Source: Loxodes magnus
Taxonomy: Eukaryota > Ciliophora > Karyorelictea > Loxodida > Loxodidae
NCBI GenBank assembly: GCA_946699065.1
Contig: CAMPDV010002366.1
Span: forward strand, 1-64,000
Direction: 5' to 3'
DNA: 64,000 nt
The first letter of the stretch is position 1, and each line of letters starts with the position of its first letter. Below the pieces are notes generated by a model that worked only from the letters and a program-made list of their open reading frames with translations, was not told the origin of the DNA and ran no database searches. This document shows, piece by piece, positions 1-64,000 of this stretch. Both the position numbers and the translations under genes were made by a program.

Positions 1-2100
1 GTTCTTCTTTAAATATAATAATTTGATTACTATTATAAAATTTAAACTTAAAGATAATAATTTTAAATTGTAATTTAAGTAAAACAGCGTCAAATTTCAT
101 AAGATTGTTTTACTTAATTATTGCCTTTTATTAATCTATAAAATTTGATTTAGTTGTGATTTTATGAAAATATTTATTGTTATTATTATAAATTTAATAA
201 ATTTTAGTATTTTACATTTAATTATTTTAAAATTAAACTAAAATTTATATAAAATATTTTTTCCTTTTTTCTCAACATTTCATTGGAATAAATCAATAAA
301 AGGCTCTAAAAATTTTAATTTTAATGTTTTAATTTTTATAGATTCATTGCTTTTTAATTTTATCACAAAGAAAATTATAAAAAATTAATTTTAGATATGT
401 TTACTATTAAACGACACAATTAGATAGTAAGTATTCCCTCTTATTTAAATAAAACTTAGAAAAGAAGGGCTTTAAAATAGTTTACTATAAATATATTAAT
501 AATAATAAGTTTTTGATATGTTTCTATTTTTAATTAATACTAATAATACATTTTATTATATTTAACAAATAAGTCTTATTAACTCATAATTATAAGTTAT
601 TTATTTTATATATTTATCTTATTAGAAGCTGCAAATTAGTTTAACTAAATATTAATTTTAATGTGTTTAAATCATAAATCTATTTCATAATTCTATAAAA
701 TTAAATTTTGTTCAAAATCTGGTGAAGCTTCGTAAATGAATAACTTAAGACAGAAATTAATTTTAGTTATCCATTTTTAAGGTTTAGCTCTCTTTTTCAT
801 TTTTGATGATTAATTAGTTATATTGAATAAAATAATGTTTATAGTAAGAAAAGGTTGAATATCTATAGGGATAAAAATAGCAAATAATTTATTAATATAA
901 AGCTAAGAAATATATTTCTAAGTATTTTTATTACTCTTATTTTTAATGTAATACTTTGATTGTTGATATTAAACTAAAATTGAAGATAATTAATTTTAAT
1001 TTCCAGAGAAATTTCTAAAATATCTAGTAAAATTGTCTTGCTAAATATTTAGTAGATAATATAAATATTTATTTTTAGCTGTAATTTTAATTTAATTTTT
1101 TATTAGTAAAATATAAAATAAATAAATCTTAATAATTGAAAGCTTAATAGTGTAAAAGCAAACTTAAAAGGTATTTAAAATTTTAATTTATTTAGTTAAT
1201 ATTTTATTAGACTAAATTAGTATAAAATACTACAATAAAACTTTACATTTTTTAACTTTCTATAATAATTGTTTATTTACATTGCTTAGAAAATTATGAA
1301 AAATAGTTGTGTAAGTAATTATTAAAATATTAAACAACTAGATAATAAACCTTTCTTCTTATTTATAATAAATTTAAAAATAAAGAATGTCTTTAAAATA
1401 ATTCTAACAGTAATCTACTTATAAGCTTAATATGCTAAAAATCTTTAAATTAATATAAAATAAATTTTAAATTTAATTATAAATAAATAAAGTTAATAAG
1501 TTGTAAATTATATAGATATAATCATTTAATTTTTAATATTTATCATAGATTAAATTATATCTATTTAAATAAAATAGCATACATGGTATAAATTGTACTT
1601 AATTTAAATTAAAATAATAGTAAACTATCATTGCTTATTATAAAATAATTAATATTTAGTTTAATATCTTATCTATTTAATTCATATTATTAAATTTAAC
1701 TTATATAATCTAAATTATTTCAAATCCTTAATATTTTATTTTAGGCTTAAACCTCATTTATATTATAAGCAATTATAATATTTTTATAACCTAGTGTTTA
1801 AAGGGAGATATCAAATTATATAATTATATTTTAATTTATTTTTCCTTATACTTTTTACTAAGCTACTTTAATTAGTTTATAATGAATTCATATTGCTAAA
1901 TTAATTAAAAAATATTAATAATTAAAATTTTTACTTTTGCAAATAAAGAATAATTAATATTAGTATAATTTATATAATTAAATATAGTATAATAAATATA
2001 GTTTAATTATAATATTATTTCTTTATTATCATTATTACATTCTTATAACACTCATTAACCTAACTAATTTCAATTATTTATTTCATATGCTTTATATATT
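1..2100. other. A/T-rich stretch, no gene recognised
   Basis: Sequence of very low complexity, dominated by A/T with short runs of TTTAA and ATAAAT. I see no protein motif in any frame, no tRNA and no long repeat. In this genetic code every frame is open, so the absence of stops does not help; composition alone argues against a gene. Confidence 0.4.
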
Positions 2101-2169
2101 GATAAATTATTACTTCAGAATAAAAAATTAAAAAATTAAAAAACTAATAAAAATGCTTATTTTCCTTGT

Positions 2170-2900
2170 TTGATGAGTATATTATATATAAGCCTTAAAA
2201 TAAAAAATGAAATTATAGTAAAGAGAGAAACTGAACTCTTTTTAAAATCTCAAAATTTAAAGAAATATATAAAGTTAGGAATCAACATTTTTCACAAGAA
2301 TTATAATCCAATAACTTTACTTGACTTTATTAATTTAAGCAGATTAATATTTTGGTTTTTCAAATGACAATGCTCTAATTAATTTCTACTAGGATTGTAA
2401 TTAAATCTTAATAATATTTTAATTCCTTAGAAAAGAAAATTTAATTATAGTCCTATTTCAAATTAAAATTTTAAAAGAACTTAACTTAAGATTTTAGGTT
2501 TTGATTATTAAATATTTTAGATTATAATGAAGATATTATAAGGCTTTGATTAATAAATCAGAACTAAATAATAGCTAATGAAGAAGCTTAGAAAAGAAGT
2601 TATAATCTTAGGTATTAATCTTAGCTTTTTCTTTAATAAGTCTTTTATTTAAAAAGATAAAAATGTAAAATGAGCAGCAATAATTTACTAATAAAAGCTA
2701 TTATTATTTTCCACTTCATGAAGTCTTTTAACTACAAATAGCTAACTTGTAATGGTCTGCTCTTAAAGTGCTTAAGATTTATGAAATCAAATAATAATTA
2801 TCTGTCTTTTATCTAAATAATTATAAAGAAAGTGTAAAATTATCCTTAACTTATAAGAATTAAGCAATCTAATCTTGTTTTATTTAAAAAAAAAAAAATT
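2170..2900 (+). CDS. Unrecognised coding-like stretch
   Basis: I do not recognise this. Read with TAA/TAG as Gln and TGA as Trp, the frame opening at the ATG-ATG near 2170 gives a Lys/Leu/Ile-rich sequence containing pieces such as KRETELFLKSQNLKKYI and LMKKLRKEVIILGINL. After about 2660 a second frame looks better, with SYYYFPLHEVFQLQIANLQW, so a one-base frame break is likely near the A-run there. No domain, signal peptide or clear end was found. It could be a decayed gene or chance composition in A/T-rich DNA. Confidence 0.25.
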
Positions 2901-3366
2901 ATTTAGGATATGACTAAGTAATCTTAAAGCTTAATTAGATTTTATCTTCTATTTTTATACTTAGATATATTAAATTAAAAATGCTAAATATAGCATCATA
3001 TGGTATTTAGTGTTTTCGCTTTAATTTTTTACCTCATCTCTAAAAATTTTCCTTTTATTAACTATCTCTAATTACAATTTTCTTAAAACTATCAAAAGAA
3101 GCTCAAAATTTAAATTTATTAATTAGCTCCATAAACTAAATTAAGAAATACGAACCTTAAGCATATTATAAAAACGCTTGAGTATAAAATTGAAAATAAA
3201 AGAAAAGTTAAAATCTACGGATAACTCTATACGATTAAATATAATTGACTATGCTTATCTTTATAATGAGTAAAGCTTTATATAAAAACATAAACAAATT
3301 TTTAGTTGTGAAACAGATTTTAACTCAATATATTAGAAGCTTTAAATTTTTTTTCTCTTTGTCTTA

Positions 3367-6300
3367 TCAAATTTACCTTTCCGCCTTTTGATAAGCTTCT
3401 ACAACATTTTTTTCTCTATAAAGTTGATGACTAATTTTTTTCCACCCCTAACTTTCTAAATCAGTCTTAAATTAAGAGTTTTAAATTTCTTCTAAATTCT
3501 AGATTTCCTAAAAAATAAAAAACTTACTAATTAAAATTACTGTTCATTGCATTACCAATTTAAGTCTTGTACAATATCGAGTCTGAGAGTAGAATTTTAA
3601 TCTTTAATAATCTAGCTATTATATGTTTCTTCTTCTTCATCAAGTTTATTTACTTAATCTTTCATCTGCTAATTTCTAAGGTTTTGCTATTCTTTTTCTA
3701 ATTACTTCTGTAGCTTTTTCAATTTTAGCTATTATATTACACCATCTATCAGATAATATACGCAGATAAGAATGCCTATAAAAGTCACAGCATTAGACAT
3801 AGAAATCACTACAATGCCAACTTTTTCCGATGTATCTGCATCTTTTGATTCTAAACTGAAATATCTCTCTTAATTGTCTAAGCTTTAAAAATAAAGATTT
3901 AAGGAAATTAAGTAAAGGAACCATACTTCAAGCAATATCTGAGCAGCATTCATAATTCTTTTAATAAAAGGTTTATACAAGATTAAGAAGGTTATTTGCG
4001 AAATACTTACCACCAGATTCACAATAATTTATACAAGTGGATACTTTCTAATAGTTATCAAGACTATTGAAAGAATTAATCTTCTTAACAGGAACAAAGG
4101 ATAAAATAATAGAGCGCTGAATTCTCTTTCTTTTAGTTCGTCAAAAAGAGGAAAATACTTAGCTTTTATTTAATCAATTTACTCTTTTTCTTCTGATCCC
4201 TCAGGACTGATTTTATTTAAGTAGCTTCTAAATTTGTGGATAACTTGAAAGAAATGGAGGATGATTGTGACTTGAATTATCTATATAATAAAAAAGTTAC
4301 TAAAGCTACAAGAGATAAAATTGAATTAAGTCCTGTATAGAAAGTCTCGAAGTTGAAATTAGAAATTTAAAGCATGACAGAGTAGTGCAGCTATAGTGTG
4401 AAGACTAGGTATAAGGAAATTAAATAGCGGTAATGTAAATTTTCTTACCTAAACTTTATTAATTTTTCTGTTTTTAGTCTTTTTCCTATGTAGCCTATGA
4501 TAAAATCTATTATTAGATAAAGAAAAACTATAAAAATATGAATGAAGCTGTTAGCAATAAATATATAGCTTTAGTATCCGATAATAATAAGGATTTCATC
4601 GTGTACCGCCATTTGTTAAGCGTCTAAGTTTCAAAATTGAAATTTATTATCGTTTCCCTAATCTACTACTTTACTTTAGCTTTGTTAGAAGTAATAAACT
4701 GCTAAATTTTAAGGTTTATAAATGTTAATAAAGGTGTTTGATAAAATAAGCTAGGAAGCTAAAAGAAGGGTAAATCATCTGGAAAAAGATGAGCCAGAAG
4801 AACCAAGTAAAATTGTTAAAAGAGAACTGCACCCAACCCCAACATAATAAGTAGTATCGGATATTTTTTGTGATTAATAAAACTTTCTAGTCGTTTCAGA
4901 TATATTAAAATCATCTAAACTTGTAGGAACTTGAATTTCAGTTTCGGTTTCAGTTTCAGCTTCAACTTCAGCTTCTTCATTAATTTCTAAGTCATCTTAA
5001 TCTTTTTGCTCTTCCTCTTAATCCACTTGCTCATTGCATAAGTTTTTATCACACTAGCAGATTTCATTGATCAATTAAAATCCTGCCACACATTCGATAC
5101 AAGTCTGTTTTTGGTAGCAAGAATTTATGCAGCTACTATTTAAATTACTATTATAAGAGCACGTTTTACAGTATTCTTGACTACAATTATTGCATAGGTC
5201 TTCAAAAAAATATCCTTTTTTGCACTCTTGGCACTAATATTAATTACATTTATCACAGTTTTTGTATACTTAATAGCAACCAATGCACTCTTAATTAACT
5301 TAAATGTAATTGCTGTCAGAGCAGTTTTTAACACATATTCCCTCCTTAAGCAAGATATTAAAACAGCATTCTACGCATTAATTATTTCTGCAGGTAACAC
5401 AATTCTCTATTTATTCTTTGCATCGCACACATTTCGCATTTTTTATGATATATCCTTCTTTACATTAATTGCCTTCCTATCCTCTCTCGTTGCATTCTTC
5501 GCAAAAAGGAATTTAATTTGAACAATTTGCACAAACTTAGTCTTAATCAAAATCCTGCTAGTATTTTTAGCGATTTTCCACACACTTGTTTAAACTTAAC
5601 TTAAATGGATAATTACATCTTAAGCATATTTTCTAGTCGTTGCATTTTGAACAGAAGTTGTCTACTTCCTAGCAAGATATGCACTGATTATTCTACTAGG
5701 ATATATGAAGTAACTTTCTTCACGTTGTAAGCATTTTAATCCTTGATCATCACAAACTTTACAATTTAGCAAGGCACAAATGCATTTACCCTCTGATAAT
5801 TTAAATGGAGATTAGCACTCAAGACATTATTTGCTTTCGTTGCGTTTGATGCAGTTATTTTCCATAATTAAGCAAGATTCACATTTCGCTTGATCTTAGC
5901 TAAAAAATAGCCATCTAAACATTTAGCACAATTATACCCAGTATTATCGCAGGTTTCACAGTTAAAATCGAAGTAAAGAACGCACTTATTTTAAAATAAT
6001 TAATAGTTTTGCTCGCAAGCATTACAAACTATTTGATGATCATTTATTCAATTGCAGCTAAAGCATCTGTCTACTCATGTAGAACATTTTTAGCACGAAT
6101 TCAAATTTTAAATCAAAATACTTCCATCTACGCAAGCATTGAATTAAACTAAACTATTTTGATATGTGCATATCTAGCAGTTTTCAAGTTTCTCCTTGCA
6201 CAATTCACACTTACGACTGTCAGAAACATAATAATACCCATCAAAGCAATCCAAGCAATCATTTTCATCTCTCCCTCTACAATTTTTACATTTTCAGTAG

Positions 6301-8030
6301 CACGCAGCACAATAAGTAACGGTGGAACCTTCACTCGTCTAATAATTGCATTTTTAAAGCATTAATTCGAATTAAAAATATTTCTTATGAAATTATTCAG
6401 TTTATCTTAATAATCTCCTAAAACAATCCAGCTTTCTCTAGAAAGCTAAAAATATTAGCTAGAAATATTTAAACAACTCAAAATTGAATCATACTAATAT
6501 TAAGTTAAGCAGACATATACTTAATTATTTTAACTTAGACTAACAGATAATAAATATCACTTCTAATTTATAATCTCAGCTAAGAAGTTAATACTCTATT
6601 CTCTAGGATGTTACACTAATTAAATTTTTGAACTTGTTTAATCCAATAAAGAAGTTCTTATTACAAAGGATTTATCTCATACATCAATTAACTGAAAAAT
6701 TATACGTCAATGTGGTTCATAAAGCGTCCTTGCAATTAAGTCTCGCTTTATATAAAGTTGGTCTTAGTTTATAAATCAAAAATAAAAGCTGTAACTTTAT
6801 GTAGAATATTTTAAAGGATCGTAATTGAAGTGGATAAATTAGTATTTAACAGTATCTATTTAATCGCTGCATGAAAGCTCTAATTCAGGTTTCGTAAAGT
6901 TTACATAATATACTTATTAGTCTTATGAAATGCATTCTTGGTAATTCAAGAAATCGCAGGGATTTGTAGCTGAAACTAATTCTATTCAGTCACTTCCATA
7001 TATTTACTGATCATATGTATAAAACCTTGGAAACATTATTAATCCGCTGAAATCTGAAGAGCCTCATAATATAATTTAATTATATTCTAATTAGATAAAA
7101 AGCATTTAAAAGCTTACAAATTTTATAGTTTCAAGCTAATCTAAGGCGGCAAAGCAAGCTTAATTACCTTTTTCCTAATCTAGTGTTAACTGAATAAAAA
7201 ATCATTTATTTTTTCCTATTTATATAGAAATTTAAGATTCTTCATGAGTTCCTAAGATTTTTATAACCTGCTTGTCTAAAATAGTTTAATACTATATTTT
7301 TATTATATATTTCAACCAATGTTTGTTCATTATCAGCTGATCCATCGTTTTTAAGTCAAAAGCTTAATGATCATCGTTTTATGGAGTAAATCTTAGGATT
7401 ATATCCAAAATAATCTAAAATACAGTTTGTTATTTCATTAGCTATCTGAGCTTTTTAAGGAAGCTCAGATAATTCTATAAATTTTAAATCAGTCTGGCAA
7501 CTTTTAACCTCTGGGCTATTACAAGATAAACATTTTGCTTCAAGAAGGCAAGGTATGGAATCTCTGGCTATTTTAGTAAAATTTCTTCAATTGAGATAAG
7601 AATCAAAAAGATAAAATTGTGGCTGTAAAATTTAGCCTTCAAAGATTGAGGAGATTCCTCCTAGATATTAAAATGAATCTAGATTAACACTAATTTACTA
7701 TTTAATTTCTTAAGTAGCTGTTATATAGTCTCAATTAAACGGAATGATAATCGTGAAACTAGTTTCTCTTTCATCCTATCTACTTGAAAGTCCTATGAAT
7801 ATTCATTAAGAGCAGTTTAGAATTTCTTATTGATCATAAATTAGGAAATTTTTATTATTTGTTATGCTATACACTCAAAATAGCTTAAATGTGTAAGTCC
7901 TTTGAAATAATCAAGTGATTTAAAAGCTTAAAATTAATAATCTATTTATCAAATATTCTAGATATTTAAGCCAACTATTTCATTCAGAAAGTTAAATGAA
8001 AATCTGCATAACCTGAAGACATCTATAATC
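3367..8030 (-). pseudogene. Cys-rich multi-pass membrane protein, paralogue 2
   Basis: Paralogue of the plus-strand gene at 12980-18360, read right to left. The order is LamG-like segments (WSLSFWLKNDGS; NCSQWIFIGLS), a long furin-like region of C-x2-C repeats (about 6350-5080), an acidic Glu/Thr linker, then about nine hydrophobic segments and a basic, coiled C-tail ending at TGA (3369-3367). A 20-nt intron fits at 3508-3527 (GTAAGT to TTTTAG); splicing gives a coherent tail ending in AERQI. TGA is needed as Trp, as in SFSRWFTLLL and FQFWNLDAQQ. At least four frame breaks occur (near 7900, 5900, 5705 and 4285). Those at 5900 and 4285 are cured by one extra T in a T-run and the one at 5705 by one extra base. 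No signal peptide was found at the 5' end, so the gene is truncated, decayed or mis-assembled. Known family: ciliate surface proteins with Cys-rich repeats and a polytopic C-terminus. Function is unknown. Confidence 0.7.
3508..3527 (-). other. Short intron, 20 nt
   Basis: On the minus strand this reads GTAAGTTTTTTATTTTTTAG. It has a canonical 5' GTAAGT and a T-rich 3' TTTTAG. Removing it joins a frame ending NEQQFQL to one beginning EIQNLEEIQNS and running to a TGA at 3369. Without splicing the frame changes and the sequence loses protein character. Assigned by frame logic only; no transcript evidence. Confidence 0.65.
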
Positions 8031-8049
8031 CTAATCCTAATTCTCAAAA

Positions 8050-11000
8050 TTTTTTTAAGATGAGAGTTCTTCTGAAACAAAAAAATCGGATACTTTCACT
8101 CATTACTCATGGGTTTTTTAGACTAGCAAAGACATTCACAAAAGCAAAAAGAAATGTAAGATATTTAGAGCCACTTTAATAGGAAGGAGACTTTATTTTC
8201 TAAGTAAAAAAAGTATTAAAATATAAAAATTAAATAGAATTCGCTATGAAGCTAATATAGCTTGTGTATTTAACATTCTTTTAATTAATCCTTAAATCTC
8301 ATTTCATTTCTTTATTTTTCCTTATCTCTCTTTATAAAACATAATTTAAACTAATGTTAGGATTATATTTTCTAATATTTAATTTTAGATCTTCTTTAAA
8401 AATTAAGACAATCAAAAAGGTAGAATTATATAGGTAGTTATAATCCTATAGTTATAATGCTGCATTTCTTGATTAAAGGCATATTATATTAATTAGCTTA
8501 TTTCAAGATATAGCCTTATTATTAATTTTAATTTGTATCATTTACTAAGTATAAAGTTGCTATTAAAGTATCTCAGATATACTTTTAGGACTAAATGCTC
8601 TAAGCAAGTTATTGATAGAAATAGATTACTTTCTAACTAAAAGTCTCTACTAAATATTGTCTATTTTCTATAGTCATTTGTTTAGGGTTATGGTTTATCA
8701 TAAGATCCAATTAATAAGATTAAAGAATCTTCTTATTCAGTTTTATACTCTTGTATCATCCTATATTTAAAACAAGATTTATCAATCAACAGCTTAAATT
8801 AGATAGAGTGATATATTGTGAATACTCTTAATTATTCCTTTAATTATTGTATACTTATTCTTTTTAGAGACTCAGCCTATAAAGCATTTATAGTTACTGA
8901 GTGGGAATTGAACCTTCTTATAATTAAATCTACTCACTAATAATCTGCTATTCAACCACTTGTATGATTGAACCAACAAATAATTAGTTATAGGTTTATT
9001 TTAAACTGACTCTCCTCTATTTTATAACAATAACTATGTCCTTATCTTAATAATGATGTCTGCATTTAGTTAACTATATTGAACCAAAGAGATTCTATTA
9101 TCTACCTTAAATCTATTTTAAGCCTGCTTATTATATTATAAGATAATTAGATACTCTAAGTAATAATTATCTAATTTTTGACTACAAATATAATAAAAAT
9201 ACCTAGCATCAATAAACTAAGGAAGACAGAATAACAATAGTAACTTAGTAGCTTAGATATCTAATAAGTTAGAGTTAGAACTACATTAATTATAAAATCA
9301 CTAGAAATAGAAGGAACATAGCTTATTAGTGATAAACTCTTATTAGCAAAGACTAATGTTGTATCAGCTTTCTTAATGAAACATATTCTACTAATTCTAA
9401 AACTATAAGCACTGCTATAATTTATTAATTTAGCTAGTAGTTATAAGAGCTTATACTCATTTAACTATCATTTAAGATATTATTAATTATCTACTAAAAG
9501 TAAGCTTTTAGTAGAAGAATCATTAACTATTACTATCAAGCTGACTTTAAGAAACTTTAAAATAGATAGGCTTATGTTTAACTAAGCCTTTATTTATATT
9601 ATTAGTTTATCTTTATTAGGTAATAGATTTTATCTTTCTACTACCAATAATTTAGATTTATAACTTGATTAATAGCTAGGAAATAATTAAGTTTCTCTAT
9701 AAGAAGTATGAAAACTATATTTCCTTTATGATTCTTTAATATACATAAAAGAAATAAAATGAGTGAGGTTATTAATTAAGCTAATAATAAAGGAAGGCTA
9801 AAATATACTATTAAAGAGTAACTTACTCTTTAGCTTGATCTAGTAACTACTATGCTTATTATAGTTTAACTAGTATTTGCATGCTTTAATAATTATTATA
9901 TTCTTAGTTATTCCTTTCCAGCTTTATTATCATTTAGTTTATACCTAAGCTTTCCTTTAAAATCAGATTAAGTCAAACTAATTTTAAATTTTAGAAGATA
10001 AGATTATCCACTTTCCTTAGCGCTCTCCTAGCTTGATCTATTAGAAAATTAGAAGGATTATAGTTAATTAAAAAAAGAGATAGAGAATAGACTTTTGATA
10101 GATAAATAAGCATAAAGGTAGTTAAAATAAATTTGATAACAATTATACTGAATATGCATTAGCACTTAATCAAAACTAACTATCTTACTATTATCTATAG
10201 AAGAATATACTGATATGCTATACATTTAATTACCAAAAAGATATAAATAGATAAAGCAAACCTAGCATTCTTAAGCTTGACTTAATAATTTCTACTACAA
10301 ATGTTTTTTTCCAAAAATCAGTGAAGAATAAAGAGGAAAATTAGCAAAGGTGATTATCTCTTGATTTTGAATATATCACTAATATAAATAATAAAGCAGT
10401 GCTAATTATCTATTTTCATAAGATGATAACTTAATACCTGCTACTATTAGCATTAGCTTGAAGATCTATCTATAAATAAGTTATTCTTTTCTTATTAAAA
10501 GTAACTATTTAAAGCTAAGCTTATTTAGTACTTTAAAGGAGAAGTGTAGATTTAATGTTTTATTGATAGAGCATTATTCTTTTCATTCCCCTTAAAGTCT
10601 AGAAATATAATAAAGTTAGATAGTATAAAAATTAAAGCTTTAGAGAAGTTTATTATAGCAATAAAAACTTAATTTATAGCTATATTGGTTTTATAAAAAA
10701 GTGAAGAGACAGAACAAAACAGTTTTAGTATCTAAATTAAATAAAAGTATTAATTGAGAGTACTAGATCGACTAAGTTCTTTAGAACTAATATAGTTACT
10801 AGTCATTCGATATATCGTAGAATAAAATACTATAGCTAATAATATAAGAAACTTAATTTTAGCTTTTAATAATCTAAAAGGCTATTAATATAGAAGTTAC
10901 TAAAAGATTAGGCTTCGAATATAATAATTTTCAGAAGCTTCTTTATGAATATAAAGAGTAGTTTCATAATAAATTAGGAAGATGTTAAAGCTAAAAAAGA

Positions 11001-11650
11001 GTTAATGCGTAGTAGATTTATTTTTCTTTTAATAAAGCTATTAGATAAATTTAGTAAGTCTAGAGATAGTCAATTAATACTTTAAGGCAATAACTTAAGT
11101 TAAATAAACTGAGAGAGGAAAATAGATAATTGATATAAATCTGCTGATGTACTCGTTAATTAATCATAGAAATGATAAATAAATCAATTTAACGCTTTTA
11201 TATTTATGAGTAACTAGCTATTAAATAAAGCAACCCTTATGCTTCTACTATAATAATCAGTTAGATCCTTAATTAAGTTTTAAAAATATAAACGAAAACT
11301 AAAAGCAAGAGAATTAATAACTTTAGAAATAAAGTTTTTATTCAATTTTTTCAAATATCAGTTAATGAGAGTCATTCACAAATGCTCTTTGAGTTATATT
11401 CCTTAGTGATAAATATTAAACTTCTATTGCTAAGTCAAAGAGTAAATTAATAAAAATCCAAGATAACTTTGTATTTACTTATTTAGGTATTGCATTAATG
11501 ATATCTTCCTAACTTCTGATATTATAACTTTATTTAAGAAATATATATCTAAAATCTTTAGCTTTGTATAGTATAAAATTATATATGATTTTTGCTAATT
11601 ATTTTGATTCTTTTCTTAAAGTTAATCCTAATTCTTTACCATACAAGGAA
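8050..11650. other. No assigned gene; mixed A/T-rich DNA
   Basis: All frames are open and none shows a motif I recognise. One frame around 10760-11250 (+) gives protein-like text (RLGFEYNNFQKLLYEYKEQ), too weak to call. A perfect palindrome lies near 9492-9515: CTACTAAAAG, a 4-base loop TAAG, then CTTTTAGTAG. A tRNA-like string near 8890-8990 was examined and rejected. Confidence 0.35.
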
Positions 11651-11699
11651 AGAAGGATATCCAGATGAAATAGTCTTAAAATTCCCATTTATATTAGTA

Positions 11700-12480
11700 T
11701 CAAGAAGGCTGATTTAATTATGCTTTAACTAAAACCATTTTCTAAAATACTAATTTAGATAAAAAGTTAATAGTTAGTTAAAATTTTAAATTCGCTGCTT
11801 TTAATTAAGAGGATATTAAGCTAAATATAACTAGCAGCCTTAATTAAAATTATTCTGCTCTTATTTAAATTTTAAAGTCTATTGTTATAGATTTAATTTT
11901 ATGTAATTATTCGTTAGTCAAAAATTAAAATTTATTAGAGAAAAACGAAGTTTTTGAAAGATAAATATTGCTAGGTCTAATACCTGTTAGTGTAATTAAT
12001 CTAATTTTTAAAAAGATATGACTTTAAAAGAACTAATGCCTTCAAATAATTTTTAGTTAAAGACTAAAATGAAATAGCTTATGCATATAGCTTTGGATTA
12101 ATTGTATAGTCTTTAACAGATTCTTATTTATGATGTAAAGAAATAAGGAAAGTTATTTGCTTAATTAATGAAGCTACTTATTTATTAATTGCCTTTCTGC
12201 TATATTTTAAAAGCAATCAATACATAATTATACAAACTAAACAATTCCACCTTTGTTTAGTTATTTATTGCTAAGGTTTTTGGATTAAATCATTTAGAAT
12301 AAAATAGTCTGTGTAAAGCAATTTCTTCTAATCTTAACTCTATAGCTATCAACGCTTCCTCCTGTATTTTTATTCTATTGGTATGAATTATAAATAAATG
12401 CTTTAACCTTTTTAAAACCTTCTTGAATTTCCTCCTGTTGCTTATGAAATAAAATTCTAAAAGTTCTCTAGCATGAAAAT
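11700..12480 (+). CDS. Unrecognised coding-like stretch
   Basis: In one frame (the ATG at 12018 is in it) the translation has balanced composition for about 250 codons, including MTLKELMPSNNFQLKTKMKQ, IYDVKKQGKLFAQLMKLLI and AKVFGLNHLEQNSLCKAISS. TGA occurs rarely and at plausible Trp sites (KRSFWKINIARS). No domain is recognised and neither end is fixed; upstream and downstream the composition drifts to Ile/Leu/Lys runs. It may be part of a larger or decayed gene. Confidence 0.35.
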
Positions 12481-12979
12481 CAAAGTAACTCTAGAGAATA
12501 TACATTCACTAAGAGATTTATTAGTTATATAAACTTTATTAACTTTGGCTGTGCTAAAGGTTGTAATAGCTAGAAATAAGCTGAGAGGCTATTAATATCT
12601 ATTAATTAATAGCCTAAATAAAATGATTTAATAATAAGTTATATCATATATACATTTACCTTAGGGATTGCCTTTTAATTACAGAATCTATTCAGATTTA
12701 CCTCTTTTAAAAATCCAATACTGTCTAGTAAGAGACTTATGCAAATATTTATTTTCCAAGCACTGTCACAGGAAGTCAATAAATATAAAGTTAGTGCTTA
12801 ACTAAAAACAACAGTTAATTAGAATATTTAGACAAATAAGCTATTTGATATGGATAAAGTTTATACAGTTATAAAGTTACTAACGAAAATCTGGGGATAT
12901 TTTAAAATAAATGATTGCTTATTTAAATAAAGCTTGTCTATTTAAGGCTTTAATTTAACTATTTAATAATTCATTCATA

Positions 12980-15900
12980 ATGGATACCAAGCTAGTACCT
13001 TACCTCCTCTTTACTTTGATACTCTCTTTTAAGAATGCGCAAGGCCAAATTTTTGTCTTTAAAGAACTTAGTGATTATTATTAAATTCAATCAAATAAAA
13101 TCAGCTAATAGTTGGGTTATTTTGGAATTGATACTCTAGAATATGAATACGAATAATAGTTTTCAATAACATTCTGGATGTATCATGAGTGCTTAGTATA
13201 TGACAGCCTAAACTTAATACTCATTGAATAATAATAATGAGACAATCTTATAAAGATTTCTATAAACATAACTTAATAATAAAACAAGGATTTAATTCTT
13301 AAATTTAGTGCATTTGATAGCAGCTAAGAGGAAGAGAATTTTAAGTTAGAAAATTCTTGCAACTAATGGGTTTTTATAGGCATATAGCATTAAGAAACCT
13401 GAGAATTATCAGGTTAGTTGAGGATTTGTAGTAGCAAATTTAATTTTTAAGGGTTTGTGTAAAATTGTAAGGATTCTTTAGCCTTTAGTAAATATTTCTT
13501 TAAGGGATTTGATAATTCTGCTTAACTTTCAATTTTAGATTTAGATGGCTCAGATAGAAGTTTCTTTCCTATAAAACTCTTATAAGTTTTATTCTGGAAA
13601 TGCTAATCATTTTATGAATGAAATTATTTCATCGAAGCTCTTTAAGAACCTCCATGCTTTTAAAAATGTGGAGGTTATTGTATTGGACCTGAAGTTAAGG
13701 TTTGCTAAGATTATCAGCTTTATAGTTTAGCTGATTAAGTCACTCCTTTTTTATCTACTAAAGGGAAATAAAAGCAACAAATTAAAGTTTATGATAAAAA
13801 TAGCAAAAATCTTATGGCTTATTCCTTAAAATCCTTTAGTTTCTCTAGTTGGATTAAAAGTGATTGCGTTAATCTAGACATTCAATTTATATGATAAATA
13901 GACTCTTAATTTCTATGTTATCAGGCAACTTAAATAAAATCAAATTAGCATACTTTTAAACTTTTGTGAAGTTTATCTTAAGATACTACAAATGCATTTC
14001 AAATAGCTGAACAAAAATAACTTATTAATTGCTCTAACTGAATTTTCATAGGCATAAGTCATTAATAAGGAAGATTTTTTGACTTTACGATTATTTTTCC
14101 TAACGACGAAATAGAATTTTTCCAACAATTTGAAATTAATATAACATTAACTAAAAATTCTTATTAAGTTTTGGGAGGAGAAAGTTCAAATCAATTCGAA
14201 GGATTAATTTTATAGCCTAGATTCTATCTATTTGATTCTTTCCTAAACCAAACATAATTTTCTTAAATTGCTAACTAGTAAACACCTTGCTTGCTGAATA
14301 ATATTAATGTCTCTTGTAGTTCACCAGAAGTTCAGTATAGTTAAACTGATCTTAAACTATTAGAATTATCTGACTAACCACTATTAAATTAATCTCCATC
14401 CAATTTCTAAGTAAAATCATTTGAAACTTATTGATATAATCCTTAACTATATTCTTAAAATATTTGGTCAATTAGCTTTTGACTATTTAATAAAGGGTCA
14501 ACACTCTAAGAAGAAAATTTAGTTTAAATAGAAAACTTATACAAACTGACAATACAATATGATAAAATAAAAAATACTCAAACTATTAAATTTTATTACG
14601 ATAGTTAACTTATTTCAAATCAAACTATTTAGATTCCTATCTAGAAATGATTCTTCTTCCAACTTACATTAAATGCTTATCTATCAATTGTTACTACTTG
14701 CTTTACTGATTAGATGTAACCTCAAGAGCTAGATTGTCGAAATTTTGATTCTAGATTTAACTTTAGATCGTTTAATTATACTTATAGAATATCTTTAAGG
14801 TAAAGTCCTTTTTTAATGGAGAAATTATTTAGCCAAGGTTCTATACTTACGATTAATAAATAACTTAAGATGATTGAATCCAAATTATTAGCAAAGATAA
14901 CCCATGTGCTATCTTAAGCTCTACTGAGTGTATTTCTCCTCTATTATAAGATAATAACAAGTTACATTTTATAACCTTTACCCAAGATTAAATATAAACT
15001 TCTATAGATGATTAATAGGAATCCTCTTAGATTACATTTTCTAGTTTAGGCTATGATCCTTAATAATATTCGGATTAAAAATATACTATATCACTATGAT
15101 TTTAAAATACTGAATAACTTCCAAGCTTAAGAGATAGAAGAAACAGAAATTTATAAGTCTAGAAATAAAGAATTATTTGCTAAATAACTTCATTGTATAA
15201 AGAATCTATTACATTAGCTATTCAAACTAATAACTCTACATTATCAGAAGTTTATGTATTCGTAAATGTTCTTGAAACATAATAATAGTATTAATAACAT
15301 ATTTAAAATATGAAGTGATATTTAATTTTAATTTATTTAGGAAATAATGGAAAATTTAATATTTGCATAGAATAATATTCATCTTAATAAGATAAAGTTA
15401 TTAATATGAAATATTCTGATTATATTTAATTTAATAAGTAAAGTAAAATAATTTTAGGATCTAATAAAAAAGAAGATAATTTTATAGGAAACATATATGA
15501 TTTTAGATTTTACGTTTTTAATTAAGATTGATAATTAAATTATTTGGATAAAATATTAAATGAAAACTATTGCGTCTTAAATTACCAATGAAGTACTTGT
15601 AACGGTCCAAGTATAAATAGCTGCATTGAATGTAACTAAGCTTGTAAAGATTGCTAAGCTGATGATATTAATAATTGTATTAGTTGTCATGAGGGTTATT
15701 TGCATGAAGAAACCTTATAAAAATGCTAGCTTTGCTCAGATCTAATATAAAGTTGCAAAAATTGTAGTTATTAGTAAGGAATTCCAACTTGCAATTAATG
15801 TGAAGAAGGAAGCTTTTTAAATGAAGAATAGAATAAATGCTTACCTTGTCAAAGCTTTATTGAGAATTGTAATAACTGCACGTAAAATAATAGAACAATA

Positions 15901-18360
15901 ACCTGTAGCATCTGTGAAATAAACTACTGACTATCTAATAACTAATGCCCTAAATGTAGTTTATTAAATTGCTCATTATGCAATTAAACTGGAACTTAAT
16001 GCTTGTCATGTGAAGATGGCTTTTTATTAACCAAAATAAAAATTGTGATTCTTGCTAATTAATAAATTAGAAATGTTCTAAATGCGAAGATTAAATTGTT
16101 TGCTAGGAATGCACTTTTCCATATAAACTAGATTAAAATTAATGCTTATTAGACTGTTCGAATAACTAGTATTATTCTAACTAAGACTATATATGTAAAA
16201 ACTGTAACTAGAGTATTCCTTTTTGTGACGAATGTAATGGAAAAGGAGATTAATGCCTGAATTGTTAAGAAAATTTTATAAATAAAGGTATCGATTGTGT
16301 CGAATGCAGTGAAGAAATTAAAAACTGTAGCACTTGCAATAATAGTAAATGCATTTAATGCAATCAATAGTTTTTTTTGCTGGAAGGAAAGTGTGTTGAA
16401 AGTTGCCCAGCTGACAACTACATTAGGTAAAATGCGGAATGTAAAAAGTGCGATCAGCTCTTTGATAATTGTGAGAAGTGTGGTATAGAAGAATGTACAT
16501 AATGTAAGCAAAATTTTTTTTTAATTGAGTAATGTCCAAATTGTATAGAATAATAATATTATAAAGAACACAATTAAACCTTAGTTTCAAATGAAACATG
16601 TGCAAATTCATGTAACTAAACTTAAAAAATTTGCGCTTATTGTGAAAAAGGATTCGATTTAAAAACTTGGAATTGTACACCAAATTTTTCTAATTTTGAT
16701 AACCAGCAAAATGAAGAGAATTAAAATTATATAATGAAACCAACCAGTCTCGGGGACTTCAACCTTCATTAATGAGAATTAATCTATTATCAATTAATTT
16801 AGGCTATTTATGATGTTGTGATAATAGTTGGAGTTGAATGCTCTACTATTTTGACAGTTACACCAGGATCTTAGGGTGGATCATCTGCAGCATGATTAAC
16901 TCTTTTGCTCTCCTCATAGCTTATTTTAATAAACGCTTTTATAAATGTTTTAAAGCCTTCAAACTTAGCAGCTTATTATTTTCAACGAAGCGAAAGTAAA
17001 ATGATAACTCAAGGAAATGATAATAAATTTCAGATGTTTAATTTGGATGCTGATGAATTCAAAATTCAAGACGACATTTTACTGATAATAGGATACTATA
17101 GTTACACCTTTTTAGCAAATAGCTTAGTCCACATCTTTATAATTTTTATATATCTAGCCTTAGATTTAATTGTAGGTTAAATAGGAAAAAAAGTAAAAAC
17201 AAATAAAGTAATAAAGTTTAGGAATAAATATCTACACAATAGATTCCTTATCTCCATCTATTTATCATTCTCTATTTAACTTAACTACTCAATCTTGCTT
17301 TAAGCTTTCAACTTCAGTTTTGAAACATTCTATACTGGACTAAATTCAGTTTTATCGATAATTGGATTGGTAATTTTTTAAATGTAGGTTTTCTAAATAG
17401 TGGTAATATTGCATTTCTTCCAAATAGTACTTAAATTCGTTAAGCTATAGAAATAAGTTAAAGATAGCTAAATGAAGGATTAAACAATAGAAGATCAGTA
17501 ATAAATATAACTGCTAGAGAACAAATATTTCCCTCTCTTTGATGAACTTAAGAAAAGCCATGCGAATACCCTCATATTTTATCCTTTATTCTTGGTAAGA
17601 AGATTTCTCTTGGCTTTAGTGCTAATTGGAGTAAGAGAAAATTCCCTTGTCCAAATAATCTTGGTATCGCTGGTAAATATAGCCTAAGTAGTTTATGTAA
17701 TAGTTTGTAAACCTTTCATGAAAAGAGTAATGAATACTACTCACATCGTATTAGAAATCTGGTTTGTCTGTCTAAATATTTTAAACTTCTATTTCTATAC
17801 TTAAGACGACAAAAATGAAATTGAAAGAATAGATAAGGTAAATTCGGATAAATCAAAATTAGTGGGATTTATAGTAGTTCTAGTTTCAAATATCGTGACT
17901 TTGCTGGGAATAGTTATTTGTCTATACTGCCTTATTAAAGATGTAATAAAAAAGGTAAAAGAAAAAAAAAGTAGAGTTAGAAAAAACAAGAATAAGATTC
18001 AAAAACCTTCCCTATGGAAAAGATAAACAAAAGCTTTTTAATAACAGTTTAGGAAAGCTTTTAAAATTAGAATTATAAAGATTAAAACTCAACTTTAAGA
18101 GATTTGTAGTTAGTTGGAAACAAAGATTAAAGCTAAATTGAAGATTCAAAAATGGTAAGTAATTTTTATATTCTTAGGTTTCTTAAATTTATATAGAAGA
18201 GGAGGTAATTGCTATCAAGGATTTTAGCAATAAGAATATTTAAAAAGGAATAAAAAGTGATAAAGTAGTTAAAAAGAAAAAATCATCTAATGGGCAAAAA
18301 AATAAAAAGTCTCAAGGCAAAGGGAGGAAATCAAGGAAAAGAGAAAAGGAAGATTCTTGA
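12980..18360 (+). CDS. Cys-rich LamG-like multi-pass membrane protein
   Basis: Large predicted surface protein, about 1,780 codons. The start ATG (12980) opens a good signal peptide (MDTKLVPYLLFTLILSF). Next come about 840 residues with LamG/jelly-roll-like signatures (NCSNWIFIGISH; WSISFWLFNKGS; IQKWFFFQLTLNA). Then about 390 residues of furin-like C-x2-C repeats (roughly 15560-16720), about nine hydrophobic segments (16790-17960) and a Lys/Arg-rich tail ending at TGA 18358-18360. TGA reads as Trp at many sites (QETW, FYEW, HQWEL). Two 23-nt introns fit the 3' end. Two frame breaks, near 14885 and 16035, are each cured by one extra A in an A-run. The paralogue at 3367-8030 matches from the LamG region to the tail. 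Ciliate genomes carry many such Cys-rich membrane proteins; ligand and role are unknown. Surface sensing or adhesion is inference. Confidence 0.82.
18155..18177 (+). other. Short intron, 23 nt
   Basis: Begins GTAAGTAATT and ends ATTCTTAG. Removal keeps the Trp codon (TG|G) and, together with removal of the next intron, gives a continuous basic tail reaching TGA 18358-18360. Unspliced, the frame runs into poorer sequence and a different TGA. Inferred from frame and splice-site form. Confidence 0.65.
18205..18227 (+). other. Short intron, 23 nt
   Basis: Begins GTAATTGC and ends GGATTTTAG, the same length as the intron 27 nt upstream. Splicing joins the codon AG|C and opens the Lys-rich C-terminus (SDKVVKKKKSS...EKEDS). 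The exon between the two introns is only 27 nt. Confidence 0.6.
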
Positions 18361-18632
18361 GCATTAAACTCTTTTAAAAAGATTCTTTTATGGTTAAATA
18401 AATTTTAAATTTAAAAGAACCTTAGTCTATTTATGCTTTTTAAAGGTATTAAATCTAAATTTCAACCTTTTTATTTTGCCTAGATAATAAAGTTATGGCT
18501 TAAAGCTTAATTATATTTTCTTTAGAGATTATAGAACTTTTTGGTTTTTTTTCCTATTTTTTAATTTTTATGCTTTTACTTACATAATGATTGAATTAAT
18601 TAAGGGTAAATTACATTGTAAAACGAAAACCT

Positions 18633-19777
18633 TCAAATTTTATTTTATAAACTTTAGATTTTAATTCTCAAGTGAAAGGTTCTCGAAGAGATTCTATTTA
18701 GCTTAAACAATTTTTTCTTTAATGATTTAAAATCTTCCTAGGTTTATAATTTTTCTTCTGAAAATGACTAAATTATGCTGCTTAACTAGACGAACTTGCT
18801 CTTACATGCTAATTAAATTAAAGTAAATAATTTTCGCCTTTCAGCTTAATAAAATAATTTTTATGATATCACTCTCATTCTGAAACTCTCAGGTCTTCAT
18901 TATTGTTTTGACTTTATATTTTTTAGTTAAGTTTTTCTTCTCTTGTATCTTTGTTCATTCTAAAAATAATTATTTTAAGTCTTCTTTATTCAAATATTAC
19001 TAATGGATTTATTTTTCCCTCAATCATTCTTAAAATCAAGTTATTTGTTAATGTTTTTGTTTTATGCTAGACCATGCTTTTTAAATCTTAAAATCAATAT
19101 CTTCTAGTATTTATTTATTCTTTTTTGTTTCTTAATTTATTAATATTTGATTATATTCTAGCATTTCTTTTCAATTTTTTACATGCTAATTAAAATATTT
19201 TTTAACTGATATCTTAAACTTTCGAATAAACAGCTCTTAAATATTTTTCCAAGAATAAATTTAAACTATTATCATTTATGAAGTCTCTTATTCATTTTTA
19301 AGATAATCTATCTTAATAAAGTTTAAATGATTTCAATTTATTTAATGTCTTTCATTTAAGTGATAACCTTTTTACGGAAATTTAATTCTCTTTTCTGTGA
19401 AATAAAATAATTTTCTTCCTAGAATTTGAGTATTTATAGAGGTGTGTCTAATAGATACAATCTGCATAAGCTTTTAAATTAAACATAATATACATTAATA
19501 AAATATTTCTTATTAGCTTGCTATAGTTTATTTTTTAGTTGCTCTTAATAAAACCATTCATTCACTTCAGTATTATCAAATTATTGCTATGATATACTTG
19601 CTTTTATTAGGATATTCACTCTAGATATTAAAATTGTCATATAGTTGCATCATTTTTAAATTAATGTAGTTCATTATCAAATAAAGGTTTTAGTTTGTTA
19701 TTTTTACTAGGAATAACTTAAATAGCTTATATCTTTATGTAATTAAGGAAAATTCATACCTAACTAAAAGATATCAT
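18633..19777 (-). CDS. Unrecognised Lys/Arg-rich protein with IQ-like motifs
   Basis: No family recognised. The minus-strand frame ending at TGA 18635-18633 gives coherent, basic, helical-looking text for at least 250 codons. The final part includes RKLFTLIQLACKSKFVQLSS and SRTFHLRIKIQSLQNKI. Two related pieces, IFQLACKKLKRNAR and LIQLACKSKFV, loosely resemble calmodulin-binding IQ motifs, but the key Arg/Gly pattern is incomplete. TGA falls at several Trp-plausible sites (LKWKTL, QKWIRDF, RYWFQDL, QQWRPES). The 5' end is uncertain: the candidate ATG at 19777 is out of frame by one base with the 3' end, so a frame break, an intron or a later start is needed. Confidence 0.5.
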
Positions 19778-19779
19778 TA

Positions 19780-20450
19780 TATTAATTGATATTTATAGAT
19801 AGTTATGCTGTTATGAGGTTTATGAAGGATGTAATTTGAGGAATTTTATTATTTTATTTCCAGTAACGAGGATTTCTTCTTACTTGACTATGTGTAATTT
19901 TCCTCTGTTAATATCTAATTTATTAGGTATGGAATAATCTATAAAGAAAAGCTGATTTATTAGCTATCCTTGCATTTTAATTTGATATTAGATTATATCT
20001 TTTAAATAGCTTTATCTCCATATAATACATAAATAAAAGGATTATTGGCTATAGAAATTATAAGAATTGAGGTAGATTATTCAGGCTATTAATACAGGAT
20101 GTAAATGACTTAATTAAAATAAAATAAGTCATTCTGTTAAACTAAGAAATTGCTAATTTAGAACATAAAAAGGATTATAAAATAGCTTTGTCTAAGAGTA
20201 ATAAACAAATCTTCCAAGGTATAAATCTAGGCACTTAAAAAAAGTGTTCTTATAAAATTTAGAATTATTACAACTAAAAAGAAACCCTCAGGTACTTTTA
20301 ATTCCAACAGATAAAATCTTCAAGTGATCAAGGAAATAAAATTCAATGATAATATGAAAGGTATTAAAAGTTTATAACCTAAGTATATTTCTTTTCATTA
20401 GCTTAACTATTTTATCTAATACTCATAATTTTTAAATTTTTCTTAAAATT
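19780..20450. other. No gene recognised
   Basis: A/T-rich stretch between two coding-like regions on opposite strands, so it could hold both 5' ends and their promoters. I see no motif, repeat or RNA gene. Confidence 0.3.
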
Positions 20451-20459
20451 TAAATAAAA

Positions 20460-21849
20460 TAAAGGAAAGTTTTTTTCATGAAATCGAAGAAAGATTCTTA
20501 GTTTTATGGTAACTAGAAAATAATTGTCTAAAATGAATCATCACTTCATTTAGTTTACTTTTTCAAACTTTTGTTAAGCGTTTTAAAAATTATTAGTCAC
20601 CAGATATTTCTCAAATATCTTAGTTGATGTAAATAATTAGGAATGTTTTCTAAAAATTTGAATTATCTTATAATATGAAAATTATAATTAACATAAGCTG
20701 CATTTCTAGATAGGTATAGCCTAATAACTAAAATAAGAATAGTGTTAGTTATTTAATTATCTAATTCATTTTAGTAAAAAGCTATTATATGAAGAATCTT
20801 ATTTATAGCAGATATTTTATTTAGCTTAAGTTTATAAATGTCATATCTCCAATTTCAGTTGGATAATAATAGTAAACATTAAATCAAAGTACTTTAAAAT
20901 TTTGATTTGGATAAAAATAATCTTAAGGCTTATCTCTCTTAAAAAAGGTTAAAATTCTTTTCTAACTTAGACTGAAAGTTATAAAAATGATCTTAAACTT
21001 TTCGTCAAGTTTCTAATTTTAAATTTGATAGACTAGTAGAATTAAATTTAATGTAAGAGTGAGAACTGTAGAATTTTATTTTCGTTTGAATACAAATTTC
21101 TTACAAAACTAGCAAAAGATTCTTAAAATTTAATTTAATTCAGTGAGATCTTTTATAAATATAAAATCTTATTTCTTCAAAGCTTTTAAGATAAGCTTCC
21201 GTTAAAAACTTTCGAGATTTTTTAAGTTTGGAACTAGCAGGAAATAATTTAAAAAGTATTTAGTCAAGGGTATGAATCACTATTTTATATAGAAAAAGCT
21301 TTTGGTAAGTTTGCATCTTATTAAGATTATGACTTAATAGCAGAATAATCTCCCAGAGATATATATGTAGTATTAGCAAACTTGAAAGAACTTAATTCAA
21401 TTCTTAGTAAAATTTAAACTAAAGATACATATCTTTAAAAATTGAACCTAGCTAAACTATTTCATAATTTTATAAAAGTTATAGCCATACTAAATAATTA
21501 TAGAGTCAAGTATAGACTTTATAAAAGACATCACAAATAATAGATGTATAAAGCTTTAATTTTAAGAAATATAATTAAAAGATATAGTATAAAAACTTAA
21601 ACAAATTTAAAACAGCAGAGCTCTATTTTTATTTTAAGTATCGAAGATTTTTATAATATGAAAATTTTGCTTTCTTAAATAAGTAAAATTTTAAGATTCA
21701 GATAAATAATCCTTAAATCAAGCAACTTAAATTTTTTTCATTAAGATATAAGAAATGAAACTAAATAAATGTTGATATACTTCATCGATACTTTTGTACT
21801 TAATAAGTGTCAAGTTGTTAAAATAGAATTTTAGCTATTAAAATTTTGA
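20460..21849 (+). CDS. Unrecognised protein, possibly leucine-rich repeat
   Basis: From about 20960 one frame is convincingly protein-like and contains no TGA until 21847-21849, about 290 codons. It includes ESLFYIEKAFGKFASYQDYD, ANLKELNSILSKIQTKDTYL and DTFVLNKCQVVKIEFQLLKF just before the stop. Just upstream (20830-20940) another frame gives leucine-rich-repeat-like text (YLQFQLDNN; NFDLDKNNLKAYL), so a frame break near 20950 may join the two. Trp is TGG in the 3' part (QVWNQQE). The start is not determined. LRR identity is a guess from spacing only. Confidence 0.5.
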
Positions 21850-22177
21850 TTTCTTAGATATTACATTCATACATTTATTTTTTCATTTTTAGGTTTGAAT
21901 GTATTAATGAAATAGTTCTAAAATATGCATAATAATTTCATTTGTTAAAGATTAAATTTAAATAAATGTGAATATTTGCCTTAACCAATTTATCTATCTG
22001 CACTCTTTTTCTAATACATTTAAAATGTTTCAGAAAGTCATTCATATAATTAGTAGATTCTTTATATTTTTAAATTAAAATGCTATAAATTAAATATTCC
22101 TTTGATTGCTTTAGTTAAGGAAAAGGAAAAAAGGTTTATTTATTTATTAAATTAAATTTAACTAAAAAAATTTGTGG

Positions 22178-22217
22178 TACCTTCAATTTTCAGAATATGT
22201 TCTTCAAATTGAAGGTA
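22178..22217 (-). repeat. 3' stem-loop of the retrotransposon
   Basis: Perfect 12-bp inverted repeat with a 16-base loop, 27 bp past the ORF stop and just before the A/T-rich tail. By analogy with LINEs whose RT binds a 3' hairpin, it may be the template-recognition element. The stem is seen directly; the role is inference. Confidence 0.7.
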
Positions 22218-22243
22218 TTATATTGTTTTTAAATATTATTATA

Positions 22244-25200
22244 TCAAGTTTATTGCTCTTCAGAACTAATTTTCTAGTTTAGGTTTTTTTTTTCTTCTAA
22301 GTATCTCCTTTCTTGTTCATTTTCAAACTAACTTTCATTTTTTTCTATTTTCTGTTGTCAATCTTCTTCTTCTTCATCTTCGCTATCGTTTTCCTCTTCG
22401 TTCCAATCTTCTTCTTCCTCATCATTTTTCATCTAATTTTTTTGGACATCTTATTCTTTGTTTTCTTGTTTTTATTATTCTTCATTCTCTTCATTAAAAT
22501 TTTCTATTCTTAGATTTGCTTCTTTTTATTATTTCTCGTATTGCTCTTCTTCTTTCTCTTGTTATAGAATTTCTCGCCTCCTTTTGATAAACATTTGAAT
22601 GAATATTTTTATTTATTCATCCACCATTTCTATTTTTTTCTTAGAAAAAGAGTTTATATATAGTTAATCGTAACTTATTAGTTTCAAAATATCACATTAA
22701 CCAATTTTGGAGACCAATCATTCTCTTATATCAATGTAATATATACATTCCATTACATGTTGGAGAGTGTCATATTCTCCGCATATACAAAAAGGGTTTT
22801 CAATAATATAATTTCGATCTTTCAGAGTCTTTCGAAATGCGTAAGACTGGCTTCTAATCTTATAGATGCAAATTATTTCTTTCAAATATTTTTTGTTTAA
22901 TTTTGTGTATGTTATTTTGGGGAATTATCTTAGGTTTTAAAATTGTTCTGTATATATTTATGCAGTAGGCATTCTGCTGAATCTTGAAAGAGCTAATTCA
23001 AAATATGTCTTTTATATTTATGCCTACACATATTTACTGAATTAAGTTAAGTTGTTATTGTGCTCTTTATTATCAATTTCTATTTTATAAAATGAGGCCA
23101 GTTTCTAAACTTCATCATAATATTGATATCCCTCTTTATAATTGTTCTCAAACAATATTCCAATAGATGATTAAGGTTGATTTTAGCTTTCATTTCTAAT
23201 CTTAAAGAAAAACCTGAAATACTTAAGAGCCATCATGTGTTTGAATGGCATCCAGTTGAGGTCTACAAAGCATGATTCATTAAACGTATTTCCTGCTGAT
23301 TAAAAGGCTTTTCTGGCTATTAACCTCATGCTCTTTTCAATTCTGTTCAAGATTCCATTTATTCCATACTGAACAGTCCAAGGTATTAAGTCCCCACCGT
23401 ATTCTGCTTTAGGAAGCGTGAACAGTCTACAAAGCATTTTGAAGTTTCAAGGTGTTACGTTTCTATATCTTGATAATGCAAATACTGCCTTTTTAATTGC
23501 TGAAAGATAGTTTGCAGCAACGTATTTGCAATGGTTAATTAGATTCTTCTTTTGGTGAAGGATCACCCCTAAATATGTGACTTGCTGTTTCTAAATTATT
23601 GCTTGGTCTCCTATTTTTAAGTCTAGTTTTGTTTCTTTGCTTTTCTTTTTTAAAAACTATATCGTTTCGCATTTGGAGACATTTATTTTAAGAAATGTCT
23701 AATTGAAAATGGAGTTTGCTTCATTAATAAGTGACTACATATTTTTTTATGAGTTCGATAATAGGATTAAATCGTCAGCTCAACCTCTACAAGTGAACCT
23801 ATTCTTAAAATTAGCACATCTGAATCCTAATATTTCTCCTTTGTTTTCTATATGTCTAATGACAATGTCATAGTATAATAATGCAAGCACAGGTCCATGC
23901 GAACTTCCTTACATCACTCCATTGCTAAATTTCAATTTCTTAGAATTTGCTCCGTCTATAATAAAGGAAGTAGTTAAGTTATTATAAAATGATTCTAAAG
24001 CCAAGATGAGACCTAGTGGTAATTTGACTCTTCTTAGTTATTTAAAAAGAATTCTTCTTTCAATAGAATCAAACATTTTCTCTACGTCAATTAAAGTTGC
24101 AATCAATTTAGTTTTTCCTTTCGCTTGTTTTCGATAAAGATCTATGATTTATTGGATCACTCATATTTATTAGGTCGTTTATTTGTTCTTCATAAACCCC
24201 ATTTAGCTTGAGTGGATTAACTGTCTTTCATAAATTATTGAGTAGAGTCTCTTCGTAAGGGCCTTATCATATAATTTCAAAATAGTATTGATAAGGGAAA
24301 TAGGGCGTCAGTTTTTTCAATCGTCTTTACTTCCTTTTTTGAAAATGGGGATTATGATAGAAGTATTAAGCTCTTCAGGAATCCTTCCAATTCTAAGCAT
24401 GTTATTTATAAAAGAATGAAGCATCAACGCTAGATAATATCCTGCATATTTTAGCAGTTCTCCTTTTATTCCATCTGGCCCTGCTGCTTTACCATTAGGA
24501 ATTAGACTTATAAGTTAGGTAATCTCTTCTATTGTAAAAGGATCGAAATTTTATAAGTAAGAAAAGGGTTCATTTTGAATTTCTATGTTATTTTCATAAA
24601 TTGCATCTATTTTCTAGTTACTTAGTTCAATCTATTGGTTAGTTAAATTCGAATGCTTGCTAAATACCTAATTTTCCCATGCTTCTACAAATTAGTCCTT
24701 CAATTCCTTATTAAAATTCATCAAATTTCTTTGTCTAGGGTTAAGTATTTTCTTTGCTTAAGAAAACATATCTTTTGTGGTTTCATTGAGGAGTAGGAAT
24801 CTGTTTTTGGCCTTTTGTTTTTTAAATTTTCATAAATGATGCTAAAAGCTTTTTCATAATGTGTTCGCTCTTTAGTGAAGATCAATGATTTCTTAGTTAT
24901 TCCTCCCTATATATGCTAAAGTTTCTTTGTACAATTAATTTGCTCTCTTTGCTTCGATATATTTTTATGTGAGGTCCTTAGGAAGTCTATTATACTTCGG
25001 GTCTGGGATAAATGAGCCTAAAACTTAATCTGCATTGTTCTAAATGCAGTCTCTAATATAAGTGTATTAATCTTCTAAGTTATCTCTATCAATTAGGAAG
25101 AATACTTCTACTTAATCTTTGAATGAATTCTAATAGATAAATCTATCAATAGGATCCTACAGTCTACTTATTTTGTACTTTCTCACTTTTATTTTTTCAG

Positions 25201-28200
25201 TTTGAAGATGAGTATGGTATACAAATTCAACTGTGAATGGAATATGATCTGAAAATAAGCTATAATTATGAACCTGAAAATTTCTAAATTAATTCATATT
25301 CAAGTGATTACTGATGACAATATAATCGTTGCAATACATATTTTTATTCCCTTTATGTAAACATGTGTTCATATTTGCATCGTTTATTATTTCTAAATCG
25401 TTTTAGAGAATGAATTCTTAGAATCTATTTGTATTGTCATAGTTGTTAATAGGGTTATCCCCAAAGTCTTATAGTAGAGCGTTAAAATCTCCTAATAATA
25501 TATGTGAGTTGTCAGGAAAAGAATTAAGGAATACATTTATATATTCATATGCTTCGTCTTTTATATTTTCACTCTTGCTGTTATCTGGCATGTAACAAGA
25601 TGTTATGAATATATTATCAAGTTTGATTGTAACGAACCTCTCTTGAGCTAATTGTTATATGCTATTCTATTCCGTGCTATTAAGTTAATCTCTAACAATT
25701 AAGCAAACTCCTCCTCCTTTTCCTGAGTTCTTGAAATAGGTCCTATATCCATTAATAAGTATTGGAGGATAGTCTTATTTTTATCACGTTTCATTAATTG
25801 AGAAAATGTCTAAGTCATTATTTCGTATAAATTCTTCCACGTTTAATTGCTTGCTTCCAATTCCATTTATGTTAATATGTCCAAGCTTTATTATGCCTAT
25901 CTCTCTTTGCTTATCGATTGGCATCTTTATTTCTTAATTCCCAAATTCTTGTTTGCATTAATATGGTTATTCTACATTGTTCTCTACACCTCCTTTGAGT
26001 CTTAGTTATTTTTAAAGGACAATATAGTTAATTCTAAAATCGGTTTATAGCAGCGTTTTAACTATATAATTTCCGTTTTTTATAAATCGATGAATTTCTT
26101 ATGATGAAGTCAAAACTCCTCCTTTTATTCCTGGCTCATAAATACAGAGAATCTTCTCATTTTGATGAATTTATATGTTAAGCAATTTGGGGCAATTTTT
26201 GATATATTACCTGTAACTTATTATAATGAATAATGTTAATGAATCGTACTTTTCGCTCAATTTATTATCGATTTTTATATTTATTTCATTTCCATCACAC
26301 GTAGCATGGTTTAATTTGCAAGATAAAGTTATAAATCTATTGCCTACTAAAGTGAAAAGATTCTAATTTCATCATTTATTGGACCTTATAAATTGAATTA
26401 GTTAGGCGTCTTTAAATTCGTATTTATTTAAAATCTCTTCAATATTTACTTCATTAAACCCAAATTTTGACTATTTTAAGTTTAAAGTGTCTTGGTTAAA
26501 TTTGGCATCTCTTCAACTTCTCTTTCCAAATTTTGTTTGGCTATCCCAATTCATCACATATGATGTCTAGATATTTGAATTTTCTAAAATTTCAATCTGC
26601 TAATCTTCTTAAATTTAATCAATTAAAATTGTTTATGTTGTAGCGTTTCATTTTATTTCTTTCAAGTAAGATTGAGTTTTAACATCTTATTATTTTCTCT
26701 ATATTTCTGAAATTTATGCATAAACATTTAGCTTCAATTCTACTTGATGCTCATAATCCTGCATGAGTTAAACATATAATCCGTTTAATTCATTATATTA
26801 CTCTTACAGTTTTCCATTATTCTATTTTGTGATTTATAGTTCTTGTTAAGAAGCAACTAGCTAATGATCGGTAACTACTGTTATTGTTCCTTCATCCTTA
26901 GCCTTGATAGAATTTTAAGTTTAAATAACCTAATTCTTTAACTCCATGATTCTTGTCTAACTATAATTGCTTATTAATTTCCCTTTTTCTGTTCATGTTC
27001 AAGCATCTTTGCTATTAATTTTTAAACAGGTTTGTGTTTCCTTTTCTCAAAACTATTTTTATTAACACGAGACAAGCCTTTAGTAGACACTCTATATATC
27101 TTAATTGATAAATTATTTGTTTAATTTATCATATAAATTCTACAACTTTGTATACTTCAATTCAACGAAGTCGCACTAGGTAGATTGATCTAAGAATAAT
27201 AAGTCTGTACCAGTAGTTGAATCTAAAGTCGATATAGTTTCTTGAGAAATTTAGTTGCTGAATTGAATTTCAATTTATGTTTATTCATTCTATGCCTGAG
27301 GAGTGATTGTTTATGTAAAAAGGCTTTTGACTGATTTGGCATATTTATTTTTTTGAAAGCTCAGTTCCTATGATATTTAATAATTCTCATTTTGTAATAA
27401 TTAACATTAAGCCTGTTGTTACTGGCAATTGACTGTGAGTGAATGTACCTTTTAGTCAATCTGATCTATTTTGCTTAATAAATGAAAATTTTAACCTTTG
27501 AGATTTTAGTTAAGAGTTTCTACCTCCCTAAGATGTTATTATACTTCATTATGTCTCAAATTACATTTACTCAATTCAGCTTGAATGAATTAAATTTGAG
27601 TAACCAAGTTGTTTATAATATTTTGGGCTTCTTACTTGGAAGCAAGTATTGCCTCATCTTGTAGTTTAAATGATTGTGTCATGTTCATTAGCTCCTCACT
27701 AAGCATAGCTTGTTTTACTATACTTTCCTATTAAGTCTAAGTGAGAAGTTAACTCTAAGTTTCCAATTCTTATATTTAAGTTAAGGAAAGATCAGTATTC
27801 GTTTATATTGATTATTATTTATTTGTAGCATTATTTACAAATTATTTGGACTAAAGCATTAACTATTTCTACTAATTATCAAACCTTAAGATTTAATTTT
27901 TATTCTAGATTTTCTTAATTTACTTTTGAGCTTTAAATAAATAATTTTGGTATTATTCTAAGTGTATTTTATATTGTGATTTAATGTTTAAAGTTTCTTT
28001 ATTGTGTTACTCATATATATGTATTAGCTTTTCTTACAGAGAATTATTTTTAGTTATGAGTTTTTAAATTCGAAATTTAAGATTTTTGCTTTCACTTAGC
28101 CTTTAATTTTCAAAAGTATTTGCCTCTTCTATCTTGCTTTAAATTTTATATTTTAATTTTGCAATTTTTTCTTAAAGTTACGCATTTTAAATCTCAAGAT

Positions 28201-28762
28201 CAGTTAAGTATGTAATATCAAACTTCTCTTAGTAATCAGTTTAAATGTCTATTGAAATCTGCTATTGAATTTTAATGTTATTTTTTGTATTGAATTGTTG
28301 AATTTTTATAGTCTCTTATTAATTTTGTATTTAAATTTAATTTTAGTTTTTAATTAAAGAAATATCTTAAATATCCTAAGTATCTAAAGTATCTTACTGT
28401 ATATTGGATATTTTAGATACCATCGTAGAGGTTGAAGTAACAAGCTAGTCTTTTTACCTATAAGTATATTTCCTATATTTGAGATTAGTCTTCAATTAAT
28501 GTCCACGTTTTAAAGAATTGCCAAGCTGTCTTAGTGGAATTCGAAGATATCTATTAATTTGGCATTAACTGCAGCTCTTTAGCAAATTTCTTAGTAATTT
28601 CATGATATTATCAACGGATTTAAGTTGCAGCGATTCCATGTCTATTTCATAAAAGTAGTTGAGCATCTGCCTATGTTCATCGTTTTAGAAAGCAGCTTCT
28701 TTATTTTTAGATAAAGAAGAGTCGCTAAGAAAGAAATCTTGCGAATTTTTGTGCATGTCCAT
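22244..28762 (-). CDS. Retrotransposon polyprotein: coiled coil, endonuclease, RT
   Basis: One uninterrupted frame of 2,173 codons from ATG 28762-28760 to TGA 22246-22244 (6,519 nt, an exact multiple of three). Order: Gln-rich coiled coil (residues about 1-750), a linker, AP-type endonuclease (NETW near 25785; LGDFNA near 25485; SDHIPF near 25250), reverse transcriptase (GKAAGPDGIKGE near 24490; DWKNWRPISL near 24310; FDSIERR near 24050; ADDLIL near 23775), a C-terminal zinc finger (CICGEYDTLQHVMEC near 22800) and an acidic Glu/Asp tail. Standard code would break it hundreds of times; with TGA as Trp it is intact. The Trp TGAs in NETW, KNWRP and GWADD sit at conserved or acceptable positions. 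It presumably nicks target DNA and copies its own RNA. One fused ORF is unusual, because most LINEs with this layout use two. Confidence 0.88.
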
Positions 28763-28799
28763 TTTTTTTATTATGTTTATTTATTTATAAAGAAGGAAA

Positions 28800-30030
28800 T
28801 CTGAGGTTATAAATAAAGGATTTCATTAGTAGACTCCAGATAAATTGAAAATTGTCATTTTAAGTAATTTTCTGATTTTATAAAATCCAAAATGATGCTT
28901 CACATAATATATTGCTATTAGAGGAACTTAGTCATACTTTTAACTAGTAATTAATAAAGCTATTAAGAAATTAAAAAAGGAAAATGTTTACAAAAGCTTC
29001 AATTTTAAAAATAACAAGAAGCCTAAATGATAAGCAAACTTAATGGCAAATATCAGTTGATAGCTTTTAAGGTAGAAACTTTAAATTTGCAATTTCATAC
29101 TTTTATAACAACTATAAATCAGGCATTATACATCTATCAAAATTATTTTATTTGTATACTAAAAGAAACAAGAAAGAAGCATAAAATAACTTAATTGTTA
29201 TTTTGCTACTGAGATTAATTAAAAAAACTTTCAAAAAAACTTATTAAAGTCATAATTAGGAGAAGCGAAGATAGAAAAATTATAAAATAATTTCTAACTA
29301 GCAGCTACAACAAATGATCTTAAAATCTTTAGATATATAAAAAGAATAAATGTATAGTAATCTTTTTCTTCGGAAAGCTATTTTTACAATTTATTTTAAT
29401 AAGTATGCTTGCTATTAAAATAAATAGATGTAAAATTAAACTTAGCAAGATATTTACATTGATATATCTAGCAATTTCTTTTTCTACATAATTAAGTTTT
29501 TCCTTCATTTAACAATAAATTTACTTTTTTAAGACCGTAGTTGATTCAAATTTGATCAAGTTCGCTATAAATAACTAATAAAAAGTATTTTGATTTATAG
29601 TTATAACTGATGATATATCCTATTAAATCCAATTTTTCTAAAATTGCTTATTTCTTCTTTTAGTGATTTAATTATTAAATTAAAAACTAAACTACATAAC
29701 ACATATATCTCTTTAATTATCTCTAGCTCACAGTACAATTTATTTATAATAAATCCAATAAAAATTCTTCTAATTTTGTTTTTGCTTCTAAAAGTATTAT
29801 TTTAGAAATATGTAAATAGATATATAACCAAGGAGCATGAAAAATATTCAAATTATCTCTTTCATTCATTTAAGAGAATGCTAGTCAATTTCTTTATTAT
29901 TGATAAAATAATTGATTTGGATTAAAAAATTGTTTGGTAATTAATGAAATTGGCTTTTTATTTCAATCTTTGATTTTATTAGTTTTTTTATTTAACCAAC
30001 AGAGAAAATTCACTTAGATTAAAAAAGAAA
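28800..30030. other. No gene recognised
   Basis: A/T-rich sequence upstream of the retrotransposon and of the small gene at 30035. No motif or repeat was identified. Confidence 0.3.
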
Positions 30031-30034
30031 TTAA

Positions 30035-30529
30035 ATGGAAAAAAATAAAATTCAAGTTTGTGCCTTCGATAGGAAATTTATTATCCAATCTTATCTAAAA
30101 AAATATTTCAGATTACAAAAATAAAAGAATAAAGATAGTAATCAAAAGCAAATATTAGAGAGAAATTGAATAAAGTATAGCTTTTATTCAGAATAAAACA
30201 GAAAATTAAAGAAAGTAATTATATAAAAAGCATTATCTCATTTAAGTTCTGAAAGAATGCTAGAAATGAAACTAATATAAATAATAAGATTAAAGAAGCT
30301 ACTATAAAATTAAAAGATTATGAGATAAGTTAAAATACTTAAATCTAAAATTTAATTATAAAATCTTAAGAAAATGAAAGAAATAATAGCAGAATTTTAT
30401 TTAAAATTTAAATTAAAACTAGAAAGTTTATAAGAGTAAAATAACTAAAATAAATAATTTAATTAAAAGTTAATTAATTTACTTTTTATTTTTTAAATGT
30501 AAACCTAGTACAATAGGGCTTAATATTGA
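30035..30529 (+). CDS. Small Lys/Gln-rich helical protein, unknown
   Basis: ATG 30035 to TGA 30527-30529, 165 codons in one frame. Text includes MEKNKIQVCAFDRKF, ALSHLSSERMLEMKLIQI and MKEIIAEFYLKFKLKLESLQ. It is strongly helical and basic, with no transmembrane segment or Cys/His cluster. One internal TGA is read as Trp (ERNWIKYSF), about 105 codons before the stop. The start has an A-rich context typical of the other genes here. No family recognised; it may be a short structural or nucleic-acid-associated protein. Confidence 0.5.
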
Positions 30530-33122
<2,593 letters not shown>

Positions 33123-33143
33123 AGTAAGTTTTTCAATTTCTAT

Positions 33144-33432
33144 AAAAAAGTTTTTGCGCCTTAAATTCCTTGCCTATTGCGCGTCCCTACTCTCTTTTTT
33201 TATGGAATAACGTATGTATCCTTTTTTTCTCTAGTAACAGATTTTTTTTCCATCTCTATGAGCAGCCAGGCTGTAAGCCCCTACCAAGAACGATAATCTT
33301 AAGACAGTGTTACCTTCTGAAAATGATTCTGACCTTGAACTTTCTCGGCGACATAACACGAACTTGTTCCTAGCAATAAAACCTTAAAGTGTTTTCAAGA
33401 GGATCATTCTCAGCTCTCGCCATCTTTTCAAT
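33144..33432 (-). repeat. SINE-like repeat family D, copy 1
   Basis: About 290 bp, clearly more G+C-rich than its surroundings and matching 44472-44766 in the same orientation. Shared blocks include TATGGAATAACG, GAGCAGCCAGGCT, CCCCTACCAAGA and GAACTTGTTCCTAGC. It lies 20 bp past the broken ARF exon. Strand is set by copy 2, whose A/T tail lies on the side that is 3' on the minus strand. Confidence 0.75.
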
Positions 33433-33439
33433 TATTTAT

Positions 33440-34720
33440 TGGAAGTAATGTGTTATTATTCTTAGTATCTTTGTACATATAAGATTGAGATTTGAATTTT
33501 TTTTTGCTCTTTTTTAAAATTCTTATCGTATTTCTTTCTTTTCACTTTTCTTTTTTTTAATTTCATTTGTTTTTATTTAGTTTAAGTTTATTATTTTAAT
33601 TTTTTTCTGTTTTTATGTTTTTTTAATATTTAATTTTTTTTTCTTGCATTTTTTATTAAATGATTTTACTTAAAATTTTTTAATTTTTTTGTTTTTCTTT
33701 AAGAGATGAAATATTTTATAGAATATATTTTGTTTTATTCTAAAGAAATTTTTTTTTTTTATTTTAGATTTTTTTAATTTAAATAATTTTATAAATATAG
33801 ACAATTTAAATATGTTCAAGATTTTATACATGTTTTTAAAAATTTAATTATTTTTTCCTGTTTTTACCAGAATTTTATTTTAACTATTTTAGTTTGATCA
33901 ATTAATGACGAAATTAGTTTTTTTTAATGATCAATTTCATCAATAGTCATAGGTTGAATTTTAAAACTGGTCAGATTTTAAAGCTTTAGACACTATCTTA
34001 GTAATTTGTATCAATCAGAATTATTGAAGAACGCTTCTTTAGGATTTAATTAAATTTATCTTTTATCAGCTTTTTCATCTTTTTGATTTCAAGTTTTTAA
34101 GATCATTTTAAAATTTGTTGATCTTAGATTGAATCATCAAGCTGAATCAAGAATATAAATTTGATAGTCTGATTGATAATTACCTTTAAATAATATGCAA
34201 ATCTTAATAATTCAGAAAACATAACTTTTATGAATTTTAGTTTTTTTCTTTTAATTTATAAAATATTTTTCATTAAATTTGATAATATGTTTTTTTGTTT
34301 AAATCTTATAAGCTATGGGTTTTGTAACATTTTTAGTAAAGGATTTAATTTTTTTTTCGTAAATCTTTAAAAATTTAATACCTATTTAATTACTATTGAT
34401 GATTTTCATTTCTTTAGATATGGAAAAATTAATAATTAAAACTTAATTAAATTGAAAAAATATTTAGATATTACATATTGAGAACCTATTTTACTTCTTT
34501 TTCAATCTAAACTAATTTTTTAAATCACAATCTGTATAATTTTTTGTATGCTACTTATAAATTAATATTTCTTCAATTAAAGTAATTCTTTCTGCTTTAA
34601 TATATATTAAAATTTCATAGAACTAAAAAATCAATTACTTAATTTAGTCTCATTAAATTAAGCATAGAAATACTTTTTATATAATTATTATTTTAAAATT
34701 TAAGGTGATTTTATTTATAT
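33440..34720. other. T-rich stretch, no gene recognised
   Basis: Long T-runs, then A/T-rich sequence. No C-terminal ARF exon (NKQD or similar) was found, nor any other motif. Confidence 0.35.
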
Positions 34721-34727
34721 ACTTCTA

Positions 34728-35597
34728 TCATAAAAAGTTAAAGTTAAAGTTAAAAAGCTTTGTTAAAGCCTTAGTAGTCAGCCATCTGACATATTCTATC
34801 AGCTTGTCTCTATTAGTTTGTCTTGAATTCTTACTAGGCTTAGTTAGGCGGTGAAGCACTTCATTAGTGCACCATCCTTTAATATTCGGAATAGTTTTGG
34901 TCTTGCACTTAGCGTTCCTAATTATTTATCCAAGGATTAAGATTAGAATTAAAGAATTTTTTTCTATAATTTTTTCGCTTTATGTTGGATATATCCTAAA
35001 TAGTTTTCTAAAAATATCTTATTTATTCTTTCTTTAAATTTCGCTTAGTTAGTAGCAGTATTTTCATTGGTGTTATTTATTGCACACGTAGCATTTTATT
35101 CTTCTTTTAAACTATTATTCCTGTAACACTTATTTAATTTAAATTTATTACTTATTTTAAATAAACGTTTACTGTTTATTTTAATTTGAGGCTTCATTTT
35201 CTATTTCCATAGGATCTTATTAATTCTGTTAAATCGAAAATGGCGTAACCTGAATTTATTATTAAATTTAAAGAATTCTTTGTTCCAGTTTGTCTTCTAT
35301 TTCTTATGATGATTAATATTGTTTCTCAAGTAAAGACGTTATTAGTTTTTCTAATTTTTCTACTTTATCAGTGAGGTATCTATTTTTAAACATAAACTCT
35401 TTTAATGACTTAGATAATATTTCTATTTGAGTTTGTATCTGAAGTTTTTTTAGTTCTGGATTTCCAAGTGGTTAATGTTCGTCATATCGATCATATTTCT
35501 CACTTTCACTCATTGTAATTATTTCGCTTTTTTATTTTTTAGAGAATTTTCCTGCTTAAATGTTTAGTTCAAAGTTTTGTTATTTCTTAGAAGCCAT
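34728..35597 (-). CDS. Coiled-coil protein with CCHC zinc knuckle
   Basis: Intact frame of 290 codons, ATG 35597-35595 to TGA 34730-34728. Residues about 1-50 are basic and Ser-rich, about 60-120 form a coiled coil (FKNRYLTDKVEKLEKLITSL), then a Gln-rich stretch. A zinc knuckle C-x2-C-x3-H-x4-C (CYVCNKQHQWKYC) lies near 35055-35095 and is followed by a basic C-terminus (DKLIEYVRWLTTKALTKLF). Trp in the knuckle is TGA; the two Trp codons nearer the stop are TGG. The architecture matches ORF1/Gag-type RNA-binding proteins of retroelements and the three short elements elsewhere in the window, though sequence similarity is low. It may be another such element or a domesticated copy. Confidence 0.75.
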
Positions 35598-36026
35598 TTT
35601 ATATATTTTTATATATAATAAATATATATTTCATTTAGTTAAAAATATCAAAATTTATAAATATGATTAAAGTTAAAAATCTAAATTTGCTTATTTTTGT
35701 ATGAAATTTAATCTAGCAACAAATTTACATTTTAATGTTATCTAAAATTTAACTAACACATTTAAAAGTTCACATCACAGTTATTTACTTTAATAATGAT
35801 TGATTAGAAAAAGTAAGATTTTTCTTAAGTATAAATGATTGAATTTACTAAATTTATAAGCAGAAAAGGGTTAAAAATAATAATTTAATAACTATAATAT
35901 TTTCATTGTAAGTATAAATTATTCATTTTTTGAATCTAAATTCATTTGAAAGTGATAGTATATGCATGATTTTATAAATTTGTTTCAAAATGGTAAATAC
36001 TGTATTTATGAAAAAATGTATAAGAA

Positions 36027-36420
36027 GAACGCGGTCAGAAGAACTAGTAGGTAATCTGGTGTAGTTTATACTGCATCGCGAGTAATCTCGCTTTAGATAA
36101 CACTATGGGGAAGGGCTTTAAGCTCGGAAGAGACAAACTTGACTTGCCCAAGGGCTCTTGCTAGTCGATAAAACTTTGGCTGACAGGTCTACTAATAAGC
36201 TAAATGCTAATTCTTATTTGGATCTAATTCAAGACTAATGGAACACTTGGTTAAAGATTTGAGAATAATTTTTAAAAGCAGATTCTCCATTTGGAGAAGT
36301 TGACGTGGCTCATTGGACGAGTAGAATGGTAACAAGAAATATGAGAACATTTTTTTAATATTAAGTATTAATATTGAAAGAACTGCTTCTATTCGATGTG
36401 CTAAGCACTCTATAATATTA
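36027..36420 (+). repeat. SINE-like repeat family C, copy 1
   Basis: About 350-bp G+C-richer body matching the reverse complement of 46511-46865 (shared blocks TAGTAGGTAATCTGGTGTA, TCTCCATTTGGAGAAG and the TTAATATTAA run). It ends at 36375-36416 with a degenerate form of the shared 3' hairpin (GATGTGCTAAGCACTC), then TTATTTATTTA. Confidence 0.75.
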
Positions 36421-36926
36421 TTTATTTATTTAACATATTTTTTATAAACAAAACAACTAAAGAACTCCAATCATAGAAAAAGGATAAAATATAGAAGATA
36501 TAATTGAGTAAAGGAATGACAAGTATTTTATAAGAGAATAGAAAATCTTATGAACTTAGAAGGTAAAAAATTATTAAAAATATAAATATTAAATATTAAT
36601 TTTCAAATAGGACTATAGCAAAACCCATTAAGTTTACTTTTGCTAATCTTATATTATTCTTTTAAAATTTCTCAAAATATTTAAGTGCCATGTAATCCAA
36701 AAAATAAATAACTGGCAAACTCTTTTTCTTTTTGATGCCAATCATATAGAGATTTAAAATAAAATAAAAAAATTTTAATTTTATTTATTAGAGAAATTCT
36801 CTAAATATGAATAAAATAATAACATGAAGATTTAAAATTCTTTATAAAATAACTCTAGAGGCTAAACATAAAATTTTTAATGTTTCTACATTCTTCTCCT
36901 GCCGCCTAAATAATGATTGAAATCTT

Positions 36927-37654
36927 TCACTTATATATTATTCCTAATTTTTTCAATATAATCTTTCTCTTTCTCTTTCTCTTTTTAGTTTTATTTTTTG
37001 TTGTATCTTCTTTTTATTCTCCAACTTCTTCTAATATTTTCAATATTCTTATTTAAAGTTTGAAATTTCTAGCATCTTTTACATAGATTTGTTCAAGATT
37101 TACAATAATAAATTCTTTTTACTTCTTGTTTTGGTTTAAATCTTGAATTTTTTATCTCCTTCTTTTATCATTGGTCATTTCTTTATTCTTGTATGTCCAT
37201 TTAACGCTGCAATTTTTGTTTATTTTCTTCTATTTTTTTATCAATTCTTTCTGCTTCTATTGCTAGTATTATGATTGGTTGTTCCGGTCTTGTGGAATAT
37301 TTAAAAATGCGTTAAGGTCTCTTCTTAGGTAATAAATTTCGATTCTATTTCATCTACAATTTTAAGTTTTTCTATCAGTCATTTATTATCTTTCTTCAGC
37401 TTTTTTACCTCTTCCTGGAGGTCCAGCACCACTTTTAACAGCTAATCTTAGCTTTTTTACTGCACTGTTGTTAGATTTGAGACTTCCGAGCGCAGAATAT
37501 TTTTAGCTTATTTCCTAAGCTTTTCTTCAGAAATGGGAGATTCTATTTGGATGTATGATCTTTTTGGTTCCCTTTTTCTGGTCCTAGCTTTCAAAGATAT
37601 CATTAACTTCTGCTTTTTTGGAGCCGCGAAAAATCCTTATTTGAATCCTGACAT
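36927..37654 (-). pseudogene. Coiled-coil/zinc-knuckle ORF1-like, broken
   Basis: ATG 37654-37652 opens MSGFKQGFFAAPKKQK and a basic N-terminus, then a coiled coil (DLQEEVKKLKKDNKWLIEKL, Trp = TGA). Near 37315 the frame must gain one base. A third frame near 37110-37070 holds a knuckle-like IYYCKSWTNLCKRC that resembles the knuckles at 41480 and 57420. TGA 36929-36927 ends the second frame; adding one base makes the length a multiple of three. It is probably a decayed relative of the short zinc-knuckle elements. The reading is uncertain because no frame is closed by stops. Confidence 0.5.
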
Positions 37655-38016
37655 ACAAAGATTTTTTATACTTACTTAAGAGAAAATGGCTTTCAATACA
37701 GCAATAAATATTATCATTTCTTCTTTTTTACTCCTCAAATTTTTTAAAAAGTTAATCCTACATTAAATTAAAAGAAATATTAAATGATATAAGATATATG
37801 TCTTATATTAAATCAATTTAATAAATTTTAACTTAATTTTGCATTATTCCTAGTTTTCTTTAATATATATTCATGCTGTATGATCTTTTGATTATATTCA
37901 ATACTTTTAGTTTCATCAATCTTTTTTAATTAATTTAATTGGTAGAAATGGTTTTAAATTTAAAGTCACAACATATAATTATTATAAAATTAAAAGAGTT
38001 TATTTTTAACTATTTC

Positions 38017-39855
38017 TCAATAAATCATGCACTTTTTACCATATCTAGACCACTTTCTTATACTTATATCATATATGTATAAAACTTACTCTTGTTTTTC
38101 TTCTTAATTTGAACTTCACATAAATATCTTTTTATTGTAACTTAATGCGTTATACCAAAAGTAAAATGGATATTCGTAACTGAATCTTTCTCCATGTTTT
38201 GTGAAATTTTTTCAGTCATATGTGAGAGTTTTTTCTAGACACTAAAAATTATCAAATAAAATAATTTCATTTGTTTCTCAATGAAATTTAGTTGCAACAC
38301 TCTATGCTTAGCTTGGTAATTTCAATCCGTTTTTGTCTTCTTTTCATTCATTTAAGTTTATGTCATACCAACATATTTTATCTAATTTATTATTAACTGA
38401 TAACGCTCCTCCAAAGGTAATTATCATATCATATGCATAACTTACTCCTTGCAAATTCAGTGCATATTTATGATCTTATATTGAAGCAAATTTTTTAGAT
38501 TTTATATTGAATATTTCGCATTTATTTGAACAAATTTATTCTGAATAATTAGCTTAAGTAACTAAACCACCTATAATGTAAATAGTATCAAGATTATCGA
38601 ATTCTAATATTGTTCGTTTTTTAGGATGGATCAAGTTAAATGGCGTAATTTAATTATTAAGTTTTTCAACTAGATTATTCATGTATTTTTCTGGAGTTCA
38701 GCCTCCTGCAAGAATCATTTAGATATTAGAAACTTGATAAGAAAAAGTATTATTGTTGTGTATGGGAGTAAGTTATGAAATAATTTATTCTTCTAATATA
38801 TTATTATATATATCTAAACACTAAATAGAATTGGAATTGTATTTAATTCGTAGGTATTTAGTATAGATACATGGAGGATTTATTTTTCTTGTTTTAATTC
38901 ATTCGTAGTTATTTATCTAAAAATCATTTTCTTATTCATAATAAACTGCTAACTATTGCCCAGAAGTTTTATTTTCTTTCAATTCTAGAATTTTATCAGT
39001 TTACTCCTTTGAGTTTATTTCGTTATTTCGATCTTGGGCAAAATTTTCTTTTTCTAATGCATTATATTTTATTTAGTCTTAGTCTTGAAATTAACTTAAC
39101 TCTTAGATTATAGCCTCTTTTAAATTTTCTTCTATTTAGCTAGTTTTTAAACTTTATTATTAAATTTGATAATTCTATTCTTTTATCTTATCAACAAGTT
39201 CTTATAACTACTTATATTTTTCTTTCTTCTAATTGCTTTATTAAAGATTCTCTTACTGGATTCCTTATAATTGCTAAAGCTCCTTTTATATGTTCATCGC
39301 CTTCTGTTATAAATCAATAATATTAGTTTATTAGTCTTTAATTGTAACGCTACTTTTATTCAACTTTTTCTGGCAAATTGCATTTACCTAGCAAATAATT
39401 TCTCTTTAAACTGTCGAAATATCTTTGATATTTTAATTTTTCAATTTTTTTAATTTATCCAAGTCTTTTTTAAATGTACATAGCATTAAGTTAATTTACT
39501 AAACCAATGTTTATATAGATTCAGTTACTTAATTCGTTTTATTCTATAAATTTTAATCCTGCTGCTATATACTTTCTTCATTGTTGACTTCTTTCAAAGT
39601 TGATGTACTAATACAATTCCCTAATTAGCTTGAATTTGTAGGATCTTTTTTAATGATGCTCTCTTCTATTATTTTTAAATCTTATATATTCTTATTCGTT
39701 ATTTTCTTATGAGTTTAGCATTCTAATACTTTTTATATCTTCAATTATAAATAAAGACAACTTTGACATTTTATGCATCCGCAATCTAACTATCTAGGTA
39801 ATTTTTTCTTATCATTGAAAGTTTCATCACATAAATCACATACTCCAGACTACAT
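38017..39855 (-). CDS. RING / coiled-coil / Kelch protein
   Basis: Intact frame of 613 codons, ATG 39855-39853 to TGA 38019-38017. Residues about 5-32 form a RING-like zinc cluster (C-x2-C, then LDCGCIKCQSC, with Cys in the usual His position). About residues 90-330 are a Gln-rich coiled coil. From about residue 385 come Kelch-type blades: ILAGGWTPEKYM, IYIIGGLVT, IITFGGAL followed by CWYDINLNEW, and IYDISIRKW. The Trp in AGGW, LNEW, KFHW, TYDW and IFMW is TGA; the last Trp (RKW) is TGG. The RING/coiled-coil/propeller order resembles TRIM-type E3 ubiquitin ligases, where the propeller binds substrate. E3 activity is inferred; the RING is atypical. Confidence 0.85.
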
Positions 39856-40042
39856 CTTTTTAATAATTATCTTAATAGCAATTAGATTAAATTTATGAAT
39901 CTATTGTAAAATATCTTAATAAAAGCTATAACATAATTTTAGATAATTATGTTATAAGATTCATTTCATAATATAAAAAAGTTATTTTATAAATATTCTA
40001 TAACCAATAAACTTAGAATGAAGCATTTAGTATAAAACTAAA

Positions 40043-40900
40043 ATGAAAAATGTTTGCATCATCTTTTTAGCTTTCTAGATAAAATTTATTAGATTTTTTT
40101 AACGAAATTATTAAAATCAGAGGAAAGGGAAAGATAATTTGAAATTGTTTAGCATGATAAAAGAAAATAATGAGATAAAGTTAGATTTCAGGAATAAAAG
40201 TGATTTATTGTGCCCTCTAATGGATAAAAATGAATAGAAATACTTAGTTATATAACTACCTGACTATTTTCAATCTTATATCACATTCACTTTTATTTAA
40301 TATATTAATAATACATATACATTATTCTTATTAGATAGTGCATAAGAAAAACATTCATTTGCTTAAAATTATAAATAATAGATTGAACTAATTATTACCC
40401 TTATTAATAATAAAGACATAAAATAAATTATGCTAAGTGATGAATAATTAATTGTTTAAAAATGAATTTCACATTTCTGAATCTAGCCATTCTAAAAGTA
40501 CATAAATTAAGTTAAATATGATTGATGATTAATTTGAAATGCTTGAAAAATAAACTATAGCCGTCTATTAGCTCTTAACTGTTTCTTAATGAAATTAACG
40601 GAAATATTATAAGATTAGTTTCAGCAAACATGAACCATCATATGTCAAGAATGTAATAAAAGGTAATAGCAAACTTTAACTAAAATAAAATAATTTTATT
40701 ACTACTAAATAAGAGAAAAAATTTGATGAAGGGAAATATTAAGATAGTTACTAGATAGCTTTAAAATAATCGATGATTATTTTATCTATCTAAAATCAAA
40801 TATTTAACTACAAGAATAAAATTAATTTATATTTGTTAGGATTCGTTTAAAATAAAATTAACTAATATTTCATAATTTAAATAATTTATAATAATAAATA
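40043..40900 (+). CDS. Unrecognised, possibly secreted protein
   Basis: ATG 40043 opens a possible signal peptide (MKNVCIIFLAFQIKF). About 140 codons of good composition follow (LDFRNKSDLLCPLMDKNEQK, QLPDYFQSYITFTFIQYINN, LLDSAQEKHSFAQNYKQQIE). At the A-run near 40460 one base seems missing; the next frame continues well (NEFHISESSHSKS, LEKQTIAVYQLLTVSQW, FDEGKYQDSYQIALKQS). No TGA closes it before the zinc-knuckle element that starts at about 40930, so the 3' end may be cut off by that insertion. No family recognised. Confidence 0.55.
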
Positions 40901-40933
40901 AATATATAAATAAAAGCAAAAAAATTAAAAAAA

Positions 40934-41514
40934 ATGGAGAAGAACATTCGTCTTTTAAGAAATAACAAAGAAAAACAAGAAAACAAGGGACGAACGAGGA
41001 GCTAAAAAAGCAAAGACAGGATAGAGAATCTAGCTCGTCTTTAGAGGGAAAATTAATGGTTGGTCCGAATGAACAATAAAACCCTGAAACCAAAAATAAC
41101 AATTTACTCCAAAGCGAAATCGAAAAAATGAAAGCAAAAATTGCAAAATATGAAGAAATATTTTTTAATCAAGGAGAAAAAATCCGGGAGCTAATGAATT
41201 ACATAGAAGACTAAAATAACGAACTGCTAATTCTCAAAAGTTAACTGATTAAAAACTAAGTAGTAGCAGAAAATTAACTTTATGAAATATCGTAAACTAA
41301 CTTCAATTAATCACAAAGAATGATTATAGAAGAAGATTAGCACAAAATACAACATTAAGAAAAGTAAAATTAAGAAAAAAATGATACAAGCATAAACAAA
41401 AGAATTGAGATGCTGGAGAAAAAAGTTTTTTAAAAATAGAAATTAGAAAAACGATATAAAAATTGTTGGTACTGCTAATCTTGGTATCATTTACTAAGAC
41501 ATTGTAAGGAATGA
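40934..41514 (+). CDS. Short-element coiled-coil/CCHC protein, copy a
   Basis: ORF1-like protein of a short element. From ATG 40934 (MEKNIRLLRNNKEK) one base seems missing in the A-run near 41004. Thereafter the frame reads ESSSSLEGKLMVG, then a coiled coil (KIRELMNYIEDQNNELLILK) and a zinc knuckle C-x2-C-x4-H-x4-C (CWYCQSWYHLLRHC) just before TGA 41512-41514. Trp is TGG here where copies b and c have TGA. The conserved 3' module follows at 41620-41725. No reverse transcriptase lies in the element. Presumed RNA-binding Gag-like role is inference. Confidence 0.72.
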
Positions 41515-41619
41515 AGATAACTCAAGTAAAATGAGGAATAAAGGACCTGAAGAAACTTAAACAAACTTTTGATAACTGAGTAAGGCATATATAAATAGAA
41601 ACTATGAACAAGAAACTAA

Positions 41620-41725
41620 GAGAATCCTTTGTGGTAGCCGTCCACTTTAAAAAAAGGTCGTGGAGAACAACCATGGAAAAAAACTTGTCAGCAGAAACCT
41701 GGTTGAAAACCCAGGATATTCAAAC
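41620..41725 (+). repeat. Conserved 3' module of short CCHC element, copy a
   Basis: Matches the 3' ends of copies b and c: a CCACTT...AAGGTCGTGG block, then CCTGGTTGAAAACCCAGG, which folds as a short stem and resembles a tRNA T-arm/B-box. An A/T-rich tail follows. Confidence 0.65.
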
Positions 41726-41759
41726 TTTAATTTTACATTTAGTTAAAATAATAATATTA

Positions 41760-42075
41760 ATAATATATAAATAAAAATGATTATAGAGCACGTAGCATCT
41801 CATTGGTGCGCAGCTCTTTAATAAAGATTTTTAAAGTTAAAAATTTCTTGCTTAAATCTTTCACATTGCTAGTATTTACTTGTGAATTTGTCTTCTATAG
41901 GGCCGTGATCGGAATGCTATTCTAAGAGACCTTAGTATCTGGCGTCTTTAATCATTAATGCTACTTGATGCCTCTTCGATCTTGTCTTCTCTTGTCTTAG
42001 CTGGTTCTTCACCTATGGGTACTTCCTGGTACTTGTGTTAAGTTAATTTCAGTTAGAGAATCGCTTCTCCCCATT
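41760..42075 (-). repeat. SINE-like repeat family B, copy 1
   Basis: About 260-bp body related to 63279-63530 (shared blocks AGATACTAAG, TCTCTTA and CTATAGAAGACAA), ending at its 3' side with the shared hairpin at 41786-41816 (GAGC...GCTC) and a TTTATTTATAT tail. Confidence 0.75.
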
Positions 42076-42890
42076 TATTTATATAATAATATTAATTAAT
42101 TATAGTTATTCACCTTCATTAAATTCCTCACTGCTTAAAAGTTTATTAGTTGTATTAAATATTCATTTCTAATATTTGTCTGCATTATCTTATTTAAGTA
42201 CATATTTAACCGTAATACATTAACCCTTTTTAATTATCGATATCTTGCTTCAGTCGAATTTTATTACAAACATTTGTTGGGTTCTTTTTTATTGAGCAAA
42301 GGCAATGTCCATCAAGATTTCATTCTCTTTATGTATCTTTTTTCTATATAATAATCCTTTGAAGTACAATATAGATAACTTATCGACTGTCATATCGTAA
42401 GACTTTCTAACTCTTATTTTGTTAGAATCTTCAGTGATATCTTAAATATGTCAATACAATATCAGCATTATTTTCTTCTTTTTAATAAAGAAAATTTTGC
42501 TGAGTTTTTAAATCCATAGGATCGTTCAACGATATATTTTTAATAAACTTTCAGTCAACTCAACTAATTGGTTGAATTTTTATCTGCTCTATTCTGAAAT
42601 AAGCTGCTTGTGGATTTTCAATTTTTAATACAAAGGTGCTTGAAATAAGATTTTTTTTGAAAGTTCCTTTATTGGCGCTAAAGTTTATCATTTCAATTTT
42701 ACAAATTTTGAGTATATTAACGACTTGTATATTAATACCTAAGAGAGAGTTATCTTTTGTCTGTGATATTTTTACAGATTCCATTTTATATTTAATAAAA
42801 TCTAATTTTACTTCAAAAAAGCAAAAAATTCGAATGCTTATTGATTCAGCAGACTTATAAAATAATAAATATGAGTTATTCTACTAAGAC
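42049..42890 (-). CDS. Unrecognised beta-rich protein, interrupted
   Basis: Minus-strand coding-like stretch. The first frame (about 42890 to 42440) gives EVKLDFIKYKMESVKISQT, NDNSLLGINIQVVNILKI-like text and FVLKIENPQAAYFRIEQIKI; composition suggests beta strands. Near 42440 the frame shifts to DITEDSNKIRVRKSYDMTVD, GLLYRKKIHKENEILMDIAF and VIKFDWSKISIIKKG (Trp = TGA). The end may be TGA 42051-42049, inside the neighbouring SINE-like repeat, so the true 3' end was probably lost. No family recognised; the start is not fixed. Confidence 0.45.
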
Positions 42891-43319
42891 TAGAAATTTG
42901 AAAATATCTTAGATTTATTTTTTAAATTGAATATAATAATAAAAGTTACTAATTAATATTTAAGAAATTCAAATTAAAAAGGTAAATTTATTTCTAATTT
43001 AAGTTTAAAATAATTATCTTTAAGAATATATTTAAGAGTCATATCTATTCATGATAAATATTAAAGTTAACATTTTATTTAACACTCAGTGATTCAATCC
43101 GGATTTTAAAAATAGAGGATTAACAATGGTATTAAGAGAGATTTTTATGTATGCATTTTTCAGGCGAAAGGAAAAAATAAAAATGGTTAAAAATTTAGAA
43201 CATGGATTAAGTGTGAAAATAATAAGAATATTTTAGGAATAAATAGCTTCGACAAAAAATAAATTTAACAAATAATATAATTAGCAGAATATTGATTAAT
43301 ATATTATATTGTATATTTT

Positions 43320-43795
43320 AAAACCGCCATAGTTGTTCGAAGGTGAACAACAAGGTCGTCTTCATCAGAGGTTGGGGAAGTTAAGTACCCATAATCGACT
43401 TTATGTCTTCCTCTGCTTTGGTTTGGCCTCGAGACATAAGATCCTTAGACCTTCGGCACTGACATAATTTAAATTTAATTTAATTCTGGAACTAAAAAGA
43501 AATAATATTGCGAGCTTCATCAGAGGTGGGGAATTTAAGTACCCATAATTGACACATGTCGTCCTCTGCTTTGGTGATGCAATGAGACGCAAATCTGCCA
43601 TGTCCTTGGACCTCCAGCAAGTATTAAAGATTACGAGTATTCTAAAATTATATCAGTATTGAACAAGGTTATCAGTATCTGATAATTTTATCAGTAAGAA
43701 GCATTCTTGTCAGTATGAAACATTTTTTTAAAGAGATGCGCACCAACGAGAGTGTTACGCGCTCTATAATCAAATTTATTTATTTATTTATTTAT
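43320..43795 (+). repeat. SINE-like repeat family A, copy 1
   Basis: Body about 410 bp, nearly identical to the reverse complement of 46948-47361. It contains an internal direct duplication: CATCAGAGGTTGGGGAAG...GGGTAC...CCTCTGCTTTGG recurs at about 43507-43575. The 3' end is the shared hairpin at 43733-43764, followed by repeated TTTA. No convincing protein frame. Confidence 0.8.
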
Positions 43796-44173
43796 ATAGA
43801 AAAATAGAATTCCCGAAACAACTAAAATTAATTTTCTTAAGATTAAAAATTTATAACTGATCACAAAAATAATTTTATAAATCGAGACATAACTTAATTT
43901 GTTATAAGTTGACCTTGAAAAACTTGAATTTAAATTATAAAAATATATAAAAAAAATAGATATAGAAACAATTAGATTTTTATTTTGTTTTCTCATTTAT
44001 CATTATTTGAATTTTAATACTTCTTTGAGAATTAAGAAAAGTTAAATGATTTGAATTAATTAAAAAGAAACAATGCAAATGAAAAAGTAAGATTATTGAA
44101 TGCAGATATTTTCCTAGTTTAAACTTTAAAATCTAAATAACTTATTTAGTTCTTGATTAAGTTTAAAATAAAA

Positions 44174-44248
44174 GGCCATATAGCTCAGTTGGTTAGAGCG
44201 CTGCGCTTATAACACAGAGGTCGTGATGTTCGAATCTCACTGTGACCG
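44174..44248 (+). tRNA. tRNA-Ile (UAU anticodon), possibly defective
   Basis: A cloverleaf can be drawn: D arm GCTC/GAGC with TTGGTTA, anticodon loop CTTATAA with anticodon TAT, and T-loop TTCGAAT. Acceptor GGCCATA pairs with TGTGACC except C3-A70. The anticodon stem CTGCG/CACAG has one C-A mismatch. The T stem has one extra T (GTGA-T-G before TTCGAAT). Two C/T changes and one insertion from a perfect tRNA suggest a pseudogene or sequence error. It sits between SINE-like repeats. Confidence 0.75.
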
Positions 44249-44424
44249 ATTTATTTCACTATAAATATAAATTTAATTAAAAATATTATTAACTATTATC
44301 TGAAAACTTATATTAATTCTTTAGTTATAAAATTTTTTAGAGTATAAAACTTAACAAATATAAAAGATAAATTATAAGATTTTAATATATTTTAAAATTC
44401 AAATAATTCTTTTCTAAATAAGTT

Positions 44425-44766
44425 CTTTAATTTAATTTAATTTAATTTAATTAATTAATTAATTTCAACTAAAAAAGTTTTTGGACCAGAAATTCCTTTC
44501 CGATTGCACGACCCGACGCTCTCTTTTTATGGAATAACGGGGATATCCTGTTGTGCTCCAGGCACAGCTACTAGGGAGCTCCATCGCTATGAGCAGCCAG
44601 GCTTCAAGCCCCTACCAAGAGCGTATAATCTCAAAGACAGTGTTCCCTTCAGAAAATGACTCTGACCAGGGACTTTCTCAGCGACAGGACACGAACTTGT
44701 TCCTAGCCATAAAACCAGAAAGTGTTGTCACGAAGGCCATTCTCAGCTCCCACCATCTTTTCAATT
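44425..44766 (-). repeat. SINE-like repeat family D, copy 2
   Basis: Body 44472-44766 matches 33144-33432. On the minus strand it ends with an A/T tail (AATTAATTAATT, then AAATTAAATT) at 44425-44470. Unlike families A-C it lacks the shared hairpin. The palindromic GGCTTGAAGCC lies inside. Confidence 0.75.
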
Positions 44767-44769
44767 TTT

Positions 44770-46470
44770 CATTTTATATATTATATCTTACCTAAATATG
44801 TTTAACTTTTTTCTTCTTTAATTAAATTTAGATAATTTTAAATTTAAATCAAAATGATTGTAAATCATAAAAGAAAGAAATCAAAAAAGATAATTTTTGA
44901 TGAATATTTTTGTTATAATTAAGTGAAATTAAAAGATTTAATTAAGGTTTAATATTTCATTATAAGTTTTAAATTTCCTTTTTATTTTAATTTTAAAATT
45001 GAAACATGATTACTTAAAGGAAAAATATAGCACTCTAATAGATTTTCTTAAATGAATTAACTAAAAATTTCTATATTGCTTTAAAACATACTTTTCATGA
45101 AAATTCATTAAATAAGTCATTTTATATTTGATAATAAAACTGAAGAAGTCATAAAAGCAACTACTATAAATACCATTTCAATTTCAATTTTATTGGAATA
45201 AACAGTTAATATACTATAAAAATAATAGGTAAAATAACTAAAAAAATATAATATTAATTTTAATGAGATTTTAAATATATTTCTTTTAATATAAAATTAA
45301 GCATATAAATATAATTGTTAATTTTAATAAATTAGTTTAGGTTTAATATAATTACTATTTATTTTCTTCATAAGATTTAATTACAAGATAATTAAACTTA
45401 AAAATTGTTTAATTTTTAAATTAATTTAATTTCTTTTACCTTTAAGCAAAAATTTATATGTCGTCATAGAATAAAATTTTAAATTTAAAATAAAAATTTA
45501 TTTGAATTATAATGATTCAAATAAAATCATAATGAAGAATAATATTCAATTATCATATTATAAGTATCTACTTTAATACATACATAATATTTTAAATTAA
45601 AAAATAAAATTTATTTAAAAGATAAGATTTAAAGAAAACGTTTGATAAGATAAATAGCAAAATAAGAATTTATATCTAAATTAATTATTAAAAATACTAT
45701 AAGAAATTTGCTAAATTGTTAAATGGAATTAATTCCTTTTAGTTATAAATTTATTCTTATAATTATAATTTTTTTATTTTCTTTCAAATTATCGTTAAAA
45801 AATAAAATTTTAGTTCAATATAAAAATTAAAATTATCTTAAAAATAAATTTTCATGAAAAAATCTAAGATTGAAAATAATATAACCTGTTCAAAATCAAG
45901 AATCTTAACTAATTTTTTTTCTTTATAGGTTAAGAGCTCAAAGCAAATCATAACTTAAAAGAAGAATAATTATGAATATTTTTAGGAAACTCATTAAAAA
46001 TAATTTTGAATAACTTTATTAAATAATAATAAATTGTGATTTTTTATTATATAACTCCAATAAAACAAATTACAAATTTTAATTTTTCAAAAAATGTTGT
46101 TTTATTTTCTTTATCTTTCAGATATTTAAAATTACCATAAAATAAATAACTTCAATTTTATTGATAATATATATTTTTTTATTCTTAATGTTGTGTTAAA
46201 AAAGCAAAAGTTTTATTTTAAGTAAAATCTATTAAGTTTACATTCCATTTTATATATATTACTATAATATTTTAAAAAGCTAAATGTTTTTCATAGAAAT
46301 ATTTATTTTAATTACTTTTTATTTATTTTTAGTTCTATAGACATAATAATTTCATATTATTTATCATTTTATACTTATTTTAATTTTTTAACTTAACTTT
46401 GAGGATTAAAAAATAATAAAAACTTATTTGTTTTTAAATTAAAAAAAATTAAGAATATAAATAAATAAAA
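44770..46470. other. A/T-rich stretch, no gene recognised
   Basis: Extremely A/T-rich with no recognisable motif on either strand. Lies between repeats D2 and C2. Confidence 0.45.
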
Positions 46471-46870
46471 ATGATTATAAAGCGCGTAGCACCTCATTGG
46501 CGCGCAACTCTTTCAATATTAATATTTAATATTAAGAAAAATGTTCTCATGTTTCTTGTTAAATTTCTAGTAGTCCAATGAGTCATGTCAGCTTCTCCAA
46601 ATGGGGAATCTTTTATTAAAAATTATTCTTAAATCTTGAGTCAAATGCTTCAGTCTTCTTGAATAAGGTCCAAATAAGAATTAGTTATTAAGTCGGTAAT
46701 TAGAAGGCCCGCCAGTCAAACTTTCATACTGCTAGAGAGAACCCTCGGGGTAAGTTAGGTATGTCTCAACAGAGCTTATCCACCCTTTCCAGTGGTGGAA
46801 TCTAGTGCAAGATTACTCGCAATGCAATGTACATTACACCAGATTACCTACTAATTTTTTTGACGTGGCC
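46445..46870 (-). repeat. SINE-like repeat family C, copy 2
   Basis: Reverse-complement match to 36027-36420. The shared 3' hairpin lies at 46480-46510 (GCGCGTAGCACC...GCGCGC), with a TTTTTATTTATTTATATTC tail beyond it. Its 5' end directly abuts the tail of family A copy 2, so the two are in tandem in the same orientation. Confidence 0.78.
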
Positions 46871-46874
46871 GACA

Positions 46875-47361
46875 TCCATTTTATATTATATAAATAATAA
46901 ATAAATTTGATTATAGAGCGCGTAGCACTCTAGTTGGTGCGCATCTCTTTAAAAAAATGTTTCATACTAACAAGAATGCTTCTTATTGATAAAATTATCA
47001 GATACTGATAAACCTTGTTCAATACTGGTATAATTTAAGAATACTCGTAATCTTTTATACTTGCTGGAGGTCCAAGGACATGGCAGGTTTGCGTCTCATT
47101 GCATCACCAAAGCAGAGGACGACATGTGTCAATTATGGGTACTTAAATTCCCCACCTCTGATGAAGCTCGCAATATTATTTCTTTTTAGTTCCAGAATTA
47201 AATTAAATTTAAATTATGCCAGTGCCGAAGGTCTAAGAATCTTATGTCTCGAGGCCAAACCAAAGCAGAGGAAGACATAAAGTCGATTATGGGTACTTAA
47301 CTTCCTCAACCTCTGATGAAGACGACCTTGTCGTTCACCTTCAAACAATTATGACGGTTTT
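46875..47361 (-). repeat. SINE-like repeat family A, copy 2
   Basis: Inverted, nearly identical partner of 43320-43795. Hairpin at 46916-46947, tail TTTATTATTTATAT at 46875-46908. Together the two copies form a widely spaced inverted repeat enclosing the tRNA-like gene, repeat D2 and repeat C2. Confidence 0.8.
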
Positions 47362-47724
47362 AAAAAATATATAATAAAATAGTAAGAAAAATAATTCCAT
47401 AGAATTATTTTATAAAGTAATATAAAAGTCACATATTTAATAAAAAAAGAGCTTATAACTATTAAAAATGTATAAAAATAATTAGTAAATAATAAATAAT
47501 AAATACAAGCAAAAAATCTACCACTAAGAAGAATGAATTTCTAGCCTCTTCAATAAAGTAAGAGAACTAAGTGCTAATATTGAAATTTTGGATAAAAAGC
47601 ATTTTGTATGAAAGCGTAACTTTTTAAAATAAAGTTGCGGCTGAGAATAAATAAAATTGTAAAATCAATCTAATTTGAACTAAAAATAATGAATAAATTC
47701 AATAATAATAATAATAATATACTT

Positions 47725-47870
47725 AAAGTTAGTAGAGTTTTGCATTCTCTGGAATTGCAACCAGTTCCTGCGGACAGTTTTTTTAACGTGGGTGTGATCC
47801 ACGACCTTTTTATTAAGTGGAAGGTTACTACTGTAACCGTTCGAGTGGTCTTGCAAAAAGCTTTTATTTG
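47725..47870 (-). repeat. Conserved 3' module of short CCHC element, copy b
   Basis: Contains AACCTTCCACTT...AAGGTCGTGG and CTGGTTGCAATTCCAGAG (T-arm-like stem) on the minus strand, followed by a tail of seven or so ATT units at 47700-47720. Same layout as copies a and c. Confidence 0.65.
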
Positions 47871-47953
47871 TAGATCCCTGTTGGAGTTATTCATAGTTTA
47901 TTAAGTTGTCTCCATGTTCTTTTCTGCTCTTATTCGTTTATTTTCTTTCATTA

Positions 47954-48532
47954 TCAACGGTTTTTTAAAATATGTTGATTTGATTTGCAACATCAACAAA
48001 GTTTGTATTATTGTCTTTATTTCGTTCTTTTTTATGATAATTTATTTTCTATATTTTCTAATCTTTTAATGAAACTTGTAGCAATCATTTCTTTTTCTGG
48101 ATTCAATTCTGTTTTTAATTCTATTGGTATTTTTTCTATTTCCATTTTTGTGTCGTATTTAAAATTTTATTATGATTAAGTTCAGAGTTATTCTTCCGTT
48201 ATTAATTTGCTACAAATAAGTTATCTTCTAAGTATTAGTAATTCGTTGTTCTAATCTTCTATGTTACTCATTAGTTCCCGTATTTTTTCTCCTAAGTTGT
48301 AAGTTGTTTCTTCATAATTTGAGATTACTTTTTACATTTGGTCTAATTAAATTTAAAGTTTTTGATTAGTTTCGTTTTTAGGTTAACTTATCTCTATTTA
48401 TCCTACCATAACTTTACCTTCTGAAGAAGAGCTTGACTCCTCCTATTGTTATTATTTTTTCTAAATTTCTTTTGCCGCTTTTCTCTTTAGGTTTCTAAGT
48501 TAATTTTTTGAGAGTCGAAGAGATTAATCCAT
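47954..48532 (-). CDS. Short-element coiled-coil/CCHC protein, copy b
   Basis: Intact 193-codon frame from ATG 48532-48530 to TGA 47956-47954. Basic N-terminus, ESSSSSEGKVMVG, coiled coil (GEKIRELMSNIEDQNNELLI), then a knuckle CWCCKSNQHILKNR in which the last Cys is replaced by Arg. Trp in the knuckle is TGA. It lies directly downstream of a truncated retrotransposon copy, so it probably inserted into or beside it. Confidence 0.7.
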
Positions 48533-48629
48533 TTTTTTTTAATGAATAAATTCAAATTGGAGCACAATAAATGATTTTAACATCTCAAATTTATTTTTAG
48601 TCTTGAAAGGATAGAGAAATTAGTAAAAC

Positions 48630-50650
48630 ACTAAGGATATTATTTAAAAAAGAATGAAGTATCATAGTAAGGTAATTTCCTGCATACTTCAACAATTTTC
48701 CCTTAATTCCATCTGGACCTGCCGCTTTACCATTTGGGATTTCTTTTAGAATTTCTTAAATTTCTTTCAAAGTGAAAAGTTTGATACTTTATAAACATGA
48801 TAATGGTTACCTAATAAATTCTTAATTATTTTAGTATATTTTATTTATTCTTTGGTTGCTAAAGTCAATCTATTGCTTTGTCAAGTTTAAATGCTTATTA
48901 ACCACAAATTTTCTCACGAATCAACAAAATTTTCTTATTTCTCTTGATTAAAATTAATTTTATTTCTTTGTCTAGGATTAAGAATTTTTTAGCTTGTGAA
49001 AGTATATCTTCATTATTTTCATTGAGAAGGAGTAATTTTTTATTTGCTTTATTTTTCTTAAATTATAACAGGTGGTGTTTAAAATTGTTTTCATAATTTA
49101 TTGGATTTGTTATGAAGGTTAATGACTTATTAATTAATTCTTCCAAACTAAGCGTGAGTTTCTTTATATACTTAATTAGCTCTTTTAGCTTCAATATACT
49201 TCTTTGTGAGGTCTTTTGTTAGTTTATTATATTTAGAGTCTGGAATAAATGAACCTAATATTTCATCTGCATTATCTTATATATTGTGTTTAATACATGA
49301 GTATTAATCCTCTAAATTATTCCGATCAATTTGAAAAATTTCATTATAAGTTTCAAAAATAGATTCTTAATATTTTTTTCTGTCAATAGGGTGTTAATTT
49401 TATACTTTATTTAGGTAATTATGTCCTAATAGATAATTGTGTTGAAGAGAAAGTTTACCGAAATTGGTATGTGATCAGTAAATAGTTAGTTATAATGAGC
49501 CTAGAAGTTTTCAAATTGACTAATATTCAGGTGATTGTTTATTACAATATAGTCATTGCAATACATAAAACCTGTTCCTTTATGTATGCAAGTGTTGCTG
49601 TTCATATTATTTACTATTTCAAGATCATTCTGAATAAGAAATTCCTAGAATCTGTTTGTATTATCATAGTCATTATTAGGATTATCTCCATAATCTTATA
49701 GGAAAGCATTGAAATCTCCCATTAGAATATGAGGGTTATTTGGGAATTGATTAAGTAGCAAATTAATATAGTCATATGTTTGGTCTTTTATGTTCTCATT
49801 TTTGATAATATCTGGCATGTAGCAGGACGTAATAAATATATTTTCCAGTTTGGCTGTGATAAATCGATTTTAGGATGCATCAATTATATTCGTTTCTTCA
49901 GTACTATTGAGTTCTTCTTTAATAACTAAACATACACCTCCTCCTTTTCCTAAATTTTTGTAATAAGTCCTATAACCTTATACTAATATTATGGGAAATC
50001 TTGTTTTTACCAAGTTTCATTAGTTGAAAAAATGTCAATACTATTTTCTCTTATGAATTCTTCTACTGCGTATAGTTTACTTGCTATTCCATTTTGTTGA
50101 CATGTCCAATCTTAATTTGATTGACGATACTTCTTTTTTAGTAGTTATCTTGATCTAAATTAATCTGTTTTCCTTGTCGATTTAGTTAAGAACCTCCTTT
50201 CAACCCAGGTTCATAAATTAAAATTTCTTTTTTTATCCATTGATTTCAAGATGAATCTATTTTTTTTATTCTATTTATTTTAGTCATAAAATTAAATTAT
50301 AATATATAGATATTTTTGCTATATATCTTTAATAATCTCTTATCAATATTAATTTTAACTACTTGACTGTCAATCTATCCTTCATCAAGTTCTTAGTCAA
50401 GTACAACGTATCTGTTTTAAATTATAGTTTAGAAATTAGTTATTCTTCAAAAGTTAGATAATATAAAGTCTCTTAGCTATTTTGAATTTACATTATAATG
50501 TTTTATGAAAGCCTAATTTTCCTCCATTTTATTGATATATTATTTAGTAGATGGAAAATATGGATCTGGACATTTTCTCTTTAATTAATTTATAGAATCT
50601 TATTCCAAAGAATTTGCTTGAGTGTCCTGTTTTAGATTTTATGAATGAGA
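48630..50650 (-). mobile_element. Truncated LINE copy: endonuclease and start of RT
   Basis: Relative of the element at 22140-28800. The endonuclease is well preserved (STNETWQKQDFPIIL near 50010; MGDFNAFLQDYGDNP near 49705; TDHIPISVNF near 49470). The linker and the first RT motif (NGKAAGPDGIKG near 48725) follow, and homology stops at about 48630, where the short CCHC element begins. RT core and 3' end are missing. Trp in NETW is TGG (50010-50012) where the complete element has TGA. Confidence 0.8.
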
Positions 50651-51009
50651 GTTGTTGAAAATCTAAAAATATTATTCACAGAATTTTATGGATAGAAATG
50701 TTAAATTGGAATAAATTAACTACTTTAACATTTGGCTGATAGAAATATTATTATTAATTAATTATGCTTAAATAACAAACATAATTTAATAACTATTTTA
50801 GAATTATAAGTAGTTAAATAATAGGCAGGATTAATTTAAGTAACTATTTCAAAGAGATTATGGTAAATTAATAGATTAAGTATTAAATATAAAATTCAAC
50901 TAAAAAGTAAAACTTAGTTGTTATTTGCAATAGTTAAACATTTTAAGTAATAGAAAATACTTAAATCTTAACTAATATTTATGCTTTGAATATATAAATC
51001 GTTTTATAA

Positions 51010-51380
51010 TCAATCAATTCGATTATTGAGCGCGTAGCACTCTCGTTGGTGCGCAGCTCTTTAAATTAAATTAATTTAATTTAATTTAATTTCGAAAAAT
51101 AATATTTTATGGGTCTCTCTATCTTTGCTTTCTCTTCCTACAGCACTTCCCTGTAATTTTTCATTCCAAAGCATAGGATGCAATATGCGATTACGGGTAC
51201 ATCTTTCCCCGACCTATGATGAAAAAAATTTTCTCCTGGCATTCAGATTTCTCCAGTTTTTCGAATCTTCCTTCTCTTGTTATTGGTTTCTCTTTCTCCG
51301 ATTTATCCTCCGTCCGCGTTCATTTTTTAGTTTCCTTTTTGGTCTCTAAGCAGCATCCGAAGGAAAAGGTTTTCCACTCT
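51010..51380 (-). repeat. SINE-like repeat, family A relative
   Basis: Shared hairpin at 51028-51059 (GAGCGCGTAGCACTCTCG ... GCGCAGCTC) and a body to about 51380. It holds one diverged copy of the family A internal module (CAAAGCATAGGATG...ATTACGGGTAC...CCGACCTATGATGAA). Elevated G+C. The hairpin is the best-preserved in the window. Confidence 0.68.
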
Positions 51381-51389
51381 ATTTAAAAT

Positions 51390-52795
51390 ATATAAATAGT
51401 TTTATAATAAAAAATAATATTTATAATAAATTATAGCAACTTTTATACATTTATCACTTTATTGTAGCAATAAACTATTTTATAGAGTTTATTTTTTAAT
51501 TTTGCTAGTAATTCACTCAAATTAAAAAAGTTTAGTTTAAAATAGAATAGTTTTTTGAGATAAAAACTCTAATTTAATTTCGTCTGTTATAACAATAAAA
51601 AATAACGAGATTTTAATTAAAAAGCTTTAAGAAAAAATTAAAAAAAGTTTATTATAATTGTCCCTTAAACTCCACTCGAATTGAGATCAACAAAAGATAA
51701 AGTTTTAAAAGAAAATTCTAAAGAGTAAATAATATGAAAAATTAAGCAAATTATTTTAATTACATAAGATTATATTTTTCTCAGCAAATCTTTTGCTTTT
51801 TAAAAAGTATACTTAATTATATCAACCTTTTAATTATACTAATTCTAATTTTTTTGAATTTCTTCTTTTTCTTTTTCAAGAAAATTAGCAAATTAAATCT
51901 TAAAAATTAGGTTTATCAAAAAAAATTAATGTGTAAATATTATTATTTTATTTATACTTTTTTATAAATAATTACATATCTAATTTTTAAACTTAAAATT
52001 AATAAAATATCTCATATTTCATCATTTTCTAAATCCAAATGTCTTAAATTCTAAATAGAATATAATCATTTTATTTTGATATATAAAATATATCTGGATA
52101 AGCTGGATTTATGCCTTTTTTTAATTTATTTTAGAAAAATAAAAAATAATATAAAAATGTTTTATTTAATTTTAACTAGGTTCAACAATAAAGTTATATT
52201 TTTTAATTATTTACATAAACTTTTTTTTGTTCAAGCTAGATAAATTAAAAAGCATCTAAAATTTAATTAAAACATAATTATTCTTTTGTTCATTTAGGAA
52301 AAATATTTATTTTTCATTCTTTAAAAAACTTACATAAGCTTAAAGTAAATTCCAAGTAGTTAGCTTCTATAAATTTGGGAAATTTAACTCTTGTAAAAGG
52401 AAAAAAGATAATTAGTTCTCAAGCTTAAATAAAGATTTAAGTTTATATAAATATAAATGATATTGACTTAAACTAAAAACATATTTTTTTAATTATTTTA
52501 TCTTTTGAATAAATAGCATTTGAAAATATTTTTATTTATTACTTGCTTTTTAAAATTGAAATGATAAATTAACCAATACTTATCAACTTAAATTCTTATA
52601 ATTTGCTATTTTGAATTTATAAAGTTATTTATTTTGCAATTATATAAGAATAAATTAATTTCTTATATTAAGTTAATATAGAAAGAAAGTAAAAAAATTA
52701 AATATTTTAATTTTTTTATTGTTTAAGATGCTTAAAATTTTTTAAATGCTTAGAATTTAATTTTCTACAACTTATGCTAATTTTGATTGATATGG
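51390..52795. other. A/T-rich stretch, no gene recognised
   Basis: No motif, RNA gene or long repeat seen on either strand. Confidence 0.4.
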
Positions 52796-52799
52796 AAAA

Positions 52800-53075
52800 G
52801 TAATTAAATTAAATTAAAACAGTTTCGCTTTTTGGCTTTATTGAACTCACATAAGGGTTCAAGTTCTTGCTTCTTTCTACGATACCACCTAAATAATATT
52901 TGCCTTTCTTCATGAAAGGCTAGAAAGGGTGAGATCAGATTGGAATTATTTTGCACGCAAGGCTAAAAACTTCCAAAAAGTGTTGGTGTTCAGTAATAAC
53001 TGCGCACCTCTGATTATCATATTAGGAATTCGAGTAATCCGCAGTCAATTTCCATCATCTTCATTTTTTATATGG
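52800..53075 (-). repeat. Probable SINE-like repeat, single copy here
   Basis: An island of higher G+C ending on the minus strand with a TTTAATTTAATTTAATTA tail, the same style as family D. It also contains GGTGCGCAG. It has no second copy in the window. A short protein-like frame exists (HEERQILFRWYRRKKQELEP), so a coding origin is not excluded. Confidence 0.4.
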
Positions 53076-53079
53076 AAAA

Positions 53080-54230
53080 CTAATAAAAATTATTAAATAA
53101 AAGCATATTATAAAATTCACTCAAAGAAAGAAAATTATTTAAATTTCTTTGGCAAGCATTTTTCTAAAACTCAAGGTAATTAAAAATAGTTTACTTATTA
53201 AAAAGATTTATTACGTTTATTTATTTTATTAATAATTAACAAATTTTATGTTTTATATAATCGAAAACGATTTAGCAAAAAATTTGAATAAATTATTAAA
53301 TTAATATTCTTCATGATAGTTTAATTATCCTCGTTTATTAAATATACTTGATAATAAAAAATGCATACGAAAATAAAAATTCTATTAGTTAATATGATCA
53401 TAATATTTTAAATAAGATAGAATATCAGCAAATATTTTCTAATAATCATATAATAATATTTAATTAATGTGGCACCATATCTAACAGGGTCACTACATTA
53501 AAAAGTTCGGTGTTTAAAAATAATAATTAACTTGAATTCGCTTTGATTTTCGCTGTTATGAATTTTGATGAGCTTTAAATTATTTTTAATTTATTGCCAT
53601 AAATCAAATCCCAATCCTTTTTTATTGAATTAGCTGATTGATATTTAAATATAGGGAATTTCTTTATTAGCTTTAAATATTTTTCTGTAGAGCTACAGAA
53701 CCTCTTGATTGTAATAAATTCAAAATAAAAATTTTCATTAATTTTCTATTTATCTTTTATATTTTATTTAAATTAATAATAACTTCTTACTTACTATCTC
53801 GTCACTTGCAATAACAATATATCATTATTCTCCAATAGGCAATCTCTTAAGTTAGTAATTATAATTCTATAATAATTGGGCCGTTGGGGTATTAAGGTTG
53901 CTCTGTTTTAGAGTTTTTTTTATTTTAAATTTCCTTTAAAATCTATTCTGTTATGAGATTCTTCCTTAAATTTGCTGCAAGTACGGATTTAGAGTTAATT
54001 CCTACCTTAAAATTGAGTTTTTAGATTTTAAAATTTACATAAAGTTTATTAAATCTCAAGTTCGTTACCAAAGATCACTAATAGCCTTTATTAGTTTTTA
54101 ATTTTCCATCTAAAAAAGGAAAAAATAATTGATCATATCCTGCTAAGAGTTATCAGGCTTTGCTGAAAATGTTTGGTATTTCTTAGGTGCAATAATATAA
54201 TATTATGAACTATTAGCAAATTAAATATAG
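53080..54230. other. No clear gene; may hold decayed RT
   Basis: Lies upstream of a retrotransposon C-terminus and might carry the decayed remainder of its RT, but I could not identify RT motifs. Confidence 0.3.
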
Positions 54231-54239
54231 TTTATTTTT

Positions 54240-54671
54240 ATTTATATTTCAAATATATTTTTACTGTTTAAAGGAGATAAAATAAAAAAATTTAGTTCTT
54301 ATAATTTTCAATAAGAACTTAGTAATCGCCACATTAACGTTAGATATAGCATTATTTGCTTATGTGGCTAAGACTTTGATGAAATTGATCATATTTTTTA
54401 TTGCTACTATGCAGACATTATTGAGGAACTTGAAAGTCATAAAGCTTTTAAAGAAAAAGACAAGAAGAAGCTAATTCTTTATGACTAAAACTATATAAAC
54501 AAACATTTTTCAAAAAATCAAATTCCTAAAATAGACAAATTAATCAAAAATTTTCATTCTAAATTACTAAAAAAGCGTATTGAAATGTTTGAACTACAAG
54601 ATGAGCTTTTAGAAGAGTTTCAAGAAGGAAAAAAGACAAATTGCATCATGACAATAAATAAAAATATATGA
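54240..54671 (+). pseudogene. 3' end of a LINE ORF (C-terminal zinc finger)
   Basis: Frame ending at TGA 54669-54671. It contains FSSYNFQQELSNRHINVRYS, then CLCGQDFDEIDHIFYC, a C-x-C-x7-H-x3-C finger with the same spacing as CICGEYDTLQHVMEC in the complete retrotransposon. A Lys/Glu-rich tail follows. Upstream RT is not recognisable, so this is a 5'-truncated or decayed element of a different family. Confidence 0.65.
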
Positions 54672-54679
54672 TAGAGAAA

Positions 54680-56090
54680 GAACAAGAAGAAGCTTGATTA
54701 ACATTTACAAACTTTTATCTTTCAACATTTTGTAATATTTATAGTCTAAGCTATATTTATTGGAACTATGTCTCAATATTCTTAAATATTGAAACTATTA
54801 TATTTTAATTAATATTAATAAAAAAATTTAGAGTAGATAAAAAAGGAAATATTGCTATAATATACTTAAATAAAATTATAATTAATGGAGTATTATTTAT
54901 GTATCAACTCCTTTCTTTACAACTTTTACTCTTCTCATTAATAAATTAGTATTGAAATAAAATACTTAAGGCTTATAATTTTCTTTAAGTTTAATAAATA
55001 AACTGTTTAAATTTTATTTTTTTACCCCGTTACTATTATTAATTTTAAACTCCGAAAAAAGGAAAAATTAAATTATTTTTATATTTAGATTAGTTTTAAA
55101 TTCGATTTGCTAGTATTAATTTATTTTTAAAGCTGTATTAGAGGAAAAGATTCTTTGTTTAAGAAGTTATTCTTATTACTTAGATTTATATTTTTGTTTC
55201 GTCCCTTCTAATTTTTTTAAGTAATTTTGTTTATTGCTGTTTTAAAAAAAATTTTCATCAAATTTACTTTTTTCAGTTAAGACTCATTAAAAAAAGTTTA
55301 GTCGATTCCTAAAATCGCTTTTCTTTAAAATCTCTTCGCAAAAGAAGGTATTACAATTTTGTCAAATTTAAAGTCACCTTTTACAATCTCCGATATCCAA
55401 ACTCTATTTCTTTTTTTTTAAATTTAATTCGCCCCAAAAATTTCCTGTAGTGTAAAACTCTGAGCGAAAAACAAAAATACATTTTTCACAATTTAATTAT
55501 ATATATACTCTTATTTCTTGTTTTCCTTTAATTCAAAATCAAAATCAAAAAAATTTTATCAAGATCAAAATCAAAAATTTTTTAAAGTTTGCCTTTCTTT
55601 TAATTTTTATTTAATCTTAAATTTTTTCATCCCGATTTCCCTAATTTTATTCTTTCCGAAAAATGTTCTCTAGAGTAAAACGCTGAGCAAGAATAATTTT
55701 TTATTTTTACAATTTCAAACTTGAACTACCATTTAAATTTCAGAAGAAATTAATATAATAATTTTTACTATCCTAAAACATTTTATATACATAGAAATAA
55801 GATTAATTATCAAACTTGCTTTGAAAAAATTCTCTTTGAAACAAAAAAAAATTCTTAAAATAATAAATTTATAACTAAACTTTGCTTAAAATGTAAACAT
55901 TAAAAAAATGAAAGAATAGAATAAACGCAAAAAAAATTAAATATTGCTAAAAGGATAGCTTTATCAGTCCACCTCAAAAATGTTTTTTTATTTTATAAAT
56001 TAGTTAAAAAAATAAAAACTAACTAGTAAATTCTGCTTGAAATACATTTTTTTTATAAATCTTTAATTAAAAAATAAAACATTCTAAAAA
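54680..56090. other. A/T-rich stretch with a short diverged repeat pair
   Basis: No gene recognised. Two diverged direct copies of a 50-bp motif occur at about 55438-55490 and 55660-55720 (TTTCCTGTAGTGTAAAACTC...GAGC versus GTTCTCTAGAGTAAAACGC...GAGC). Short CAAAATCAAAATC repeats lie between them. Confidence 0.4.
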
Positions 56091-56094
56091 TTTT

Positions 56095-56928
56095 TCAAAA
56101 CTAATAGAAAACTTACTTAAAAAACTTTAAACTACTTTTATAATTAACTTTAATCGTAAAAATTAAAATTTTAAATGTACATACCCACTCTTTTGCAACT
56201 TTCCACTTTCTCACAATTCCATCCTTGGCTCCAGATACTAACCATCTGTTGTCACCACTCAATGCTATAGAATATATTGCTCCTGTATGTCCTTAAAGCG
56301 TCTATATACACTCACCCATATTAAAATTCCAAATTTTTATTGTTTGATCCCAGGAACTAGAAAATATAACGCTCGAATCAGTACTAATTTAAATTCTATA
56401 TGAAGTACCTGTATACCCTTCCAGAGTTCGAATAAGCTGACCAGTTGAGAAATACCAGCTCTTTATCTTCTTATCGTAATTTCCGGAGACAATTTATTTC
56501 ATGTCACTTGTTAAAGCTACAGAGACAACGTAACTCGAATGACCCTTCAAAGTTCTCGTACATTTTCCAGTCTTGAAATCCCAATTATTTATCGTCTTAT
56601 CTGGCTTTCCTGAACCAGATACAATTCATTTTATGTTACTTGTTAAAGCTACAGATTAAACTGAATACTAATGATCATTCAATACTTAGTCTAAAATATT
56701 AAAGAATTACCTTGAGATTAGTCGTAGGAAATTTTTTAAATCAATTTTTAAAAGAATAGGCTCGGCAGAATTTCAAATTTAAATAGAAGAAAGGGTATTC
56801 TTCCAAAAGACTGGTTTCTTGTTCTTAAAATTTTTCGTAAAAAAATAATTTTAGTAAATTGTGCTTCTTTCTTCTCCATTTTTAACTTTTATAACTGAAT
56901 TTTAAAATTTCTAAATTAAAGTACTCAT
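56095..56928 (-). CDS. WD40-repeat protein
   Basis: Frame of 278 codons, ATG 56928-56926 to TGA 56097-56095. An N-terminal stretch of about 75 residues precedes four WD40 units with the GH...WD pattern: IVSGSGKPDKTINNWD; LKGHSSYVVSVALTSD then KIKSWYF; SSSWDQTIKIWNF; LQGHTGAIYSIALSGD then VRKWKV. TGA stands for Trp only early (IQIWNS, IKWIVSG); all later Trp codons are TGG. Four blades are too few for a closed propeller, and the last 28 codons look non-coding, so the gene may be a fragment. An intron-like GTAATT...TTTTAG at 56691-56710 lies in frame and is best left unspliced. WD40 proteins are scaffolds. Confidence 0.82.
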
Positions 56929-57177
56929 CTTAATAATTTTCCTTATATAATTTCAATTCAATTAAATAATCAATTTATTTATTTATTTATTAAGATACTT
57001 ATAAGTACAAAAATTAAAATTCTACTTTTTGCCTTAAATCCAAACAATTATAAAATTGTTTTTATACAGTTGATTAAACATAGCTTTTACGATTTTAATT
57101 ATTTATATATTTTTACTTAAAAAAGTATAAATTATTATATCAAAAGGCTTTTTTAATTTAATTAATTATAAACTAAA

Positions 57178-57310
57178 TGTAAAAAAGAGTTTAGCATTCT
57201 CTGGGGTTTCAACCAGGTACTTGCTGCCATTTTCTTAACGAGGATGGATACCACGACCTTCTTGATTAAGTGGTAGGTAACCACTGTTGATCTCAGTCTA
57301 TCCAGCAAAT
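57178..57310 (-). repeat. Conserved 3' module of short CCHC element, copy c
   Basis: CCACTTAATCAAGAAGGTCGTGG-like block, then CTGGTTGAAACCCCAGAG with T-arm-like pairing, then an A/T tail. Same order as copies a and b. Confidence 0.65.
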
Positions 57311-57399
57311 ATTTTTCTCTTATAAATTCCATTTGATGTAATTCAAAGTTTGTTAATTTAAGTTCATGTTCTGTTTTGTTCTTTTTCGTTCAGTTTTTT

Positions 57400-57998
57400 T
57401 CAGGTTATGCATTTCTTTATTAAATGAAATCTTGATTTGCAGTATCAAAATTGTTTAAGTTTTTATCTTGATTATTTTTTATAAATATCTTGTTTTCTAT
57501 CTTTTCTAATCTTTTTATTATATTCTGATCTTAAATTTTGATTTATGAGATTTCTTCTTTTTTTATTTAAGTTGGAGTTTTTTCTAATTCCATTATTTGA
57601 TTATTGGGTAAGTTTGATTAAGATTATCTTCATAATTATTCTTCTGTTATTAATTGATTTTATATTAGTTATTTTCTTAAGATTGTTAATTCATTATCCT
57701 GAAAATCAATATTACTCATAAGTTCTCTTATTTATATGCTTTGGTTATATATGGTTTCTTTGTATCCGGAAATTTATTTTTTCATTTGTTCGACTTAATT
57801 TTAGAGTTTTTAATATGGGTCATTTTTTTATTCTTCTACTTATTACATTCCAACCATCACTTTACCTTTGGAAGAAGAACTAGATTCTGATGTATTCATC
57901 TACTTTTATTTTTCTTTGCTCGCCTTTCTTTTGGTTTTTCTATTTTAGTTTCTAGAAAGGCGAATCGACTATTCCGTTTTTACCATGCAATTTTCCAT
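57400..57998 (-). CDS. Short-element coiled-coil/CCHC protein, copy c
   Basis: ATG 57998-57996 (MENCMVKTEQSIRLSRNQNR) leads to ESSSSSKGKVMVG and a coiled coil (IQIRELMSNIDFQDNELTIL). One base seems missing near 57450, after which the frame gives FWYCKSRFHLIKKC and TGA 57402-57400. The first knuckle Cys is Phe. Trp is TGA. The frame break and lost Cys suggest a dead copy. Confidence 0.62.
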
Positions 57999-58009
57999 TT
58001 TTTTATATA

Positions 58010-58680
58010 TATCAAAATTCTTATAACTAAAAATTTATATCCTTATTATAATAACTTTACTATGCATTTATTAATCATAACTTATTTGATTTTTATATCA
58101 AAAGAGTCTTAATTAAATAACCTTTTTTTATAAATCCTAATAATGATAAACAAAATAATACCATTGCTTTAAAATCTACTGCTATTAATTATTCCTTTAC
58201 ACTTACATTTAATCAAACAAATGAGTTCTTTAAAGTTTTCATTATTTAAAAAATAATAAAATTAAAATATAAAAAGCATCAAATTATTTAAATTAAAGTA
58301 TTTATCTTTCTAATTTATGAGATATAATAATTAAATTGTTCACTTTCTTACTACTATTTCAATTACATTTTTTATTTATAAAGATCCACTAAATGGAAGA
58401 AAATACATACATTTTTTTTGAAGAATAAAGGAATCAAAGAAATAATTGCAAAAATTAAAATAAAACAAATAAAAAAATCTTAAACGAAATTTGACTGAAG
58501 GAATCAAATGAATAAATAAAAAAAATTAAGAATAAAAATACTTTAAAATTCTTAAATAAAAGGAAAAATGAATTAAATGCAAAACACATCTAAAGGTTAA
58601 AAAGGAAAAGCCGGAAAAAAAAACTTTTCTAAACTTACTTAAATCAGTAACTCAAAAAAAATCGACACATTTACATTCTT
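58010..58680. other. No gene recognised
   Basis: A/T-rich sequence between two minus-strand coding stretches; no motif seen. Confidence 0.3.
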
Positions 58681-58689
58681 CACTTACTT

Positions 58690-59520
58690 TTCCTGGTAAT
58701 CTTATCTCTCTTATATTTTTACTTGGCTTCTATACTTTTTTCATACTCCTCTTATTTTTTTGCTCTACTTTTCTTAGGAATCTATTCAATCTTAATTTTT
58801 TAATTTTTTAAGCTTGTCTACTCATAGCTTTTCCAATAATATGTCATTACTCTTTTTATTACTTTTCTTACTCGATTTTTCACTTTACTTATAAATTTCA
58901 TCGATCTAATTTTTTTTAAGATAAAGTCTTTTAAACTACATTTCAGGCATTTTTTCATTTTCACTTCTTTATCTGACTATATTTATAAATCTTAGCATTC
59001 TTTCATTTTTTTAACATTTATTCTTTCTAAATTTTCTGTTCAAAATTTTTTATTTTTTCGTTTCTGTACCTTTCTAGGCTTTTATATGATTTCATAATTA
59101 CTTTCTTCTAATCTCTTTTCTTTTTTAGCCAAAATTCATAATTCTTCTACTGCTACACTTTTTTACTTTTTTATCTTCGAATTCTTATCTTTTTTTATTT
59201 GGTTACCCTGATAACTCATAGAGCTTTTACTTTCTTATGACAGATACTCAAACTTATTTAGTTGATTTCTCTCTTTACATTTACTTATCTTAGAATAATT
59301 ATATTATTTATTTTTTTATTTTTCATAATTAACGACTCTAAGCTTTGCCTTCTTTTACAGAATTCAGACTCTTTTCGATGTATTTTTATTATATTTTTGG
59401 ATTATGTCGATATTTATTTTAAAAGTGACTCGATCTGTTTTTTGAAAAACTTTTCAAAGAAATTTCTGTTTGATTTTATTTGATTGCGTTTATTAAGCTT
59501 TTTATTTTACTTTTTTAATT
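58690..59520 (-). CDS. Unrecognised Lys-rich protein
   Basis: Minus-strand frame with very basic, helical text for about 270 codons: FEDKKVKKCSSRRIMNFGQK, KCQKNERMLRFINIVRQRSE, LYLKKNQIDEIYKQSEKSSK and LLEKLWVDKLKKLKNQDWID. Trp codons are TGA. Neither the start nor the end is defined; a donor-like GTAAGTG occurs near 58695. No Cys/His cluster or membrane segment. Could be a chromatin or cytoskeletal protein; this is a guess from charge only. Confidence 0.42.
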
Positions 59521-59992
59521 TAACTTGTCAAAATTAAGATTTTTTCTGGAAAACTTTTGTTAGTTTAAAATATTTTATGAATCTTAATTAAAAAGCGAAT
59601 AAGAGATCGAAAAACTTATGTTTAAGATAACATATCAGCACTCAATTGTTCTTTCCTTTTGTTTGCAAACATCTTTAAAATAGAAGAATACTATAAGCAG
59701 CAAGTTTTTCTACTATTTCTTCTTTTTATCTAAATCAATTTTGAGTATATTTTAAGTAATTGACAATATATCAAAGATTTATTTAAATTGAGATCAAATC
59801 ATTTAATTCTTAAAATTTATTCTGTGGGATCATTTATAAATACTTATGTTGTCATATTTAAGACCCATTGCTATCCTATTTTCTTTCTAGTTGGTATTTT
59901 ATGTTTCTTTTTTGAAATGAGATCCCTATTTAGATTTATTTTTTATAGTTTAATTTAATTTAAAGCTCAGTTCAATTTTTATAATTATAAAG

Positions 59993-60601
59993 ATGTCACA
60001 ATCTTTTAGGTGCCCCAAATGCTCGTATTATTTCGATTCTAAACTACGAATTCCTAAAGCTCTTCCTTGTGGACATCAAGCTTGCAAAAAATGCATTCTA
60101 GAAGAATACTTGAAAAATAGCTTTAACAAGTGTCCAAAATAATAGTGCTAATAAATTTCGATAGTTGATCCTAAAAGATCGATAGGTCATAAAGGAATTA
60201 AAAGCAAAAACTAGAAACCAAAACTAAATATCGAGTAAAGTTAAAATTAGATAGTTTATTAGCAAAAAATATTAAAAAAGCCAAAAGAAATAAAAGTTTA
60301 GATTGTAACAGAGAATAAGGAAAAAATAGATGTAATCATAGGGAAGAAAGATACAATTTAGGAACTGAAACTTAAAATATAAAAACAAGAAGGAATTGAT
60401 CCTGACTTTTATGAACTTTACAGTGGAGAAAAAAAAATAGATAAATGGTGGAATAATCTAGCATACGTTAAAGGAGATGTTTAGTTACTACTTATATTGA
60501 AGAACTGTAAGTAAATAAGACTTAAAGGATGTGAGAAACTAGATTCCTTTAGAAAGTAAAAAACTAATTAAGAAAGTACTATATAAATGAGTAGTTTTTG
60601 A
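59993..60601 (+). CDS. RING finger plus ubiquitin-like domain protein
   Basis: Intact frame of 203 codons, ATG 59993 to TGA 60599-60601. Residues about 7-52 form a RING: CPKC, then PCGHQACKKC, then CPKQQC (C3HC4-type spacing). After a Lys-rich linker, residues about 100-175 read as a ubiquitin-like fold: strands KVQIVTENKEKIDVIIGKKD, helix TIQELKLKIQKQEGIDPD, then FYELYSGEKKI and LLLILK. There is no terminal Gly-Gly, so it is not a conjugatable modifier. RING plus UBL suggests an E3 ligase that also docks on the proteasome or another ubiquitin receptor (inference). Both Trp codons are TGG. The intron-like array starts about 30 bp downstream. Confidence 0.85.
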
Positions 60602-60629
60602 ATAAATGATTTTTTGACATGGTATATAA

Positions 60630-63070
60630 AGTAATAATAGAACGAAAACTTGAAAACCAATAGGGAGGTGAAAATAGATAAATATAGAAGAAAGTACAAA
60701 ATTATAAAGAAGATAAAAAAAAATTCTTTAAAAGTAAAGAATAAATATGAAGGAAGTAATTATTAAAAAAGCATGTAATAAATTAATTATAAGTGAGTAA
60801 AAACTAAAAGATTAGAAAGTAATAGTTTAAGAATGAGAATGTAAGTATCTAATATAAAGTTTGTAAGAAAATGAATTATAAAGGAAGTAAGAATTTAAAA
60901 GAGAATGTAAGAAATAATGTAGATTGTAAATAATAAAATAAAGGTGGTAAAATAATAAATTAAGAAAGTAATTTTTGATGTACAGCTAGTATCTCTTTAA
61001 AGAAAGGAGGTAAAAAATAAGAAAAGATGGTTTTAGTTTTGATATAGAATGTAAAAATCGATTAACTATAGATGGTAAAGTGTAGCAAGAATTTATAGAA
61101 TGTGAGATATTCTAAAGATCCTAATAGTGAGTAAGTTAATTCAATTTCTATAGATGGAAAGAAATTTTAATCCTTAAAGATGGTTTGAATTTTTTAGAAC
61201 TTATAGATTGTAAGTTATGTGAATAATTATAGTTGGTAGCTAATTAAAATATTAATAGAGAGTAAGATGCAAATAATTATAGGAAGTAAAATATAGTAAT
61301 GTCTATAGTTAGTAAGTTACCTAAAACCTACACAGAAGGTAAGAATATAAATTTTTTAGGGGGCAAATAATTTAAACGTTATTTAGATTGTAAAGGTTAT
61401 AAATGATAGTTGGATAACTTATTTAAGAATTTGTTGAGAGTCATTTTTTTATATAAATAGATAGTAAATCTTCTTAAAGGTTAATTAGCAAGTGAGTTTT
61501 AAATATTTAAAGTAAGTAAGATTTTCAAAGCATTTACTGCATGTAATTTATTTTAATCTTTATAAATCTTTATATTTACAGTGGGTAAGAAAGGCTTAAT
61601 ATTTAAGGTTAAAGATATTTTAAATATTTATAGGAGGTAAAATTCGCATATAATTATAGGAATTGGTATATTTTAAGTAAATCATGATGGTTGACAATTT
61701 AATTATGCATAGGGAGTAAGTTATTTGAATCCGCTTTAATAGGCAAGATACTTAAAATATTTAAAGACTGTAAACATTTTATTTTATTTGAAGTTAGTAA
61801 GATATTTTAAATTCTTTATTCGGTAAGTTATTTGACCAGCTTTAGATCGTAACGAGATATAAATTTTAATAGAAAGTAAGATATATAAATATCTTAAGTG
61901 AGTAAATTATTTTAATAACTATAGCATGTAAGAAATTTAAATATTATAGCAAGTAAGTTGGCTTAATCATCTAATGCAGGTAAGAACTTTTGAATATTTA
62001 TAGGAGGTAAGTTGTTTAAATGTTAAAAGACAGTTGATAATTAAATATTCTAGGGAGTAAGATATAAAAATTGTAAAGGAAGTGAGTTATTTTAATTTTA
62101 TAGTTTGTTAGAATTATTAAATTAAATAGATTGTAAGTAGCTTTAAGAGTTTATAGTGGGTATTGTATTTAAATGCTTTAAGAATGTTTGAAATTAAATT
62201 TATTATAGTGAGTAAATGGCTTAAAATGACTTTAGATGATAAGATACTTTAAATATTATAGATAGTAAAATCTTAATAATTTATAGTTAATAAGAGAATT
62301 TCATTATTTTAGACCGTAAAAAGCTTAAAATATATAAGGCAGTAAGTAATTTTAAACATTTTAGAAAGTAATATATTTGAATGACTATAGTCAGCAAGAT
62401 GCCTTTAATATTTTAGATGGTAATTTAACTTTAAACTCTAAAGGCTGTTATATGTTGAAAATATTTATAGAGGGTTAATTATAAATATTTAAAGAAAGTA
62501 AGATACTATAAATATTTAATGATTGTTCATAATTTTAGAATTATAGGGGGTTAGACTATTTAATTATTAATAGATAGCAAGATTTTTTAAATACTTATAG
62601 TTGGTAAGACACTTTAAATTTATAGAGAGTAAGAAGATTTTAGTTCTTTATAGAATGTATTATTACTATCTTACTCACAGTTTGTAAATATTAAAACTGT
62701 TAAAGACGGTATTTTTAACTTATTTTTAGAAGGTATATTTTTGACTTTAGGTTTCTTTTTTATTTTCAGATTGTTAGAGTTAATTATTAGATCGTTATTC
62801 ATTATTTAAGCTTGTATTTATTTATATAAGCTTGTACTATTTAATTTAGTCAGTAATGTAATAAAGTAGAATGTATTTAATAATTATAGGGGGTAATAAC
62901 TTATTTTAAAGAAAGTAAACTCCTAAAATAAGGTAAATTTTTATTTTCAGAATGTTGCTGTGATTTTCTATTTCATTCAGATTTTTTATTATAGGATGTT
63001 ATTTACCAATTATAGGATGTAATTTAGTTTAGAAGTGAGATTTTATTATTATAGAGTGTAAATTTTGAAA
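60630..63070 (+). repeat. Array of intron-like units with 3-nt spacers
   Basis: About 90 consecutive units. Each has an acceptor-like end (commonly TATAG, TTTAG, TAAAG or TTCAG), then exactly three variable bases, then a donor-like start (commonly GTAAG, GTAAA or GTTAG). Interiors are A/T-rich and often contain TTTAAAT or TTAAT. In the middle (61800-62270) successive GT starts lie 23 to 27 bp apart, mostly 25-27; after about 62750 the units shorten to about 20 bp, yet the three-base gap remains. The triplets vary freely (AAA, TGA, CAT, CAA, GAG, ATT, TTG). The plus strand has the splice polarity. A few units miss the rule (0- or 6-base gaps, GA or GC instead of GT). Function unknown. Confidence 0.8.
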
Positions 63071-63278
63071 GCAGTCGAAACATTTAACGTTTAACTCTTA
63101 TTTAATTTTATCTATTAAATTACCTTATTGTGTAGTTTATTAATGTAACTATTAAATGCTTGTGCGTTATCTAAAAGTAAGGTAATACTCTATATTTAAT
63201 TTTAATTTCCAGTTATTGCATTTTTATTACTCTGTTCTTTTTAGTATAAGTATATGTTATTTTATTTAATAATTTATA

Positions 63279-63600
63279 GGGACCAATCCTTACAATGTGA
63301 TCAATGGAACCTCTGGTATCAACCCGTGTGAAGACCGGAACAAGAATCTTGGCAGGAGCCGAATGAGACAAGACTGAATCATCAAGTAACGATATGTTAA
63401 ACGATGTTAGATACTAAGTTCTCTTAAAGAAGCATTTCTACACAGGTTCTATAGAAGACAATCATTTTCAAAGGATGCTAGCACAGGGAAGAATGCAATG
63501 TAGTATTTTTTTAAACTTTAAAAAACTTTAGATAAAGAGATGAGTATCCACATGGTGCTACACGCTATATAATTTCATGTTTTTAATAAGAAATTTTTAA
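63279..63600 (+). repeat. SINE-like repeat family B, copy 2
   Basis: About 255-bp body related to 41820-42070 on the other strand, with the shared hairpin in a degenerate form at 63537-63569 (GAGTATCCACATGGTGCTACAC). Higher G+C than its surroundings. It follows the intron-like array. Confidence 0.72.
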
Positions 63601-64000
63601 AAAGATAAGATAAAACAATATTTGGAGCAATCGAAAGCATTTCAATTACTTTCTTGCTGATTTTACTATTTTACTGAAGACTTAATATAAAATAAGCATT
63701 TTTTTGATTTGAGCAATAATTTTTGCTAAATCCTCTTGATAATTATTTGTTCCTTGTCAGTATTGATATATTTCTATCCAGTGGACTTATTTGAAATCAA
63801 AACGGTAAAATATTATTGTTCTTTCTTTACATAAAACTGTCTTTTTTTAGTGGATATTTTAATTTAAATTTGTGGCATTTTTTGTATAAATTCTTTAATT
63901 GTATAGCAGCAACTTTCTCTCGATTTTATCTTTACAATCTCTATTTTATCTATTTTATTCTTATATTCCTTAAGCATAAATTCCAATTTAATTTTACATT
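63575..64000 (-). CDS. Unrecognised basic protein, 5' end outside window
   Basis: Minus-strand frame open from the window edge with no TGA for about 135 codons: MLKEYKNKIDKIEIVKIKSR, ESCCYTIKEFIQKMPQIQIK and QKYINTDKEQIIIKRIQQKL. It runs into the 3' side of the SINE-like repeat, where the original stop may have been lost. Rich in Lys and Ile; no family recognised. Confidence 0.5.

Follow-up and report, generated by a model that had tools for sequence, protein, structure and literature searches.

The RING-UBL gene and the array behind it

The window, a stretch of 64,000 nucleotides of Loxodes magnus DNA, carries toward its 3' end a reading frame that begins with a RING finger and a ubiquitin-like (UBL) domain (first exon, 59993..60506, + strand). 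Both domains were recognised by Pfam at scores below the curated cut-offs (zf-RING_UBOX, E 1.8e-5, 25.1 bits, cut-off 25.2; ubiquitin, E 3.3e-4, 20.8 bits, cut-off 25.4). The exon ends ...AAC T, and the first intron starts at 60,507, directly after the UBL domain, leaving one codon base upstream (phase 1). Behind it lies a tandem array of short intron-like units separated by three bases. The initial annotation placed this array at 60630..63070; it begins earlier, at 60,507, inside the RING-UBL frame, within whose 3' end array-like sites occur at 60,526 and 60,551, while its recognisable 3' end does fall at 63,018-63,070, with degenerate units continuing to 63,279.

The array start (60507..60733, +) has single-codon exons at 60528-60530, 60553-60555, and 60573-60575 and a 27-nt exon at 60595-60621, after which further short exons, with an uncertain parse and one damaged donor, extend to 60733. 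Next comes a conserved block of 15 single-codon exons (60734..61050, +), whose triplets start at 60753, 60772, 60794, 60816, 60838, 60860, 60884, 60904, 60923, 60944, 60965, 60986, 61007, 61027, and 61048; read in phase 1, they give the peptide TLKKFWKYCETRDE. The central variable part (61051..62729, +) consists of about 60 units of an intron plus one codon, 57 in one count, with introns mostly 21-25 nt long and several damaged splice sites. The 3' single-codon block (62730..63018, +), read by hand, has exon starts at 62730, 62770, 62791, 62811, 62831, 62850, 62870, 62890, 62912, 62951, 62995, and 63016. Its phase-1 peptide, ..DYPSFKWEK, runs into T|GA (62953|62995-62996), a putative stop, and a second T|GA follows in the same phase (triplets 62,951, 62,995, 63,016). 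The last degenerate units (63019..63279, +) may be a 3' untranslated region. Near the 3' end of several full-length family members (e.g., L009, L033, and the window at 62733-62769) there are also apparent zero-length exons (AG|GT), giving double introns of about 35-40 nt; these could be recursive splice sites.

Outside the gene lies a dispersed noncoding repeat (63366..63600, +) with a 69.7% match to 41757-41987 (-) and indels between the two copies that are not multiples of 3. The stretch 63,281-63,600 was rejected as a phase-1 terminal exon because it contains this repeat with its frame-breaking indels. The repeat belongs to a family with a shared tail, found at 41754-41987, 43718-43797, 46883-46962, 51006-51065, and 63366-63600.

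The three-base spacing noted in the initial annotation is real. In 60,630-63,100 (+), AG-N3-GT occurs 83 times, against 13, 9, 3, 5, 3, and 5 occurrences at gaps of 0, 1, 2, 4, 5, and 6, respectively; gap 3 is found twice on the minus strand of the same interval and 1-12 times per 2.5-kb bin in the rest of the window. An EM motif model given no prior AG or GT recovered T-TATAG-NNN-GTAAG, with information of 0.97 and 2.3 bits at the AG, 0.09/0.05/0.11 at the NNN, and 2.28 and 0.99 at the GT. A splice-like PWM derived from the window array itself scored 66 gap-3 pairs above 9 bits within the array, compared with 27 on the rest of the + strand and 27 on the - strand; at each of the remaining gaps from 0 to 8, the array has 1-7 such pairs. 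A splice-score parse of 60,480-63,420 gave 105 introns, with 84 of 104 exons exactly 3 nt long; without a 3-nt preference, 51 of 84 exons were 3 nt. Regular splice-site flanks, as first described, hold for most units, but of the 92 gaps between 93 curated window exons, 19 fall outside the class of 13-32-nt GT-AG introns: 3 have GC-AG ends, and in the rest a splice site is broken, an exon has been lost, or introns have merged. Joined together, the curated exons measure 865 nt, compared with about 3 kb of DNA. Along the array the unit length is about 20, then 26, then 20 bp, instead of 26 and then 20 bp as annotated.

We read the window with TAA/TAG as Gln and TGA as Trp, the latter as in karyorelicts. 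TGA-as-Trp falls within conserved-looking reverse-transcriptase, endonuclease, and WD40 stretches of other window genes, where the endonuclease is a Pfam match and the reverse-transcriptase and WD40 names are our own reading. For L. magnus, the available portion of PMC11441545 gives translation table 27, with context-dependent UGA. Joined, the 84 window triplets contain TGA whichever frame is read (4, 8, and 3 times), and a non-coding verdict based on this was dropped once TGA was seen to be Trp. The annotated absence of any unusable codon needs the same qualification: 4 of 84 triplets are TGA, tolerable only as TGA stands for Trp in conserved stretches.

Array introns, mostly 16-26 nt long, are compatible with the L. 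magnus length class (mean 19.3, mode 17, 93% at most 25 nt, in the available portion of PMC11441545). They have GT-AG ends and a GTAAG-like donor, with a few GC-AG and damaged sites. In the conserved block of seven paralogs, 33 of 98 introns have a length divisible by 3, which is no depletion; L. magnus introns generally are depleted of such lengths, according to the same portion of PMC11441545, in whose main text "orphan" introns receive a single mention, in a figure legend.

Paralogs and the case for single-codon exons

The array is found in a gene family. A search of the genome assembly (705,730,643 bases, 7,843 contigs) with the window RING-UBL exon gave 343 first-look candidates, and a search with the corresponding exon of L035 gave 372; 40 candidates were scored in each search and 40/40 matched. 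Among the 40 scored with the window query, 7 places including the window matched at 99.7-100% over 619-621 nt, and the other 33 at 68-71%. L009 (C4) is a second RING-UBL gene with its own array behind it, and L010 (C6) has decayed: its splice sites are broken, and sequence that is not array has been inserted into its array. Family members lie, among other places, at C59:211500-218500 and on C473 and C1538. Six more full-length members (L031-L036) were parsed. In each, the RING-UBL exon is followed by a handful of short exons and the 15 conserved single-codon exons, then by further single-codon units in varying number, and last by a 3' run with shared triplets. Introns of their variable part are mostly 23-24 nt, and codon number and order in the central part differ from the window. 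Parsing gave the 27-nt exon in L031 and L033-L036, and a second reading by hand gave it in L009 and L032. Among 28 loci, many of them copies or overlapping, the 15-codon run could be recognised in 26 (not in L010 or L022); in a second set of 30 loci, it could be recognised in 28 (not in L046 or L055). It was located by a 4-triplet signature with 3 of 4 required, so the conservation seen at these four triplets partly reflects how the run was selected. The L040 array ends abruptly behind this run.

Searches for relatives of other kinds were negative. No homolog of the window RING-UBL reading frame was found among 5.8 billion proteins, protein and PDB searches with the joined tail peptide of the window copy gave nothing significant, and the array unit has no exact match in IMG/VR. 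One joined version of the tail matched a Tetrahymena LC8 dynein light chain in the PDB (E 0.41), which we regard as chance; the match was lost with another version of the middle. A genome search for a spliced or intronless copy of the conserved block, with one 35-nt pattern and up to 3 mismatches, gave 0 matches.

Within the conserved block, all 15 exons are 3 nt long in all seven paralogs, as read by a parser that favours 3, and 12 of the 14 introns differ in length among them (127 of 294 pairwise comparisons). Triplets are 0.81 identical in the seven paralogs, compared with 0.675 for intron bodies, a modest gap in AT-rich sequence. The very short, frame-neutral exons make up the part after the UBL domain and not the 514-nt first exon. 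Across family loci, 3 of 553 exon lengths are frame-breaking, compared with 15 of 369 in two long arrays elsewhere in the genome (P=2.8e-4), with the caveat that family loci overlap or are copies and the counts are not independent. All three are in L060, where four-base exons are present; one four-base exon was parsed in L052.

Amino acid changes point to phase 1. The mean BLOSUM62 score of differing residues in this phase is 0.41 in the single-codon block (null, -0.47; P=0.006) and -0.03 in the preceding exons (null, -0.65; P=0.014). With both blocks taken jointly, 0 of 500 column permutations reached the phase-1 value, whereas phases 0 and 2 gave P=0.34 and 0.32. From 35 loci, the test drew 23 distinct strings covering the 15-codon block and 17 covering the exons before it; the strings are related, which the permutations correct incompletely. 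It omitted L010, L022, L046, and L055 (no signature found), L037-L039 (copies of L035), and L018-L021, L024-L028, L030, and L011-L017 (strings the same as kept entries). Two L040 cells were set by hand, and where the parser had cut the 27-nt exon or made it 32 nt long (L032), its final 27 nt were used. An earlier run on 7 sequences, scoring conservative changes, gave 0 of 200 permutations. In agreement with phase 1, the UBL exon can be read as ending in that phase in the window, L009, and L032, which makes the first junction T|GA. Phase 2, briefly preferred on a few synonymous-looking changes, was dropped after the donor-phase reading and the permutation test. Family peptides in phase 1 are mostly like xEIFExMRKQYE and [VA]LKK[YF]WKYxETR[DE]E, with FKW near the 3' end.

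Other measures were less telling. The pN/pS in phase 1 was 0.84, not below the permuted null (P=0.14), and substitution counts on 11 strings were not decisive. Codon-usage and codon-dependency tests on the window copy alone, which have low power, put phase 1 best but not significantly so (P=0.15 and 0.16). The 3' block did not separate the phases (-0.22 for phase 1, 0.0 for phase 2) in five loci read by hand, where the first triplet of L031 and of L035 is doubtful. By our reading, T|GA can be found at the corresponding 3' place in L031, L032, L034, and L036; it was not clearly readable in L009, L033, and L035.

Altogether, the feature is probably the 3' part of a member of a large RING-UBL family whose tail would be coded by serially spliced single-codon exons. 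That is one of the readings put forward in the initial annotation, and the paralogs lend it support through their conserved triplets, variable intron lengths, and conservative phase-1 changes. After the UBL domain, the transcript would contain about 90-100 exons, nearly all of one codon and in phase 1, separated by spliceosomal introns of mostly 16-26 nt, and would be spliced one codon at a time before translation. The first single-codon block and the last few exons are conserved across paralogs, and the middle varies by gain, loss, and change of units of an intron plus one codon, presumably through unequal exchange. Because each exchange between introns would add or remove whole codons, the mRNA frame would survive any rearrangement, and splicing would hide the repeat from the protein.

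The same joined codons would result if the 24-mers were germline segments, precisely excised during macronuclear development and cleanly removed. TATAG resembles the TAYAG ends of Paramecium internal eliminated sequences, and excision of this kind had been raised in the initial annotation. We give it almost no credence. The units are bounded by GT and AG, not by TA; the assembly, at 705.7 Mb, equals the macronuclear size of 706 Mbp and not the micronuclear 848 (PMC11441545, available portion), and the arrays are therefore still present in somatic DNA. The same portion of PMC11441545 reports no extensive elimination in L. magnus.

The variable middle and long arrays elsewhere

In the relatives, the middle of the array combines uniform introns with unlike codons. 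In L036 (C59), 39 of 46 24-nt introns are identical to GTAAGATATTTTAAATATTTATAG, and the 49 units carry 9 kinds of triplet. This same sequence is the 24-nt intron consensus in each of the seven full-length paralogs (L009 and L031-L036), from which the window copy differs. Five loci (L047, L048, L049, L052, and L054) are 99.85-99.96% identical over the 2,603 nt up to the variable part, yet share only 4-10 of 28-31 middle triplets at the same index, in a comparison made without realignment over 874 nt of variable part per locus. All five agree with a single consensus across their 24-nt introns (99.6-99.9% identity; 26 of 27 introns equal it in L047), and their exon positions are 35-46% alike pairwise. 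L048, L050, and L053 have one identical string and may be a single locus assembled more than once. Whole units can be duplicated in blocks, as in L031, where a five-codon block occurs three times, but plain duplication leaves the codon diversity between near-identical introns unexplained. Unlike codons beside uniform introns might come from selection on the introns, from a homogenising process restricted to them, or from change targeted to the triplets.

The near-identical 24-nt introns of young arrays, and the single consensus in seven paralogs, raise the question of whether the introns themselves are the product. The tiny-intron array would then act as a splicing sponge, akin to the decoy suggested in the initial annotation, or would supply small RNAs about 24 nt long. 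We think this very improbable: it predicts neither conserved codons nor a frame-neutral exon length, and leaves unexplained that introns of the 5' block and of the window have been free to diverge. Among the 56 central introns of the window copy, the intron bodies show no more similarity to one another than column-shuffled controls do (top-20 P=0.45, max P=0.87, variance P=0.05-0.09), and for this reason the window array looks like an old version, with its relatives representing the young state of the same array. It may also be partly dead, with several damaged sites. Segmental homology within the window array, another possibility considered, had no support from column shuffles.

The unit is not confined to genes of this family. 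Genome-wide, TATAG-N3-GTAAG occurs 38,581 times, compared with 8,059 for the reversed pattern. The longer TTTATAG-N3-GTAAGATATTTTAA occurs 27,815 times, compared with 108 for N4-N8 together and with reversed-pattern controls of 1 and 1; the gap-length comparison that had been proposed for the array shows a clear excess at 3 in the window and, against N4-N8, genome-wide. On C3735 (L067) and C4030 (L068), the stretches read, of 7.0 and 6.0 kb, are array throughout, and no RING match was found in either. In these long runs of the 27-bp unit, 142 of 179 (C3735) and 164 of 180 (C4030) 24-nt introns equal the consensus, and about 8 different triplets occupy the other 3 positions. The C3735 matches to N4-N8 fall between 2.6 and 12.4 kb and between 38.5 and 50.3 kb of the 51.6-kb contig. 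Pattern matches also occur on C3460, C3305, and C3879. Judged by these patterns, the unit also behaves as a satellite in long arrays, where the frame constraint is weaker, and such arrays are hard to see as coding.

The same might apply to the gene family itself. A satellite of 24-27-bp units could have invaded the 3' end of the RING-UBL family, intron-like in sequence but not spliced codon by codon; the gene would end after the UBL domain, and the array would be a 3' UTR or be removed or skipped as a block. The arrays of C3735 and C4030, which lack a RING match, and the scattered N4-N8 gaps on C3735 fit this reading, as does the first junction, which makes a TGA right after the UBL domain that could be a stop. 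Tandem repeats are also abundant in L. magnus, making up 231 Mbp of the macronuclear assembly (PMC11441545, available portion). On the other side, an invading satellite does not explain why triplets are more conserved than introns, why changes are conservative in one phase, why exon length is constant beside variable intron lengths, or why in-frame 27-nt exons occur within the array. Instead of near-identical units at all positions, the introns are uniform and the exon positions unlike. Identical triplets in related copies, named in the initial annotation as a sign of plain satellite amplification, do occur in part at the array ends, but introns there diverge more than triplets, which is the opposite of what such amplification would give. 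We regard this alternative as unlikely, although the annotated idea of an old satellite holds in part for the central unit, given its long arrays elsewhere.

Known systems and neighbouring elements

A literature search, with preprints and most subscription papers outside its scope, turned up no description of consecutive single-codon exons. Closest among known systems are the micro-exon genes (MEGs) of Schistosoma, a multigene family with exons of 3-81 bp according to the available portion of PMC10526429, where much of the coding region lies in very short exons, as would hold here for the part after the UBL domain. MEG introns, however, are long (up to 5 kbp) and the exons mixed, whereas array introns are mostly 16-26 nt and exons nearly all 3 nt. 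Also unlike MEGs, young arrays repeat a near-identical unit of intron plus codon, and genes that are otherwise nearly the same have their codons in a different order. In length range and in GTAAG...TAG signals, the array introns are like the tiny introns of ciliates (Stentor, Blepharisma, Paramecium, and Loxodes). Known ciliate tiny introns are separated by ordinary exons.

Introner elements are repeated, near-identical intron copies within one genome. Invasive intronic elements of this sort are described in Amoebophrya (PMC12005148, available portion). The array resembles them in having near-identical intron copies at many sites (the 27,815 consensus junctions) and differs in that only 3 nt separate its copies, which share one phase and lie within a single gene family. 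Coding minisatellites and diversity-generating retroelements likewise let one defined stretch of a protein vary fast among genes that are otherwise nearly identical. By comparison, the repeat of the array would be discarded as introns, and single codons would remain.

If the codons are joined, exon size would go down to a single codon over nearly 100 consecutive exons, and the spliceosome would be tested without ordinary exon context. It would also mean that a repeat is able to expand inside a gene with the frame unbroken. Exons of 3 nt are expected to escape ordinary short-read mapping. A pointed question is how introns can be identical and codons unlike in genes that are 99.85-99.96% identical upstream. 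One answer, which we put forward tentatively and with more doubt than confidence, is that the triplets are frame-proof codon cassettes: an E3-ligase-like family would diversify a protein segment as isolated codons, each insulated by an identical 24-nt intron, are shuffled and altered, either with a process confined to introns (e.g., conversion by intron-derived copies) making the introns uniform without touching the codons, or with change aimed at triplets. Either process, if true, would be a new way to make protein diversity.

Several other elements lie in the window. Two related LINE-like elements (22247-28762 and 48868-50287, both -) are 71.5% identical over 1.5 kb and carry the endonuclease (Pfam) and reverse-transcriptase-like stretches, with TGA as Trp. 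A paralogous pair of Cys-rich genes (3367-6362, -, and 15406-18360, +) probably encodes membrane proteins; their predicted tiny introns (20 nt at 3527-3508 and 23 nt at 18155-18177) resemble array units. A frame that we read as an Arf-like GTPase (32872-33440) breaks off at about 33119 beside a repeat that is 80% identical to 44461-44773. Finally, two similar short "RELM.NI" reading frames (40888-41475, +, and 57393-58013, -) possibly come from a mobile element, and a stretch similar to them is also found behind the broken array of L040.
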